A DNA stretch of 64,000 bases from Komagataeibacter nataicola (GTDB lineage: Bacteria > Pseudomonadota > Alphaproteobacteria > Acetobacterales > Acetobacteraceae), in the NCBI RefSeq assembly GCF_003207795.1, contig NZ_NIRT01000007.1:62001-126000 (forward strand). Direction: 5' to 3'. The first letter of the stretch is position 1, and every line of letters starts with the position of its first letter. Shown one piece after another: positions 1 to 64,000 of this stretch. The position numbers were made by a program, and so were the translations under genes. The notes under the pieces were generated by a model, which searched no databases, had not been told where the DNA came from, and worked only from the letters and a program-made list of their open reading frames with translations.

Positions 1-1121
1 CCGCCTTCAAGGATCACGTCGCGCACGCCTTCGGGCAGATCTTCCCAGGGCGTGTCCATCGATACGCCGTAATGCCTGGCGATGGAGGCGAGCGTCTGGG
101 TATAGTACGGACTCTGGCTGTTGCGCCACGGCGCTATGGCGCCTGCACCAAGCGAGAGCGATTCGTCAGGCACGATCAGGCGCGGGTCGAAAAAGGTTTC
201 CTGCCCGATGCCATCGCAGGCCGGGCACGCGCCCTGCGGGGCGTTAAACGAGAACAGGCGCGGCTCGACTTCCTCGAGCGTAAAGCCGCTGACCGGGCAG
301 GCGAAACGCGAGGAAAAGACCGTGCGCGGGGCTTCCTCATCGTCTTTGGCGCCCTTCACCACTTCCTCCGCATAGACCAGCCCGTCAGACAGGCCGAGCG
401 CGGTCTCGAAACTGTCGGCCAGGCGGCTTTCAATGCCTTCCTTGACCACGATGCGGTCCACCACCGCTTCCACCGTGTGGCGCAGGCGGCGGTTGAGTTC
501 GGGCACCTCGTCAATGGTGTAGAGCGTGCCGTCCACCTTGGCGCGGGTGAAGCCCTTGCGCTGGAGGTCGGCCAGTTCCTTTTTACATTCGCCCTTGCGG
601 TCGCGCAGCACCGGGGCCAGCAGCATCAGCCGCGTGCCCTCGGGCATGGCCATGACGCGATCAACCATCTGGCTGATGGTCTGCGCCTCGATCGGCAGGC
701 CGGTGGCGGGCGAATAGGGCACGCCAGCGCGCGCCCACAGAAGGCGCATGTAGTCATGCACCTCCGTCACCGTGCCGACGGTGGAGCGGGGATTCTTGGA
801 TGTGGTCTTCTGCTCGATGGAGATGGCGGGAGACAGCCCCTCGATCGAATCGACATCAGGCTTGCCCATCAGCTCAAGGAACTGCCGCGCATAGGCCGAG
901 AGGCTTTCAACGTAGCGGCGCTGGCCCTCGGCATAGACCGTATCGAACGCAAGCGACGACTTGCCCGAGCCGGACAGGCCGGTCATGACCGTCAGCGCGT
1001 CACGCGGGATGTCCACATCGACATTTTTAAGGTTATGCGCGCGGGCACCCCGCACGCGAATGGACTGCTGGCTGACATGCTGCCCCGCCGGAACCTGCCC
1101 CGGACGCGAAGAAACGCTCAT
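1..1121 (-). CDS. uvrA: UvrABC excision nuclease subunit A (N-terminal part; 3' end outside window)
   Basis: Damage-recognition ATPase of nucleotide excision repair, working with UvrB and UvrC on cytoplasmic DNA. About 373 N-terminal residues are present, compared with roughly 950 in the family. The ATG at 1121 gives MSVSSRPG, then an ABC Walker A motif GLSGSGKS at residues 48-55, followed by the typical [19 protein letters not shown] block. The first zinc-finger position reads CPVSGF then CPACDGIG, so the second of the usual four cysteines is serine. The protein runs off the left edge of the window. It diverges from ssb across 269 bases. Identity is certain from the conserved blocks; only the end is missing. 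Confidence 0.97.
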
Positions 1122-1390
1122 GAACTCTCCCTGTTCCGATCCCGTAGGGGGTGCGGATGCTGGCCACGATATCCGGCCCTGTCATATCTGGTCCCGCCAG
1201 TCCATTCGGACAAGGGTCGCGCTGCCATGACGCATGCGCGCAGACGCCGCACGCCCACTCGCATTTTATACGGCAATCCTTTAAGATCGCCGCACCTCTA
1301 TTCGCCACGGCAGCCTGACAGGCGGCAAGCGTGGCAACCGGCGGGGCCAGCAGGCCGCGATCCGCCGGACCCATATTCGAAGGACAGCAT

Positions 1391-1927
1391 ATGGCGGGCA
1401 GCGTCAACAAGGTCATTCTGGTCGGCAATCTGGGCAAGGACCCCGAAGTGCGGAACAGCCAGAGCGGGGCGAAGATCGTCTCGCTTACCCTGGCCACGAG
1501 CGATACATGGAATGACCGCGCTTCGGGCGAGCGGCGCGAGCGCACCGAATGGCACCGGGTCGTCATCTTCAACGAGCGCCTTGGCGATGTGGCCGAGCGC
1601 TTCCTGCGCAAGGGCCGCAAGGTCTATCTCGAAGGCACGCTGCAGACACGCAAATGGACCGACCAGAGCGGCCAGGACCGCTACACCACCGAGGTGGTGA
1701 TCGACCGCTTCCGTGGCGAGCTGGTGCTGCTTGACAGCAACCGCGGCGGTGATTCGGGCGGTGGCGACGACATGGGCGGCGGCTATGGCGGCGGTGGTGG
1801 TGGCGGCTACAGCGCGCCCGCGCGCAGCAGCCAGCCCCAGCGCAACGAGCGCCCCGCCGGTGGCGGTGGCGGCGGATGGGATGCCCCCGCCGGTGGCAGC
1901 GACCTGGACGACGAAATTCCGTTCTGA
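1391..1927 (+). CDS. ssb: Single-stranded DNA-binding protein
   Basis: Binds single-stranded DNA during replication, recombination and repair. The start at 1391 (MAGSVNKVILVGNLG) is chosen over an upstream in-frame ATG at 1331 because AGGA lies at 1381-1384 and because SSB proteins begin this way. The product is 178 residues. The OB fold covers about residues 1-110 (KVILVGNLGKDPEVR, then WHRVVIFNERL). A Gly/Ser-rich linker follows, with poly-Gly stretches near 1740-1880. The acidic C-terminal tip DLDDEIPF is the protein-interaction tail of SSB. The gene diverges from uvrA, a common alphaproteobacterial arrangement. gyrA follows after 162 bases that contain a candidate terminator hairpin. Confidence 0.97.
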   Translation: MAGSVNKVILVGNLGKDPEVRNSQSGAKIVSLTLATSDTWNDRASGERRERTEWHRVVIFNERLGDVAERFLRKGRKVYLEGTLQTRKWTDQSGQDRYTTEVVIDRFRGELVLLDSNRGGDSGGGDDMGGGYGGGGGGGYSAPARSSQPQRNERPAGGGGGGWDAPAGGSDLDDEIPF

Positions 1928-1935
1928 GCCGCTCC

Positions 1936-1968
1936 TGCCCCCTGCGCGGCGCTTCGCGCCGGGGGGCA
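1936..1968 (+). terminator. Candidate hairpin terminator after ssb
   Basis: TGCCCCC at 1936-1942 pairs with GGGGGCA at 1962-1968. An inner stem GGCGC/GCGCC closes a TTC loop. No T-run follows, so it may be a weak or Rho-assisted stop or only a 3'-end stabilising hairpin. Confidence 0.4.
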
Positions 1969-2089
1969 AGCCATGCTATAGATCAAGCAGGGATATGATG
2001 GCCGCCAACCGCGCCATGCCTGCCTTCCGCTCCACCCCCCGCAGCCCCGTGGCCGCGGGGGCGGATAACCCTGACATGACGGAACTGCC

Positions 2090-4868
<2,779 letters not shown>

Positions 4869-4876
<8 letters not shown>

Positions 4877-5381
4877 GGCCGCCCCCGCCCGCACCGGTTT
4901 CTATCCGGGCACGTTCGATCCCGTGACCTGCGGGCACATGGATATTATCGAACGGGCTGCGGGGCTGATGGACCGGCTGGTGATCGGGGTGGCCGAAAAC
5001 CCCGACAAGCACCCGCTCCTGCCGCTAGATGAGCGGATCATGTGCCTGCGCACCGATATCGCCCCGCTCAACGCGGGGCGGGCCATGCCCATTACCGTTG
5101 TCGGTTTTACGGGGCTGGTGGTGCATGCGGCGCGTACGCATGGGGCGCATGCAATCATTCGCGGGCTGCGGGCGGTTGCGGATTTCGAATACGAGAACCA
5201 GATGTTCGGTATGAACCAGCACATGGCCCCGGACATTGATACGCTGTTCCTCATGGCGCGCGAGGGGCACCAGTACGTCTCCTCTCGGCTGGTGAAGGAA
5301 ATCGCGAAGCTGGATGGGGACATTTCCGGTTTTGTTCCCCCCTTTACGCGCAGGCACATCCTGAGCCGCCTGCGCGGCTGA
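4869..5381 (+). CDS. coaD: Phosphopantetheine adenylyltransferase
   Basis: Transfers AMP from ATP to 4'-phosphopantetheine to form dephospho-CoA, the penultimate step of coenzyme A synthesis. The product is 170 residues, a normal length. The N-terminus [18 protein letters not shown] holds the nucleotidyltransferase motif [21 protein letters not shown] near residue 138 matches the conserved SS-x-VKE segment. The ATG at 4869 lies inside the end of gyrA (8-base overlap), implying translational coupling. An in-frame start at 4797 would add 24 residues unlike the family and was not used. Confidence 0.95.
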
Positions 5382-5445
5382 CGGGCCGGAGCCGCGCCTT
5401 GCGCGCCCCTGCCCTCCCACACCCCTATTTACGAAACGGATCACG

Positions 5446-5937
5446 ATGTCTGCTACAGAAAACAAGTCCGACCTGATCAACGTCGATCTCAAGACAGGAC
5501 GGGTGGTGATCCGCCTGCGTCCCGACATTGCGCCGCTTGCGGCAGAGCGCATCCGCACGCTGGCGGCGGAAGGCTTTTACGACAACACGCCTTTCCACCG
5601 CGTGATCCATGGCTTCATGGCGCAGGGCGGCGACCCCACGGGCACCGGCACCTCGGGCAGCAAGCTGCCGGACCTGAAGGCCGAGTTCACCAACAAGGCC
5701 AAGTTCGAGCGCGGCACGGTGGGCATGGCCCGCACCATGAACCCCAACAGCGCGAACAGCCAGTTCTTCATCATGTTCGAGCCCTCGCCGCACCTTGATG
5801 GCCAGTACACCATCGTGGGCCAGGTGATTGAAGGCATGGACCATATCGACCAGATCAAGCGCGGCGCGGGCCAGAGCGGCATGGTGCAGGACCCCGACCG
5901 CATCATCAAGATGCGCCCGGCCGACGCCGAGGCCTGA
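5446..5937 (+). CDS. ppiB: Cyclophilin-type peptidyl-prolyl cis-trans isomerase
   Basis: Catalyses cis-trans isomerisation of X-Pro bonds during protein folding. No signal peptide is visible, so it is probably cytoplasmic. The product has 163 residues and all the usual cyclophilin blocks: FHRVI with the catalytic arginine, MAQGGDPTGTG, NSANSQFFI and HLDGQYTIVGQV. It lies 64 bases after coaD on the same strand and may share its transcript. An 11-bp hairpin follows the stop. The symbol is given by class; which paralogue it is cannot be told here. Confidence 0.93.
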   Translation: MSATENKSDLINVDLKTGRVVIRLRPDIAPLAAERIRTLAAEGFYDNTPFHRVIHGFMAQGGDPTGTGTSGSKLPDLKAEFTNKAKFERGTVGMARTMNPNSANSQFFIMFEPSPHLDGQYTIVGQVIEGMDHIDQIKRGAGQSGMVQDPDRIIKMRPADAEA

Positions 5938-5948
5938 TCGGCCACACC

Positions 5949-5978
5949 GCCGGGTGGCGCGCCCTGCCGCCGCCCGGC
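5949..5978 (+). terminator. Candidate hairpin after ppiB
   Basis: GCCGGGTGGCG at 5949-5959 pairs with CGCCGCCCGGC at 5968-5978, an 11-bp stem with one T-G wobble and an 8-base loop. No T-run follows, so Rho-independent activity is uncertain. Confidence 0.45.
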
Positions 5979-6010
5979 ACCATTGGACCTGCATAAACGG
6001 CACGCGCAGG

Positions 6011-6037
6011 TTGACACTCCCGCCGTGGATGTTTAGA
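6011..6037 (+). promoter_or_regulatory. Candidate promoter for tRNA-Lys
   Basis: A perfect TTGACA -35 hexamer at 6011-6016 is followed after 15 bases by TTTAGA, a weak -10. It lies about 70 bases upstream of the tRNA gene on the same strand. The spacer is short, so the -10 assignment is tentative. Confidence 0.45.
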
Positions 6038-6103
6038 GACCTGCCCAAGGCGCCATGCCCCGGTCTGACCGGCAGGCCTGGCCCCTTGATGAACAGGTCA
6101 TGT

Positions 6104-6179
6104 GAGCCGGTAGCTCAGTCGGTAGAGCATTCGACTTTTAATCGAATGGTCGTGGGTTCGAATCCCACCCGGCTCACCA
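6104..6179 (+). tRNA. tRNA-Lys (anticodon TTT)
   Basis: A full cloverleaf can be drawn. The acceptor stem GAGCCGG pairs with CCGGCTC, the D stem is GCTC/GAGC, the anticodon stem is TTCGA/TCGAA with loop CTTTTAA, and the T stem is GTGGG/CCCAC with loop TTCGAAT. The discriminator A and an encoded CCA end at 6179. The anticodon TTT at 6137-6139 decodes Lys AAA/AAG. Length is 76 bases. Confidence 0.97.
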
Positions 6180-6634
6180 GGACCCTCCCCCTTCCCTGCT
6201 TTCTGTGGCCTCCGCGCCCCTGTTACCGCCCGTTGCGCAGCGTGGGCGGTTTTGTTCGTGCATGCCTGCGCGAATGCGCGGCGCCGCAACCTTATTACCG
6301 TCAAATCTCGATATGAGCGCCATGGGCCACCCTGACCTGTGGGGATGCGTCGTGGCCGGGCGCGGGCTTTCATGGACCAGGCGGGCTATGGCAAAATGCG
6401 TTTTCAGATAATTTTATATTCGTTTTAATAATTAAGTTATCTTATCGCTAATTTTTTTATAATTTTATGTCTTGATCTGGGTCCATTTTTGTAAATAAAT
6501 GGCCTTCCGCCATGCGGTCACAGGATATTCGCACATTCCGGCCGCTTTCCCTCCCGCTATCGTTGCCGGTGCAATGGATGGCGAGCCTGCCCCGGCACAG
6601 GCCAGCGCAGGTGCTTCAAAGTCTGTGAGATCCC
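6180..6634. promoter_or_regulatory. Gene-free stretch with AT-rich island upstream of edd
   Basis: No supportable gene. About 6403-6500 is strikingly AT-rich (runs of TTTTA, TAATTAA and ATTTTTTTATAA) in an otherwise GC-rich window. CCATTT at 6483-6488 and AAATGG at 6497-6502 can form a small hairpin. The island probably contains the edd promoter, but no clean -35/-10 pair could be fixed. Confidence 0.5.
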
Positions 6635-8473
6635 ATGAGCCTGCACCCCGTCCTGACCGCCGTGACCGAGCGGGTCATCACCCGCTCGGCCCGCACCCGC
6701 AGGGCCTATCTGGACCTGATTGCCCGCGAGCGTGAAAACGGCATTAGCCGCCCGCGCCTGGCCTGCGGCAACCTGGCCCACGCCATTGCCGCCTCGGGCA
6801 ACGACAAGGCGGGCCTGCGCGCGGCAGGCGGCATGAATGTGGGCATCATCACCGCCTATAACGACATGCTCTCCGCCCATCAGCCCTATGGCCGCTACCC
6901 TGACCAGATCAAGCTGTTCGCGCGTGAGGTGGGTGGCACGGCACAGGTGGCAGGCGGCACCCCCGCCATGTGCGATGGCGTGACGCAGGGCCAGCCGGGC
7001 ATGGAAATCTCGCTGTTCAGCCGTGATGTCATTGCGCTGTCCACTGCTGTCGGGCTGAGCCATGGCATGTATGAAGGCGTGGCCATGCTGGGCATATGCG
7101 ACAAGATCGTGCCCGGCCTGCTCATGGGCGCGCTGCGCTTTGGCCACCTGCCCACCATCCTGATTCCGTCCGGCCCCATGCCATCGGGCCTGCCCAATAG
7201 CGAGAAGCAGCGCATCCGCCAGCTTTATGCCGAGGGCAAGGTGGGCAAGGACAAACTGATGGATGCGGAATCCGAATCCTACCACGCGGCGGGCACCTGC
7301 ACTTTCTATGGCACGGCCAACACCAACCAGATGCTGATGGAGGTGATGGGCCTGCACCTGCCCGGCTCCTCCTTCGTGCCGCCCAACAGCAGGCTGCGAC
7401 AGGAGCTGACCCGTGCCGCCATCCACCGCCTGAGCGAGATCGGCGCGCGCGGCGAAGATTATCGCCCGCTGGGGCTGTGCGTGGATGAACGCGCCATTGT
7501 CAACGCCGCCGTGGGCCTGCTGGCCACGGGCGGCTCGACCAACCTTGCCATCCACATCCCCGCCATGGCGCGGGCGGCGGGCATCATCATCGACTGGACT
7601 GACCTCGACCAGCTCTCGGCCATCGTGCCGCAACTCACCCGCGTCTACCCCAACGGGTCGGAGGATGTGAACGCCTTCCATGACGTGGGCGGCATGCCCA
7701 GCCTGATCGGCTCGCTGCTTGATGCGGGGCTGCTGCACCCCGATATCCTGACCGTGGCCCGTGGCGGCTTCAGTGAATACCGCAGGAAGCCCGAACTGCG
7801 TGACGATAAGGTCGTGTGGGAAGATGCAGGTCCCTCCACCAACGAAAACATCCTGCGCGCGCCCGCCAATCCCTTCCGCGCCGATGGCGGCATGAAGGTG
7901 ATGGAAGGCAATCTGGGGCGCGGCATCTACAAGACCAGTTCCGTCGCCCCCGAGCGCTGGACCATCGAGGCTCCGGCCGCCGTGTTCGATCATCAGGAAG
8001 ATGTGCTGACCGCCTTCCGCGACGGCAAACTCGACCGCGACGTGGTGGTGGTCGTGCGCTTTCAGGGCCCGGCCGCCAATGGCATGCCCGAACTGCACAA
8101 GCTTACCCCCACCCTGGCGGTGTTGCAGGACCGGGGGCACAAGGTCGCTCTCGTAACCGATGGCCGCATGTCGGGTGCGAGTGGCAAGGTGCCCGCCGCC
8201 ATCCATATCGGCCCGGAAGCCTATGTGGGCGGCCCGCTCTCGCTGCTGCGCGATGGCGATGTAGTGCGCGTGTGCGCCCGGACTGGCCGCATCGAGGCAC
8301 TGGTGGAACCTGGTGTAATGGCCGACCGCACACCTGCCCGCCCGCCTGCGCCGCAGTTCGGCACCGGGCGCGAACTGTTCGCGCTGATGCGTAATCACGT
8401 GGACCTGCCCGAGCAGGGGGCCTCGGCCATTCTTGCCTCCATGGACCACATGGCGGCACAACAGAACGCGTGA
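6635..8473 (+). CDS. edd: Phosphogluconate dehydratase (Entner-Doudoroff)
   Basis: Dehydrates 6-phosphogluconate to 2-keto-3-deoxy-6-phosphogluconate, the first committed Entner-Doudoroff step. It is a cytoplasmic Fe-S dehydratase of the IlvD/Edd family. The 612 residues match the family length. [13 protein letters not shown] (about residue 109) and [15 protein letters not shown] (about residue 223) carry the cluster-binding cysteines; [17 protein letters not shown] is the conserved C-terminal block. It is followed at once by eda, so the two enzymes form one unit. Acetic acid bacteria lack a complete standard glycolysis and use this route, which fits the suggested host. Confidence 0.97.
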
Positions 8474-8502
8474 ACCCAAACGCCTTGCACAAGGAAGCCG
8501 AC

Positions 8503-9117
8503 ATGGCCCGCATTGAAGAGATCATGACCCTTGCCCCGGTTATTCCGGTGCTGGTCATTCACGACCCCGCCCATGCCCGCCCGGTGGCCGAGGCCCTTGT
8601 GGCCGGTGGCCTGCGCGCGCTGGAAGTGACCCTGCGCACCGACTGCGCGCTGGAAGTGATTGCCGAGATGGCCAAGGTGGAAGGCGCTGTTGTGGGCGCT
8701 GGCACCGTGCTGAACGGTGATGACCTCAAGCGCTCGGTCGATGCCGGTGCCCGCTTCATTGTCAGCCCCGGCCTGACCACGGGTGTTGCACAGGCGGCAC
8801 GGGCGAGCGACGTGCCGCTGCTGCCCGGCACGGCGAATGCCAGCGACATCATGCGCGGGATGGATCTTGGGCTGACGCATTTCAAGTTCTTCCCCGCCAC
8901 GGCAGCCGGCGGCCTCCCGGCGCTCAAGGCGCTGTCAGCCCCGTTTGGTCAGGCGCGGTTCTGCCCCACCGGCGGTATCAAGGCCGAGACCGCAGCCGAA
9001 TGGCTGGGCCTGCCTTCCGTGCTATGCGTGGGCGGGTCGTGGCTGGTGCCCGCAGGCGCGCCGGATGTGGCGACCATTATGGCGCGCGCGAAGCAGGCGG
9101 CAAGCCTGAAAGGCTGA
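8503..9117 (+). CDS. eda: 2-keto-3-deoxy-6-phosphogluconate aldolase
   Basis: Cleaves KDPG to pyruvate and glyceraldehyde-3-phosphate. It forms a class I (Schiff base) TIM barrel. The start at 8503 (MARIEEIM) is preferred because AAGGA lies 7 bases upstream; a GTG at 8470 inside edd would add 11 residues with no ribosome site. The product has 204 residues, as in E. coli-type enzymes. ALEVTLRT contains the catalytic Glu and FKFFPA the Schiff-base Lys; CPTGGI is the phosphate-binding loop. The gene is 29 bases downstream of edd and is followed by a dispersed two-hairpin element that probably ends the transcript. Confidence 0.96.
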   Translation: MARIEEIMTLAPVIPVLVIHDPAHARPVAEALVAGGLRALEVTLRTDCALEVIAEMAKVEGAVVGAGTVLNGDDLKRSVDAGARFIVSPGLTTGVAQAARASDVPLLPGTANASDIMRGMDLGLTHFKFFPATAAGGLPALKALSAPFGQARFCPTGGIKAETAAEWLGLPSVLCVGGSWLVPAGAPDVATIMARAKQAASLKG

Positions 9118-9124
9118 TACAGGT

Positions 9125-9205
9125 AAACGTTTTTGGGTGCCGCCTTTTTTCAAAAAGGCGGCATTCCTCGAAGCTTTTTGAAAAAGCTTCACCAAAAACT
9201 TCTTT
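9125..9205 (+). repeat. Dispersed two-hairpin element, copy 1
   Basis: GCCGCCTTTTT/AAAAAGGCGGC hairpin, then AAGCTTTTT/AAAAAGCTT hairpin, flanked by outer arms (GTTTTTGGGTG and CACCAAAAAC). It lies between convergent eda and alkB. Orientation: GC-rich hairpin first on the plus strand. Confidence 0.9.
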
Positions 9206-9222
9206 ACGGTGAATAAGACTTC

Positions 9223-9879
9223 CTACCACACCCGCCGAAAGGTCAGGTTATAGCGGCACGGTCCCGTAACCGGGTGCTGACCTGCCCGTAGCGGCGCGAT
9301 GCCGTGGAAGACACGCCGCGACGGGCCACCCCACACCACCACATCCCCATGTAGCAGCGCAATGCGGCGCACCGGGTCCGCACGCCGCAACCCGCCCCAC
9401 TGAAAAATGGCAGGCAGGCCGAAGGACACGGAGACAACCGGCGCATCAGCCCGCTCGTCATCATCCTGATGCAGCCCCATCCGCGCGCCGGGGCGGTAGC
9501 CGTTGATCAGGCAGGTATCGGGTGCGAAGTCCTCATGCCCCGCAAGCCTTGCTGCCGCGATGGCCCAGTCCCGCCACGCATGGGGCAGCGCAGGCCAGGG
9601 CTGGTGGGTCATGGGGTCGCGGGTTTCATAACGATGGCCCTGCGCGTCACTGCACCAGCCTGCCACCCCGCAACAGGTCATGGCGACCGACATGCTACCG
9701 CCGCCCGCCGTTGTCATGCGCCGGAAAGGTGAAAGCCGGGCAATCTGTTTAATCCCCGCCAGCATATCCTGCGCCTGCGGGGCAGCATGGCCGCGCAGAA
9801 CCATAGCCCCGGCATCAAGCACTTCATGCTTCGGCGCGGATGCAGGCGGTGGGTCGAGCATGAATTCCTGCTGCGCCAT
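9223..9879 (-). CDS. alkB: AlkB-type alpha-ketoglutarate-dependent DNA repair dioxygenase
   Basis: Oxidatively removes methyl groups from N1-methyladenine and N3-methylcytosine in DNA, using Fe(II) and 2-oxoglutarate. The product has 218 residues, close to E. coli AlkB. NGYRPGARMGLHQDDDE supplies the HxD iron ligands, RRVFHGIAPL the distal His, and RYNLTFRR the 2-oxoglutarate/substrate arginines. The start at 9879 (MAQQEFMLD) is preferred over an in-frame ATG at 9996, because the extra 39 codons run through a degenerate dispersed repeat and are not protein-like. The gene is convergent with eda. Confidence 0.93.
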   Translation of the reverse strand: MAQQEFMLDPPPASAPKHEVLDAGAMVLRGHAAPQAQDMLAGIKQIARLSPFRRMTTAGGGSMSVAMTCCGVAGWCSDAQGHRYETRDPMTHQPWPALPHAWRDWAIAAARLAGHEDFAPDTCLINGYRPGARMGLHQDDDERADAPVVSVSFGLPAIFQWGGLRRADPVRRIALLHGDVVVWGGPSRRVFHGIAPLRAGQHPVTGPCRYNLTFRRVW

Positions 9880-9935
9880 GCCGTGTCTTCCCCCCTGTGC
9901 CTTGCTGCGCACCGTAAGCGTGTATTTATTCCCAA

Positions 9936-10001
9936 GTGATGCCGGTTTTTTAAAAAGGCAGTGCTGTTCGAAGCTTTTTGAAAAGCCTTTCCACAAAAAA
10001 A
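9936..10001 (+). repeat. Dispersed two-hairpin element, copy 2 (degenerate)
   Basis: A decayed copy with shortened first hairpin (GCC...GGC around T/A runs) and second hairpin AAGCTTTTTGAAAAGCCTT, ending CCACAAAAAA. It lies between the tandem minus-strand genes for the DUF2076 protein and alkB. Same orientation as copy 1. Confidence 0.6.
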
Positions 10002-10049
10002 AGGGACACCCGCAACGGATGCCCCTTTCCCTGTCAGGACAGAGCTCAC

Positions 10050-10820
10050 TCAGAAGCTGTTATCATCGCCCGCGTCAAACCCGCCACCGTCGAAACCGCC
10101 ATCATCGCCACCGGCATCAAAACCGGAATCCGCCGTGGTCCCGCCACCGGCAAACGGATCAGCGCCGCCAGTACCTGCAGTGCTGTCACCGTAGTTGTTG
10201 TTGATGATGGTCTCGCCCGTGCCGCCCTGGGGCATGCCGCTGGCAAAGCCGCCATCATCATGGTGCCCGCTAAACAGGCCGGTCAGTGCGTTGCCCATCA
10301 TCATGCCACCGGCCACACCGGCCGCAGTGGTCAGGGCCGAGCCAAGGAAGCCCGAGCCGCCCGAGCGGAACATGCCCGGCTGCATGCCCTGCGGGTAGAC
10401 CGGCTGCGGCGGCGGGCTGGACGGTGCAGCCCCACCCCAGCCCGGCGGGGGCGCTGCCTGCTGCGTGCGCTGGCCGCCGCCAAAAATGCCGCTGAGGAAG
10501 CCGCCACCGCTGCCACCCGATGCCTGCTGCGGCGGCACCTGCTGCTGCATCTGCTGAATCTGCTGCTGCGCCTGCTGGAGCTGCCACTGGAGCTGGCGAA
10601 TCCGGTTCTGCGCCTCGGCAAGGGCCGCTTCCTGCACCACGGCGGTCTGGGTGATGCGGTAGCGGGCTTCAGGATATTTCTGGAACATCTGCCCGATATA
10701 CTGATCGGCCTGCGGGTCGATCGGCGGGAGGGCATTTGTCGTCTGCGGCACGCTACCGGGGGCATTGCCCCCCACGCGGGCAAAAAACTGTGTGATCAGT
10801 TCGCGTTCCTGGTCATTCAT
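10050..10820 (-). CDS. DUF2076 domain protein
   Basis: 256 residues. The N-terminus MNDQERELITQFFARVGG and a following coiled-coil Gln-rich stretch (LQWQLQQAQQQIQQMQQQV, about residues 75-95) match the DUF2076 family of alphaproteobacteria, whose role is unknown to me. A Gly-rich hydrophobic segment near the middle (GFLGSALTTAAGVAGGMMMGNALTG) resembles a glycine zipper that could insert in or contact membrane. The C-terminus is Asp/Gly-rich and ends in DDNSF. No classical signal peptide. The start at 10820 is chosen because the in-frame extension to 10958 is unlike the family. It diverges from glyQ across about 210 bases. Confidence 0.8.
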   Translation of the reverse strand: MNDQERELITQFFARVGGNAPGSVPQTTNALPPIDPQADQYIGQMFQKYPEARYRITQTAVVQEAALAEAQNRIRQLQWQLQQAQQQIQQMQQQVPPQQASGGSGGGFLSGIFGGGQRTQQAAPPPGWGGAAPSSPPPQPVYPQGMQPGMFRSGGSGFLGSALTTAAGVAGGMMMGNALTGLFSGHHDDGGFASGMPQGGTGETIINNNYGDSTAGTGGADPFAGGGTTADSGFDAGGDDGGFDGGGFDAGDDNSF

Positions 10821-10890
10821 CCTGTCTGTCCTGCCTTGGGCTGGGATACCGTATCCCTGCTGATGTGGTCCGTGCGGGCGCAATAAGCAA

Positions 10891-10951
10891 GGCCCCCACC
10901 TGCCATGCGGGGCCGTTTTGGGCGTATGGCACGCCCGACCTTCCGGTCGGG
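10891..10951 (+). promoter_or_regulatory. Two hairpins in the glyQ upstream region
   Basis: Hairpin 1: GGCCCC at 10891-10896 pairs with GGGGCC at 10909-10914, followed by GTTTT, which looks like a terminator or attenuator on the plus strand. Hairpin 2: CCCGACC at 10934-10940, loop TTCC, GGTCGGG at 10945-10951. Both precede glyQ by 80-140 bases. Confidence 0.45.
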
Positions 10952-10981
10952 GCCGCATAACGGTATGCTGTCCGGCGATTT

Positions 10982-10997
10982 TGCGCCAGATGGCGCA
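10982..10997. promoter_or_regulatory. Perfect 7-bp dyad (operator-like) before glyQ
   Basis: TGCGCCA, two bases (GA), then TGGCGCA: a perfect inverted repeat centred about 40 bases upstream of the glyQ ATG. This is the size of a dimeric-regulator operator, but no regulator can be named from the sequence. Confidence 0.4.
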
Positions 10998-11029
10998 GAC
11001 CTCTACCCGTTTAGCGGAGCATCTCGTTC

Positions 11030-11920
11030 ATGGACCCGGCCCCCGTGCCCCGATCACCCACCTCACCGCGCCCGCTGTCCTTTCAGGGGCTTATCCTGAA
11101 GCTGCACCAGTTCTGGTCCGATCAGGGCTGCGCCATCCTCCAGCCCTATGATACGGAGGTGGGCGCGGGCACGCTCTCGCCGCACACCACGCTGCGCGCC
11201 CTTGGCCCCAAGCCGTGGAAGGCCGCCTACGTGCAGCCGTGCCGCCGCCCGTCGGATGGCCGCTATGGCGAGAACCCCAATCGTCTGCAGCACTATTACC
11301 AGTATCAGGTGCTGCTCAAGCCCACGCCGGAGGAGAGCCAGAAGCTGCTGCTCGACAGCTACCGCGCCATCGGCATCGACCCGCTCGAGCACGACATCCG
11401 CTTCGTGGAAGATGACTGGGAAAACCCCACCATCGGCGCCTGGGGCCTGGGGTGGGAAGTGTGGTGCGATGGCATGGAGGTGACGCAGTTCACCTACTTC
11501 CAGCAGGTTGGCGGCATTCCCACCGTCATGCCCTCCACCGAACTGACCTACGGGCTGGAACGGCTGGCGATGTACGTGCAGGGAATCGAGAATGTCTATG
11601 ACCTCGATTTCAACGGCCAGGGCCTGAAATACGGCGATGTGTTCCTGCGCGCCGAGCAGGACTATTCGCGCCACAACTTCGAGGTGGCGGATGTGGAGAT
11701 GCTGCACCGGCACTTCATTGATGCCGAGCGCGAATCCACCGCCCTTGCCGAGGCCGGTCTGGCCCAGCCCGCCTATGACCAGTGCCTCAAGGCCAGCCAT
11801 CTGTTCAACCTGCTCGACGCGCGCGGCGTGATCAGCGTAAGCGAGCGCGCCGCCTATATCGGCCGCGTGCGCAACCTGGCCAGGCGCTGCTGTGAAACGT
11901 GGCTGGCGGGCGAGGAATAA
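11030..11920 (+). CDS. glyQ: Glycine-tRNA ligase alpha subunit
   Basis: Catalytic subunit of the heterotetrameric bacterial glycyl-tRNA synthetase. The 296 residues match the family. The core begins [19 protein letters not shown] and includes [35 protein letters not shown] and [19 protein letters not shown], all diagnostic of class II GlyQ. The ATG at 11030 has GGAG 10 bases upstream. It is followed 6 bases later by glyS, so the subunits are co-transcribed. Its upstream region contains three inverted repeats that may control expression. Confidence 0.97.
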
Positions 11921-11926
11921 GAGATC

Positions 11927-13987
11927 ATGCCCGAACTGCTTATCGAACTCTTCTCCGAGGAAATTCCGGCCCGCATGCAGGCGCGCGCGGCAGCCGACCT
12001 CGAACGCCTCGTAACCGAGGCGCTGAGCCCCCTCAAGCCGCGCGCGGCTACGGCCTATGCCAGCCCGCGCCGCATTGCGCTCTCGCTCACCGTCGATGCC
12101 ACGGTGCCCGGCAGCACGGTCAATGAGCGCGGCCCGCGTGAAAGCGCGCCCGAAAAGGCGCTTGCCGGCTTCATGCGCAAGCATGGCGTGACACAGGATG
12201 CGCTCGTGGCCGAAAACGGCTTCTGGGTGCTGCACCGCGATATTCCGCCCGTTGATGCCGCAACCCGGATTGCCGATGTGCTGCCCGGCCTGCTGCGCCG
12301 CTTCCCGTGGCCCAAATCCATGCGCTGGGGCGAGGGCAGCGCCTTTACATGGGTGCGCCCGCTGCGCCGCATCGTATGCCTGCTTGATGGGAAGGTGGTC
12401 GATTTCACGCTGGCGGAAGGCGAGGATAACGGCCACGGCCTGAAAGCGGCCAACCTGACCGAAGGCCACCGCTTTACTGCTCCCGGCGCCTTTGCCGTGA
12501 CCGGCACGCAGGACTGGCTGGAAGGCCTGCGCGCCCGCCAGGTCGAGCCCGATGCCGCCCGCCGCCGCACCACCATTGCCGAAGGCGTTGCCCGCCTTGC
12601 GGGCGAGGAAGGGCTGAATGTGGTGGCCGATCCCGGTCTGATCGACGAGGTTGCGGGCCTGACCGAATGGCCGGTGCCCTTCCTTGGCCAGATCGATGAT
12701 GAGTTCATGACCCTGCCGCCCGAGGTGATGCAGGTTTCCATGCGGGTCAACCAGCGCTACTTCGCGCTGCGTAATTCGGATGGGTCGGCAGCACCACGCT
12801 TCGCCTTCGTGGCCAACCTGCTGCCCAGCGATGGCGGGGCGCTGACCATTGCAGGCAACGAGCGCGTGCTGCGCGCCCGCTTTGCCGATGCCCGCCATTT
12901 CTGGGATCTTGACCGCGCAAACACGCTAGCCAGCCGCGTGCCGGCACTCGACCGCATCGTGTTCCACGCAAGCCTGGGCAGCCAGGGCGAGCGCGTGAAG
13001 CGCATCGTGCGGCTGGCGGGCATTCTTGCGGACATGACCGGGGCCGATCAGGCACAGGCCGAGCGCGCGGCCCTGCTGTGCAAGGCGGACCTCACCACCG
13101 GCATGGTTGGCGAGTTCCCCGAACTTCAGGGCATCATGGGGGCCTATTACGCCCGCCATGATGGCGAACCCGCCGCTGTTGCCGATGCCATCGGCGCGCA
13201 TTACATGCCTCGCGGGCCGCTTGACGCGGCGCCAACCGCCCCGGTCTCGGTAGCCGTAGCGCTGGCCGACAAGATCGACATGCTGGTGGCCTTCTTCGCC
13301 GCAGGCGAGAAGCCGGGCGGCTCGGGCGATCCGTATGCGCTGCGCCGTGCAGCACTTGGCGTGATCCGCATCATCCGTGAAAACGGACTGCGGCTGGATC
13401 TGGCCAAGGTGTTCTGGGAGGCGGCACAGGGCCTGCCCGAGGCCCTGCGCCTTGCGCCCGATCTGGACGTGCTGCCCGAATTCGTGGCTGACCGCCTGCG
13501 CGTGCAGTTGCGTGGCGAGGGCGCACGGCATGACATTCTGGCCGCCGTATCAGTGGGCAACACCGATACCGACATCGTGCGCCTGCTGGCCCGCGCCAGG
13601 GCCATTGCCGACATGCTGGAAACTGATGACGGGCGCAACATGCTCGCCGCCACCAAGCGTGCCGCCAATATCCTGCGCATCGAGGACCGCAAGGACGGCC
13701 CGCATGAAGGCACGCCCAACCCGGCGCTGTACACCCAGCCCGAGGAAAAGGCGCTGGCCGACCAGCTTGCCACGACCATCCCTGCCGTCGAGCAGGCCAC
13801 GGCACAGGAACGCTACGCCGATGCCATGCGCGATGTCGCGGCCCTGCGCCCCGCACTCGACCAGTTCTTTGACAAGGTGACGGTCAACGACAACGACCCC
13901 GCCATCCGCGCCAACCGCCTGCGCCTGCTGTCGGAACTGTGCCGCATGACGGTACTGATCGCCGATTTCAGCCAGATCGAAGGCTGA
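11927..13987 (+). CDS. glyS: Glycine-tRNA ligase beta subunit
   Basis: Beta subunit of glycyl-tRNA synthetase, needed for tRNA binding and activity with GlyQ. The 686 residues are the normal length. The N-terminus MPELLIELFSEEIPARMQ is the standard opening. LPKSMRWG-like (RFPWPKSMRWGEG), FVANLLPSDGG and the HD-like/anticodon-binding C-terminal part (DKVTVNDNDPAIRANRLRLL) are typical of the family. The gene sits 6 bases behind glyQ. A near-consensus dispersed element lies just after the stop and probably terminates both glyQS and the convergent operon. Confidence 0.97.
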   Translation: MPELLIELFSEEIPARMQARAAADLERLVTEALSPLKPRAATAYASPRRIALSLTVDATVPGSTVNERGPRESAPEKALAGFMRKHGVTQDALVAENGFWVLHRDIPPVDAATRIADVLPGLLRRFPWPKSMRWGEGSAFTWVRPLRRIVCLLDGKVVDFTLAEGEDNGHGLKAANLTEGHRFTAPGAFAVTGTQDWLEGLRARQVEPDAARRRTTIAEGVARLAGEEGLNVVADPGLIDEVAGLTEWPVPFLGQIDDEFMTLPPEVMQVSMRVNQRYFALRNSDGSAAPRFAFVANLLPSDGGALTIAGNERVLRARFADARHFWDLDRANTLASRVPALDRIVFHASLGSQGERVKRIVRLAGILADMTGADQAQAERAALLCKADLTTGMVGEFPELQGIMGAYYARHDGEPAAVADAIGAHYMPRGPLDAAPTAPVSVAVALADKIDMLVAFFAAGEKPGGSGDPYALRRAALGVIRIIRENGLRLDLAKVFWEAAQGLPEALRLAPDLDVLPEFVADRLRVQLRGEGARHDILAAVSVGNTDTDIVRLLARARAIADMLETDDGRNMLAATKRAANILRIEDRKDGPHEGTPNPALYTQPEEKALADQLATTIPAVEQATAQERYADAMRDVAALRPALDQFFDKVTVNDNDPAIRANRLRLLSELCRMTVLIADFSQIEG

Positions 13988-14001
13988 AATTTAAAAACAA
14001 T

Positions 14002-14081
14002 AAAAGTTTTTGGGTGCCGCCTTTTTTCAAAAAGGCGGCATTTTTTTAAGCTTTTTGAAAAAAGCTTTACCAAAAACTTTT
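14002..14081 (+). repeat. Dispersed two-hairpin element, copy 3
   Basis: Near-ideal 80-base copy: outer arms AAAAGTTTTTGG and CCAAAAACTTTT, GC-rich hairpin GCCGCCTTTTTTCAAAAAGG (continuing CGGC) and AT-rich hairpin AAGCTTTTTGAAAAAAGCTT. It lies between convergent glyS and the DUF3293 gene. GC hairpin first. Confidence 0.93.
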
Positions 14082-14095
14082 GTCTGATTCCCGGT

Positions 14096-14488
14096 TCAGG
14101 CTAGGTACACCAGCCGCGCGGGCCGGTTGCCATGCACCACCACCACGGCATTCTGCCGGAACCGCCGCGCGAGTACCAGCCCACGCGCAAGGTCCACCCG
14201 CACGCCATAAAGCGGCTCGGACCATCGACCCAGCCGCCCCGCCCCCAACGCATGGGGCAGCCCGTGCAGGGCGCGGGCCAGATGCGCCATCATGCGCCGG
14301 TTCCAGCCATCGGGCCGCAGCCTGCCACCAGGATTGCACGCACTGAGCAGAATAATATCGCCCGCAGGCACGCGGCCCCGCCAGCGCGGCCTGTGCCCAA
14401 TGCGAATGACCGGCAGGCCCGCCACATGATAGGTGCTGAGCCGGTAGGAACGGTGAATGGCAGGCGTGGGCGGCACGATGGCCGCCAT
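14096..14488 (-). CDS. DUF3293 domain protein
   Basis: 130 residues from the ATG at 14488. The sequence has the DUF3293 pattern as I recall it: a Tyr/Thr-containing start (YRLSTYHVAG), ILLSACNPGGR, then a Trp-Asn-Arg segment (WNRRMMAHL), a SEPLYGV segment and a C-terminal VLARRFRQNAVVVV. The function of the family is not known to me. Its start overlaps the rodA stop by one base (TGATG), so it is the last gene of the mre/mrd operon, translated by reinitiation. A longer in-frame start at 14542 lies inside rodA and is less likely. Confidence 0.75.
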   Translation of the reverse strand: MAAIVPPTPAIHRSYRLSTYHVAGLPVIRIGHRPRWRGRVPAGDIILLSACNPGGRLRPDGWNRRMMAHLARALHGLPHALGAGRLGRWSEPLYGVRVDLARGLVLARRFRQNAVVVVHGNRPARLVYLA

Positions 14489-15645
14489 CAGTCCTTTTCC
14501 CCCGGCGTGGTCTCGCCAAAGGTGGAATTGCGATGCACCCACGCCGACATGAGCAGCCCGAAGCCAAACATGACCATGAGCATGGCCGACCCGCCATAGG
14601 AGATGAGCGGCAGCGGCACGCCACCCACCGGGATTGCCCCCATCACCATGGACAGGTTGACCGCGCAGTAGAGGAAAAAGTTCATGGAAATGCCAAGCCC
14701 GAGCAGCCGCCCGAACTGGTTACGGCTGCGCATGGCAATCAGCATGCCGCCAAACACCAGCAGCAGCAGCATGCCGATCACGGTAATGCCGCCCACATAT
14801 CCCCATTCCTCTGCAATCATGGTGAAGATGAAGTCGGTCTGCTTTTCAGGCAGGAAGTTGAGCTGCCCCTGCGTGCCGCGCAGGTAGCCCTGCCCCCACA
14901 TGCCGCCCGACCCCAGCGCGATCTTGGACTGGATGATGTTGTAGCCCGCACCCAGCGGGTCGCTCTCGGGGTGGAGGAAGGTGGTCACCCGCGCCTTCTG
15001 GTAATCATGCAGATGGCCGTAGGCGATCCTGGCCAGAAAAGGCATGGGCAGCACCAGCAGCGCGATCTGCCACAGCCGCATGCCCGCGCCAAAGAACATG
15101 CTCGCCCCCACCGTGCCGATGATGACGGCGGTGCCCAGGTTAGGCTCCTTGAGCACAAGGGCGACCGGCAGCAGCACCATGAGCGCAGGCGGCACCAGCA
15201 TGAGCGGGTTGCCCATGCTGCGGTAACTGATCTTGTGAAACCACGAGGCCAGCATGAGCACCAGCGCGATCTTGGCCAGTTCCGAGGGCTGGACCTGCAT
15301 GCCGCCCAGCATCAGCCACCGCTCCGCCCCCTTGCCCACATGCCCCATGCGCAGCACCGCAACGAGCAGGATGAGCGAGAAGATGTAAAGCGGCCACGCC
15401 ATGCGCACCAAAATGGCCGGGCTCATCAATGCTATGCCCAGCATCATGACCAGACCAAAGCAGAAGCGGATGGATTGCGGCCCGGCAAACGGCCGCGACG
15501 TGCCGCCACCAGCCGAATACAGCGCCCCGTAGCCAATCACCGCCAGCGCGCAGATCAGCAGCACATACAGCCAGTTGACCTGCCACAGCTTGGTCAGGAT
15601 CTGGAAATTGGGTTCGGCGCGCAGCAGGCGCTTCTGGAATTTCAT
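14488..15645 (-). CDS. rodA: Rod-shape determining SEDS peptidoglycan polymerase RodA
   Basis: Integral membrane glycosyltransferase of the SEDS family that polymerises lipid II in the elongasome with its partner PBP2. The sequence is mostly hydrophobic, with about ten membrane helices. The family signature IPVGGVPLPLISYGGSA lies near the C-terminus, and WLMLGGMQVQPSELAKIALV in the middle. The start at 15645 (MKFQKRLLRAEP) is chosen because GGAG lies just upstream; an in-frame ATG at 15672 adds nine residues. The product is 385 residues. It lies directly downstream of mrdA and overlaps the next gene by one base. Confidence 0.95.
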   Translation of the reverse strand: MKFQKRLLRAEPNFQILTKLWQVNWLYVLLICALAVIGYGALYSAGGGTSRPFAGPQSIRFCFGLVMMLGIALMSPAILVRMAWPLYIFSLILLVAVLRMGHVGKGAERWLMLGGMQVQPSELAKIALVLMLASWFHKISYRSMGNPLMLVPPALMVLLPVALVLKEPNLGTAVIIGTVGASMFFGAGMRLWQIALLVLPMPFLARIAYGHLHDYQKARVTTFLHPESDPLGAGYNIIQSKIALGSGGMWGQGYLRGTQGQLNFLPEKQTDFIFTMIAEEWGYVGGITVIGMLLLLVFGGMLIAMRSRNQFGRLLGLGISMNFFLYCAVNLSMVMGAIPVGGVPLPLISYGGSAMLMVMFGFGLLMSAWVHRNSTFGETTPGEKD

Positions 15646-15693
15646 TCCATTCTCCACAACAGGCGCGGGCATGGCGGGGGCGCTTGGCCCGTA

Positions 15694-17613
15694 TCAGTCC
15701 ACCTCGGCCTGCGCGACTTCCTGGCCCGGCGGTTCGCGGTGGTTGACCGGATCACGGCGCAGGGTATCGGTCATGATATCACGCGCAAGGGGGGCCGCGA
15801 CATCAGCACCTGCATTGCCATGCTCGATCACCACCGCCGTGGCATAGCGCGGCGCGTCATAGGGCGCAAAGCAGATGAACAGCGCATGGGGCCGGTATTC
15901 CCACGGCAGGTTGGCAGAGTTGAAGTGCCCGCTCTCGCGCATGGCGCGCGAAACACGCCGCACCTGCGCCGAGCCGGTCTTGCCCGCCATCTGCACGCCC
16001 GGAATGTCCAGCCGCGCCTTGGGTGCGGTGCCGCCCTCCTCGTTCACCACGGCGTACATGCCCGCCCTGATGTCCGCGAAGAAATGTTCGGGCATGTCCA
16101 TGCCCGGCGCGCGGCCAAGGTCGGTCAGGTCCGCCATGCGGCCCGCCACCGAGCGGATCAGGTGCGGCTGCACGTTGCGCCCCGTGGCGATGCGCGAGGC
16201 ATAGGTGGCGAGTTGCAGTGGCGTCACCTGCACGAAACCCTGCCCGATGCCGCTGACAATGGTGTCGCCGCCATTCCAGTGGTGGCCATGTGCGCGCCGC
16301 CATGTGGGCGTGGGGATCAGCCCCTGGCGCACATGCGGCAGTTCGATCTCGGGCAGCCTGGCGCCAAGGCCAAACAGTTCTGACGTGGCCGCAATAGGGT
16401 CCATGCCGGTGCGGCGTGCGACTTCATAAAAGAACACGTCGCACGAATATTTCAGCCCCTGCCGCAGGTTGATCGTGCCATGCCCGTAGCGCGACCAGCA
16501 GTGAAAACGCGTGCCGCCCACATCGATATAGCCGGGGCAGGTAATGCGGTCGGACGGGGAGAGCGTGCCCGCGCGCAACGCCGCCATGGCCACGGCAGGC
16601 TTGAAGGTGGAGCCAGGTGGATACAGCCCCGACACCGCCTTGTTGATGAGCGGGGTCTGGCTGTTGTTGGTCCACTCGATCCACTGCGCCTGACTTACGC
16701 CGCTATCGAACAGCGAGGGGTCGAAGGAGGGGTTGCTGACCATGGCCAGCACCTCGCCATTGCGGCAGTCCATCACCACCGCGCTGGCCGACTGGTCGCC
16801 AATGCGGCCAAGCACCTGCTGCTGCAGGCCGCTATCAATGGTCAGCGCGATCTCGTCACCCGCGAGGCCGGGGTCACGGTCAAGCTCGGCCATGACGCGG
16901 CCCACCGCGTTGACCTCCATCTCCACCGAGCCCACCTGCCCGCGCAGGTTCAGGTCCTGTGTCTGCTCAATGCCCGAGCGCCCCACGCGCATGCCCGGCA
17001 GGGCGAGTTCGGCATTATGCACCACGTCCTTTTCGGCCGGGGGCGCGACATAGCCCACCACATGCGCCATGAGCGGGCCGAAGGGATAGACGCGCGTGGT
17101 GCCCACATCGATCAGCACGCCCGGCAGCGAGGGCATGTTGAGTTCCAGCCGCGCCATGTCATCCCATGACAGGAAATCACGCAGCATGATGGGGATGAAC
17201 CGCCGCTTGTGGCGCAGTTCATGCTCAATGCGCACGCTGTCGCGCGGCTCGAGCGGCACAAGCTGGGCAAAACGCTCGAGCGTGCCGTTGATGTCGCTGG
17301 TTTCCTCGGCCAGCAGCAGGGCGCGCCAGTTGATGCGGTTGGCCGCGACCGAGATGCCGAACCGGTCGGTAATGCGCCCGCGCGGCGGGGCGAAGAAGCG
17401 TTTGCTCAGGCGGTTGTTTTCCGCAAGCTTCGCATAATGGCTGCCGTTGAGAACCTGAAGCCCGTACAGACGTTCACCCAATGCACCGAGCACCGCGCCC
17501 TGGGCTGCCATGAGCAGCAGGGCGCGACGGGTAAAGACGCCACGGGAGGGATTCTTGCCCTCCTCCGGGCGCGACATGAGCCGGTTGCCGGATTTCTTCT
17601 TGCGTAACTTCAT
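15694..17613 (-). CDS. mrdA: Penicillin-binding protein 2 (elongation transpeptidase)
   Basis: Class B transpeptidase that cross-links peptidoglycan during side-wall growth, paired with RodA. The 639 residues include a Lys/Arg-rich cytoplasmic start, one membrane helix at about residues 29-47 (RALLLMAAQGAVLGALG), the PBP dimerisation domain, and a transpeptidase domain with PPGSTFKP (SxxK, catalytic Ser), KYSCDVFFYEV (the SxD form, which I recall as usual in PBP2) and AGKTGSAQV (KTG). A Pro/Glu-rich tail ends the protein. It lies 34 bases downstream of mreD and upstream of rodA. Confidence 0.96.
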   Translation of the reverse strand: MKLRKKKSGNRLMSRPEEGKNPSRGVFTRRALLLMAAQGAVLGALGERLYGLQVLNGSHYAKLAENNRLSKRFFAPPRGRITDRFGISVAANRINWRALLLAEETSDINGTLERFAQLVPLEPRDSVRIEHELRHKRRFIPIMLRDFLSWDDMARLELNMPSLPGVLIDVGTTRVYPFGPLMAHVVGYVAPPAEKDVVHNAELALPGMRVGRSGIEQTQDLNLRGQVGSVEMEVNAVGRVMAELDRDPGLAGDEIALTIDSGLQQQVLGRIGDQSASAVVMDCRNGEVLAMVSNPSFDPSLFDSGVSQAQWIEWTNNSQTPLINKAVSGLYPPGSTFKPAVAMAALRAGTLSPSDRITCPGYIDVGGTRFHCWSRYGHGTINLRQGLKYSCDVFFYEVARRTGMDPIAATSELFGLGARLPEIELPHVRQGLIPTPTWRRAHGHHWNGGDTIVSGIGQGFVQVTPLQLATYASRIATGRNVQPHLIRSVAGRMADLTDLGRAPGMDMPEHFFADIRAGMYAVVNEEGGTAPKARLDIPGVQMAGKTGSAQVRRVSRAMRESGHFNSANLPWEYRPHALFICFAPYDAPRYATAVVIEHGNAGADVAAPLARDIMTDTLRRDPVNHREPPGQEVAQAEVD

Positions 17614-17647
17614 TTACTCATCCGGCACGCAGGCCGTGGCACCGGCT

Positions 17648-18214
17648 TCAGGCGCGGTCCGCGTTATTGACGACAAAGCGGTAGGTCCAGACAAACCCCA
17701 CATACAGGACAGGGAAACTGCCAAAGGCCAGGACTGTCTCGAACACAAAGGGCAGGAACTCCACAATATGCAGCGCCAGCGCGCAGCACAGCACCCATTG
17801 TAGCGCCGTAACGCCCACCATCACCACGCCAAACACAAGCCACAGAACAAAAAAATTAACTCTTGCCAGCGTATAGCGCCCGGACAGGGCCACACCATGC
17901 ACGATCAGCATCATGAGCAGCATGACCCCCGCCGGGCCAAAACTCAGGATATCGGCCCAGATGCCCAGCACGAACACCGCAAGCGAGGGCATGAGCGCCG
18001 GCACGAACACCGACCACAGGAAAATGGTGGCCATGATGATGGCGGGCATGAGCTCGACCTGACCGGGCAGGTTGAGCGGCGCCGAAAGCACCAGCGTTGC
18101 AAAGAACACGAACAGGAACGGCACGCTGCTGCGCACGCCATGGTCGATACGGTAGCCCAGCCCCGAGCGGGGATGGATGCCGGGGCGGATCGGGGGTGGG
18201 GTGAAGGTCTTCAT
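17648..18214 (-). CDS. mreD: Rod shape-determining protein MreD
   Basis: Small integral membrane component of the MreBCD elongation complex. The product has 188 residues with several predicted helices (SSVPFLFVFFATLVLSA, AIIMATIFLWSVFVPAL, SLAVFVLGIWADILS and others). The segment LGIWADILSFGPAG is the family's characteristic half-conserved motif. Identification rests on this plus position between mreC and mrdA, because MreD sequences are variable. Its ATG overlaps the mreC stop by 4 bases, indicating translational coupling. Confidence 0.9.
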   Translation of the reverse strand: MKTFTPPPIRPGIHPRSGLGYRIDHGVRSSVPFLFVFFATLVLSAPLNLPGQVELMPAIIMATIFLWSVFVPALMPSLAVFVLGIWADILSFGPAGVMLLMMLIVHGVALSGRYTLARVNFFVLWLVFGVVMVGVTALQWVLCCALALHIVEFLPFVFETVLAFGSFPVLYVGFVWTYRFVVNNADRA

Positions 18215-19113
18215 CCGTGCAGGCCCTGATCGGAGTGCGTGGGCAGGGGCATCGTCCCCCCGCCTGAAGGCAGCGGCACGCGGCCCGGCGCATCGGGCGG
18301 CACCACGCTATCTTCATAATCGAACACGCGCAGCATATCGACATGATCGAGATCAGCCGCGGGCACCACCACCGGCTGGCCGGGGCGCAGGTAGTGCACA
18401 TGCCCCACCGGCAGACCGGCGGGCAGGCTCTCGATCTCGCCATTGGTCACGACACGCTCGCCCTCGATCGGTACATTATCCTGCGGGTAGAAGATAATGC
18501 GCGGCAGGGCCGAGTTGTCACCCGCCATGATGGCCGCCGCATGGCTTGATTCCAGCGTGACCGGCAGGCGGCTTGACGAATCGGTAATGAGCAGCACGCG
18601 CGCCGAGCGCCGCCCCACCTCGGTCACGCGCCCCACCAGCCCCGCGCCATCAAGGGCGATGCCGCCCTTGCGCACCGCCGTATCAGGGTTGAGGGACAGC
18701 AGCACCGCGCGCGCGTAAAGCCCGCTGGTGTCGCGCACCACCCGCCCGCTGACAAAAGTGGGCGCGTTATCGGGAATCCAGTGCAGGTTGGCCTTCAGCG
18801 TCGCGTTTTCATCAGCCAGCGCTGCCGCCACGTCATACCAGTGGCGCAGCGATGTGTTCTCGGCGCGCAGGCGGATGTTCTCGGCTTCGAGGTTGCGGAT
18901 ATCCTGCAGGTTGCCCGACACCCAGCGCAGTTTTTCCTGCGGCCAGGCCACCAGCCCGTAGGCGGGGGCGAGCAGGTCGGCGGTGTTCATGCGCAGCTTT
19001 TCGATCAGGCCACGATCGGCCTTGCCAAGCAGGATGACACCGCAGGCCACGAGAATGAGGGCAGGCAGCACAAGCTTGCCCAATGCCTGGCGGAACTGAA
19101 TGGAGACAGGCAT
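18211..19113 (-). CDS. mreC: Cell shape-determining protein MreC
   Basis: Bitopic inner-membrane protein that links MreB filaments to the periplasmic synthesis enzymes. The product is 300 residues from the ATG at 19113; a GTG one codon earlier is also possible. There is one N-terminal membrane helix (LVLPALILVACGVILLG, about residues 15-31), a coiled coil (LRAENTSLRHWYD and following) and a periplasmic beta-rich domain with GLVGRVTEVGRRSARVLLITD, the best conserved MreC block. The C-terminus is Pro/Ser-rich. It is 134 bases after mreB and overlaps mreD by 4 bases. Confidence 0.95.
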   Translation of the reverse strand: MPVSIQFRQALGKLVLPALILVACGVILLGKADRGLIEKLRMNTADLLAPAYGLVAWPQEKLRWVSGNLQDIRNLEAENIRLRAENTSLRHWYDVAAALADENATLKANLHWIPDNAPTFVSGRVVRDTSGLYARAVLLSLNPDTAVRKGGIALDGAGLVGRVTEVGRRSARVLLITDSSSRLPVTLESSHAAAIMAGDNSALPRIIFYPQDNVPIEGERVVTNGEIESLPAGLPVGHVHYLRPGQPVVVPAADLDHVDMLRVFDYEDSVVPPDAPGRVPLPSGGGTMPLPTHSDQGLHG

Positions 19114-19250
19114 CACGCACGCACCCCACGCACGGCGGCGGCGTCGTGCCGGTCGGATCGTTCACTCCTGCCTGCTCGCCGGACCTGCATCGTCCTGCGT
19201 CTCCCCCCTCGGCACGCCGCCCTGCCTTGCGCCGTGGGCGGCGACCGTCA

Positions 19251-20610
<1,360 letters not shown>

Positions 20611-21174
20611 ATGAAGACTTCATCGCCCCGCATGACCATTCGCCCGGCACTGCTGCTTGCGGCGACAATGTGCCTCGGCCTTGGCGCATGCGAGGACACG
20701 CGCGACCCCGGCCAGCGCGCCATTGGCGGCGGGCTGCTTGGCGCGGGCGGCGGCGCGCTGATCGGCGGACTGGCGGGCGGCGGGCAGGGTGCCGCGATTG
20801 GCGCGCTGGCCGGAGCGGCGGGGGGCGCTGCCGTCGGCGCCGCCACCACGCCACGCAACCGCCCCCGTGGCGAGGCCCCTTCCACCGTATGCGCGGGGGG
20901 CCGGGTGCTGCCGCCAGGCTATGGGCCGCAGAGCTGCCCCGAGGCCGCGGGCCAGCGCGCGGGTTATGGCAGCCAGCGCGGTTACGCCAGCCCCAGCTAC
21001 CCCCAGCAGGGCGGGTATGGGCAAGGGGCCTATGGCCAGGGTGGATACAGCCAGGGCGGATATGACCAGAGCGGCTATTACGGCCAGCAGCAGGGTGGCT
21101 ATGCCCAGCCCTATGGCTACGGGCAGGAAGGCAGCAGCTACCCGCAGGGCTACGAAGGCGAAGGCGGCTACTGA
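20611..21174 (+). CDS. Glycine-zipper lipoprotein with Tyr/Gly/Gln repeat tail
   Basis: 187 residues. The signal peptide has a lipobox (LGLGAC, Cys27), so it is probably an outer-membrane or periplasmic lipoprotein. Residues about 38-77 are a glycine zipper (AIGGGLLGAGGGALIGGLAG), a pattern found in outer-membrane proteins such as the 17-kDa antigen type. The second half is a low-complexity series of short Gly-Tyr-Gln units (QGGYGQGAYGQGGY and similar). The single Cys pair (STVCAGG, QSCPEA) could form a disulfide. Function is not known. An upstream GGAG lies at about 20593. A strong hairpin follows the stop. Confidence 0.8.
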   Translation: MKTSSPRMTIRPALLLAATMCLGLGACEDTRDPGQRAIGGGLLGAGGGALIGGLAGGGQGAAIGALAGAAGGAAVGAATTPRNRPRGEAPSTVCAGGRVLPPGYGPQSCPEAAGQRAGYGSQRGYASPSYPQQGGYGQGAYGQGGYSQGGYDQSGYYGQQQGGYAQPYGYGQEGSSYPQGYEGEGGY

Positions 21175-21186
21175 GCCGCCCCGAAA

Positions 21187-21229
21187 CACAACACCCCGCC
21201 GCGTTACAACATCACGGCGGGGTGTTGTG
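21187..21229 (+). terminator. Perfect 15-bp hairpin after lipoprotein gene
   Basis: CACAACACCCCGCCG at 21187-21201 pairs perfectly with CGGCGGGGTGTTGTG at 21215-21229, with a 13-base loop. There is no T-run, so it may act as a Rho-dependent end or mRNA-stabilising structure. Confidence 0.6.
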
Positions 21230-21250
21230 GCGGCATCGGCCACCTGTAAT

Positions 21251-21333
21251 GAAAGTCTCGGGCTGCTGCCTTTAATTTAATAAAGGCAGCGTTTTACCAG
21301 GCTTCTTTAAAAAAAGCCTCACCAAAACCTTTT
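21251..21333 (+). repeat. Dispersed two-hairpin element, copy 4 (with compensatory changes)
   Basis: A diverged copy whose stems stay paired: GCTGCCTTTA/TAAAGGCAGC and AGGCTTCTTT/AAAAAGCCT, then CACCAAAACCTTTT. It lies between the convergent lipoprotein gene and leuA. GC hairpin first. Confidence 0.8.
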
Positions 21334-21339
21334 CTTTAC

Positions 21340-22914
21340 TCAGGCCTCGAGGGCGGCAGGCTCGGCCCGGTCGCGCTTGACCAGCAGCTTGTTGAGCGCA
21401 TGCACGTAGGCCCGCACGGCCGAGACCAGCGTATCGGCATCGGCACCCTGCCCATCGACCAGCTTGCCGTCTTCTTCCAGCCGCACGGAAGTACGGGCCT
21501 GCGCGTCGCTGCCCTCGGTCACGGCGCCGACGGAATACAGCTGCAGCGTCGCATCATGCGGCACGATGGCGCGGATGGCGTTGAACGCGGCATCAACCGG
21601 CCCCTGCCCTTCCGCATGGCCTTCGCGGCGCGCGCCATCGACTTCCAGCACCAGATCGGCGGTGGCCGGGCGGCGCGAGCCTGCGGTTACATCGAGCGAG
21701 ATGAAGCGGATGCGGGCATGGTCGCGCACTTCATCATCCACCAGTGCGACCAGATCCTCGTCGTAAATGACCTTCTTGCGGTCGGCCAGATCCTTGAAGC
21801 GCGAGAACGCCTCGTTGAACTGCGCTTCTTCCAGCGCGTCGTAGCCCATCGCCTTGAGCTTGTCGCGGAAGGCCGCACGCCCCGAATGCTTGCCCAGCAC
21901 CAGCGAGGAGCGGGTCCAGCCCACGCTCTCGGGCGTCATGATCTCGTAGGTGGCGGCGTTCTTCAGGATGCCATCCTGATGGATGCCACTTTCATGCGCG
22001 AACGCATTGCGGCCCACGATGGCCTTGTTGGGCTGCACGTCAAAGCCGGTGATGGTGGCCAGCATGCGCGAGGTGCGCAGCAGGCGCTCGGTGTGGATGC
22101 CGGTGGTAAAGGGCAGCACGTCATGGCGCGTGCGCAGCACCATGATGATCTCTTCAAGAGCCGCGTTGCCCGCGCGCTCGCCAATGCCGTTGATGGTGCA
22201 TTCCACCTGGCGCGCGCCCGCCTTCAGCGCCGCGATGGTGTTGGCAACACCGAGGCCCAGGTCATTATGGTTGTGGGTGGAGAAGATGACGCCATCGGCA
22301 CCCGGCACGCGGGCGCGCAGGTCAGCAAAAATCCGGGCCATGTCCTCGGGCGTGGAATAACCCACCGTGTCGGGGATGTTGATGGTGGTCGCGCCTGCGC
22401 GGATGGCGGTCTCGACACAGCGGCACAGAAAGTCGGGCTCGGTGCGCGAGCCGTCCTCGGCGGACCATTCCACGTCATCGGTGAACTGGCGGGCGGCGCG
22501 GTTGCCGGCCTCGATCACTTCCAGCACCGTTTCAGGCTCCATGCGCAGCTTGTATTTCATGTGCAGCGGCGAGGTGGAGATGAAGTTGTGGATGCGCCCG
22601 CGCTTTGCAGGTTTGATCGCCTCGCCCGCGCTGGCGATGTCGTTCTTGCCGCCGCTGCGTGCGAGCGCGCACACCACGGCGTTTTTCACCTTCTGGGCAA
22701 TCTGGTGAACGCTGTCGAAATCCCCTTTCGAAGCCACGGGGAAACCCGCCTCCATCACGTCCACGCCGAGTTCTTCCAGCGCTTCGGCCATGCGCAGCTT
22801 CTCGGCGAGGTTCATGGAAAAGCCGGGCGACTGCTCGCCATCACGCAGTGTCGTGTCAAAAATGATGACGCGGTTGGCGTCGATACGGCCAAAGGAAGGG
22901 TGGTCGATGCTCAT
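21340..22914 (-). CDS. leuA: 2-isopropylmalate synthase
   Basis: Condenses acetyl-CoA with 2-ketoisovalerate, the first committed step of leucine synthesis. The product has 524 residues from the ATG at 22914 (MSIDHPSFGR). An in-frame ATG at 23013 would add 33 residues unlike the family. The HMGL-like TIM barrel begins IIFDTTLRDGEQSPG (metal Asp and catalytic Arg); STHNHNDLGLGVANT and ECTINGIGERAGN are further signatures. After the linker, residues from about 390 form the LeuA allosteric domain that binds leucine (QLYSVGAVTEGSDAQA). It stands alone, convergent with the lipoprotein gene. Confidence 0.96.
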   Translation of the reverse strand: MSIDHPSFGRIDANRVIIFDTTLRDGEQSPGFSMNLAEKLRMAEALEELGVDVMEAGFPVASKGDFDSVHQIAQKVKNAVVCALARSGGKNDIASAGEAIKPAKRGRIHNFISTSPLHMKYKLRMEPETVLEVIEAGNRAARQFTDDVEWSAEDGSRTEPDFLCRCVETAIRAGATTINIPDTVGYSTPEDMARIFADLRARVPGADGVIFSTHNHNDLGLGVANTIAALKAGARQVECTINGIGERAGNAALEEIIMVLRTRHDVLPFTTGIHTERLLRTSRMLATITGFDVQPNKAIVGRNAFAHESGIHQDGILKNAATYEIMTPESVGWTRSSLVLGKHSGRAAFRDKLKAMGYDALEEAQFNEAFSRFKDLADRKKVIYDEDLVALVDDEVRDHARIRFISLDVTAGSRRPATADLVLEVDGARREGHAEGQGPVDAAFNAIRAIVPHDATLQLYSVGAVTEGSDAQARTSVRLEEDGKLVDGQGADADTLVSAVRAYVHALNKLLVKRDRAEPAALEA

Positions 22915-23211
22915 GGTAATAACCTCGGACTTGGTCCTGCATGGGACGGGCGACGGCACGCGCATGCGGCCTGTCTGTTCGTGTTCGCGCGGCTGCATGG
23001 CCGCTCCGATCAATCCCCTGGGCGCGCCGGCACGCAGGCCGGCCCTGATCGCTCAGGGGCGGATAAGTCGAAGACGAAGGAGCCCCGTCGCGGCACATGC
23101 GCGCGCGGAAAGGCGCGCGTATGCGCCCGATCCGATCCCCACGATGTGCGCTATCGTTACCATGCCGGGCACAATACAGCCCCGCAACGTGATTGCAACC
23201 CGAAAAGCGCC
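22915..23211. promoter_or_regulatory. leuA upstream region
   Basis: Gene-free. A strong GC hairpin can form at about 23097-23120 (CGCGCG, six bases, CGCGCG). I looked for a leader peptide rich in Leu codons and found none, so a ribosome-mediated attenuator is not supported. Confidence 0.35.
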
Positions 23212-24138
23212 CTAGCCCGTGGCATGGGTGACCATGCTGTCAGTGGCGAAATAACGGTCGATGGCCTGCACCATGGCGCCCGCCACCACCATGCGGTGGG
23301 CCGCCTGCCTGAGCGCTGCTTCATCCATGTGGTTGGACATGAAGCCCATCTCCACCAGCACGGAAGGAATATCGGCCGATTTGAGCACCACGAAGGAAGC
23401 ATGCCGCGAGGGGTGTTGCAGCAGGCCGATGCGCGGACGGAACGAGGAGACGATGCTGCTGGCCATGTGGGCGGCGCCGTGGCGGGTTTCCTCGGTCACG
23501 AGGCTTGCCAGGATTTCCTGCACCTCGGGCGAGTCCGCATGCACGTGCGGGCCGCCATAGCGGTCAGCGCTGTTCTCGGTGCGCGCGAGCATGGCCGTCT
23601 GCCGGTCCGACGCCTTTGATGAGAGCGTATAGACACTCGCCCCACGCACCGCGCGGTTGGTCAGCGCATCGGCATGCATGGAAATGAACAGCGAGGCCTT
23701 GTGGCTGTGCGCGATGTCCACCCGCCCCTCAAGCGGGATGAAGCGGTCATCGGCGCGCGTCATGGCCACGCGGTAGCGGCCACTGGCCTCGAGCTGGCGC
23801 TGCAGCTCGCTGGCCGCCGCCTCGGCCACATGCTTTTCATAGGTGCCGGAAATGCCGATGGCGCCGGGGTCCTTGCCGCCATGGCCGGGGTCGAGCATGA
23901 CCAGCGGCTTTGGCGGCGCTGCACGCCCCACGATGGCGGGCGCATGCAGCGGGTGGGCGGCGTGACGGGCGGCAGCGGCCGCATGCACGTGGGCGGGCAC
24001 CTGGGGCGCCACCCGCGCCAGCGCGCTGGCGGGCAGCAACACGCCCAGCCCCGCCACAACAGTGCGGCGCGGCAGCACGGGGTCGGGCCTGCGCCCCGGC
24101 GGGCCCGCCTTGTTTCCATCAGGCCAGCCAGTGGTCAT
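23212..24138 (-). CDS. N-acetylmuramoyl-L-alanine amidase (Amidase_3), exported
   Basis: Zinc amidase that splits the amide between MurNAc and the stem peptide, used in daughter-cell separation or wall turnover. The product is about 308 residues. A twin-arginine-like signal (PRRTVVAGLGVLLPASALA, about residues 22-40) suggests Tat export, as known for E. coli AmiC. The catalytic domain shows MLDPGHGGKDPG (zinc His), SLFISMHAD (zinc His) and PSVLVEMGFMSN (catalytic Glu), the Amidase_3 order. No AMIN domain is seen. The start at 24138 is tentative; 24156 is also in frame. It diverges from rne. Confidence 0.9.
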   Translation of the reverse strand: MTTGWPDGNKAGPPGRRPDPVLPRRTVVAGLGVLLPASALARVAPQVPAHVHAAAAARHAAHPLHAPAIVGRAAPPKPLVMLDPGHGGKDPGAIGISGTYEKHVAEAAASELQRQLEASGRYRVAMTRADDRFIPLEGRVDIAHSHKASLFISMHADALTNRAVRGASVYTLSSKASDRQTAMLARTENSADRYGGPHVHADSPEVQEILASLVTEETRHGAAHMASSIVSSFRPRIGLLQHPSRHASFVVLKSADIPSVLVEMGFMSNHMDEAALRQAAHRMVVAGAMVQAIDRYFATDSMVTHATG

Positions 24139-24802
24139 GCATCGGGTTCCGGTCAAGACAGTTGCGGGATCATGTATCTTTTTTCCTTACCACCATCCGC
24201 GCCCTTCGTCAGCGGGATAAACGCAAGCCCCTTGCAGGAAGGGCCGCATTGCGTCATGCTGCCCAGCCGTGATGGACCGCGCCCGGTCCGGCTGCCCTGC
24301 TGGCATGCCTGATAGGGCGAGATGCCAGCAGGCATGACTTAAACTCCATCCGGCATGCATCATGCATGCGCGACATGCGCTTACCGGTACGCTTACCGGC
24401 CACGTTACGGCGTGGGGGCACATGCCACGCACGACCTGAGGCAGCCGCACCGGTGTTCCCCATCGACAGGAAACCGGATGGCATACCAGTCGATACGGAA
24501 GGTTCCGCCCCGGCAATCAGGCCGGGCCGCGCCCTCCCCAGCCAGGACAGAGGATGGATTGGACACCACGCGGACCCATTGCGCACATGCGATGGCACCA
24601 TGCCCGAACACGGACGGCACAAGCATGCCGCATCCGGTCGTGCCGCATGGCCTGTCCGCCCGCGCAGGGCGCGGTGGTCTCCCGTCCGGTTTCGGTCACG
24701 GCTTTTTCAATCATGCTTTTGTCCGCTCCCCCGCCCTTCCTGCCGCCACGACTCGCGCGCAGCCCGGATGCCGGAGCGTGACACACCGGAGTGCGCCTAT
24801 TT
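24139..24802. promoter_or_regulatory. Long divergent intergenic region amidase / rne
   Basis: About 660 bases with no gene I can support; short open frames here lack ribosome sites and family-like sequence. The length suits a long rne 5' leader, which in enterobacteria carries autoregulatory structure, but no specific structure is identified here. Confidence 0.4.
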
Positions 24803-27754
24803 ATGAGCAAACGCATGCTGATCGACACGACCCACGCGGAAGAAACCCGCGTGGTCGTGATGGATGGTAACCACCTTGAGGATTATGATGTCGAAGCCGC
24901 TTCCAAGAAGCAGCTCAAGGGCAACATCTACCTTGCGAAGGTTATCCGTGTAGAACCCAGCCTTCAGGCTGCGTTCGTGGATTATGGCGGCAACCGCCAC
25001 GGCTTTCTCGCCTTCAGCGAAATCCACCCCGATTATTACCAGATCCCCGTAGCCGACCGCGAAAAGCTGCTCGCGCTGCAGGAGGAGGAACGCCGCGCGG
25101 AAGAAGAACGCCGCGCGCGTGATGACGAGGAAGAGGACGCCCCCCGCGCCGAGGACGAGGCCGAAACCCCCGCGGGCGACGAAGACGACGAGCCCGAAAC
25201 CGTGGGCGGCGAGAACGACACCGGCGATGAGGCCCAGGCCCAGCGCCGCATCGCCCGCTTCCTGCGCAACTACAAGATTCAGGAAGTCATCCGCCGCCGC
25301 CAGATCCTGCTCGTGCAGGTGGTCAAGGAAGAGCGCGGCAACAAGGGTGCGGCTCTGACCACCTACGTATCGCTTGCAGGGCGGTACTGCGTGCTCATGC
25401 CCAACTCGCTGCGTGGAGGCGGCGTTTCGCGCAAGATCACCTCGGTAGCCGACCGCCGCCGCCTGCGCGACATCATTACCGAGCTGTCCATCCCGCGCGG
25501 CATGGCCATGATCGTGCGCACTGCCGGCGCCCAGCGCCCGCGCGCCGAGATCATGCGCGACTGCGAATACCTGCTGCGCCTGTGGGATGATATCCGCCAG
25601 CACACGCTGGAATCCGTCGCCCCCGCCCTGATCTATGAGGAAGCGAGCCTGATCAAGCGCGCCATCCGCGATATCTACACGCGCGAGGTCAGCGAGATCC
25701 TGATCGATGGCGAGCCGGGCTGGAAGTCGGCGCGCGAGTTCATGCGCATGCTCATGCCCCAGAACGCGCAGAAGGTGCGCCTGTGGCAGGACCACGAGCA
25801 GACCCTGTTCTCGCACTACAAGGTGGAGGGGCTGCTTGATTCCATGCTCTCGCCTTCCGTGCAGCTCAAGTCGGGTGGCTATCTGGTCATCAACCAGACC
25901 GAAGCGCTGGTGGCGATCGACGTGAACTCGGGCCGCGCCACGCGTGAGCGCAACATCGAGGAAACGGCGCTGCGCACCAACCTCGAAGCCGCCGAGGAAG
26001 TCGCCCGCCAGCTGCGCCTGCGTGACCTGGCCGGCCTGATCGTGATCGACTTCATCGACATGGAAAGCCGCAAGCATAACGGCATGGTCGAGCGGAAGCT
26101 GAAAGATGCCCTGCGCACCGACCGCGCGCGCATCCAGGTGGGCCAGATCTCGCATTTCGGCCTGCTGGAAATGTCGCGCCAGCGCCTGCGCCCCTCCATT
26201 GCCGAATCCGCCTTCATGCCCTGCCCGCACTGCCAGGGCACCGGCATCGTGCGCGGGATCGAAAGCTCGTCGCTGCACGTGCTGCGCGCGATCGAGGACG
26301 AAGGCATGCAGCGCAAGGCCGCGGAAATTACCGTGCAGGTCGCACCCGAGGTCGCCTTCTACATCCTCAACAACAAGCGCACCTGGCTTTCGGAAATCGA
26401 GACGCGGCACAAGATGCAGGTCGTGTTCGCACCCGATGCCACACTACAGCCGCCCGAGTGCAAGATCGAGCGCGTGCGCCAGCAGACGGCCCGCTTCGAG
26501 GCCCCTGCCGCCATTGCACACGCCCCGGCCGAAAGCAGCCACGTGCGCGAGATCCAGATCCAGGCCGAGCCGCCGGTAGCCGCCGAAGCGACCCCGGAAG
26601 CCCCGGCCAGCACGGAAGAGGACGAGGATATCGCATCGGGCACCGACCACCGCCGCCGCCGGCGCCGTCGTCGCCGTCGTGGCTCCAGCGCCACCACCGC
26701 GCCCGAGCAGACGAGCGAGACGCAGCAGCCTGCAGCCGAGGAACCGGCACCCGTGCCCGCTCCCGCGCCGCGTGAAGTCTATCGTGGTCCCACCCCGGCT
26801 GACCCGTATGGTGACCCGATCATCGACATCTTTGACGTGATCGAGCAGACCACGGCACCTGCCGAGATCGTGGAAGAGGTTGTGGAAGCCGAACCTGCGG
26901 TCGTTGCTGTGGCGGAAGAAGAGGAAGCGCCCAGGCCGCGCCGCCGCCGCCGCACGCGCCGCCGCACGCCGGTGGAAACGGAAGCCACCACCGAGGCCCC
27001 GCAGGCCGAGGCGGAAGCCGAAGTGAGCGCACCCGTGGCCGAAGAAGCACCGGTGGAGAAAGCCGAAGCCCCCCCTGCCGCACCGGCAGTAGAGGAAGCC
27101 GTGGCGGAACCCGTGGAGGAAGCGCCCAAGCCGCGCCGCCGCCGCGCCAGCACGGCCACCACCACGCGCAGCAGCCGCAGCCGCACCAAGGCCGCCAGCA
27201 CGCCGGAAGAAAAGCCGGCTGAGGCAGCAGCACCCGACGCTGCGGAAGAAGCAGCCCCTGCCGAGGAAGCCGCACCCGCCAAACCCGCGCGCAAGCGTGC
27301 GGCAAGCCGGAGCACGGGCACGACGACGGCCACCCCGCGCCGCCGCACCACCCGCAAGACGGCTGCCAAGGCGGATGAGGCCACTGAGGCTGCGGCTGAA
27401 GCTCCCGTGAAAGCGGAAGTGAAAGCCGAAGCCCCGGCGACGGAAGAGGCTCCCAAGCGCCGCCGTGCCCCGGCACGCCGCAAGAAGGCCGAGCCTGCCG
27501 CCACCGAGGCAGCGGAAGCCCCGGCGGAAGCGGTAGCCGAGACGGCGGAAGCCGCACCGGCAAAGCCCGCGCCGCGCAAGCGTGCCACAACCCGCAAGGC
27601 CGCCACCACAACGACGGCCACGGCCACCCGCACGCGCCGCCGCAAGAAGGCGGAAGACGCAGCGGAACCGGCTACGGCCGAGGCGGCGGAACCTGCCGCG
27701 CCGACCGAAGCGGAAGCGGCTCCCCGCCGCCGCACGGGCTGGTGGAAGCGCTGA
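24803..27754 (+). CDS. rne: Ribonuclease E
   Basis: Endoribonuclease that starts mRNA decay and processes rRNA and tRNA; usually the scaffold of the degradosome. The product is 983 residues from MSKRMLIDTTHAEE at 24803. The S1 domain starts at about residue 35 but is interrupted by a Glu/Asp/Arg-rich insertion (about residues 93-148), known from alphaproteobacterial enzymes. The DNase I-like catalytic part contains ALVAIDVNSGRATRERN and LIVIDFIDM with the two metal Asp residues. The Zn-link is CPHCQG. After about residue 600 the protein is a low-complexity Ala/Glu/Pro/Arg tail with Arg-rich patches, probably for RNA and partner binding. A clear intrinsic terminator follows. Confidence 0.96.
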   Translation: MSKRMLIDTTHAEETRVVVMDGNHLEDYDVEAASKKQLKGNIYLAKVIRVEPSLQAAFVDYGGNRHGFLAFSEIHPDYYQIPVADREKLLALQEEERRAEEERRARDDEEEDAPRAEDEAETPAGDEDDEPETVGGENDTGDEAQAQRRIARFLRNYKIQEVIRRRQILLVQVVKEERGNKGAALTTYVSLAGRYCVLMPNSLRGGGVSRKITSVADRRRLRDIITELSIPRGMAMIVRTAGAQRPRAEIMRDCEYLLRLWDDIRQHTLESVAPALIYEEASLIKRAIRDIYTREVSEILIDGEPGWKSAREFMRMLMPQNAQKVRLWQDHEQTLFSHYKVEGLLDSMLSPSVQLKSGGYLVINQTEALVAIDVNSGRATRERNIEETALRTNLEAAEEVARQLRLRDLAGLIVIDFIDMESRKHNGMVERKLKDALRTDRARIQVGQISHFGLLEMSRQRLRPSIAESAFMPCPHCQGTGIVRGIESSSLHVLRAIEDEGMQRKAAEITVQVAPEVAFYILNNKRTWLSEIETRHKMQVVFAPDATLQPPECKIERVRQQTARFEAPAAIAHAPAESSHVREIQIQAEPPVAAEATPEAPASTEEDEDIASGTDHRRRRRRRRRRGSSATTAPEQTSETQQPAAEEPAPVPAPAPREVYRGPTPADPYGDPIIDIFDVIEQTTAPAEIVEEVVEAEPAVVAVAEEEEAPRPRRRRRTRRRTPVETEATTEAPQAEAEAEVSAPVAEEAPVEKAEAPPAAPAVEEAVAEPVEEAPKPRRRRASTATTTRSSRSRTKAASTPEEKPAEAAAPDAAEEAAPAEEAAPAKPARKRAASRSTGTTTATPRRRTTRKTAAKADEATEAAAEAPVKAEVKAEAPATEEAPKRRRAPARRKKAEPAATEAAEAPAEAVAETAEAAPAKPAPRKRATTRKAATTTTATATRTRRRKKAEDAAEPATAEAAEPAAPTEAEAAPRRRTGWWKR

Positions 27755-27778
27755 TTACAGCGTGACTGGCTGAAAGGT

Positions 27779-27812
27779 AAAAAACCTGCCTTCGCAAGAA
27801 GGCAGGTTTTTT
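27779..27812 (+). terminator. Rho-independent terminator of rne
   Basis: AAAAAACCTGCCTT at 27779-27792 pairs with AAGGCAGGTTTTTT at 27799-27812 around the loop CGCAAG. The right arm ends in a T-run, giving a classic intrinsic terminator 25 bases after the rne stop. Confidence 0.92.
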
Positions 27813-27856
27813 ATTGCCTGCAGAGCTTCTGATTTCCGATTTATATTAAAATATTA

Positions 27857-27934
27857 AACGTTTTTGGGTGTCGCCTTTTTTCAAAAAGGCGGCGTCTTCT
27901 GGAGCTTTTCGGAAAAAGCTTCACCAAAAACTGC
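27857..27934 (+). repeat. Dispersed two-hairpin element, copy 5
   Basis: GTCGCCTTTTT/AAAAAGGCGGC (one T-G wobble), then GAGCTTTTC/GAAAAAGCTTC, with outer arms AAACGTTTTTGGGTG and CACCAAAAAC. It lies between convergent rne and the HerA-like gene, just after the rne terminator. GC hairpin first. Confidence 0.88.
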
Positions 27935-27935
27935 T

Positions 27936-29438
27936 TTATAATTTATCGCCCTCGGGCAGGGCGGGTGCGGTTTCCCAGCCGGGACCGATAACGGCGGCAC
28001 TACGGCGGCCCAGCCCGTCATGGCGGAGCACGATCATGTTCTGCTCCTCGAGATAGGCAAGCTGCCGCCGGGCGCGGCCAAGCGAATGGGTGCCGTAAGT
28101 GCGCGCGATCAGGCTGTCGGATGGGCAGGGCTCCCCATGCAGCGCCGCGCGTGCAATGAGCAGAAAGATGCCCTGCATGTCATCAGGCAGCACGGCCGCC
28201 ATCTGCTCGGCCTGCCGCCAGTCCTCGCTTTCCACGGTGGCGGCATCCACGCCTGCGCGGGCGACTGCAAGCAGGCGGCGAAAGCGCGGCATGTCCAGCG
28301 CGTCACGCCCCATGCCTTCGATGCGGCAGCGCACCAGAAAATCCTGATACAGCACATGCACCGGGCGAAAACCCGCATCCTCATCGCGCAATATGTCGGT
28401 CAGGATATCGATAAAGCGCAGCCTCAGCGCCGCCGCATCCACCGGCGGGGCTTCTGGTGCCGCGGTTTCGGCCTCCAGCGTCGCGGTCTCGGCGTGGGCT
28501 GCAAGCTGCGAGAGGATATCGGGCGGCGGGCTGATATGGCGCGGCGCGCGCGCGGGCAGTTCGCGCTCGGGCACCGGGGTCAGGATCAGTTCACGGATCT
28601 CATCACCCGCAGGCACCGGCTCAAAGGGCATGAGCGTGGGGCCAGCCGAGCGGCTTTCTGTCTCGACCGGACCGATCTTGACGGCAAGCGGCCTGCGGCA
28701 CACGGCGGGGCCGAGGGCCACGAAATAGCCGCGCTCAAGGTCACGGAAACTCTCTGCCTGCCGCCGCTCCATGCCCAACAGGTCGGCGGCGCGCATCATG
28801 TCGATATCAAGGAAGGTACGCCCCATGAGGAAGTTCGAGGCCTCGGCCGCGACATTCTTGGCAAGCTTGGCCAGGCGCTGCGTTGCGATAACCCCTGCCA
28901 GCCCGCGCTTGCGGCCACGGCACATAAGGTTGGTCATGGCGCCGAGCGAGGCGCGACGTGCCTCATCCGACACCTCGCCTGCCGCAGCAGGGGCAAAAAG
29001 CTGGGCTTCATCCACCACCACCAGCACGGGGTACCAGTAATCGCGCGGCACCTCGAACATGCCGCCGAGGAAGGCTGCGGCGCGGCGCATCTGCACATCC
29101 GCGTCCACGCCCTCAAGGTTCAGGATGACCGAGGCGCGGTGCATGCGCATGCGCTCGCCCGCCGCCTGCAGGGCCGCCTCGGTATGCTCGGCGGCATCAA
29201 TGACCAGATGGCCATAGCGCTCGGCCAGGCTGACGAAGTCGCCCTCAGGGTCGATGATGGCCTGCTGCACCATGCGTGCCGACTGCTCGAGCAGGCGGCG
29301 CAGCAGGTGCGACTTGCCCGAACCGGAATTGCCCTGCACCAGAAGGCGGGTGGAAAGCAGTTCAGCCAGGTCCATCGTCACGGGGCCATCGCCCGCCACG
29401 GCCCCGCGCCGCTCGCCAATCGTGATTGCAACACTCAT
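27936..29438 (-). CDS. HerA-like / DUF87 ATP-binding protein
   Basis: 500-residue P-loop ATPase related to the HerA-FtsK superfamily. The N-terminal beta-rich lead (MSVAITIGERRGAVAG) is followed by Walker A QGNSGSGKSHLLRR (about residues 34-47), Walker B VLVVVDEAQLF (about residue 140) and the sensor-like TNLMCRGRKRGLAGVIATQR block. No membrane segment. Residues from about 300 on are Pro/Glu-rich and lead to a C-terminal winged-helix-like part (HSLGRARRQLAYLEEQNMI). No NurA nuclease gene is adjacent, so a role in DNA translocation is only inferred. Its ATG overlaps the flavoprotein stop by 4 bases. Confidence 0.8.
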   Translation of the reverse strand: MSVAITIGERRGAVAGDGPVTMDLAELLSTRLLVQGNSGSGKSHLLRRLLEQSARMVQQAIIDPEGDFVSLAERYGHLVIDAAEHTEAALQAAGERMRMHRASVILNLEGVDADVQMRRAAAFLGGMFEVPRDYWYPVLVVVDEAQLFAPAAAGEVSDEARRASLGAMTNLMCRGRKRGLAGVIATQRLAKLAKNVAAEASNFLMGRTFLDIDMMRAADLLGMERRQAESFRDLERGYFVALGPAVCRRPLAVKIGPVETESRSAGPTLMPFEPVPAGDEIRELILTPVPERELPARAPRHISPPPDILSQLAAHAETATLEAETAAPEAPPVDAAALRLRFIDILTDILRDEDAGFRPVHVLYQDFLVRCRIEGMGRDALDMPRFRRLLAVARAGVDAATVESEDWRQAEQMAAVLPDDMQGIFLLIARAALHGEPCPSDSLIARTYGTHSLGRARRQLAYLEEQNMIVLRHDGLGRRSAAVIGPGWETAPALPEGDKL

Positions 29439-30691
29439 GGCGCTGACGGATAGCGCTCGCGCCGCGAGTCCTGCAACCACGCCCATGCGCCCTCGCCCGC
29501 CATGCGGCCCGTGGCCATGCAGCCCTGCAGCAGGTAACCGCCGGTGGGGGCCTCCCAGTCCAGCATCTCACCAGCCGCGAACACGCCCGGCAGTGCGCGG
29601 ATCATGAAATGTGCATCAAGGGCGGGCCATGCAATGCCACCGGCTACCGATATGGCGCGGTCCAGCGCGGCTGGGGCATGAACGTCAACCGGCACCGCCC
29701 TGACCCGCGCCGCCAGGGCCTGTGGTGCGCGTGGCAGAGGCCCGTCGCCGCCTTCCCGCATTAGCGCCACCGCAACGGGGGAAAGCTTCAACGCCTTGCG
29801 CAGCGTGTTGGACAGGCTCTCCCGCGCCCGCACGCGGGCGATGCGGGTGGCGATCTCGGCGGGATCAAGGGTCGGGCGCAGGTCAATGAGCAGGCGGGCA
29901 TGGCCGGTCCGGGCAATCCGCTCGCGAATCGCTGCCGAGAGCGCATAAACCGCGCCACCCTCAATGCCCGTATCGGTCACCACCGCTTCGCCGCGCACGT
30001 CTGGCCCATCTTCCAGTGCAAGGCCGATGCCGCGCAGCGGCGTGCCCGCAAACCGGTCGCGGAAAGCGGGACTCCATCCGGTCACAAACCCGCAATTGGC
30101 GGGAGCGAACGGCGTGACCTCAACACCGAGTACACCAAGGCGTTCGCGCCATGCGCCGTCAGACCCCAGCCGCGCCCAGCTTGCGCCCCCCATGGCCAGC
30201 ACGGTGGCATCAACCCGCCAGCTCACCACCCCGCCGGGGCCGGACACGCGCAGGCGGCCCGTCTCATCCCAGCCCAGCCAGCGGTGGCGGGTCAGCAGGC
30301 GCACGCCGCGCGCGGCCAGCCGCGCAAGCCACGCGCGCAGCAGGGGCGAGGCCTTCATGGCGCGGGGAAACACCCGGCCACTGCTGCCGGTAAAACACGA
30401 CTGGCCCAGCCCTTCGGCCCACTTCACCATATCGGCCGGGCTGAAGGCGGACAGGGCCGCCTGCATCATCGGCCCTGCCGCGCCATAGCGGGCGCCGAAC
30501 GTGGCGGCATCCTCGGAGTGGGTGAGGTTCAGCCCGCCGCGCCCGGCCATGAGCAGCTTGCGGCCCATGGTGGGCATCTGCTCGACCACGCTCACCGCGC
30601 AGCCGCGTTCGGACAGGATCTCGGCTGCGGCGAGGCCCGCGGGGCCACCGCCAATAACGGCCACATGCGGCCTGAAAACGAATTCGGTCAT
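29435..30691 (-). CDS. NAD(P)/FAD-dependent oxidoreductase (HI0933-like)
   Basis: 418 residues. A Rossmann FAD-binding start VAVIGGGPAGLAAAEILSERG, the block GRKLLMAGRGGLNLTHSE, and a C-terminal PGVFAAGEMLDWEAPTGGY-like FAD-binding signature mark it as a member of the HI0933/YhiN-like flavoprotein family (I recall a TIGR03862 subfamily of this type). Substrate unknown. No signal peptide. It overlaps cysE upstream by one base (TGATG) and the HerA-like gene downstream by four, so it sits in the middle of a tightly coupled three-gene unit. Confidence 0.85.
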   Translation of the reverse strand: MTEFVFRPHVAVIGGGPAGLAAAEILSERGCAVSVVEQMPTMGRKLLMAGRGGLNLTHSEDAATFGARYGAAGPMMQAALSAFSPADMVKWAEGLGQSCFTGSSGRVFPRAMKASPLLRAWLARLAARGVRLLTRHRWLGWDETGRLRVSGPGGVVSWRVDATVLAMGGASWARLGSDGAWRERLGVLGVEVTPFAPANCGFVTGWSPAFRDRFAGTPLRGIGLALEDGPDVRGEAVVTDTGIEGGAVYALSAAIRERIARTGHARLLIDLRPTLDPAEIATRIARVRARESLSNTLRKALKLSPVAVALMREGGDGPLPRAPQALAARVRAVPVDVHAPAALDRAISVAGGIAWPALDAHFMIRALPGVFAAGEMLDWEAPTGGYLLQGCMATGRMAGEGAWAWLQDSRRERYPSAP

Positions 30692-31554
30692 CAGATGATG
30701 TAATCAATCGGCGGGAGCATCTGGTCCATGGTGAAGGCTGGCAGGCTGGAATGGCGCGTGCCGACCACGCGGGCCGGGTTGCCCACCACCGTGGTGTAGG
30801 GCGAGACGGATTCAAGCACGATGGACCCTGCCCCCACCTTGGCCCCCTCGCCAATCTCGATATTGCCCAGAATGGTGGCCCCCGCGCCAATCAGCACGCC
30901 CCGGCGCACCTTGGGGTGGCGGTCGCCCACGTTCTTGCCGGTGCCGCCCAGGGTTACGCCCTGCAGCAGCGACACGTCATCTTCCAGCACCGAGGTCTCG
31001 CCAATCACGATGCCCGTGCCGTGGTCGAACAGGACCCGCCGCCCCAGCCGGGCCGCGGGGTGAATATCAACCCCGAACAGTTCCGAACACCGGCTCTGCA
31101 GGTGCAGCGCCAGATAGCCACGCCCGTTATGCCACAGCCAGTGCGCCACGCGGTGGCTCTGCACGGCATGATAACCCTTGAAGAACAGGAAGGGCGTTAC
31201 GTATTCCGCCGTGGCCGGATCGCGCTCGCGGATGGCCACGAGATCGGCCGCGGCCGCGTTGACGATATCGGGGTCGGCCTCGAACACTTCCGTCACCAGC
31301 TCGGCCAGCGCGTCATCGGCCACCGAGCGATCGCCAAGCTTGCGCCCGAGCAGGGCGGCGAGTGCGCCGCGAAAGGAGCCGTGATTGCGGATGCCCGTGG
31401 CCAGCAGCCCCTTGACCAGCGGGTCATTGCAGCCGCACGCGCCACTTACGATCTCGCGCCACAGCATGGCGGGGTCGATTGGCCCCAGCGTGGGGGGCAG
31501 CACGGGGCTCGCGCGGTCCTTCAGTGAAAGGGCGGCAGGCGGGTTTTCAGGCAT
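30691..31554 (-). CDS. cysE: Serine O-acetyltransferase
   Basis: Acetylates L-serine with acetyl-CoA to form O-acetylserine, the carbon skeleton for cysteine. The 287 residues have the N-terminal SATase helical domain (LWREIVSGACGCNDPLVKGLL) and C-terminal left-handed beta-helix hexapeptide repeats (VDIHPAARLGRRVLFDHGTG, then GETSVLEDDVSLLQGVTLGG). The active His is in the DHGTG and RHPKV segments. The C-terminus ends in DYII; a terminal Ile is what docks into O-acetylserine sulfhydrylase in known complexes. No cysK is in the window. The gene lies 53 bases after the UbiH-type gene. Confidence 0.95.
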   Translation of the reverse strand: MPENPPAALSLKDRASPVLPPTLGPIDPAMLWREIVSGACGCNDPLVKGLLATGIRNHGSFRGALAALLGRKLGDRSVADDALAELVTEVFEADPDIVNAAAADLVAIRERDPATAEYVTPFLFFKGYHAVQSHRVAHWLWHNGRGYLALHLQSRCSELFGVDIHPAARLGRRVLFDHGTGIVIGETSVLEDDVSLLQGVTLGGTGKNVGDRHPKVRRGVLIGAGATILGNIEIGEGAKVGAGSIVLESVSPYTTVVGNPARVVGTRHSSLPAFTMDQMLPPIDYII

Positions 31555-31607
31555 GATCGGTCCGTTCCGTCCGATGGGCGGTTGTCATATGTCTGGCAGG
31601 CGGCGGC

Positions 31608-32840
31608 TTACAGCCCCATGGCGTGCCGGGCAAAGCTGCGGCGCAGGGGTGTTATGCGGTTGACGGTGGCAAGCCCCACGTCACGCGCCAGGCGCAGCAC
31701 GGGATTGTCATTGCCAAACAGGCGCTCGAGCGCATCGGTTGCCGCCAGCATGAGCATATTGGCCGGCCGGCAACGCGCCTGGTAGCGGCGCAGCACGTCG
31801 GGCGCGCCCACATCGCCGCCCGCCGCATGCACCTGCGCCAGAATGTCGGCCATGGCGATCACATCACGGAAGCCGAGGTTGAGCCCCTGCCCCGCAATGG
31901 GGTGGATGCCGTGGGCGGCATCGCCCACCAGCGCCAGACGCGTATCAATATAACGCTGCGCGTACTGCGCGGAAAGCGGATAGACCCAGCGCCGCCCCAC
32001 GGGTGTCACGGCGCCAAGCCATTCATCGCCCATGCGGCGGCGGATCTCGTGGGCAAAGGCTTCGTGCGGCAGGTCGGCCAGACGGTGGGCCACCTTCTCG
32101 CTCTCGGTCCAGACCAGGGCGGAGAGGTTGGGGTGCTGCGCGTTACCTGCCATGGGTAGCTGGGCAAAGGGGCCTGCGGGCAGGAAATGCTCCAGCGCGC
32201 GGCCTTCATGCGGGAATTCGTGAGCGACCGCGCACACGATGCCACACTGGTTGTAGGGCATGCGGGTGACCGTGATGCGGGCCTGGTCGCGCAGCGGACT
32301 GCGGCGGCCCTCGGCGGCCACCACGAGGCGGGCATTGATGGTGCGGCCGCTGGTGGTGTGGATCACCGCACCCTGCGCCGTGCGGGTCACGCGGCCTTCA
32401 TCGGGGGCGAAAACATGCAGGCCCGGCGTTGCGTGAAGGGCGGCGTTAAGCGCCACGCGCAGGGCGCGGGCCTCGATCATCGCACCGAAGGGCTGGTCGG
32501 CATCGGCACGGCCGAATTCAAGGAACAGGGGCGAAGGCGGCTGGCCGGGCCTGCCATCGGTCACGCGGATCTCGTTGATGTCGCACGACTCCATGGGCAG
32601 GCGAGGCCACACGCCCGCCTCCTCGAGCAGGCGGCGCGAACCTGCGGCGATGGCATAGGCGCGGCCATCGAAGGCCGGGTGCTCCATGGGCGGCAGGGCC
32701 GCGCGATCGATAATCGCGACCTGCATGCCCGCTGTTGCCAGGCGGCAGGCCAGCGTGGCGCCAACCGGACCCGCCCCCACGATGCAGACATCAACCCCAA
32801 GGGCTTCGGGCATGGTGGTGGCTGTCATGTTCGCGGTCAT
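31608..32840 (-). CDS. UbiH/UbiF/COQ6-family FAD monooxygenase
   Basis: Flavin hydroxylase of the family that adds hydroxyl groups to the ubiquinone ring; probably membrane-associated, acting with ubiquinone biosynthesis. The product has 410 residues. The start at 32840 is chosen for AGGAAA six bases upstream, over in-frame codons up to 32924. VCIVGAGPVGATLACRLA is the FAD Rossmann motif, and LVGDAAHGIHPIAGQGLNLGF is the second FAD motif shared by UbiH, UbiF and VisC. The sequence does not tell which ring position it acts on. It may be co-transcribed with cysE. Confidence 0.88.
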   Translation of the reverse strand: MTANMTATTMPEALGVDVCIVGAGPVGATLACRLATAGMQVAIIDRAALPPMEHPAFDGRAYAIAAGSRRLLEEAGVWPRLPMESCDINEIRVTDGRPGQPPSPLFLEFGRADADQPFGAMIEARALRVALNAALHATPGLHVFAPDEGRVTRTAQGAVIHTTSGRTINARLVVAAEGRRSPLRDQARITVTRMPYNQCGIVCAVAHEFPHEGRALEHFLPAGPFAQLPMAGNAQHPNLSALVWTESEKVAHRLADLPHEAFAHEIRRRMGDEWLGAVTPVGRRWVYPLSAQYAQRYIDTRLALVGDAAHGIHPIAGQGLNLGFRDVIAMADILAQVHAAGGDVGAPDVLRRYQARCRPANMLMLAATDALERLFGNDNPVLRLARDVGLATVNRITPLRRSFARHAMGL

Positions 32841-32942
32841 TTCGTTTCCTGTTCTGGGCCCCCCGGGCAACGGGGCAGGCCACACGGATTTACTCCCCAC
32901 CGGGGGTAACGCACAAGCACACATGCCAGATGCTGGGCGTGA

Positions 32943-33383
<441 letters not shown>

Positions 33384-33426
33384 AACCCTTATTTTCCATA
33401 CATTATTTCAGGACTGACCAGACCTC

Positions 33427-33891
33427 ATGGCCACATCATTCCGCCTCTCCCTCGCCACCGCCTGCGCCCTTACACTTGCCCTTTCCACCGGGGTCGCGCA
33501 GGCACGTGAAACCTCCAAGACCTGCCACGCCAAATTCACGGCGGCCCGCACGGCAGGCACGCTGGGCACGCAGTCCTACAAGGAATTCAAGGCCGTGCAG
33601 TGCGATACCGACACGGCCGCCGCCGCAACACCGGCAGCTCCGGCTCCCGCCGCAGCGCCTGTTGCCGCACCGGCAGCCAGCAAGGCCGCAACCCCCGTGG
33701 CATCCACCTCCGCCACAATGCCTACCGCTGTCGCTGACAAATACAGCAAGGAAGCCGCAGGCAAGGGCCGCCTGCACACCTGCCTTGACCAGTACAACGC
33801 CAACAAGGCCACCAACGCCAATGGCGGCCTGCGCTGGATCCAGAAGGGCGGCGGCTACTACAGCATCTGCAACGCCAAACTCAAGGGCTGA
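33427..33891 (+). CDS. Small exported protein with two Cys-pair units
   Basis: 154 residues, not recognised with certainty. There is a clear Sec signal peptide (LSLATACALTLALSTGVAQA, cleavage about residue 26). Two short units each contain a Cys pair: TCHAKFTAARTAG...FKAVQC and TCLDQYNANKATN...YYSIC, separated by a long Ala/Pro linker. The second resembles a short Cys-Trp/Tyr-Cys module I associate with small alphaproteobacterial periplasmic proteins, and the first recalls PsiF-type repeats; both are weak comparisons. It lies 43 bases after the P-II gene and may be on the same transcript. It ends 11 bases from the convergent protease gene. Confidence 0.75.
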   Translation: MATSFRLSLATACALTLALSTGVAQARETSKTCHAKFTAARTAGTLGTQSYKEFKAVQCDTDTAAAATPAAPAPAAAPVAAPAASKAATPVASTSATMPTAVADKYSKEAAGKGRLHTCLDQYNANKATNANGGLRWIQKGGGYYSICNAKLKG

Positions 33892-33902
33892 GGGCCCGTG
33901 CC

Positions 33903-34846
33903 TTACCCGCCCTGCCTGTGCGCGGGGCGGACAAAGGCCTGGCTGGTGGCGTAGGATATCCACACCCGGTGGCTTGCGAACCAGTCAGAGCCCAGCAGCA
34001 TCTCCAGATGCTCGCGCAGCGGGGCCACGGTCAGCGTAACATTGCGCTCAAGCTCGTGGCCCACCTGCAGGCTGTTAAAACGGTGCCAGTGATAGATGTC
34101 CCTGTGCCCGTCCACGCTCGCGGTCACACCACCGGGGTCGCGCTCAAGCTGTGACTGGGCGACACCCGCGCGGTGCGCCACGTCGGGCGAGACGATGCGC
34201 GAGCGCGCGCCACTGTCGAGCAGTGCGGTGACCGGCCTGCCATCAAGCTTTACATCCAGCAGAAAGCGGTTGTCCTGCCTGCGCAGGGGCAGGCTTTCAT
34301 ACGGGCCATCCCACGCGGGCGGGGGCGCGCAGGCCAGCGAGCCGTGCTGGATGTTCCACAGGCTCAGCGTGCCGCCGGGTACGTCCATGTCCAGATCGAA
34401 GCGCGAGAGAATATCGCCACCAAGCAGCCCCGCCACGGGGGGCTGGATCATGGGCTGGCCGGGCAGTTCGCCCACCGGCACGGAGCGCGCGCCAAAATCC
34501 ACGCCGCCCACCCGCAGGTCGGGCACGATGGCGTTGGGCGTGGCCTGCGCCACCCCGCCGGTGCCATGCACCACCGTTTCATGCTCGGGGTCGAGGCGCA
34601 GGCGCAGGTAACCCACCATCTCGGGCGTGAGCAGCCCGCCATCCGAGCCGGTATCCACCAGCGCGCTCAGGCTGTGGCCCGCAATGCTGATGACGATGGA
34701 GAGGTAACCCCCATCATCACGCAGCGGCACTTCGGCCACGCGCTCGTGGCTGCACAGCCGCGCGGCGTCGGGGGAGGCCATGGCGCCGGGGGCTACAGCG
34801 AGGCCGCAGACCAGCCCCATGGCCAGCAGGGCATGACGGGCCGCCA

Positions 34847-34847
<1 letters not shown>
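33903..34847 (-). CDS. Exported retropepsin-like aspartyl protease, duplicated domain
   Basis: 314 residues from a GTG start that overlaps the pip stop by one base (TAGTG). A signal peptide covers about residues 1-24 (LLAMGLVCGLAVAPGAMA), so it is periplasmic or secreted. Two aspartyl-protease motifs are seen: ALVDTGSDGG (about residue 62) and ALLDSGARSR (about residue 208), each followed by hydrophobic beta segments. This suggests two fused retropepsin-like halves, i.e. a pepsin-style single-chain arrangement. Substrate unknown. It is the last gene of xerC-pip-protease. Confidence 0.8.
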
Positions 34848-35815
<968 letters not shown>

Positions 35816-36811
35816 TCATCGGGCAGTAGTATCGGGCGGGGTGTCGGTGGTGGCATGCGGATGGGCGCGTGTCCAGACGTCCATCAGCCGCGCTTCATCC
35901 GCCAGGGTGTAGCGCTGGGTGGTGGACAGGCTGGCATGGCCGAGCAGGTCCTGTATCACGCGCAGGTCGGCGCCGCCTTCCATCAGGTGCGTTGCGAATG
36001 AATGCCGCAGCGCATGCGGGGTTGCATGCTCGGGCAGGCCCGCCATGTGCCGCCACGTGCGCATGGCGCGCTGGGCAATGCCCGCCTGCAGTCGCCCGCC
36101 ACGCACGCCCACAAACAGCGGCGCATCGGGCTGGGGCAGCGGGTGGGCATTGCGCCACCGCCTGAGCGCCTGCATGACCTGTGGCAGCACCGGCACCATG
36201 CGCTCCTTGCCGCCCTTGCCGCGAATGCGCAGCACGCCATCGCCCTGCACCGGGTTGCCAAGACTGGCGGCCTGATCGAAATCACGCACATCCAGCCCCA
36301 GCGCCTCCGAGATGCGCAGCCCGCAACCGTACAGCAGCATGAACAGGGCGCCGTCACGCACCTGCGCCATGGGGGTATGGGCGATGTCGGCAACGCCTTC
36401 GGGCACCTCGAGCGCATCGGGCCTTGGCAGCGGGCGGGGCAGCGGGCAGCGGGTGCGCGGGGTGGCCAGCAGGGCCGGGGCCGGGTTGTCCACCCCGTGG
36501 TAGCGGGCAAGGTAGCGGTAGAACGAGCGCAGCGCCGAAACCCGCCTCGCCCGCGTGCGCGCGGCACGGTCCTGCGTGGTGGCGCGGCTGCCGCTCAGGG
36601 CGGCGTTATGCTCATGGGCCAGCCAGGCCCGCAGGTCGGCCAGCGACAGGCCCGCGAGCGCGCCCAGATCGGGTTCCGCGCCCAGATGCCCCATGAGAAA
36701 GGCCAGGAAACGGTCCAGATCGCCGCGATAGGCCGCAAGCGTGAGGGGGGAGGCCCGGCGTTCGGTCTCCATCCACTGCAAAAAGGCATCGCGTGCCCCG
36801 GTTGCCATCAT
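35816..36811 (-). CDS. xerC: Tyrosine recombinase XerC
   Basis: Site-specific recombinase that resolves chromosome dimers at dif together with XerD. The 331 residues comprise an N-terminal SAM-like core-binding domain (LTLAAYRGDLDRFLAFL) and a catalytic domain with the full set: Arg in GCGLRISEALGL, Lys in GKGGKERMVP, HALRHSFATH with His and Arg, LGHASLSTTQ, and the nucleophile Tyr in QRYTLAD. XerC rather than XerD is inferred from overall similarity. ATG ATG at the start leaves one residue open. It diverges from priA across a region containing a dispersed element. Confidence 0.9.
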   Translation of the reverse strand: MMATGARDAFLQWMETERRASPLTLAAYRGDLDRFLAFLMGHLGAEPDLGALAGLSLADLRAWLAHEHNAALSGSRATTQDRAARTRARRVSALRSFYRYLARYHGVDNPAPALLATPRTRCPLPRPLPRPDALEVPEGVADIAHTPMAQVRDGALFMLLYGCGLRISEALGLDVRDFDQAASLGNPVQGDGVLRIRGKGGKERMVPVLPQVMQALRRWRNAHPLPQPDAPLFVGVRGGRLQAGIAQRAMRTWRHMAGLPEHATPHALRHSFATHLMEGGADLRVIQDLLGHASLSTTQRYTLADEARLMDVWTRAHPHATTDTPPDTTAR

Positions 36812-36836
36812 GCCGCATGCCCTTTCCCTGACCGAA

Positions 36837-36916
36837 AAAAGTTTTGGGTGAAGCTTTTTTCAAAAAGCTCCGAAGAACGCCACCTGTTTGAGAAAAGGCA
36901 GCACCCGAAAACTTTT
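36837..36916 (-). repeat. Dispersed two-hairpin element, copy 6
   Basis: Opposite orientation: the AT-rich hairpin (AAGCTTTTTTCAAAAAGCT) comes first on the plus strand and a decayed GC-rich hairpin second, with outer arms AAAAGTTTTGGGTG and CACCCGAAAACTTTT. This is the only copy between divergent genes (xerC and priA). Confidence 0.82.
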
Positions 36917-37027
36917 ATCACTTTTTATCAATGCGTTGTTTCAAAATAATGTCTTACTCAAGGCAATCGGCGCGCCATGCCCCATGGATGGACAAGACAC
37001 AGGCGATGCCTGACGGTAGAAAAACAC

Positions 37028-39277
37028 ATGCCGCATCGCAACCCCACCCAGACGGACCTGCTGCCCCCCGCCCCTGACGGGCGCGTGCGGGTCATGCTCA
37101 CCCTGCCCTTTGCCGGGCCGCTGGACTACCTGCTGCCGCCCCGGCTGATCCATGCCCGCCCCGGCGATATCGTGAGTGTGCCGCTCGGCCGCCGCACCGA
37201 AACCGGCGTGATCTGGGATGCCGCCCCCAACCTGCCGCCCGAATTCAGGCCGCCCCCCCCAAAGGAGGTACCCACCAGCCGCCTCAAGCCCGTGGCCGCC
37301 CGCCTTGACCTGCCCCCCCTGCCCGCGCAGTTGCGCCAGTTCGTGGACTGGGTGGCCGCCTATACGCTCTCGCCACCGGGCATGGTGCTGGCCATGGCGC
37401 TGCGGGCCAATGCGCTGGCCGCCCTGCCCAGACCCGGCACGGGCTACAGCCCCGCGCCAGCCTTGCCCGCGAACCTCCGGCTCACGCCCGCGCGCCAGAA
37501 AGTGCTGGACATTGCAGCCTCAGGGCCGCCGCTGCCTGCCGCCGAACTGGCCCGCCGGGCGGGCGTGGGGGCAGCCGTCATTCGCGGGCTGGCGCAGGCG
37601 GGCGCCCTGCGTGCGGTTGAAATCACGCCCCCGCCACCCTTCGCAACACCCGACCCGGCGCATTGCCCGCCCACGCTGGGTGGCAACCAGGCCGAGGTCG
37701 CAACCGAACTGCGGGCCAGGGTGGATGAGAACAGCTTTTCCATCACCCTGCTGGAAGGCGTGACCGGATCGGGCAAGACCGAGATCTACATGGAGGCCAT
37801 CGCCGCCTGTCTTGAGGCAGGCAGGCAGGCGCTGGTGCTGCTGCCTGAAATAGCACTCTCGGCGCAGTGGACCGGGCGCTTTGCCCGCCGCTTTGGCGCG
37901 GAACCCGCACTGTGGCACTCCGACCTCGGGGCAAGGCTGCGGCGGGTGACATGGCGGGCGGTAGCCGATGGCACGGCGCGGGTTGTGGTGGGCGCGCGCT
38001 CGGCGCTGTTCCTGCCCTTTGACCAGCTCGGGCTGATTATTGTCGATGAAGAACACGAGACCGCCTTCAAGCAGGAAGATGGCGTGACCTACCACGCGCG
38101 TGACATGGCGGTGGTGCGCGCGCGCATGAGCAGAGCGCCCATCGTGCTGGTCTCGGCCACGCCCAGCCTTGAAAGCCTGGCCAATGTGGGCGCGGGCCGC
38201 TACCGGCACCTCAGGCTCAATGCCCGCCACGGCAACGCCACCATGCCTGTGGTGGAAACACTGGACATGCGCGCCGACCCGCCCGAGCGCGGGCTATTCC
38301 TCTCGCCCGTACTGACCGGCGCGATCAACGAGGCCGTGGGGCGGGGGGAGCAGGCCATGCTGTTCCTCAACCGCCGGGGCTATGCGCCACTCACGCTATG
38401 CCGCACCTGTGGCCACCGCATGCAGTGCCCCAACTGCACGGCCTGGCTGGTGGAACACCGCGCGCGCCATATCCTGACCTGCCACCATTGCGGGTATGAC
38501 GAGCCCATTCCCCAGACCTGCCCAAAATGCGCCGATGCCGACAGCCTGACCCCCATCGGCCCCGGCGTGGAGCGCATAACGGAGGAGGCGCGCGCCACCT
38601 TCCCCGATGCACGGATTCTGGTCATGGCGAGCGACACCCTCAGCGGCCCCGCCGCCACCGCCGCCGCAGTGGAGCGCATTGCCCGGCGCGAGGTGGATCT
38701 TGTGATCGGCACCCAGATCGTGGCCAAGGGCTGGCACTTTCCGCACCTCACCCTTGTTGGCATTGTCGATGCCGATCTCGGCCTTGGCGGTGGCGACCTG
38801 CGGGCCTCCGAGCGCACGGTGCAGCTTCTGCACCAGGTCGCAGGGCGCGCGGGCCGTGCGGAGGCGCCGGGCCGGGTGCTGTTGCAGAGCTACGTGCCCG
38901 ACCACCCGGTGATGCAGGCGCTGGTTTCAGGGAACTTTGGCAGCTTCATGGAGCAGGAGGCCGAACAGCGCCGCCCCGGCTTCTGGCCGCCTTATGGCAG
39001 GCTCGCCGCCCTGATCGTGAGTGCCGAGACGCCTGATGCCGCCGAACTGACCGCCCGCGCCCTGGGCCAGAACGCCCCCCGGCTTGATGGCGTGCAGGTG
39101 CTTGGCCCTGCCCCCGCGCCACTGGCCATTCTGCGCGGGCGGCACCGCCACCGGCTGCTTTTGCGCGCGCGGCGCAACATTGCGGTGCAGCCCATCATGC
39201 GCGAATGGCTCAGCCGCGTAAAACCCGAGCGCGGGGCGCGGATTGACGTAGATATTGATCCGGTCTCGTTCCTGTAG
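37028..39277 (+). CDS. priA: Primosomal replication helicase PriA
   Basis: 3'-5' helicase that reloads the replisome at stalled forks. The product is about 749 residues. A 3' DNA-binding domain comes first (VRVMLTLPFAGPLDYLLP). The helicase core has Walker A LEGVTGSGKTEIYM and the DEEH box IIVDEEHETAFKQED. Two zinc-binding clusters follow: CRTCGHRMQCPNC and CHHCGYDEPIPQTCPKC. GTQIVAKGWHFPHLTLVGIVDADLGL is the late helicase motif. The start at 37028 (MPHRNPTQ) is a guess; 36977 is also in frame. It is convergent with the next gene, 28 bases away. Confidence 0.96.
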   Translation: MPHRNPTQTDLLPPAPDGRVRVMLTLPFAGPLDYLLPPRLIHARPGDIVSVPLGRRTETGVIWDAAPNLPPEFRPPPPKEVPTSRLKPVAARLDLPPLPAQLRQFVDWVAAYTLSPPGMVLAMALRANALAALPRPGTGYSPAPALPANLRLTPARQKVLDIAASGPPLPAAELARRAGVGAAVIRGLAQAGALRAVEITPPPPFATPDPAHCPPTLGGNQAEVATELRARVDENSFSITLLEGVTGSGKTEIYMEAIAACLEAGRQALVLLPEIALSAQWTGRFARRFGAEPALWHSDLGARLRRVTWRAVADGTARVVVGARSALFLPFDQLGLIIVDEEHETAFKQEDGVTYHARDMAVVRARMSRAPIVLVSATPSLESLANVGAGRYRHLRLNARHGNATMPVVETLDMRADPPERGLFLSPVLTGAINEAVGRGEQAMLFLNRRGYAPLTLCRTCGHRMQCPNCTAWLVEHRARHILTCHHCGYDEPIPQTCPKCADADSLTPIGPGVERITEEARATFPDARILVMASDTLSGPAATAAAVERIARREVDLVIGTQIVAKGWHFPHLTLVGIVDADLGLGGGDLRASERTVQLLHQVAGRAGRAEAPGRVLLQSYVPDHPVMQALVSGNFGSFMEQEAEQRRPGFWPPYGRLAALIVSAETPDAAELTARALGQNAPRLDGVQVLGPAPAPLAILRGRHRHRLLLRARRNIAVQPIMREWLSRVKPERGARIDVDIDPVSFL

Positions 39278-39281
39278 ATAG

Positions 39282-39297
39282 TAAAAACTTTTACTTT
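39282..39297. repeat. Possible remnant of the dispersed element
   Basis: Between the priA stop and the next convergent stop is only a short palindrome, GTAAAAACTTTTAC, which resembles the fused ends of the dispersed element (AAAAAC and ACTTTT arms). This could be chance. Confidence 0.3.
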
Positions 39298-39305
39298 TTA
39301 ATACG

Positions 39306-40991
39306 CTACTGGGCATCGGTGGCATGGGTCATGCCCCGGTGCAGCGCCTGCTCCACATCCCGCCCCGCCAGCGACAGGGCCACGGCCTCGGCAATGCGGA
39401 TGCCATCAATGCCCGCCGAGAGAATGCCCCCGGCATAGCCCGCCCCCTCGCCCGCCGGAAATAGCCCGCGCAGGTTCATGCCCTGCCCGTCCACCCCGCG
39501 CGGAATGCGCAGTGGTGATGAGGTGCGCGTCTCCACTCCCGTCATCACCGCATCGCGCATGGAAAAGCCTGCCAGCTTGCTGTCAAAATGCGGCAGCGCC
39601 TCGCGCATGGCCGCCACGGCAAAATCCGGCAGGCAGCGTGACAGGTCAGTCGGCGTAACGCCGGGGCGATAGGACGGCACAACAGCGCCAAGGGTGGTGG
39701 ACGCCACGCCATCGAGGAAGTCGCCCACCGTCTGCGCGGGCGCGAAATAACCCCCGCCACCCGCTTCAAAGGCCCGGCGCTCCCACTCACGCTGGAAGGC
39801 GATGCCCGCAAGCGGCCCGTCGGGGTAATCACGCTCTGGCGTCACGCCAACCACCAGCCCGGCATTGGCGTTGCGCTCGGCGCGGGAATACTGGCTCATG
39901 CCATTGGTCACCACCTGCCCCACCTCCGAGGTGGCAGCCACCACCGTGCCACCGGGGCACATGCAGAAGGAATAGACCGCACGCCCGTTGCTGGCATGGT
40001 GCACCAGCTTGTAATCCGCAGCCCCGAGCAGCGGCACGGCCTCGGGCTGGCCATAGCGGGCGGTGTTGATGACCGATTGCGGGTGTTCGATGCGCACCCC
40101 GATCGAGAACGGCTTGGCCACCATGGCGACACCTGCCTCATGCAATGCGCCGAACGTGTCACGCGCGCTGTGGCCGATGGCCAGCACCACGTGGCTGGCC
40201 GCAATCTCGTCGCCCTCCGCCAGGCGGAGGGCGCGGATGCGCCTGTTCCCCGCGCCGTCATCACCGGTTACGAATTCGGTGACATGCGCGCCAAAGCGGT
40301 ATTCGCCGCCCAGCGCCTCGATCTCGGCGCGGATATGCTCGACCATCGACACCAGCCGGAACGTGCCGATATGCGGGCGCGAGAGGTATTCGATCTCGGG
40401 CGGCGCGCCTGCGCGCACGAACTCGGCCAGCACCTTGCGGCCATAATGGCGCGGATCACTGACCTGACTGTACAGCTTGCCATCGGAGAAGGTGCCCGCT
40501 CCCCCTTCGCCAAACTGTACGTTGCTCTCGGGGTTGAGGATGGATTTGCGCCACAGGGCGAAGGTATCGACCGTGCGCTCGCGCACCACCTTGCCACGCT
40601 CGAGCACCACGGGGCGCAGGCCCATCTGCGCCAGCACAAGGGCTGCCATCAGCCCGCATGGCCCCGCCCCGATCACCACCGGGCGCGTAAAGCCGGGCCG
40701 GGCGGCAAGGGCCGGGCCGTCATCCACTGCAAAACGGTAGGTGGTGTCGGGCGTGGGCATGATGTTGCGCGCGCCTGCATGGGCGGCGAGCACGGCGGCC
40801 CCGTCACGCACGGCGCAGTCAACGGTATAGACCAGCATCATGCGGTGCCGGTGGCGTGCGTCATGCCCGCGGCGGAAGATGGTGATGGCCTCGATATCCG
40901 CCCGCGCAACGCCCAGCCGCCCGGCCACCGCCTGTTCCAGTGCGGCGTCATCATGCGCGATGGGCAGGCGCAGTTCGGTCAGTCGGATCAT
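39306..40991 (-). CDS. FAD-dependent dehydrogenase (COG2509-like)
   Basis: 561 residues. The N-terminal small domain (MIRLTELRLPIAHDDAALEQ) contains a partial ferredoxin-like fold, followed by a FAD Rossmann motif VVIGAGPCGLMAALVLAQMG at about residue 105. SNVQFGEGGAGTFSDGKLYSQ and the C-terminal GLFPAGEGAGYAGGILSAGIDG blocks are typical of the large uncharacterised flavoproteins in COG2509. No signal peptide or membrane segment. The start at 40991 is preferred over 41051 since the longer form starts with a His/Pro-rich run. Physiological substrate unknown. It diverges from the first CDF gene. Confidence 0.85.
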   Translation of the reverse strand: MIRLTELRLPIAHDDAALEQAVAGRLGVARADIEAITIFRRGHDARHRHRMMLVYTVDCAVRDGAAVLAAHAGARNIMPTPDTTYRFAVDDGPALAARPGFTRPVVIGAGPCGLMAALVLAQMGLRPVVLERGKVVRERTVDTFALWRKSILNPESNVQFGEGGAGTFSDGKLYSQVSDPRHYGRKVLAEFVRAGAPPEIEYLSRPHIGTFRLVSMVEHIRAEIEALGGEYRFGAHVTEFVTGDDGAGNRRIRALRLAEGDEIAASHVVLAIGHSARDTFGALHEAGVAMVAKPFSIGVRIEHPQSVINTARYGQPEAVPLLGAADYKLVHHASNGRAVYSFCMCPGGTVVAATSEVGQVVTNGMSQYSRAERNANAGLVVGVTPERDYPDGPLAGIAFQREWERRAFEAGGGGYFAPAQTVGDFLDGVASTTLGAVVPSYRPGVTPTDLSRCLPDFAVAAMREALPHFDSKLAGFSMRDAVMTGVETRTSSPLRIPRGVDGQGMNLRGLFPAGEGAGYAGGILSAGIDGIRIAEAVALSLAGRDVEQALHRGMTHATDAQ

Positions 40992-41128
40992 CGGGGCAGG
41001 TTTCCGTGGCTGATGGTGGTGCGGGTGCCATATCACGCCGGGGCGCCGCACAGGAATGTGCTAAATGCTGGTGACGGGCGGTAACCTTCTGCTAGGAAGG
41101 CGGCGATACCCTGCCCCTCCCGATCAAT

Positions 41129-42292
41129 ATGGACTCAGGCCCGATGGGCGAATGCCAGCACAACCATGGCGCGGATGGCCATGACCACTCCCATGACCAC
41201 GCCGCCCCCCCACCCGCGCACGGCCCTGACTGCACTGGTCACGAGCATGCGCACCCCGGGCAGGCCACCAGCGGGCCTGACGCAGGCCATGGCTGCGGTC
41301 ATGATACCCATGCGGGCCACGACCATGCCGCTGACGGGCATGATGGTGGCTGCGGGCATGACCACGGGCATGGCGGGCTGTTTGGCCACCATCATGTGCA
41401 CACGCCGGCCTCCTACGGTCGGGCGTTTGCCATCGGCATTGCGCTCAACCTTGTCTATGTCGTGGGCGAGGCGGTGTGGGGCGTGCGCAGCCATGCGCTC
41501 TCGCTGCTGGCCGATGCGGGGCATAACCTGTCCGACGTGCTCGCCCTTGGCGCTGCGTGGCTGGCCGAGGTGCTCTCGCGCCGCTCGCCCACCGCCAATT
41601 TCACTTACGGGCTGCGCCGCTCCTCCATCCTCGCGGCCCTTGGCAATGCCGTGGCCCTGCTGGTGGTGACCGGCGGCATCATGTGGGAGGCCGTGCTGCG
41701 GCTGATCCACCCGCACCCGGTGGCGGGCGTTGCGGTGATGGTGGTGGCCGGAATCGGCATTGTGGTGAACGGGCTGACAGCGCTGCTGTTTGCCAGTGGC
41801 GGCAGGAAAGACCTCAACCTGCATGGCGCGTTCCTGCACATGGCATCCGATGCAGTGATGGCGCTGGCCGTGGTGGCGGGTGGCGGCCTGATCCTGCTGA
41901 CCGGCTGGCTGCGCATCGATCCCGTCATCTGCCTTGTGGTGTCGCTGTCCATCATTGTGGCCACATGGTCGCTGCTGCGCGATTCGCTCGACATGGCGCT
42001 CGACCGCGTGCCGCGTGGCATTGACCCTGCGGCCGTCGATGCCTTTTTGCGCACGCTGCCCGGCGTATGCGACCTGCATGACCTGCACATCTGGCCCATC
42101 AGCACCACCGAAACCGCGCTGACCGTCCACCTCGTGCGCGGGGCGGGCGAGCAGGGCCATGCACCTGATGGCCTGCTGAACCGCGCCGCCAGCGAGCTGC
42201 AGGCCCGCTTTGGCATTGTTCACCCCACCTTGCAGATTGAAACCCTGACCGATGCCGACCACTGCATTCTGGCCGAAGCCCACACCGTCTGA
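41129..42292 (+). CDS. CDF metal exporter with long His-rich N-terminus (ZitB/CzcD type)
   Basis: 387 residues. The first about 90 are extremely rich in His, Asp and Gly (HDHSHDHAAPPPAHG and similar), a cytoplasmic metal-sensing or metal-collecting tail. Six membrane helices follow. The metal-site motifs are HNLSDVLALG and HMASDAVMAL, the HxxxD pattern of zinc-type exporters. A cytoplasmic domain ends the protein (HDLHIWPISTTETALTVHL). Likely a Zn(II)/Cd(II)/Co(II)-proton antiporter in the inner membrane. The start at 41129 or 41144 is open. A second CDF gene follows 22 bases later. Confidence 0.92.
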   Translation: MDSGPMGECQHNHGADGHDHSHDHAAPPPAHGPDCTGHEHAHPGQATSGPDAGHGCGHDTHAGHDHAADGHDGGCGHDHGHGGLFGHHHVHTPASYGRAFAIGIALNLVYVVGEAVWGVRSHALSLLADAGHNLSDVLALGAAWLAEVLSRRSPTANFTYGLRRSSILAALGNAVALLVVTGGIMWEAVLRLIHPHPVAGVAVMVVAGIGIVVNGLTALLFASGGRKDLNLHGAFLHMASDAVMALAVVAGGGLILLTGWLRIDPVICLVVSLSIIVATWSLLRDSLDMALDRVPRGIDPAAVDAFLRTLPGVCDLHDLHIWPISTTETALTVHLVRGAGEQGHAPDGLLNRAASELQARFGIVHPTLQIETLTDADHCILAEAHTV

Positions 42293-42314
42293 TCGCAAGG
42301 ACTCCCTGTTCAGC

Positions 42315-43217
42315 ATGTTTTCCCGTACCGACCCCAAGATCCGCGCGGCCTGGTGCAGCGTTGTCGTCAGCCTGATCGCGCTGGGCATGAAATATGCCGC
42401 ATGGCGCGTGACGGACAGCATCGCGCTGTATTCCGACGCCATCGAGACCATCATCAACGTGGTCTCCGCCGTGGCCGGGCTGTGGGCGCTGCGGGTGGCA
42501 AGCCTGCCGCCGGACCACAACCACACCTATGGCCATTACAAAGCCGAATACCTCTCCGCCGTGGCGGAAGGAGTGCTGGTGGTCATTACCGCCATCACCA
42601 TCGCGCATGAGGCGTGGATCGGCTTCCAGCACATGCATGCGCCGCAGGATTCGCTGCTGGGTATAGCACTCAATGGCGGCGCGGGGCTGCTCAACCTGGG
42701 GTGGGGGCTGTTCCTGCTGCGGCTGGGGCGCGCGCGCCATTCACCCGCCCTGGTGGCCAGCGGGCACCATGTGCTGTCCGATGTCTGGACATCGGCGGTG
42801 CTGATTACGGGGTTCGTGCTGATTCCGCTCACTGGCTTTTTGTGGCTCGACCCGCTGCTCGCCGCCCTGATTGCGGTGAACGTGCTGCGCACGGGGTGGG
42901 AGATGATGCGCACCTCCATCGCGGGGCTGATGGACGAGGCCCCCAATTCCGAGACGCTGGGCGAGATCCGTTCCATCATCTCGCACACCGCCACCGGCGC
43001 CATGGAGGCGCATGACATCCGCGCGCGCATCGTCGGCGCCATGACCTTTATCGAGTTTCATCTTGTCGTGCCCGGTGCCATGAGCGTAGAGGAAGCCCAC
43101 CACATATGCGACCGGGTGGAAGATGGCCTGCGCGCGGGACTGGGTGATGCGCTGATCAACATCCATGTCGAGCCCGAGCGCAAGGCCAAGCATACCGGCG
43201 TGCTGGTGCTGCCCTGA
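42315..43217 (+). CDS. CDF metal exporter (FieF-like)
   Basis: 300 residues with about six membrane helices and no His-rich tail. Metal-site segments are LYSDAIETIINVVSAV and SGHHVLSDVWTSAV, closer to the FieF branch of cation diffusion facilitators, which exports Fe(II) and Zn(II). The C-terminal domain ends with INIHVEPERKAKH. The start at 42315 is chosen over an ATG at 42252 inside the previous gene, although the AAGGA (42297-42301) lies rather far upstream. Co-transcribed with the first CDF gene, so both export systems are probably made together. A 7-bp hairpin (GGCAGAA/TTCTGCC) follows at 43221-43244. Confidence 0.9.
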   Translation: MFSRTDPKIRAAWCSVVVSLIALGMKYAAWRVTDSIALYSDAIETIINVVSAVAGLWALRVASLPPDHNHTYGHYKAEYLSAVAEGVLVVITAITIAHEAWIGFQHMHAPQDSLLGIALNGGAGLLNLGWGLFLLRLGRARHSPALVASGHHVLSDVWTSAVLITGFVLIPLTGFLWLDPLLAALIAVNVLRTGWEMMRTSIAGLMDEAPNSETLGEIRSIISHTATGAMEAHDIRARIVGAMTFIEFHLVVPGAMSVEEAHHICDRVEDGLRAGLGDALINIHVEPERKAKHTGVLVLP

Positions 43218-43349
43218 CCTGGCAGAAGGGGTGCATATTCTGCCAATGACCGCCTGACCTGCGATAAATACCACCCTTGCCGGGCAACCGGACGGCTTAT
43301 ACCCGGTTTTACCCGCTTCAGGGCTGTTGCTGAAAGTACGTTACCGGGC

Positions 43350-44717
43350 ATGCGAACCGACCTTACCGAGATACGCCGGAAACATATGCGCCATCTGCGC
43401 CGTTCCGCGCGGATCACCACCGAGCAGTGGCGGCGCAAGATCGCGTGCTGGGCTGCCGCCGTGGTAGTGGGCGTGGTGGCGGTGGGCTTTGCCCTGGCCG
43501 CTGATGCCGCGGCAAGCCTGCGCACGCACATCATCGCGTTCAACCCGTGGCTGATGCTTGTGCTGACGCCGGGCGGGCTTGCGCTTTCAACGTGGCTGAC
43601 GCGCACCTGGTTTCGTGGCGCGCAGGGCAGCGGCATACCGCAGACCATTGCAACACTGCACCTTGAAAATTTCGCCATTGTCGACCGGCTGCTGTCGCTG
43701 CGGGTGGCGGCGGGCAAGATCGTGCTGACCTCGCTCGGGCTGGTGGCGGGCGCGTCCATCGGGCGCGAGGGGCCGAGCGTGCAGATTGGTGCCGCCATCA
43801 TGCATGCGTGCGGGCGGTGGCTCAACCTGTCCACCATCAGCATGCGACGCGGACTGATCCTGGCAGGCGGCGCCTCGGGGGTGTCCGCCGCGTTCAACAC
43901 GCCGCTGGCGGGCATCGTGTTCGCCATTGAGGAACTCAGCCATTCCTTTGAGCAGCGCACCAGCGGCACCATGCTCACCGGCGTGATCCTGTCGGGTGTG
44001 ACGGCCATCGCCCTTGTGGGCAATTACAGCTATTTCGGCCATACGGATGTGGTCGTGCCCATTGGCATCAGCTGGATCGCGGTGCCAACCTGCGGCATTC
44101 TGGGCGGCATTGGCGGGGGCGTGTTCTCGGCCATTCTCATCCGCGCAACGCGTGGCCTGCCCGGCGGGCTGGGGCGCTTCGCCAAGGGGCGCCCGGTCGC
44201 CTTTGCCGCCGTGTGCGGGCTGCTGCTGGCCATACTGGGCATTGCCTCGGGCGGGATCACCTATGGCACCGGCTATTATCAGGCGCATGAAATCATTGAC
44301 GGGCGCACACATTATCCCGCCTCGTTCTTCATCCTCAAATTCATCGCCACCATCATTTCCTACTGTTCGGGCATTCCGGGGGGGCTGTTTGCGCCGTCGC
44401 TGGCCATCGGGGCAGGGTTTGGCGGATGGGTGGCGCAGTTCCTGCCGCACACCACGCCAGGTGCCGTGGTGCTGCTGGGCACGGTGGCCTATTTCTCGGC
44501 CGTGGTGCAGTCACCGCTGACGGCCTCGGTCATTGTCATGGAAATGTGTGATAACCAGCAGGTCACGCTGGCCCTGCTGGCCACGTCGTTCCTGGCCTAT
44601 GGCGTGTCGCGCATGATCTGTTCGCAGCCGCTCTATGCAGCCCTCGCCGAGGCGTTTCTTGATGGCATGGCCTCTGCGCCCAAGCCCCCGCCTGCGGCAA
44701 AAACTGCCGTAAAATAA
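43350..44717 (+). CDS. ClC-family chloride channel / H+ antiporter
   Basis: 455-residue polytopic membrane protein. The selectivity-filter blocks are all present: GAQGSGIPQ, GASIGREGPSVQIGA (with the gating Glu of GREGP) and YCSGIPGGLFAPSLAIGAGFG. About ten or more helices are predicted. No CBS domains. Probably exchanges Cl- for H+, useful in an acid-tolerant host, though the acid link is inference. An in-frame ATG at 43386 could also be the start and has GGAAAC ahead of it. A dispersed element follows directly after the stop. Confidence 0.93.
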   Translation: MRTDLTEIRRKHMRHLRRSARITTEQWRRKIACWAAAVVVGVVAVGFALAADAAASLRTHIIAFNPWLMLVLTPGGLALSTWLTRTWFRGAQGSGIPQTIATLHLENFAIVDRLLSLRVAAGKIVLTSLGLVAGASIGREGPSVQIGAAIMHACGRWLNLSTISMRRGLILAGGASGVSAAFNTPLAGIVFAIEELSHSFEQRTSGTMLTGVILSGVTAIALVGNYSYFGHTDVVVPIGISWIAVPTCGILGGIGGGVFSAILIRATRGLPGGLGRFAKGRPVAFAAVCGLLLAILGIASGGITYGTGYYQAHEIIDGRTHYPASFFILKFIATIISYCSGIPGGLFAPSLAIGAGFGGWVAQFLPHTTPGAVVLLGTVAYFSAVVQSPLTASVIVMEMCDNQQVTLALLATSFLAYGVSRMICSQPLYAALAEAFLDGMASAPKPPPAAKTAVK

Positions 44718-44718
44718 G

Positions 44719-44798
44719 AAAAATTTTTGGTGAAGCTCTTTTCATAAAGCTTCGACAGATGCCGCCTTTTTGAAAAAAGGCGGCACCCAAAAACTTTT
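44719..44798 (-). repeat. Dispersed two-hairpin element, copy 7
   Basis: AT-rich hairpin (GAAGCTC...AAAGCTTC) first, then near-perfect GCCGCCTTTTT/AAAAAGGCGGC, outer arms TTTTTGGTG and CACCCAAAAACTTTT. It lies between convergent ClC and glycosyltransferase genes, its right end overlapping the last codon of the latter. Confidence 0.9.
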
Positions 44799-45834
44799 AT
44801 CCGTTTTTTGCCTGAAGCACCCGCTTATAAAAAGCCAGCCACTGGCTGGTGACGGCCTGCGCCGTAAAGCCTGCCTCATAATCACGCGTGCCACCTGCCA
44901 CAATACGCGCGGCAAGGGCCGGGTCATCAATCACCGCGCGAATGGCCGTGGCAAGCGCCGGGGCATCATCAATCGGCACCAGCATGCCGTTTTCACCGTT
45001 GCTGATATGGGCGCGTGGCCCATCTGCCGCGCAGGCGACAAGCGGCACGCCTGCCGACCAGGCATCGAGAATCACGGTGCCAAACGGTTCGTAGCGCGAA
45101 GGCAGCACGCACAGGTCAGCCGCCGCCAGCAAGGCGCCCCGGTCCGACCGCCAGCCCAGAAAATGCACCCGCTCCGCCACCCCCAGCCTTGTAGCCTGTG
45201 CGCCCAGGGCCGCGCGCAGCTCGCCCTCGCCCGCCAGCCACACATGGCAGCGCGGCAGGGCGGGCAGTGCATCCAGCAGGGTTTCCAGCCCCTTGGCGGG
45301 GTGCAGGCGCGAGAGCACCAGCAGCACCGGGGCATCGGGCGGCGTATCAAGCGCCTGCCGCGAGACTGGCGGCTGTGGTGTTACGGAAGGAAACGTGGGG
45401 ATATAGGCCACCCGATCGGCTGGCGCACCACGTGCAACCATGGAGGCGGCCATATCCGCCGTGCAGCCCACAAACCAGTCACAATGCGCAAACGGGCGCA
45501 GGTCCTTGTAATTGCCAAACCAGCCAATCACCGGCACCCCGGTGCCCGCAGGCACGATCTCGGCCGCGCGGCGCAGCCAGCAATGAATGAGGTCGGGCCT
45601 GATGCGCCCGATCAGCCGGCGCAATGCATGGCGGGCCGCAGGGCGGAACGGCAGGCGCAGCGGGCCAGTGTCCACGTCCATCCCCGCCGCCCGCATGGCG
45701 GGCACACGGGGGGCTGCGGGGTGCATGACCATGCTCTGTTCAAGCCCTGCCTCATGCAGGCTGCACATGACATCGGTCGCATAAAGCTCCGCCCCGCCAT
45801 TGCCTTTCGCGGCCATGACATGCAGCACCCGCAT
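44797..45834 (-). CDS. Glycosyltransferase family 4-like
   Basis: 345 residues with a GT-B fold. The start MRVLHVMAAKGNGGAELYA is the Gly-rich N-terminal loop of GT4 enzymes; LLVLSRLHPAKGLETLLDAL and PSRYEPFGTVILDAWSAGVPLVA form the C-terminal nucleotide-sugar site. The usual E-x7-E pair is E-x7-D here (EPFGTVILD). Donor and acceptor cannot be read from the sequence. It probably acts on the cytoplasmic face in envelope polysaccharide or lipid glycosylation. Convergent with the ClC gene, 24 bases downstream of the WD40 gene. Confidence 0.85.
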   Translation of the reverse strand: MRVLHVMAAKGNGGAELYATDVMCSLHEAGLEQSMVMHPAAPRVPAMRAAGMDVDTGPLRLPFRPAARHALRRLIGRIRPDLIHCWLRRAAEIVPAGTGVPVIGWFGNYKDLRPFAHCDWFVGCTADMAASMVARGAPADRVAYIPTFPSVTPQPPVSRQALDTPPDAPVLLVLSRLHPAKGLETLLDALPALPRCHVWLAGEGELRAALGAQATRLGVAERVHFLGWRSDRGALLAAADLCVLPSRYEPFGTVILDAWSAGVPLVACAADGPRAHISNGENGMLVPIDDAPALATAIRAVIDDPALAARIVAGGTRDYEAGFTAQAVTSQWLAFYKRVLQAKNG

Positions 45835-45858
45835 GCGTTTTTCCGCCCCCTTGCTGCT

Positions 45859-46920
45859 TTATTTGGCCGACAGGTCGATCACGGCGGCCCGGCCATCTTC
45901 CGTGCCGAAGGCCAGCGCGCAGCCATCGGGGCTGAAGGCGAGCGCGGTTACGGCCCCCTCACCCGCCATGCTGACCGGCAGCAGGCGCTGGGCATTGGTA
46001 TCGACCATCAGCACCGCGCCATCGGCAAACCCCGCGGCCACGATGTCATGCACGGGATGGCAGGCGACACGGGTGCACATGACACCGGGAATGCCACCAG
46101 CCTCCATCGGGGGCTTGCCCATCGGGCCGCCACCAAAGAACGGCCACATCACGATGGTGTCCGCCCCGCTGGTCACCAGCCACTTGCCATTGCGCGTAAA
46201 GGCCATGGACTGCACCTTGGAGGGGTAGCCGCTCATGCGCATGTTGTGCCCGTCGGACAGGCGCCAGCCATGCAGTTCCGATTCCTGCATGGAGGTAACC
46301 AGCGCCTCACCCGCAGGGTGGATGGCGATGCCGATATGGCTGCCCTTCCATTCAAGCTGGCGCGGCGTGTCCACCTTGGCCTGCACGAACCACATGGATG
46401 CGCCGTTGTAGTGCGAGGCCGCGATGCGCTTGCCCTTGGCGTCAAACACGATGCCGCTGACGGTGGAGGGGTGCTCGAGCACCTTGAGCGTGTCGCGGCC
46501 CTGCGCATCACGCAGTTCGACCTGCTTGCCGGATGCAAAGGCGATCACGCCGCCTTTGTCATTCGCCCAGGTGGTGATGTGCTCGATCCAGCGGCGGCCT
46601 TTTGCCAGTTCGCTCACGCTGCCATCAGCAGCGATACGGCGCAGGCTGTTATCGTCACCGCCGGTCAGGAAGCCGGTGGGGGCGGCATCGGGGGCGATGG
46701 ACAGCACCGCGCCGTCATGCACGGTCTGCACATCCCACGCATCCGAGCGGCCCCAGTCGGCACGGCTGGCGACCATCACGTCGCCCTCACCGGTGGCGAA
46801 GGCGACCTGCTGGCTGTCACGCGCAATGGCGCAACCGGTAATCTGGCCTTCAAGCTGGCGCTGCGCGCCCCGGCGTTCAAGCAGCGAGGGGGGCATGGTG
46901 TCGTTCATGGTGCCGCTCAT
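45859..46920 (-). CDS. WD40-repeat protein coupled to COG0523 GTPase
   Basis: 353 residues, no signal peptide. A series of about 40-residue units with GH-like and WD-like turns (VLEHPSTVSGIVFDAKGKRI, AIHPAGEALVTSM, SMAFTRNGKWLVTSGADTIVMW, ALAFSPDGCALAFGTEDGRAAVIDL) indicates a seven-bladed propeller. No enzymatic motif seen, so it is probably a protein-binding partner. Its ATG overlaps the upstream CobW-type GTPase stop by 4 bases, a translational coupling that implies joint function, presumably in metal handling. Confidence 0.85.
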   Translation of the reverse strand: MSGTMNDTMPPSLLERRGAQRQLEGQITGCAIARDSQQVAFATGEGDVMVASRADWGRSDAWDVQTVHDGAVLSIAPDAAPTGFLTGGDDNSLRRIAADGSVSELAKGRRWIEHITTWANDKGGVIAFASGKQVELRDAQGRDTLKVLEHPSTVSGIVFDAKGKRIAASHYNGASMWFVQAKVDTPRQLEWKGSHIGIAIHPAGEALVTSMQESELHGWRLSDGHNMRMSGYPSKVQSMAFTRNGKWLVTSGADTIVMWPFFGGGPMGKPPMEAGGIPGVMCTRVACHPVHDIVAAGFADGAVLMVDTNAQRLLPVSMAGEGAVTALAFSPDGCALAFGTEDGRAAVIDLSAK

Positions 46921-47918
46921 TTCGCACGGCAGCTTTCAAAGCCGCGACGCAGTTGCGGGCGGTTGAGGTTGCGGCCAATAAAGACAAGGCGCGAGACATG
47001 CGGCTCGTCCTTCTTCCACGGGCCGATAAAGCCGCCATCAGCCATCATGTGCACCGCCTGGAAGGCGAAGCGCTGGTTCTCGCCCGCATAGTTCAGGATA
47101 CCCTTGGCACGCAGGATATCCGCGCCCTGCTCCTGCAGCACGGCCCCGATCCAGGCCTGGAACCTGGCGGCGTCGAGCGGTTCTTCCACTTCAAACGACA
47201 TCGACGTGACATCGGCCTCGTGCGAGTGGCTGGTGTCTTCGAGGAAGTTGGGAGCATGCTCGAGCGCGCGCTGGAGGTCAAAGCCGCCCTGGTCGAGCAC
47301 GTCGGATAACGGCACGTCACCACGCTGTGCGCGGTGGATGCGGCACACGGCATTGATGGAGCGGATGCGCTTTTCAATCGCCTCAAGCCCGGCTTCATCC
47401 ACAAGGTCAACCTTGTTGAGGATGATGACATCGGCAAAGGCGATCTGGTTCACCGCCTCCGGGCTTTCGTCGAGCGTCTGGAGCACGTTGTAGGCATCGA
47501 CCACGGTCACCACCGCATCGAGCCGGGTCTTGCCGCGCACGTCTTCATCGACAAAGAAGGTCTGGGCCACGGGGGCGGGATCGGCGAGGCCGGTGGTTTC
47601 GACGATGATGCCATCGAATTTGGCGCGGCGTTTCATGAGGTTGCCGAGGATGCGGATCAGGTCGCCGCGCACGGTGCAGCAGATGCAGCCGTTATTCATC
47701 TCGAACACTTCCTCGTCGGCATCGACCACGAGATCGTTGTCCACGCCGAGTTCGCCAAACTCGTTGACCACAACCGCGTATTTGCGGCCGTGCTCGGCGG
47801 TGAGGATATGGTTGAGCAGCGTGGTCTTGCCTGCGCCGAGAAAGCCCGTCAGCACCGTAACCGGCACGAGGGCGTTCGCAGCTTTGGCGTCAGGTACGGC
47901 CTGAACGGTATCGGACAT
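46917..47918 (-). CDS. CobW/COG0523 family GTP-binding metal chaperone
   Basis: 333-residue G3E GTPase. Walker A is TGFLGAGKTTLLNH (about residue 27), the metal-binding signature is NNGCICCTVRGDL (CxCC), ETTGLADPAP is switch-like, and ILNKVDLVD is the base-recognition motif. The C-terminal CobW_C domain ends the protein. COG0523 members deliver Zn or other metals to target proteins, often under Zn limitation. A strong GGAGG sits 4 bases before the ATG at 47918, which fixes the start over in-frame ATGs up to 48068. The His-rich segment SHSHEADV may also bind metal. Confidence 0.92.
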   Translation of the reverse strand: MSDTVQAVPDAKAANALVPVTVLTGFLGAGKTTLLNHILTAEHGRKYAVVVNEFGELGVDNDLVVDADEEVFEMNNGCICCTVRGDLIRILGNLMKRRAKFDGIIVETTGLADPAPVAQTFFVDEDVRGKTRLDAVVTVVDAYNVLQTLDESPEAVNQIAFADVIILNKVDLVDEAGLEAIEKRIRSINAVCRIHRAQRGDVPLSDVLDQGGFDLQRALEHAPNFLEDTSHSHEADVTSMSFEVEEPLDAARFQAWIGAVLQEQGADILRAKGILNYAGENQRFAFQAVHMMADGGFIGPWKKDEPHVSRLVFIGRNLNRPQLRRGFESCRAK

Positions 47919-48019
47919 GGAACCTCCAGTGTTTGGGCATGAGCCTTGTGTGCCCAGATATAGGACGGCGCGCAGTCCTGTCCCATACCCGCGCGGCATA
48001 AAAACACAAAAACGCGGCG

Positions 48020-49126
48020 TCAGGCGCGGCGGCGGCGCAGGGCTTCGGCCCGCATATGGGCGCGGCACGCACGCGCATGCTCCACGCCAAAGCGCAGCGC
48101 CTGCGCGCGGCCCCGCGCGGCAAGGTCCGCCCGCAGGGCCGGCCCGTCCATCAGCCGGGCGATGGCCTGTGCCAGTTCCGGCGTAGGCAGGGGCGGGCAG
48201 AGCAGGCCGCCATCACCCACCACCTCCGGCAGGCCGCCGGTGGGGGCAGCCACAAGGGCCGCACCCGCCGCCATGGCCTCGAGGGCTGCAAGGCCAAAGG
48301 GCTCGGGCCAGCGGCTGGGCACCACCACGATGGCCGCCCGCGCCATGGCCGCCAGCACATCCGCATGGGGCCGGTAGCCCTCAATCCCGATGCCTGCCGC
48401 CTGCGCGCGGGGCAGCAGTTCCGCCATGAAAGGCGTTACCGGCGCATCGGCGCGGAACCGGTCGGCCCCGATCATGTCAAAGCGCCAGTGCGGGTAAGCC
48501 GGAGCCAGCCGGGCGCAGGCCGCAACAAACAGGTCGGCCCCCTTGGTTGCCACCATGCGCCCGGCGAACATGACCTGTGGCGCGCGATCCTGCATGGGTG
48601 GCACAGTGGCGGGAATGGCCACCCCGTTGGGCGAGACGCCAACCCACTGCCCATCCGTGACGGGCACCCCCTCCATGAAGCGCCCGCGCACCCAGCCGGA
48701 CACGCAGGCCACGTTCATCCACCGCAGCAGGGCCGCGCGGCGGCCAGGCGTCTCGGCGCCACGCATGCCCTGCGGGTCGTTATGCAGCACCAGCAGCACA
48801 TGCTGGCCGGGGCGGCTGCGGGCGATATGCAGCGCGGTATCGGGGCGGTTATGCACCTCGACCACCGCAGGGGCGATATCATGCACGATGCGCAGCACCG
48901 CAGCGGCATAACGGTGGCTGCGGCTGCCCGGCGGCCACAGGCCGGAGCGCACCGCGCGGTATTCATGCCCGGGCAGCAGCGTGGGGCCTGCCACCGGCGC
49001 GCCGATGATGACATCATTGGGGCCAGCAAGGGCCGCGACCTGCAGGCCAATCGCGCCCACGGCCCCGGCACTGAAGCCTTCACGCGCGGGCAGCACCACC
49101 GCCACGCGCCACGGCAGGGTCTGCAC
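48020..49126 (-). CDS. Glycosyltransferase family 4-like
   Basis: 368 residues of GT-B type. PAREGFSAGAVGAIGLQVAAL is the N-terminal loop; VMFAGRMVATKGADLFVAACARL and VPSRWPEPFGLAALEAMAAGAALVA give the intact E-x7-E motif. No membrane segment. The Arg/Ala-rich C-terminus (EALRRRRA) may be basic for membrane contact. Substrate unknown. It lies 5 bases after the GST gene, within the minus-strand group mnmA-gst-gt, though a functional link to those genes is not evident. Confidence 0.85.
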   Translation of the reverse strand: MQTLPWRVAVVLPAREGFSAGAVGAIGLQVAALAGPNDVIIGAPVAGPTLLPGHEYRAVRSGLWPPGSRSHRYAAAVLRIVHDIAPAVVEVHNRPDTALHIARSRPGQHVLLVLHNDPQGMRGAETPGRRAALLRWMNVACVSGWVRGRFMEGVPVTDGQWVGVSPNGVAIPATVPPMQDRAPQVMFAGRMVATKGADLFVAACARLAPAYPHWRFDMIGADRFRADAPVTPFMAELLPRAQAAGIGIEGYRPHADVLAAMARAAIVVVPSRWPEPFGLAALEAMAAGAALVAAPTGGLPEVVGDGGLLCPPLPTPELAQAIARLMDGPALRADLAARGRAQALRFGVEHARACRAHMRAEALRRRRA

Positions 49127-49131
49127 GGGGC

Positions 49132-49803
49132 TCAGGCGATACCCTCAAAACGTGCCTGCTGCCACTGCTTTGGCTCCTGTGCTGCAAGCTGGTACCACTC
49201 TTCCATGAGCGGATGCGCGCGCACGGCGGTCATGTAGGCCCGTGATTCCGGCGAGGGATTGACCCCATAGGACAGGAAGCGCGAGACGATGGGCGCAAAC
49301 ATGGCATCCGCCATGCCGAATTTTTCTCCGAACAGGAAACTGCCACTCTTGCCGAAATCCAGCCGCGCCTCGGTCCAGATCGCATCAATCCGCGCAATAT
49401 CGGCGTCGATATCCGCCGTGGTGCCCGCAGCCAGCGGCCGGTTTTCGCGCCCGGTATTCATGGGCATGGCGGCGCGTACGGCGCGAAAGCCTGCGTGCAT
49501 CTCGGCGGCGATGCTGCGGGCATAGGCGCGCGCGCGGGCATCTGCGGGCCAAAGACCGGGGGCCTGCTCGGCGCAGTATTCACACAGCGCCAGACTCTCC
49601 CACACGGCAACCCCGTCATGTTCAAGATAAGGCACCTTGCCATTGGGCGAGATGGTGCGGATGGCGGGCGTCTCGCCATTATCGGCCAGCGGGATCACCT
49701 GCTCGCGCACGTCAAGCCCGGCCAGGCGCACCGCAAGCCACCCGCGCAGCGACCATGATGAATACCGCCGCGTGCCTATGACCAGAATACTGTCGTTCAT
49801 CAT
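49132..49803 (-). CDS. Glutathione S-transferase family protein
   Basis: 223 residues. The N-terminal thioredoxin-like domain has the active region GTRRYSSWSLRGWLAVR (Ser/Tyr type) and the cis-Pro region PNGKVPYLEHDGVAVWESLALCEY, which binds glutathione. An all-helical C-terminal domain follows (FLFGEKFGMADAMFAPIVSRF). Cytosolic detoxification or redox role; substrate unknown. The start is ATG at 49803 or 49800; it overlaps the mnmA stop by about 4 bases. Confidence 0.9.
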   Translation of the reverse strand: MMNDSILVIGTRRYSSWSLRGWLAVRLAGLDVREQVIPLADNGETPAIRTISPNGKVPYLEHDGVAVWESLALCEYCAEQAPGLWPADARARAYARSIAAEMHAGFRAVRAAMPMNTGRENRPLAAGTTADIDADIARIDAIWTEARLDFGKSGSFLFGEKFGMADAMFAPIVSRFLSYGVNPSPESRAYMTAVRAHPLMEEWYQLAAQEPKQWQQARFEGIA

Positions 49804-50897
49804 GCCGCCTTCCCTTCACCTTCGGTCTCGACCCGGCGGATGAACCCGCCACCGAGCACCCGGCTGCCCTCATACATCACGCAGGCCTGCCCCGGCGCGG
49901 GCACGGCCCCCTCGTCAAGCACCACGCGCGCACCGCCATCAGGCAGCGCCCACACGGTGGCGGCACGGACCGCCTCGCGCGCGCGGATCTGCACCGCGCA
50001 GCGCAGGCCCTGTGGCCCCGGCTGCGGCACCAGCCAGTTCATGTTGCGCAGCACCAGCGTGCGGGCCACGGCATGGGCGCGCGGGCCGATCACCACGCGC
50101 CTGCGGGCAGGTTCGATGCCCACCACCATCTGGCGCTCGCCCGCCAGCATGGCGGCATTGCCCAGCCGTTTGCTCTGGCCCACGGTGTAGCGGCTCACGC
50201 CTTCATGCTGGCCCACCACGTGGCCGGACTGGTCCACGATCTCGCCCGCGCCGGTGATGTCGGGGCGCAGCTTTTCCACCAGGGCGGCGTAGGAGCCATC
50301 GGTTACGAAGCACAGGTCCTGGCTGTCGGGCTTGGCGGCCACGGCAAGGCCAAAGCGCTCGGCCTCGGCGCGAACAGTGGCCTTGTCCGGCATGTCGCCC
50401 AGCGGAAAGCGCAGGAAATCAAGCTGGTCGCGCGTGGTGGCGAACAGGAACCATGACTGGTCGCGCCCTTCATCAACGGGGCGGTGCATCTCCACGCCAT
50501 CGGGGCCTTCCACCCGGCGCACGTAATGCCCGGTGGCCATGGCATCGACCCCAAGGTCGCGCGCCATGCCCAGAAGATCGGTGAATTTCACGCCCTGGTT
50601 GCACGCAACGCACGGCACCGGGGTCTCGCCTGCGGCATAGGCATTGGCGAAGGTATCGATCACGCTGTCATGAAAGCGGCGTTCGGCGTCGATCACGTAA
50701 TGGGGGATGCCGAGCCTGTCAGCCACGCGGCGGGCGTCGTGTATGTCGCGCCCGGCACAGCAGGCGCCCTTTTTCTTGCTCTCGCGGGAATCGTAGAGCT
50801 GAAGGGTCGCGCCAATGACCTCGTGCCCCTCGGCCACGAGGCGCGCGGCAACGACGGAACTGTCCACCCCGCCAGACATGGCCACAAGAATACGCAT
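49800..50897 (-). CDS. mnmA: tRNA-specific 2-thiouridylase MnmA
   Basis: Makes the 2-thio group of wobble uridine 34 in tRNA-Lys, -Glu and -Gln, using sulfur passed from a cysteine desulfurase. The 365 residues show the PP-loop MSGGVDSSVVAARL, the first catalytic Cys in PVPCVACNQGVKF and the second in DSQDLCFVTDGSY. The ACCAGRDIHDARRVAD insert is typical of the alphaproteobacterial form. Its neighbours upstream are a ferredoxin and two cysteine desulfurases, and the window also carries a tRNA-Lys(TTT), one substrate type. It is separated from the ferredoxin gene by a hairpin. Confidence 0.95.
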   Translation of the reverse strand: MRILVAMSGGVDSSVVAARLVAEGHEVIGATLQLYDSRESKKKGACCAGRDIHDARRVADRLGIPHYVIDAERRFHDSVIDTFANAYAAGETPVPCVACNQGVKFTDLLGMARDLGVDAMATGHYVRRVEGPDGVEMHRPVDEGRDQSWFLFATTRDQLDFLRFPLGDMPDKATVRAEAERFGLAVAAKPDSQDLCFVTDGSYAALVEKLRPDITGAGEIVDQSGHVVGQHEGVSRYTVGQSKRLGNAAMLAGERQMVVGIEPARRRVVIGPRAHAVARTLVLRNMNWLVPQPGPQGLRCAVQIRAREAVRAATVWALPDGGARVVLDEGAVPAPGQACVMYEGSRVLGGGFIRRVETEGEGKAA

Positions 50898-50979
50898 GGG
50901 CTCGGTTCCACTTTCCCTGAACAGGCAATGCCCGGAGAACTATCAGCCTCCGGGCACCGCACGTCAAACATCGTCTTGC

Positions 50980-51007
50980 CCGCCCGCGCCATAAATCACG
51001 CGGGCGG
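50980..51007 (-). terminator. Hairpin between ferredoxin and mnmA genes
   Basis: CCGCCCGCG at 50980-50988 pairs perfectly with CGCGGGCGG at 50999-51007 around a 10-base loop. It lies 16 bases after the ferredoxin stop on the minus strand. No T-run, so partial termination is possible. Confidence 0.55.
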
Positions 51008-51022
51008 CCTGGTCCGTCCCGT

Positions 51023-51337
51023 TCAGGACGTGCTGGGCAGGCGCACCACGAGGCCGTCGAGCGCCTCTGTCATCACGATCTGGCAGCCCAGGCGCGAGGT
51101 CTTTTCCAGCCCGAAGGCGAGGTCGAGCATGTCTTCCTCATCCTCGGTCGGCGGTGTCAGCTTGGGTGCCCATTCGGGGTCAACCACCACGTGGCAGGTA
51201 GCGCAGGCCAGCGAGCCTTCGCATGCGCCTTCAAGGTCGACACCGTTCTTGTGCGCGATTTCCAGAACCGACAGGCCCAGCGGGGCCGCGACCTCGCGGC
51301 GGGTGCCATCACGCTCGATGAATACTATATGAGCCAT
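51023..51337 (-). CDS. [2Fe-2S] ferredoxin, Isc type
   Basis: 104-residue adrenodoxin-type ferredoxin serving as electron donor in Fe-S cluster assembly or related redox steps. The cluster ligands are in [12 protein letters not shown] (Cys-x5-Cys-x2-Cys) and the fourth Cys in [29 protein letters not shown] is the classic Isc-ferredoxin helix. The start at 51337 ([11 protein letters not shown]) is preferred over 51346 because it is spaced from GGATGG. It lies 30 bases downstream of the two desulfurase genes on the same strand. Confidence 0.93.
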
Positions 51338-51367
51338 CTTTTCCATCCTGCCTGTGCGTTGCGCCCG

Positions 51368-52549
51368 TTACAGTGGCGCAGCGCTGCCTTGCGCGCGGCA
51401 ATGTGCCACCGCGCGGCACAGGATCGCCGCCGCGCGATCCACTTCGGCGGGTGAGGTATAGCGTCCGACCGCCAGACGCAAGCCTTCCGCCGCCCGCATG
51501 GCCTCAAGACCCATTGCGCTGAGCACATAGGATGGCACCACCTCAGCCGAGGAACACGCCGAACCGGTGGACAGGCATAGCTCGGGGGCCGCCGCCAGGA
51601 GATCGAGCGCGCGCACCCCCTCGAAGCCCAGATTGAGGTTGGCGGCAAGCCTTGCCTCCATGCCGCCATGCACCCGCAGGCCGGGGCAGCCCGCCGCAAG
51701 GGCGGCCAGCATGCGGTCGCGCAGGGCCGCAATGCGGGTACGCTCGGCCGCGCCTTCAAGGCGGGCGATGCGGCATGCGGCACCAAATCCGATAATCAGC
51801 GGCGCAGGCAGCGTGCCCGAGCGCAGGCCACGCTCCTGCCCCCCGCCCGAGAACAGGGGGGCAAGGCGCACACGCGGCCTGCGCCGCACGAACAGCGCGC
51901 CCACCCCCTTTGGCCCGTACAGCTTGTGCGCCGAGACGGAGGCAAGATCGAGATCCCACGCCCTGACATCAACATCCACCTTGCCCGCCGCCTGTGCGAG
52001 ATCGCTGTGCAGCAGGCTGCCTGCCGCGCGCACGATGGGGGCCAGCGTTGCAAGGTCGTGCAGCACGCCGGTCTCGTTATTGGCGACCATGATGGAGGTG
52101 AGCAGCGTGGGCACCTGCAAGGCCGTGGCCAGCACATCAGGGTCGAGCGTGCCATCGGGCCGCACGGGCAGGATCACGGGCTCGCAGCCCTCGGCCGCCA
52201 GATCACGCACCGATTCCAGCACGCATTTGTGCTCGGTCGCCACCGTGATGACCCGCCTGCGCGGATCCCCGCGCGCGATCAGGTGGCGCACGGCCCCCTT
52301 GATGGCGAGATTATTGGCCTCGGTCGCCCCCGAGGTGAACACGATCTCACGCGCCTCAGCGCCGAGCAGGGCCGCGACCTCGCCCCGGGCCTGTTCCACC
52401 GCCTCATGCGCGGCGCGGCCTGCCGCGTGGTCAAGGCTGTGGGGGTTGGCGAAGCTATGCGCAAACCACGGCATCATTTCCGCCACCACGCGCGGATCGC
52501 ACGGCGTGGTGGCCTGATAGTCGAGATAGATCAGCTCAGGCCCGGTCAT
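51368..52549 (-). CDS. Cysteine desulfurase (IscS/NifS type), second of tandem pair
   Basis: PLP enzyme that removes sulfur from cysteine and holds it as a persulfide for Fe-S clusters and tRNA thiolation. The product has 393 residues. MTGPELIYLDYQATTPCDP is the normal opening; TEHKCVLES gives the ring-stacking His, SVSAHKLYGPKGVGALF the PLP Lys, and LSTGSACSSAEVVPSYVLSAMG the loop Cys of class I desulfurases. Its ATG overlaps the stop of the upstream paralogue by 4 bases. An in-frame extension to 52849 runs inside that paralogue and is not real. Neighbours are ferredoxin and mnmA. Confidence 0.94.
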   Translation of the reverse strand: MTGPELIYLDYQATTPCDPRVVAEMMPWFAHSFANPHSLDHAAGRAAHEAVEQARGEVAALLGAEAREIVFTSGATEANNLAIKGAVRHLIARGDPRRRVITVATEHKCVLESVRDLAAEGCEPVILPVRPDGTLDPDVLATALQVPTLLTSIMVANNETGVLHDLATLAPIVRAAGSLLHSDLAQAAGKVDVDVRAWDLDLASVSAHKLYGPKGVGALFVRRRPRVRLAPLFSGGGQERGLRSGTLPAPLIIGFGAACRIARLEGAAERTRIAALRDRMLAALAAGCPGLRVHGGMEARLAANLNLGFEGVRALDLLAAAPELCLSTGSACSSAEVVPSYVLSAMGLEAMRAAEGLRLAVGRYTSPAEVDRAAAILCRAVAHCRAQGSAAPL

Positions 52550-53679
52550 GCAAGCGCTCCGGCCTGTGCGGGCAGGCGGGCCGCCATGGCCGTGTAGGCG
52601 TTGATGAAACCCTGCACATCGTCCTCGCGCGCCGACCACGGCAGCGAGACGCGAATGGCGCAGCCCGCATCCGCGCCCAGCCCCATCGCCTCGAGCACAT
52701 GCGACCGCGCCACCTTGCCCGATGAGCACGCTGATCCGGCAGAAACACCATAGCCCGCCATGTCGAGCGCGATGAGCTGGGTCTGCGCCCGCCGTCCGGG
52801 CAGCACAAGGCTGGTGGTATTGGCCAGGCGCGCGGCCCCGGCCCCGCATGCACGGGCTCCTGCCGCCACGGCCGCCGCCTCGATCCGGTCGCGCCAGGCG
52901 CCAAGCCGCGCGGCCTGTGCTGTCATGCCCGCAACCGCGCCCCTTGCCGCCGCCGCCATGCCCGCAATGGCCGGGAGCGCGGGCGTGCCGCCGCGCCGCC
53001 CCTGCTCCTGCCCGCCACCGGCCAGAAGCGGCGGAATGGCATGAAACCGCCCGCCAGCCAGCAAAAGTGCTCCCGCACCCTTCGGCCCACCAAATTTATG
53101 GCCCGAGATGGCCACGCTGTCAGCGCCGAGTTCCTCTATGCCAAAAGCGATGCGCCCTGCCGCCTGCACCGCATCCACATGCAACAGCGCGCCATGGGCG
53201 TGGCACAGGTCAGCGATCTCGCGCACGGGGTTGATGACGCCGGTCTCGTTATTGGCCAGCATGGCGCAGACCAGCGCGGGTGGCCCCCCGGCCGCCAGCA
53301 TGCGCTCAAGGGCCGCGAGGTCGAGCACGCCATCGGCCCGCACGGGAATGGTGGCGGACAGGGTAGCCGCGCGCACGGCATCATGCTCGCTTGCGCCCAC
53401 AAGCACGCGCCTGCCGCCTGCCTGCCCGGCAATGGCCAGCACATTGGCTTCCGTGCCGCCGGAGGTGAACACGCAGTTCTCGGCCGCTGCGCCAAACAGG
53501 GCCGCGATGTCCTCACGCGCGGTCTCGAGCACGGCGCGGGCTTTGCGGCCCGCCCGGTGCACCGAGGCCGGATTGCCCGCCACGAGGGCCGCCTGCGTCA
53601 TGGCCTCGAGCGCTTCGGGCCGGATGGGCTCGGCGGCATTGGCGTCAAGATATGTAAAACGGTCGCTCAGGGTGCTCAT
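52546..53679 (-). CDS. Cysteine desulfurase-like aminotransferase class V, first of tandem pair
   Basis: 377 residues. The fold and order match its downstream neighbour: TYLDANAAEPIRPEALEAM, GASEHDAV (stacking His), AISGHKFGGPKGAGALL (PLP Lys) and VSAGSACSSGKVARSHVLEAMG (loop Cys). The two proteins are clearly paralogous but quite diverged; this one keeps every catalytic residue I can check, with the N-terminal DYQATTP changed to DANAAEP. It could be a specialised desulfurase or help the other. It heads the unit desulfurase-desulfurase-ferredoxin, with an AT-rich promoter region upstream. Confidence 0.92.
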   Translation of the reverse strand: MSTLSDRFTYLDANAAEPIRPEALEAMTQAALVAGNPASVHRAGRKARAVLETAREDIAALFGAAAENCVFTSGGTEANVLAIAGQAGGRRVLVGASEHDAVRAATLSATIPVRADGVLDLAALERMLAAGGPPALVCAMLANNETGVINPVREIADLCHAHGALLHVDAVQAAGRIAFGIEELGADSVAISGHKFGGPKGAGALLLAGGRFHAIPPLLAGGGQEQGRRGGTPALPAIAGMAAAARGAVAGMTAQAARLGAWRDRIEAAAVAAGARACGAGAARLANTTSLVLPGRRAQTQLIALDMAGYGVSAGSACSSGKVARSHVLEAMGLGADAGCAIRVSLPWSAREDDVQGFINAYTAMAARLPAQAGALA

Positions 53680-54264
53680 GCTGTCCAGCCATATGGGTTA
53701 CGCCAAGTCCTTTTGCGACGGGAATTACGATTTATCTGGCATTTTGTGAATCCACACCGCTATAAGGCAGCGCAACATAATATTTATTGCAACGTGTTAT
53801 GGGTGATGGACACCCCCTTTTCCCATACCGCTGCCTCAATGTCGCCCGCCCGCCATCCGGGCCATGGCAAGGAGAGCGAACCGACACGAGACCCCCGGCG
53901 CGCTGGCGGAAAGGAATGTTGCCCACGGCCCGGGCCGTGGCCATATACCGCCATATCTGCCCCCCGCGCAGGGCACGCCTGCCGAAGATGCACTGTTACC
54001 CGGTAGGCATAATGCCCATTATTGAGGTGGGTTGGTATATTTCTGGCCTGGTGCCGTCAGGCCGGGTCACTTCTGTTTTCCGTGCTGTAACCACCGGATG
54101 AATACAGGCCGTCCGCCTGCATCCGGCACGCGTGGCAGCCGGGAGGCAGCACTTTTTCTCTGCCTGCCGACCTGACGGGGCATCGCCGGTCGGGCAGGCT
54201 GTAACAGCAACCGTTCCCGTTGCAATGCCTGGAATGCACGGGGAGATGCAAATGCGGGACACCT
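53680..54264. promoter_or_regulatory. Divergent intergenic region, desulfurase operon / hydrolase gene
   Basis: No supportable gene. It has an AT-rich patch at about 53750-53800 with an imperfect dyad (GCAA...TTGC, 53772-53790), a likely promoter/operator for the desulfurase operon. A hairpin at 54162-54199 precedes the hydrolase gene. Confidence 0.45.
54162..54199 (+). other. 11-bp stem-loop upstream of hydrolase gene
   Basis: GCCTGCCGACC at 54162-54172 pairs with GGTCGGGCAGGC at 54188-54199, with a single bulged base. It lies 65 bases before the hydrolase ATG, in the expected 5' leader. Role unknown. Confidence 0.5.
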
Positions 54265-54930
54265 ATGCCTGAGGTCATGTTTGCCGGCCCTGATGGCCGC
54301 CTGGAAGGTCGATACCACCACTCAAGCGCGCCCAACGCGCCGCTTGCCCTGGTGCTCCATCCTCACCCGCTGCATGGCGGTACCATGAACAACCGCATCA
54401 CCTACGCCATGTACCGCGCGTTCGAGAAGATGGGCTTCTCGGTCATGCGTTACAATTCGCGCGGGGTCGGCCGCTCGCAGGGGCGCTATGATGGTGGCAT
54501 TGGCGAGATCTCGGATGCCGCCGCCGCCCTTGACTGGATGCAGATGGTCAACCCCAACGCCAGCGGGCTGTGGATCGCGGGCTATTCCTTCGGGGCCTTC
54601 GTGGGCATGCAGCTGCTCATGCGCCGCCCCGAGATTACCGGCTGGATCAGCGTGGCGCCCCCCGCCAACTACTATGATTTCGGCTTTCTGGCGCCGTGTC
54701 CCTGCGGCGGGCTGATGATCGCGGGCGAGAACGATGAACTCGTGCCCGAGCCCGCCGTGCGCAAGCTTGTCGACAAGCTGAACACCCAGAAGGGCGTAAG
54801 CGTGGATTACCGCATCTTCAAGGGGGCCGACCATGTGTTCGCCAATCAGGCCGATCAGGTGGCCGAAGCGCTGGAAGACCACGTGAGCACGGTCATGAAC
54901 CGCAAGATGCTGGCACTCGCGGCGGACTGA
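54265..54930 (+). CDS. Alpha/beta hydrolase (COG2945-like)
   Basis: 221 residues from the ATG at 54265 ([17 protein letters not shown]). An upstream ATG at 54220 would add a Cys-rich stretch not seen in the family. [13 protein letters not shown] is the oxyanion region, [18 protein letters not shown] holds the nucleophile Ser (GYSFG), and [10 protein letters not shown] and GADHVFANQ carry the Asp and His. The family is common next to Fe-S genes in alphaproteobacteria as I recall, but its substrate is unknown. No signal peptide, so it is cytoplasmic. tyrS follows 112 bases later. Confidence 0.88.
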
Positions 54931-55042
54931 TTCACGCCCTGGCTGGTTCCGGGCGGTTTCATCAACGGTCGTGAACATGCTAGAGGCTGGTCCGCGCCGG
55001 GGCGGCCCGGCCAGCGACGGACCTTACAGCGCGGAACAGATC

Positions 55043-56287
55043 ATGCCCAAGAGTGAATTCCTCCGGGAAGCCGAAGCACGCGGCTTCATATTCCAGTGCA
55101 CCGACATGGAGGCGCTCGATACCGCCATGCAGGCCGGACCGGTGGGGGGCTATATCGGGTTCGACCCCACGGCGGACAGCCTGCACGTGGGCAGCCTGAT
55201 CCAGATCATGATGCTGCGCCTGATGCTCCGCCACGGCCACCGCCCGGTGGCCCTGGTGGGCGGCGGCACCGCGAAGATCGGTGACCCCTCCTTCCGCGAG
55301 GAAGCCCGCAAGCTCATGACGGCGGAAACCATCGCCACCAACCTGCGCGGAGTGGAAGCCTGCCTGCGGCAGTTCCTGCCGCTGGGCACCGGCCCCACCG
55401 AGCCGCTCCTGACCAATAATGCCGACTGGCTGGACAGGCTCTCCTACATCGACCTGCTGCGTGATGTGGGCATTCATTTTTCCATCAACCGCATGCTTTC
55501 GTTCGACTCGGTGCGCTCGCGGCTGGAGCGTGAGCAGGGGCTGACCTTCCTGGAATTCAATTATTCCATTCTCCAGTCCTACGACTTCCGCGAGCTCAAC
55601 CTCCGTCATGGCGTAACACTCCAGATGGGGGGATCCGACCAGTGGGGCAACATCGTATCGGGCATCGACCTGGTGCGCCGCATGAACGGGGCGCAGGTTT
55701 TCGGGCTCACAACGCCACTGCTCACCACAAGTTCCGGCGCCAAGATGGGCAAGACGGCGCAGGGTGCGGTGTGGCTCTCGGCCAAGCGGCTGCCGGTGTT
55801 CGATTACTGGCAGTTCTGGCGCAATGTGGAGGATGCGGATGTGGGCCGCTTCCTCAAGCTGTTTACCGAACTGCCCATTGAGGAATGCGACCGCCTGGCC
55901 GCCCTTGAGGGGGCCGGGATCAATGAGGCGAAAAAGGTGCTGGCCACCGAGGCCACGGCGCTGTGCCACGGCCGCGCCGCCGCCGAGGAAGCCGCCGAGG
56001 CCGCCCGCCGCACCTTTGAGGAAGGCGCCCTGACAGCCGACCTGCCCACCACCTCCGTGCCTGCCGCCGAACTGACCGAAGGCATGCCTGCCTTCCGCCT
56101 GTTTGCCGAGGCTGGCCTTGCCAGCACCAACAGCGAGGCCCGCCGCCTGATCCGTGGCGGTGGCGCGCGCGTGAACGGGGTGGTGGTTCAGGATGAGGCG
56201 CAGACCATTACCAACGCCGACCTGGTTGAAGGCGCGATCAAGCTCTCGGCAGGGCGCAAGCGCCACGTTCTGGTGCAGCCGGCCTGA
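55043..56287 (+). CDS. tyrS: Tyrosine-tRNA ligase
   Basis: Class I aminoacyl-tRNA synthetase charging tRNA-Tyr. The product is 414 residues from [15 protein letters not shown] at 55043; 54971 is also in frame but adds residues unlike the family. [14 protein letters not shown] is the HIGH-type motif, [11 protein letters not shown] binds tyrosine, and [16 protein letters not shown] is the KMSKS-type loop (KMGKT). The C-terminal S4-like RNA-binding domain ([16 protein letters not shown]) completes it. A DUF4186 gene follows 3 bases later and probably shares its mRNA. Confidence 0.96.
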
Positions 56288-56290
56288 GCC

Positions 56291-56788
56291 ATGGCCCGCC
56301 GGCCCGCACGCAAGGCAGCCCCGGCGCAACAGGCTGACCTGTTTGCGCCCGCGGCACCACGCCCCATGCCTGCGCCACTGGCCGACCTGTCAGCCCTGCC
56401 TCCTGTCGCGCCGGAATTATGGGCGCGGCTGGCCTACTCCAAATTTCGCGCCCGCTTTCACCTTGGGGCAAAGGAGCAGGATTATCTTGCCAGCCGGGGC
56501 CTGCCCGCAGTCATGCGCCATGCGGCGGACTTCATTGCCACCCGCCTCGCCCCCGCCCGGCCCGCGCGTGATGGCAGGCAGACGCCATGGCGCGGGCACC
56601 CGGTCTTCATTGCCCAGCACGCCACCGGCACCTGCTGCCGGGGCTGTGTTGCCAAATGGCACGCCATGCCTGAAGGGGAAATGCTTGATGCACAGCAGCA
56701 GGGCTATCTGCTGGCGGTGATACAGGCATGGCTGAAGCGGGAATCTGCGCCAGAACAGGGTAACGATGAAGCAGAAGCAGTGAAATAA
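56291..56788 (+). CDS. DUF4186 domain protein
   Basis: 165 residues. After a Pro/Ala-rich start of about 40 residues, the sequence matches the DUF4186 pattern I recall: LWARLAYSKFRARFHLG, then HAADFIATRLAPARP, QTPWRGHPVFIAQHATGTCC, RGCVAKWH. The cluster of His and Cys (HATGTCCRGC...KWH) looks like a metal or redox site. Function unknown. It starts just after tyrS, so translation is probably coupled to it. Confidence 0.8.
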   Translation: MARRPARKAAPAQQADLFAPAAPRPMPAPLADLSALPPVAPELWARLAYSKFRARFHLGAKEQDYLASRGLPAVMRHAADFIATRLAPARPARDGRQTPWRGHPVFIAQHATGTCCRGCVAKWHAMPEGEMLDAQQQGYLLAVIQAWLKRESAPEQGNDEAEAVK

Positions 56789-56831
56789 ATGGCTGCTTGA
56801 ACAGACAGGTCCAGTCATGCCGGGAAATTAT

Positions 56832-56909
56832 AAAAGTTTGTGGTGAAGCTCTTTTCAAAAAGCTTCAGAAGATGTCATCTTTAAAAAAAGGCGGCACACA
56901 AAAACTTTT
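56832..56909 (-). repeat. Dispersed two-hairpin element, copy 8 (partly decayed)
   Basis: AT-rich hairpin GAAGCTC...AAAGCTTC intact, GC-rich hairpin degraded (GTCATC...GGCGGC). Outer arms AAAAGTTTGTGGTG and CACACAAAAACTTTT. It lies between the convergent DUF4186 and Rieske genes. The remainder of the gap to 57073 shows nothing further. Confidence 0.8.
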
Positions 56910-57073
56910 CTTATTTTTATCAATGGTTTGTTTTCAAACATTTTATAAGCCAGGCATAGGCAGCCCCAACGCCGCACTCCATGCCGGACAGGCCATGACC
57001 CTGTCTGGCGCGGTCATGGTCAATCCACGTAAAATACATGACCCCCTGCCTGCGCCATACGGTGCGTCTGGCA

Positions 57074-57406
57074 TCATATCCGCGCCCAGACTTCATCCCC
57101 GCTGATCCAGCTTTCATAGGGTTGCGGCATGGGCCCTGCCGCCTCCATGCGGCCACCGGGGGCGTGCGGGCGGCCATCCGCGCCAAAGGTCCACATATGC
57201 AGCGGGCAGACAATGCGGCCATACAGCACATATCCATCAGAAAGCCGGGCATTGCCATGCGGGCAGCGGTCATCGATCACGGCAGGGTGATCGTTCTCCA
57301 CCATCCACACCACCACGGCCCGGCCATCGCACACCACGCGCTGCGGGGCCTCAAGTGCTGCCGATACGGTGCATAACGCGCGGGAACCCGGTAACGCCTG
57401 TTTCAT
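57074..57406 (-). CDS. Rieske [2Fe-2S] domain protein
   Basis: 110-residue single Rieske domain. The cluster ligands are in RCPHGNARLSDG (Cys-x-His) and IVCPLHMWTFGADG (Cys-x2-His). No other domain and no signal peptide, so it is a free-standing soluble ferredoxin of the type that serves oxygenases. No partner oxygenase is in the window. The start at 57406 or 57415 is uncertain. It stands alone between a convergent DUF4186 gene and the divergent M29 aminopeptidase gene. Confidence 0.88.
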   Translation of the reverse strand: MKQALPGSRALCTVSAALEAPQRVVCDGRAVVVWMVENDHPAVIDDRCPHGNARLSDGYVLYGRIVCPLHMWTFGADGRPHAPGGRMEAAGPMPQPYESWISGDEVWARI

Positions 57407-57530
57407 TGAGTGCATGCTCCCGCTGGTTTGCGGTTATCATTTTACGCACCGGGCGTGTGTCGTCTATCCTGCGGGGCACTTTCCGCAGGCCTGCGGCACG
57501 CCGCCTGCCTTTTACAGGATATGATTACGC

Positions 57531-58778
57531 ATGGCTCTTTCCCCCCGGCATGAACATCTTCTGGACCGCCTGGCCGAAGTCGCCGTTCGCGTGGGCGTGA
57601 ATATCGCGCACGGGCAGCAGCTTCTCATCACGGCCCCGCTCGACGCCGTGCCGCTGGTGCGCCGCATTACCGAGCACGCCTACAGGGCAGGCGCTTCACT
57701 GGTCACGCCGTTCTATTCCGATGACGTGACAACGCTGGCGCGCTTCCACCATGCGGCGGATGATACGCTCGACACCGCCGCCGACTGGCTGCACGAAGGC
57801 ATGGCCAGCGCCTACCGCAAGGGGGCGGCGCGCATGGCCATTACCGGGGGCAACCCGGTGCTGCTGGCCAATGAGAATGCCGAGCGCGTCTCACGCATTG
57901 GCCGTGCGGCCTCGAAGGCGGGGCGGCCCGCGATGGAGCTCATCACGCGATTCGCCATCAACTGGAACATCGTGGCCTTTGCCACCCCCGCCTGGGCGGC
58001 ACAGGTCTTTCCCGGCGTGCCGGAGGAGGAAGCCGTCAGCCGCCTGTGGGACGCCATTTTCCAGGCCTCGCGCGTGATGGTGGATGATCCGGTGGCCGAA
58101 TGGAAAGCCCATAACGCCCACCTGCACAAGCGTGCCACCTGGCTGAACGAAAAGCGCTTCGCCGCCCTGCACTTCACCGGCCCCGACACCGACCTGACCG
58201 TGGGCCTGGCCGATGGCCATGCCTGGGCGGGCGGCGCGGAACCCGCAGGCAATGGCATCGTGTGCAACCCCAACATCCCGACTGAGGAAGTATTCACCAC
58301 ACCCCATGCCCGCAAGGTCAGCGGCACGGTGCGCGCCACCAAGCCACTGTTCCACCAGGGCACGCTGATCGATGATATCGCCGTACGCTTTGAAGAGGGG
58401 CGTATTGTCGAGGCCCATGCCAGCAGTGGCCTCGATGTGCTCAACCGCATTCTCGACACCGATGAGGGCGCGCGCCGCCTTGGTGAAGTGGCGCTTGTGC
58501 CCGCCTCATCCCCCATCTCGGCAAGCGGCATTCTGTTCCGCAACACCCTGTTTGACGAGAATGCGGCCAGCCACATCGCCCTTGGCCAGTCCTACGCCAA
58601 GTGCATGCTCGATACCGACAGCCTGACCGAGGCCCATCTGGCCGAGCAGGGTGCCAATACCAGCTTCATCCATATTGACTGGATGATCGGGTCCAGCAAG
58701 ATCGATGTAGACGCCATCAATCACGATGGCACACGCGAACCCCTGATGAGACAGGGCGAATGGAGCAACCAGCCATGA
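57531..58778 (+). CDS. Aminopeptidase, peptidase family M29
   Basis: 415 residues. The metal-ligand regions of this thermophilic-aminopeptidase family are visible: NIPTEEVFTTPHA (Glu), DENAASHIALGQSY (His) and SFIHIDWMIGS (His, Asp). It removes N-terminal residues from peptides using two metal ions. No signal peptide, so it is probably cytoplasmic. The next gene's ATG overlaps its stop by 4 bases (ATGA), so the aminopeptidase and the small exported protein are coupled. Confidence 0.93.
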   Translation: MALSPRHEHLLDRLAEVAVRVGVNIAHGQQLLITAPLDAVPLVRRITEHAYRAGASLVTPFYSDDVTTLARFHHAADDTLDTAADWLHEGMASAYRKGAARMAITGGNPVLLANENAERVSRIGRAASKAGRPAMELITRFAINWNIVAFATPAWAAQVFPGVPEEEAVSRLWDAIFQASRVMVDDPVAEWKAHNAHLHKRATWLNEKRFAALHFTGPDTDLTVGLADGHAWAGGAEPAGNGIVCNPNIPTEEVFTTPHARKVSGTVRATKPLFHQGTLIDDIAVRFEEGRIVEAHASSGLDVLNRILDTDEGARRLGEVALVPASSPISASGILFRNTLFDENAASHIALGQSYAKCMLDTDSLTEAHLAEQGANTSFIHIDWMIGSSKIDVDAINHDGTREPLMRQGEWSNQP

Positions 58779-59320
58779 CCGCTTCCTTCCTGCGCCGCAC
58801 CCTTGCCGCCACCGCCTGCGCACTTGCAGTTGCAGCCGGGCCCGCGGCTCTGGCCCAGCAGCCCATGCAGCAGGGCGCAACGCAGCAGGCGCAGCCAACG
58901 CCTGCCCAGCAGGCCGCCATTGCCCGCGACATGAAAACGGTGGCGGAATACAGGCTGCCCAAGGATTTCTTCACCCGCATGATGCCGGTGATCGAGCAGA
59001 TCCGTCAGTCACGCATCTCTCCGCCAGAAACCCCCAACATGTCGCTTGAAGAGACGATCAAGCGCACCGAGGCCATGCCCGCGCTTCAGCCAATCCTGCA
59101 GCATAATGGCATGAGCGCGCGTGAGTTCGTGATGGGCATCACCACCTTTGGCCTGACCAGCGCCGTGATGCAGCACCCTGCCCAGGACAGCAAGAGCATG
59201 CCGCCGCTCAACCCCGATAACGTCAAGCTGCTCCAGTCGCATCAGGCCCAGACACAGGCGCTGATCCAGGCCATGGGCGGCAGCGAGGGCGAAGGCCAGC
59301 AGTCCGGCGCACCCCAATAA
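58775..59320 (+). CDS. Exported protein of unknown function, coupled to M29 aminopeptidase
   Basis: 181 residues. A Sec signal peptide is clear (RRTLAATACALAVAAGPAALA, cleavage about residue 25-27). The mature part is Gln/Pro-rich at first, then mostly helical (DMKTVAEYRLPKDFFTRMMP, VIEQIRQSRI), with no Cys and no motif I recognise. The C-terminus is Gly/Gln-rich. The start at 58775 overlaps the aminopeptidase stop (ATGA), which also argues against the in-frame ATG at 58760. Nothing beyond export and coupling is known. Confidence 0.75.
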   Translation: MTASFLRRTLAATACALAVAAGPAALAQQPMQQGATQQAQPTPAQQAAIARDMKTVAEYRLPKDFFTRMMPVIEQIRQSRISPPETPNMSLEETIKRTEAMPALQPILQHNGMSAREFVMGITTFGLTSAVMQHPAQDSKSMPPLNPDNVKLLQSHQAQTQALIQAMGGSEGEGQQSGAPQ

Positions 59321-59336
59321 AATATTGAAAAATAAC

Positions 59337-59416
59337 AAAAGTTTTTGGTGAAGCTTTTTTCAAAAAGCGTCAGTCAACGCCGCCTTTTTGAAAAAAGGCG
59401 GCACCCAAAAACTTTT
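59337..59416 (-). repeat. Dispersed two-hairpin element, copy 9
   Basis: Near-ideal copy in reversed orientation: outer arms AAAAGTTTTTGGTG and CACCCAAAAACTTTT, AAGCTTTTTTCAAAAAGC hairpin, then GCCGCCTTTTT/AAAAAGGCGGC. It lies between the convergent exported-protein and glycosyltransferase genes. Confidence 0.93.
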
Positions 59417-59418
59417 AA

Positions 59419-60540
59419 TCAGGTCATTCCGCCCGTGAGCCGTGCCGTGGCACGGGCCATGACGGCCGCCTGCGTGTATCGCGCAAGGGCACGGGTCCGC
59501 CCGGCTTCGCCCATGTGTTCGCGCAGAGCGGCATCACCCACCAGCCGCGCAAGGGCGGTGGCGAGTGCCACAGCGTCGCCCGGCGCCACCAGCAGCCCGG
59601 TCTCGCCCGCCACGACCTGCTCACGCGGGCCACGAATGGTGGTGGCGACAACCGGCAGGCCACACAGCATGGCCTCGATCACGCTCATCGGCAGCCCCTC
59701 GAAATGGCTGGGCAGGGTAAAGATATCCGCCGCCGCCATCAGGGCGGCCACGTCCTCGCGGTAGCCCAGAAAGACCAGCCGCGCCCCCAGCCTTGCGCGG
59801 GCGGCGGCAAAACACGCGGTCAGATCCTCCCCCCGGTCGCTCGGCAGGCGTTCGCCCACAATCCACAGCACCGCGTTATCGGGCACGCGCTCCATGGCCG
59901 CCAGCAGTTCGGGGTAGCCCTTGGCGCGCACCAGCCTTGATACGGCGAGGATGACCACCTGCCCTTCCCCCACGCCCAGCGCCGCGCGCAGGCGGCCGCG
60001 GGCCTGCGGGTCGGGGTGGAAGATGGCCGGATCGCGCCCGTTGCCAATGGCGGTGGCATGGCGGTGGATGCCCAGCCTGCGGGCATCGCGTGCTTCTTCC
60101 TCCGATACGGTCAGGTAGATGTCGGTCACGCGCCCGGCCAGCCATTCCAGCACCAGGGCCGCAATCCGTCGCAGGCGCGAGCCGGGCTGGTTGAACAGAA
60201 AACCGTGGCAGGTATAGGCAATGCGCGGCACGCCGCACCACCGGGCCGCGAAACGCGCCAGCAGGCCGCTTATGGGCATATGGGCATGCACCATATCGGG
60301 TTTTTCCACCCGGATGACACGCACCAGCGCCCGCCATGCCCGCCACTGCGCCAGAGGCGAGAGGGTGCGCGACATGGGCACGCACACCACGCGCAGCCCA
60401 TCGGCGCGCACCTGCGCCAGCAACGGGCCATCAGCACATATGCCGACAACATCATGCCCTTCGGCACGCAGCGCCTGCGTGAGGGGAAAGAGGAACTGCC
60501 GCATCGAGAAATCAACATTCGTGATTTCAAGAATCTTCAT
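59419..60540 (-). CDS. Glycosyltransferase family 4-like
   Basis: 373 residues, GT-B fold. MKILEITNVDFSMRQFLFPLT opens the protein, which resembles WcaL/PelF-like or capsule glycosyltransferases in style. VHAHMPISGLLARFAARWCGV and PSHFEGLPMSVIEAMLCGLPVVA give the intact E-x7-E. Donor and acceptor unknown. Its ATG overlaps the stop of the heparinase-like gene by 4 bases, so the two are coupled, perhaps in making or trimming a surface polysaccharide (inference). Confidence 0.87.
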   Translation of the reverse strand: MKILEITNVDFSMRQFLFPLTQALRAEGHDVVGICADGPLLAQVRADGLRVVCVPMSRTLSPLAQWRAWRALVRVIRVEKPDMVHAHMPISGLLARFAARWCGVPRIAYTCHGFLFNQPGSRLRRIAALVLEWLAGRVTDIYLTVSEEEARDARRLGIHRHATAIGNGRDPAIFHPDPQARGRLRAALGVGEGQVVILAVSRLVRAKGYPELLAAMERVPDNAVLWIVGERLPSDRGEDLTACFAAARARLGARLVFLGYREDVAALMAAADIFTLPSHFEGLPMSVIEAMLCGLPVVATTIRGPREQVVAGETGLLVAPGDAVALATALARLVGDAALREHMGEAGRTRALARYTQAAVMARATARLTGGMT

Positions 60541-62228
60541 GTCAGCAGGAGCAGCTTTTCACGCTTCAGCCCCCAGCGCACCACCTGCCGCACCTTGCCT
60601 GGCGGCACATCGCCCAGCGGCGTGCTGCCCTGCGGCGGGGGGGCCGCAGGCTCCACGCCAGCGCCTGCCTCGCCTTCCGGCCTGCTGGCCGCCGGCTCTA
60701 CCTGCACCACAAGCTGGAACGTGCGACAGGGCACCTGCCCGCCGGAATAGACACTCTCCTCGATCGAGACCACGCCCCCTTCCGCGCGGAAGCGCCAGTG
60801 CTGCTCGCCAGCAGTAAGCAGGATGGAGCCATCAAGCGCATCCACGGCTGTTACCGACGGGTGCAGGTGCAGCCGCAGCGCAAAGGCCAGTTCACGCTCG
60901 CCTTCCAGCGTTTCCTCGCCGCGCAGGATCTCGCCATCGGCCGCAAGGTAGAGCCTGCGGTAATACGTCGCCCCGGCGGAGGCATGGTAGCCATCATGCG
61001 ACAGGTTGAGCCAGTGCGCGCCTTCGGCCACCGCATGCTCCACCCCCACATGGGCGGGGCGGCGGCGGACCGTGCCATCCTCGCCAAATTCGGAGGATGA
61101 CATGCCCTCCACCGTCACGACCGAGTGCGCCGCCGTCTGCCGCAGGGCGTCCTTCCATGCAGGCAGCACGCCGCAATTGACGATCAGACGCTGGCGCGCG
61201 CACGAGAACTCGAACGACAGCGTGCCCGCATGCGCATTATGATCGAACGGGGCCGGGGCGGGAATGCCCACATCCACCAGCAGTAGCGAGCGCACGGCCT
61301 GCATGCGCACAAACCCGCCATCGGGCATGGCATTGGCCACGACCCGCGTGCGCGTGGCCTGCGACAGCACCATGTCGATCAGCGCGGCGCTGCGCTCATG
61401 GCTGCCGTTGAACAGCGCCAGCCCCCCATCGCCATGGCGCATGGCGCGCAGCACCGGGCTCATCTTGTCCAGGGCCAAAGCAACCGAATGCGGCAGCGCA
61501 TGCTGCACCGCCTGCATCATGGCCCGCATCTCGGCCAGTTCACGCAGAGCGCGCAGTTGCACTTCGGGGCTGCGCTCGATGTGCCAGCCATCGGGCAGGA
61601 TCTGGCTTTCCACCACGTTGTCGATATAGCGGCGGTAGCGGGTCAGAAAACCGGTATATTCCGGCATGGCCACGGCCACGGCCAGCAGCCCCTTGAGCGC
61701 GGTCAGCCCCTGCCAGCCCGGCTGCTCGGGCGGCATGAGGGCGGCGATCATGCGCCCTTCCACCAGAATGCGGGCCATGAGGCGCTGGCGGAACGCATCG
61801 CTGGCCGAAGCGGCAAAGAAGTCATAATGCCCCAGCCATGCCGCAACCCGCGAGCCGATCACGCCACATTCAAGCGCCATCGGACTCTGGGAGGGATGAT
61901 GCAGCCAGTCATCCACCAGCGCGCGTGCTTTGAGCCGCGCGGCATCGGTGCCCACGGCGCGCAGGTCGCGCAGCCAGCGGAAACTGAGCAGCCCTTCACG
62001 GAAGGCAGGCTCGAATTCAGGCGCATCCCACTGCCCCGGCCCCACGGGGTGGGTGTAGCCCGCCCAAGTCAGGCTGCCCCGCGCCATGCGCGCCCCAGCG
62101 GTGGAATTGCCCGGCCACAGGTCGCGCACGTTATGAACGGGGGCGGCAGGCAGGTACCTGCCATCACCAAACAGGGGAAGGCGTGCCAGCGAGACGCGCA
62201 GGCCGCGCGTGAAGCGGGTCAGTGCCAT
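60537..62228 (-). CDS. Heparinase II/III-like protein
   Basis: 563 residues from the ATG at 62228. A longer open frame to 62348 overlaps rpe and is not used. The N-terminal toroidal helical part (LTWAGYTHPVGPGQWDAP, LSFRWLRDLRAVGTDAARLKA) and a C-terminal beta part from about residue 350 (HAGTLSFEFSCARQRLIVNCG, TVEGMSSSEFGEDG) match the heparinase II/III-like polysaccharide lyase family. No signal peptide is evident, unlike many lyases. It sits between rpe (37 bases) and a glycosyltransferase (4-base overlap). Substrate unknown; in alphaproteobacteria this gene often lies beside rsmB as I recall. Confidence 0.85.
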   Translation of the reverse strand: MALTRFTRGLRVSLARLPLFGDGRYLPAAPVHNVRDLWPGNSTAGARMARGSLTWAGYTHPVGPGQWDAPEFEPAFREGLLSFRWLRDLRAVGTDAARLKARALVDDWLHHPSQSPMALECGVIGSRVAAWLGHYDFFAASASDAFRQRLMARILVEGRMIAALMPPEQPGWQGLTALKGLLAVAVAMPEYTGFLTRYRRYIDNVVESQILPDGWHIERSPEVQLRALRELAEMRAMMQAVQHALPHSVALALDKMSPVLRAMRHGDGGLALFNGSHERSAALIDMVLSQATRTRVVANAMPDGGFVRMQAVRSLLLVDVGIPAPAPFDHNAHAGTLSFEFSCARQRLIVNCGVLPAWKDALRQTAAHSVVTVEGMSSSEFGEDGTVRRRPAHVGVEHAVAEGAHWLNLSHDGYHASAGATYYRRLYLAADGEILRGEETLEGERELAFALRLHLHPSVTAVDALDGSILLTAGEQHWRFRAEGGVVSIEESVYSGGQVPCRTFQLVVQVEPAASRPEGEAGAGVEPAAPPPQGSTPLGDVPPGKVRQVVRWGLKREKLLLLT

Positions 62229-62265
62229 AGGCACCCACCAACGCGATGGATCGGCAAGCCCCGCC

Positions 62266-62943
62266 TCACGCCGGGCTATGCGCCCCGCTGCGCAAGGCCT
62301 TGATGGCTTCGCCATAATCGGGCTGCCCATAGACGGACGTGCCCGCAATCAGCACATCGGCGCCTGCTCCAACAGCCAGCGGGGCGGTAGCGGCGGTGAT
62401 GCCACCATCAACGCCAATGCGGATATCACGCCCGGTGGCATCGGCCATGCGGCGCAGGGTTTCGATCTTGCGGAGCTGGCTGGTCAGGAACTTCTGGCCG
62501 CCAAAGCCGGGGTTGACGGTCATGACAAGGATCATGTCCACCAGGTCCAGCACCTCGCCCACCGCCTCGGGCGGGGTGGCGGGGCAGATGGCAACGCCCG
62601 GCTTGACCCCATGGTCGCGCACGTGCTGCAGCGAGCGGTGCGTGTGTGGCCCCGCCTCGACATGCAGATGGATATGATCGGCCCCCGCCGCGGCGAAGGC
62701 TTCGATATAGGGATCGACCGGCGCGATCATGAGATGCACGTCAAACGCGAGTTTTGATTTGGGGCGCAGCGCCTTGATGAGCTGCGGCCCCATGGAGAGG
62801 TTGGGCACGAAATGCCCGTCCATCACATCCAGATGCAGCCAGTCGGCGCCAGCGGTTTCAACCGCCGCGACTTCATCCGCCGCGCGTGAGAAATCGGCCG
62901 CCAGCAGGCTCGGCGCGATAAGGGGGGTGTTCAGAGCAGCCAT
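62266..62943 (-). CDS. rpe: Ribulose-phosphate 3-epimerase
   Basis: Interconverts ribulose-5-phosphate and xylulose-5-phosphate in the pentose phosphate pathway, the main sugar route in acetic acid bacteria. The 225 residues form a TIM barrel: LIAPSLLAADFSRAADEV, DWLHLDVMDGHFVPNLSMGP (catalytic Asp and metal His), FDVHLMIAPVDPYIEAFA, VMTVNPGFGGQKF, and IGVDGGI (catalytic Asp). It lies 96 bases after rsmB. CCGCCC at 63010-63015 and GGGCGG at 63025-63030 could form a weak hairpin between them. Confidence 0.97.
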   Translation of the reverse strand: MAALNTPLIAPSLLAADFSRAADEVAAVETAGADWLHLDVMDGHFVPNLSMGPQLIKALRPKSKLAFDVHLMIAPVDPYIEAFAAAGADHIHLHVEAGPHTHRSLQHVRDHGVKPGVAICPATPPEAVGEVLDLVDMILVMTVNPGFGGQKFLTSQLRKIETLRRMADATGRDIRIGVDGGITAATAPLAVGAGADVLIAGTSVYGQPDYGEAIKALRSGAHSPA

Positions 62944-63039
62944 GCCTGTTTTTTAACAGCAATCCCTGCCCGACGCCAACCTTTCATCATACTGCCCCCG
63001 GTAATGTGTCCGCCCGCCCGGAGGGGGCGGCAGTTCTCC

Positions 63040-64000
63040 TCAGCCCCGGCGGAACCGCGCGGCGAAGAAACCATCCATCCCCCCGCGATCAGCCAGCATG
63101 CCCGGATGGGTGCGCAGCCAGCCCTCGGGCGTGCGGGCCTGGGGCAGGAAGGCCAGTTCCTCGGGCGTGAACGGGTCGGGGATCAGGCCCAGGGCCTCGG
63201 CCGCGCGGGCGCGCTGCTCGCCCTCCTCGGGCTGGAGCGAGCACACGGCATAGACCAGGCGGCCACCGGGGCGCAGCATGTCGCGGGCTGCGGCCAGCAG
63301 GCGGTCCTGCCCCCCGGTCATGGTGGCGATGTCACGCGGGCGCTTGATCCACATGGCGTCGGGGTGGCGGCGGATGGTGCCGGTGGCCGAGCACGGCGCA
63401 TCAAGCAGGATGGCGTCCAGCGGGGCCTCGGGCTTCCAGGTGGCGGCGTCGGCGTGGATCACCTTCACGCCCTCCAGCCCCAGCCGGACGAGATTGGCGC
63501 GCAGGCGCTCAAGGCGGCGGCCCTCGCGCTCGATGGCGAACACCTCCGCCTCCGCGCAGGCCAGTTGCGCGGTCTTGCCGCCAGGGGCCGCGCACAGATC
63601 GGCCACGCGCTCGCCCTGCGTCACATTCAGCAGGCGCGCGGGCAGCGTTGCCGCCATGTCCTGCACCCAGAACGCGCCCTCGGCAAAGCCGGGCAGTTCG
63701 GCCACCTTGACCGTGCCTGCCGCAAAACGCACGCTTCCATTTGGCATCACCTCGCCGCCGGGGGGCGCGTCACAGCCGGGCTTTATGGTCAGGTCCAGCG
63801 GCGGCTCGTGGCCCAGCGCGCTGGCAATGGGGCGGGCCAGCCTGCCCCAGGACTGCCACAGCCACGCCGGCACATCGAGCCGGGGCTGGTCCAGCCCCTC
63901 AAGCGCTTCTGCTCCGCCACCCGCCACCCGGCGCAGCACGGCGTTGACCAGACCTGCAAACGGCACCAGCCCCCGCCTGCGCGCCAGCGCCACCGAGGTG
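63040..64000 (-). CDS. rsmB: 16S rRNA m5C967 methyltransferase RsmB-like (N-terminus outside window)
   Basis: SAM-dependent RNA methyltransferase of the NOL1/NOP2/Sun family. About 320 C-terminal residues are in the window, in frame to its right edge; the NusB-like N-terminal domain lies outside. The methyltransferase domain shows VADLCAAPGGKTAQLA (SAM motif I), LLDAPCSATGTIRRHPD (motif IV with Cys) and VYAVCSLQPEEGE (motif VI with the catalytic Cys). It ends in FFAARFRRG. RsmB rather than another Sun-family member is inferred from the preceding LVNAVLRRV segment. Confidence 0.9.
   Translation of the reverse strand, partial: TSVALARRRGLVPFAGLVNAVLRRVAGGGAEALEGLDQPRLDVPAWLWQSWGRLARPIASALGHEPPLDLTIKPGCDAPPGGEVMPNGSVRFAAGTVKVAELPGFAEGAFWVQDMAATLPARLLNVTQGERVADLCAAPGGKTAQLACAEAEVFAIEREGRRLERLRANLVRLGLEGVKVIHADAATWKPEAPLDAILLDAPCSATGTIRRHPDAMWIKRPRDIATMTGGQDRLLAAARDMLRPGGRLVYAVCSLQPEEGEQRARAAEALGLIPDPFTPEELAFLPQARTPEGWLRTHPGMLADRGGMDGFFAARFRRG

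Follow-up and report, generated by a model that had tools for sequence, protein, structure and literature searches.

A dispersed, orientation-changing palindromic repeat at gene 3′ ends in Komagataeibacter: a putative bidirectional terminator

The repeat copy beside leuA and its family

The window (the whole 64,000-nucleotide stretch of Komagataeibacter nataicola DNA analyzed here) contains a palindromic repeat copy, copy 4, between two convergent genes. In the list below and throughout, G000 is the genome from which the window derives and G001–G018 are 18 further Komagataeibacter genomes, giving a genus set of 19. The locus comprises the following features.

20611–21174, plus strand: gene convergent with leuA, its translation a glycine/glutamine/tyrosine-rich protein with a lipoprotein-like start
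21187–21230, plus strand: GC-rich hairpin in the sequence after this gene, separate from the repeat
21250–21338, plus strand: copy 4, model-defined extent (cmsearch, 65.9 bits)
21251–21262, plus strand: left arm of the copy 4 closing stem, 4 of 12 pairs mismatched
21265–21290, plus strand: copy 4 hairpin 1, GCTGCC...GGCAGC, predicted fold −16.1 kcal/mol
21299–21319, plus strand: copy 4 hairpin 2, AGGCTT...AAGCCT, −5.7 kcal/mol (−9.7 in the G018 orthologue)
21324–21335, plus strand: right arm of the closing stem
21340–23013, minus strand: leuA, 2-isopropylmalate synthase, extent of the open reading frame (NCBIfam NF002087, 840 bits against a cut-off of 729)

The leuA stop codon lies 1 base from copy 4. 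The product of the 20611–21174 gene has only a sub-cut-off NCBIfam match, to the YiaD glycine zipper (18.9 bits, cut-off 175), and its C-terminal repeat region varies between species.

The hairpin 1 arms of copy 4 (GCTGCC 21265–21270, GGCAGC 21285–21290) and its hairpin 2 arms (AGGCTT 21299–21304, AAGCCT 21314–21319) correspond to GCCGCC/GGCGGC and AAGCTT/AAGCTT in the family consensus, taken from an alignment of 13 copies. One pair is altered in each: 21267 T–21288 A replaces C-G, and 21300 G–21318 C replaces A-T. The original prediction, that both hairpins carry paired changes with pairing kept, is thus borne out against the 13-copy consensus. It had also placed a T-G wobble in copy 5 at a comparable site; the wobble is present in hairpin 1 of the copy at 27855, at the neighboring pair rather than the identical one (17-38 versus 18-37). 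Copy 4 hairpin 2 has lost one pair at its base (C.C), and GTTTT lies directly 3′ of hairpin 1 (21291–21295). The match of copy 4 to the family model (65.9 bits, E 2.8e-17) exceeds chance, although copy 4 is itself one of the 13 model-building sequences. Among the eight full window copies its score is the lowest (others 74.9–105.4 bits). Its fold z-score, −3.59, is the weakest of the four copies for which shuffle z-scores were computed, on the element strand only (three sibling copies: −5.04, −6.48, and −7.85).

The consensus of the family is 86 positions long and is predicted to form three helices, in which a closing stem, AAAAGTTTTTGG...CCAAAAACTTTT, encloses the GC-rich hairpin 1 and the AT-rich hairpin 2. 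The closing-stem arms make 12 pairs and are, in effect, terminal inverted repeats. Folded with 15-base flanks, the eight window copies have predicted energies of −21.0 to −44.9 kcal/mol on both strands. The seven copies besides copy 4 are listed here.

9124–9208, plus strand: family copy, 94.9 bits
14001–14086, plus strand: near-consensus copy, 105.4 bits, fold z −7.85
27855–27940, plus strand: copy 5, with the T-G wobble, 88.7 bits
36832–36917, minus strand: lies in a divergent gap, unlike the other seven, 90.7 bits
44714–44799, minus strand: family copy, 97.9 bits
56827–56910, minus strand: degraded copy, 74.9 bits
59332–59417, minus strand: family copy, oppositely oriented at this site in several further species, 102.7 bits

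A degenerate remnant of the repeat lies at 9936–9989 (19.6 bits), where the G004 orthologue is a longer match. Short variants of about 55–65 nt, with closing-arm sequence and one hairpin only, occur elsewhere (L058:2928-2987, L123:1401-1460, L142:11720-11778, and others). Over the window, 4227 Rfam models gave no match to the repeat above gathering score, the sole match being a tRNA at 6104–6176.

The three-helix covariance model finds at least 150 non-overlapping places in G000. A rescan of the window and of the stretches around these places yielded 171 non-overlapping matches, including short ones; pair counts were based on the 142 copies that have 58 or more of the 86 consensus letters, and 29 rows were left out. 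Every one of the 19 genus genomes has matches, from 50 to at least 112 each. Outside the genus one of 21 genomes matched, a member of the bacterial family with 24 matches (best E 1.3e-10), and in a draw of 200 genomes of that family 27 match at E 1e-6, spanning 14 of 102 genera. Matches number at least 150 in Acetobacter musti, 139 in A. garciniae, 42 in an Acetobacter MAG, 2 in A. orleanensis, 8, 6, and 6 in three Gluconobacter, 142 in Novacetimonas hansenii, and at least 150 in each of four other genomes; these totals are matches and not copies, because an element this symmetric can be matched twice, once per strand; in A. orleanensis the two matches are a single element. Full elements outside the genus reach 106 bits in Acetobacter musti and 99 bits in Gluconobacter oxydans. 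Among the matches listed, the exact 32-base right half is found in Komagataeibacter, Novacetimonas, Gluconacetobacter entanii, and some Acetobacter and Gluconobacter. The same list includes two gut Bacteroidota MAGs (L373, Alistipes; L393, Rikenellaceae), which have a common local context and lack the left half in the 90 bases preceding the right half. Carriage by plasmid or phage was considered as well; with one copy as query, no match was obtained at E 1e-5.

LeuA orthologues are present in all 19 genomes. Model matches downstream of leuA occur in G000 (65.9 bits), G018 (67.7 bits), G004 (42.5 bits), and weakly in G007 (18.8 bits, E 0.009); a 66.7-bit copy in G008 lies farther from leuA, in a different flank. 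By eye, the site holds a hairpin 1 remnant below model threshold in G003, G014, and G015, and a degenerate element-like stretch, also below threshold, in G013; G011 is masked, and the remaining nine genomes have no element. By alignment seven species share the site, four of which lack hairpin 2. Predicted hairpin 1 folds there are −16.1 (G000), −15.7 (G018), −17.6 (G007), and −10.3 kcal/mol (G003), and are weak in G004, G015, and G014 (−5.5, −6.4, and −5.2 kcal/mol). GCTGCC/GGCAGC is common to G000 and G007, and the hairpin 1 change is therefore old; of the species that have the site, only G000 carries the hairpin 2 change. The family is a dispersed palindromic repeat of acetic acid bacteria, about 86 bp in length, and copy 4 is best read as an old member in partial decay.

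Covariation, inversion, and replacement of copies

The original prediction proposed a covariation test on an alignment of all genomic copies. In a shuffle version of this test on the 142 copies, which share ancestry and whose alignments were fitted to the model structure so that counts lean towards it, both hairpins exceed every one of 500 shuffles: 39 of 50 double changes in hairpin 1 keep Watson-Crick pairing (shuffle mean 12.1, maximum 22), as do 14 of 19 in hairpin 2 (mean 2.9, maximum 9). The closing stem is weak, with 37 of 62 kept (mean 25.1, maximum 37). A control with slid partners gave 6–14, 1–4, and 8–20 for hairpin 1, hairpin 2, and the closing stem. One subfamily, GTGTCG...CGAC with the tail ATAAT, gives many changes at pair 17-38.

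Orthologous copies in G000 and G018 provide a more independent contrast. Forty-eight of the 171 matches could be mapped; 32 sites have the same orientation, 8 the opposite, 6 no element, and 2 are too far apart. The 28 pairs that are full on both sides, compared with 300 shuffles, contain 14 kept double changes in hairpin 1 (mean 3.6, maximum 8), 8 of 8 in hairpin 2 (mean 1.1, maximum 4), and 4 in the closing stem (mean 2.5, maximum 7). Among same-orientation pairs with 80% identity or more, 16 in all, events are few and show no clear excess (2, 1, and 1 kept, against shuffle means of 0.9, 0.2, and 0.7). The covariation signal therefore comes mostly from diverged, flipped, or replaced copies.

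Decay by itself might account for copy 4, both of its paired changes being inherited subfamily variants plus chance. The hairpin 1 pair variant in G007 at the leuA site and in 8 of the 142 copies agrees with this, as do the visible GTGTCG/CGAC subfamily, which inflates counts, and the clean orthologue pairs; the hairpin 2 double change private to G000 and the family-level covariation above all shuffles oppose it, and we consider decay alone doubtful.

Orientation also changes between genomes. By script, 8 of 40 G000/G018 sites have the element in opposite orientations, 6 of them clear in alignments. At 39278–39305 of the window, a convergent gap of 28 nt in G000 holds only AGTAAAAACTTTTAC, apparently a remnant, the deletion scar of an element. 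Fourteen of the 18 other genus genomes have the element at this site (by eye), in minus orientation in G004, G005, G008, G014, G015, and G018, and in plus orientation in G002, G003, G006, G007, G009, G010, G011, and G013; G016 has a remnant, and G001, G012, and G017 have no element. Close relatives share the immediate flanks (AACAGATAAAAG...CTTTTACTTCTTTA in most) and have the sequence between them reversed. On a tree built from the concatenated flanks of four genes, with some nodes weakly supported and three genomes uncoded at 59332, parsimony gives 5 orientation changes in 14 genomes at 39278–39305 and 3 in 16 at 59332, against shuffled-label means of 4.8 and 2.8.

Inversion is visible within hairpin 1 as well. 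Its core, CTTTTTTCAAAAAG, occurs in 50 of 142 copies and the exact inversion in 5, with the one-step intermediates in 1 and 0; among 18 two-difference variants of the core, 5 are the exact inversion and the others occur once each. The exact inversion of the hairpin 2 loop occurs in 0 copies against 53. At L046:1401, two adjacent hairpin 2 pairs are changed by transversion on both arms; of these changes, the G018 orthologue has only those of the right arm.

A clean inversion in place is not established as the sole cause of flips, as the inner sequences of flipped pairs differ: at the same flip site G003 and G007 have GCAGCC/GGCTGC and G014 and G018 have GCCGCC/GGCGGC. A different copy may therefore have replaced the resident one by way of the arms that they share. 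Wholesale turnover of copies was rejected as a general rule, given that 23 same-orientation orthologous pairs are on average 82% identical compared with 74% for paralogues (flanks 92%); for five flipped pairs the difference is small, 78% versus 75% for paralogues. Separately, the GCAGCC/GGCTGC variant of hairpin 1, a paired transversion, is found at two sites of G003 (L192:7925-8010 and L190:9056-9141), which suggests spread or conversion between copies.

The paired changes might accordingly be mutational in origin, each arising as a single event when DNA replication switches template or inverts sequence at the palindrome. Selection on RNA would then be slight or absent, and the fold would maintain itself at the DNA level. 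Exact core inversions almost without intermediates, opposite orientations at one site, orientation changes as numerous at two sites as under shuffled labels, and the double transversion at L046:1401 with its half-changed orthologue all fit, and there is a precedent in the excerpted text of PMC8794818, which describes how mutation by template switching produces compensatory changes and loop inversions in RNA genes. The repeat resembles those genes in its paired changes and in-place hairpin loop inversions, and differs in that whole 86-bp elements are also inverted at one site. However, double changes are mostly transitions and many cells are singly changed, as stepwise change expects, and a mutational origin alone predicts neither the excess of G-T over A-C in hairpin 1 nor the placement at 3′ ends described below; as the whole explanation it seems to us tenable only at low odds.

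The claim that the fold of copy 4 is conserved by selection survives in part. For the family, both hairpins covary beyond all shuffles in the 142 copies and in the 28 orthologous pairs; for copy 4, the decay of the site in sister species, the age of its hairpin 1 change, the 16 clean pairs, and local inversion count against it. We rejected covariation alone as grounds for selection, since DNA-level processes also yield paired changes, and the paired changes of copy 4 are insufficient alone because such repeats can flip or re-match themselves at the DNA level.

Position at gene ends and a candidate shared 3′ end

In 530 kb of contiguous sequence (the window and 466 kb of G018), elements occupy 39 of 74 convergent gaps, 26 of 291 tandem gaps, and 3 of 76 divergent gaps, and none lies inside a called gene; genes were called by a simple codon-usage script trained on the window, and single gene ends may be off. 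Occupancy for 400 kb of G018, 66 kb of G018, and the window was 27/57, 5/8, and 7/9 for convergent gaps, 23/218, 3/38, and 0/35 for tandem gaps, and 1/58, 1/9, and 1/9 for divergent gaps, the G018 count including all matches at E 0.001, short ones among them (60, of which 39 full). The 171 matches in G000 divide into 87 convergent, 60 tandem, 6 divergent, 2 inside genes, and 16 at stretch edges, and the 142 full copies into 78, 50, 5, 1, and 8, respectively. Median distance to the stop codon in G000 is 16 nt in convergent gaps (174 ends) and 15 nt for the upstream gene in tandem gaps (60), where the median distance to the downstream start is 133 nt. Of the 60 elements in tandem gaps, 43 are oriented with the genes (one-sided p 5e-4). 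As the element lies just after genes, mostly where two meet end to end, it probably ends the messages of both.

Over the flanks of 92 copies, A makes up 47–72% at −10 to −5 and T 57–68% at +4 to +6. Wobble pairs are unevenly distributed on the element strand. In hairpin 1, G-T outnumbers A-C 109:50 in the copies, which share ancestry, and 39:12 in orthologue contrasts; hairpin 2 has a weak reversed bias (G-T to A-C 26:46 and 9:19), and the closing stem has more A-C than G-T in copies (157:74), with no clear bias in contrasts (22:29). It is as if the RNA of each strand used the hairpin that it meets first, although a mutation bias linked to transcription could produce wobble of the same sign.

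From position, flanks, and fold we infer a putative bidirectional terminator or mRNA 3′ end, a reading that we favor by a modest margin of confidence. The genes to its left and right would share the element as their 3′ end. A transcript entering from either side would fold the hairpin that it meets first and afterwards the complete branched hairpin, which on either strand would be preceded by an A-rich tract and followed by a T-rich one. The branched hairpin with its flanks would end transcription, block 3′ exonucleases, or both. The paired changes of copy 4 are consistent with selection that keeps pairing in working copies; repair of the palindrome at the DNA level by template switching may help or partly produce the paired changes, and may also flip the element.

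Several observations run counter to termination. A consensus terminator scan of 9000–28100 flagged none of the four elements there, and the closing stem, with whose A tracts the T tracts partly pair, is AT-rich, unlike a textbook terminator. The 20611–21174 gene has its own GC-rich hairpin at 21187–21230, and hairpin 2 has been lost in four of the seven species with the leuA site. Three of the 68 occupied gaps are divergent, and wobble in the closing stem lacks a consistent bias.

Relation to known repeats and terminators

MITEs are non-autonomous elements with terminal inverted repeats. The repeat might be a transposon of this kind that tolerates or targets terminators and 3′ ends, its fold serving transposition and not the host. 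It is like MITEs in its inverted ends, high copy number, and patchy spread across genera (Acetobacter and Gluconobacter have full elements close to the consensus), and some species have element-free sites. Evidence of a target duplication is not convincing in the 92 copies examined: among the flanking direct repeats none stands out, the one 4-mer signal (9 versus 3.4, maximum 7) arising among 81 length and offset settings. Many Komagataeibacter species also have elements at matching sites, and RAYT is absent from the 19 genus genomes; overall, MITE-like transposition appears improbable to us.

A REP/RAYT system was rejected, as no RAYT gene (Y1_Tnp, PF01797) was found in any of the 19 genus genomes; the control search was positive in 5 of 14. 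The excerpted text of PMC3733652 describes REP elements as short, extragenic, high-copy palindromes, as the repeat is, and gives hypotheses of a role in termination and mRNA stabilization; however, REPs are there single palindromes of 20–40 bp with a GTAG or CGTC tag, compared with about 86 bp, two hairpins, and a closing stem here. Neither tag is present at the ends of the 86-position consensus.

Reportedly, each Bacillus cereus terminator is an individual sequence. In contrast, here a single repeated three-helix element occupies roughly half of the convergent gaps that were examined. The two resemble each other in their hairpins and paired changes: in the excerpted text of PMC5381666, some B. 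cereus bidirectional terminators are common to convergent genes and undergo compensatory evolution, with G-U as the most frequent intermediate. No earlier description of the element was found in the open-licence literature, including excerpts of PMC6528568, PMC3733652, and PMC4686929.

The alternatives weighed above (decay, mutational origin, transposition) are compatible with the shared 3′-end reading, so the likelihoods attached to them are not shares of a whole. In Neisseria and Pasteurellaceae, inverted pairs of DNA uptake sequences act as terminators; there, as for the repeat, one motif is reused behind many genes, and the repeat is much longer. More speculatively, a spreading, orientation-flipping, lineage-specific element may have become the standard means by which acetic acid bacteria end genes in both directions, each strand being served by one hairpin. 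Its pairing would be renewed by template switching or inversion together with selection, so that covariation would overstate selection at the RNA level.

If the shared 3′-end reading is true, one repeat gives a common 3′ end to about half of the convergent gene pairs examined, and would be a ready-made engineering part for an industrially used genus. Its copies in the hundreds, its series of orthologues, and its visible inversions make the repeat a natural test bed for the question of what share of nucleic-acid covariation comes from selection and what share from template switching.
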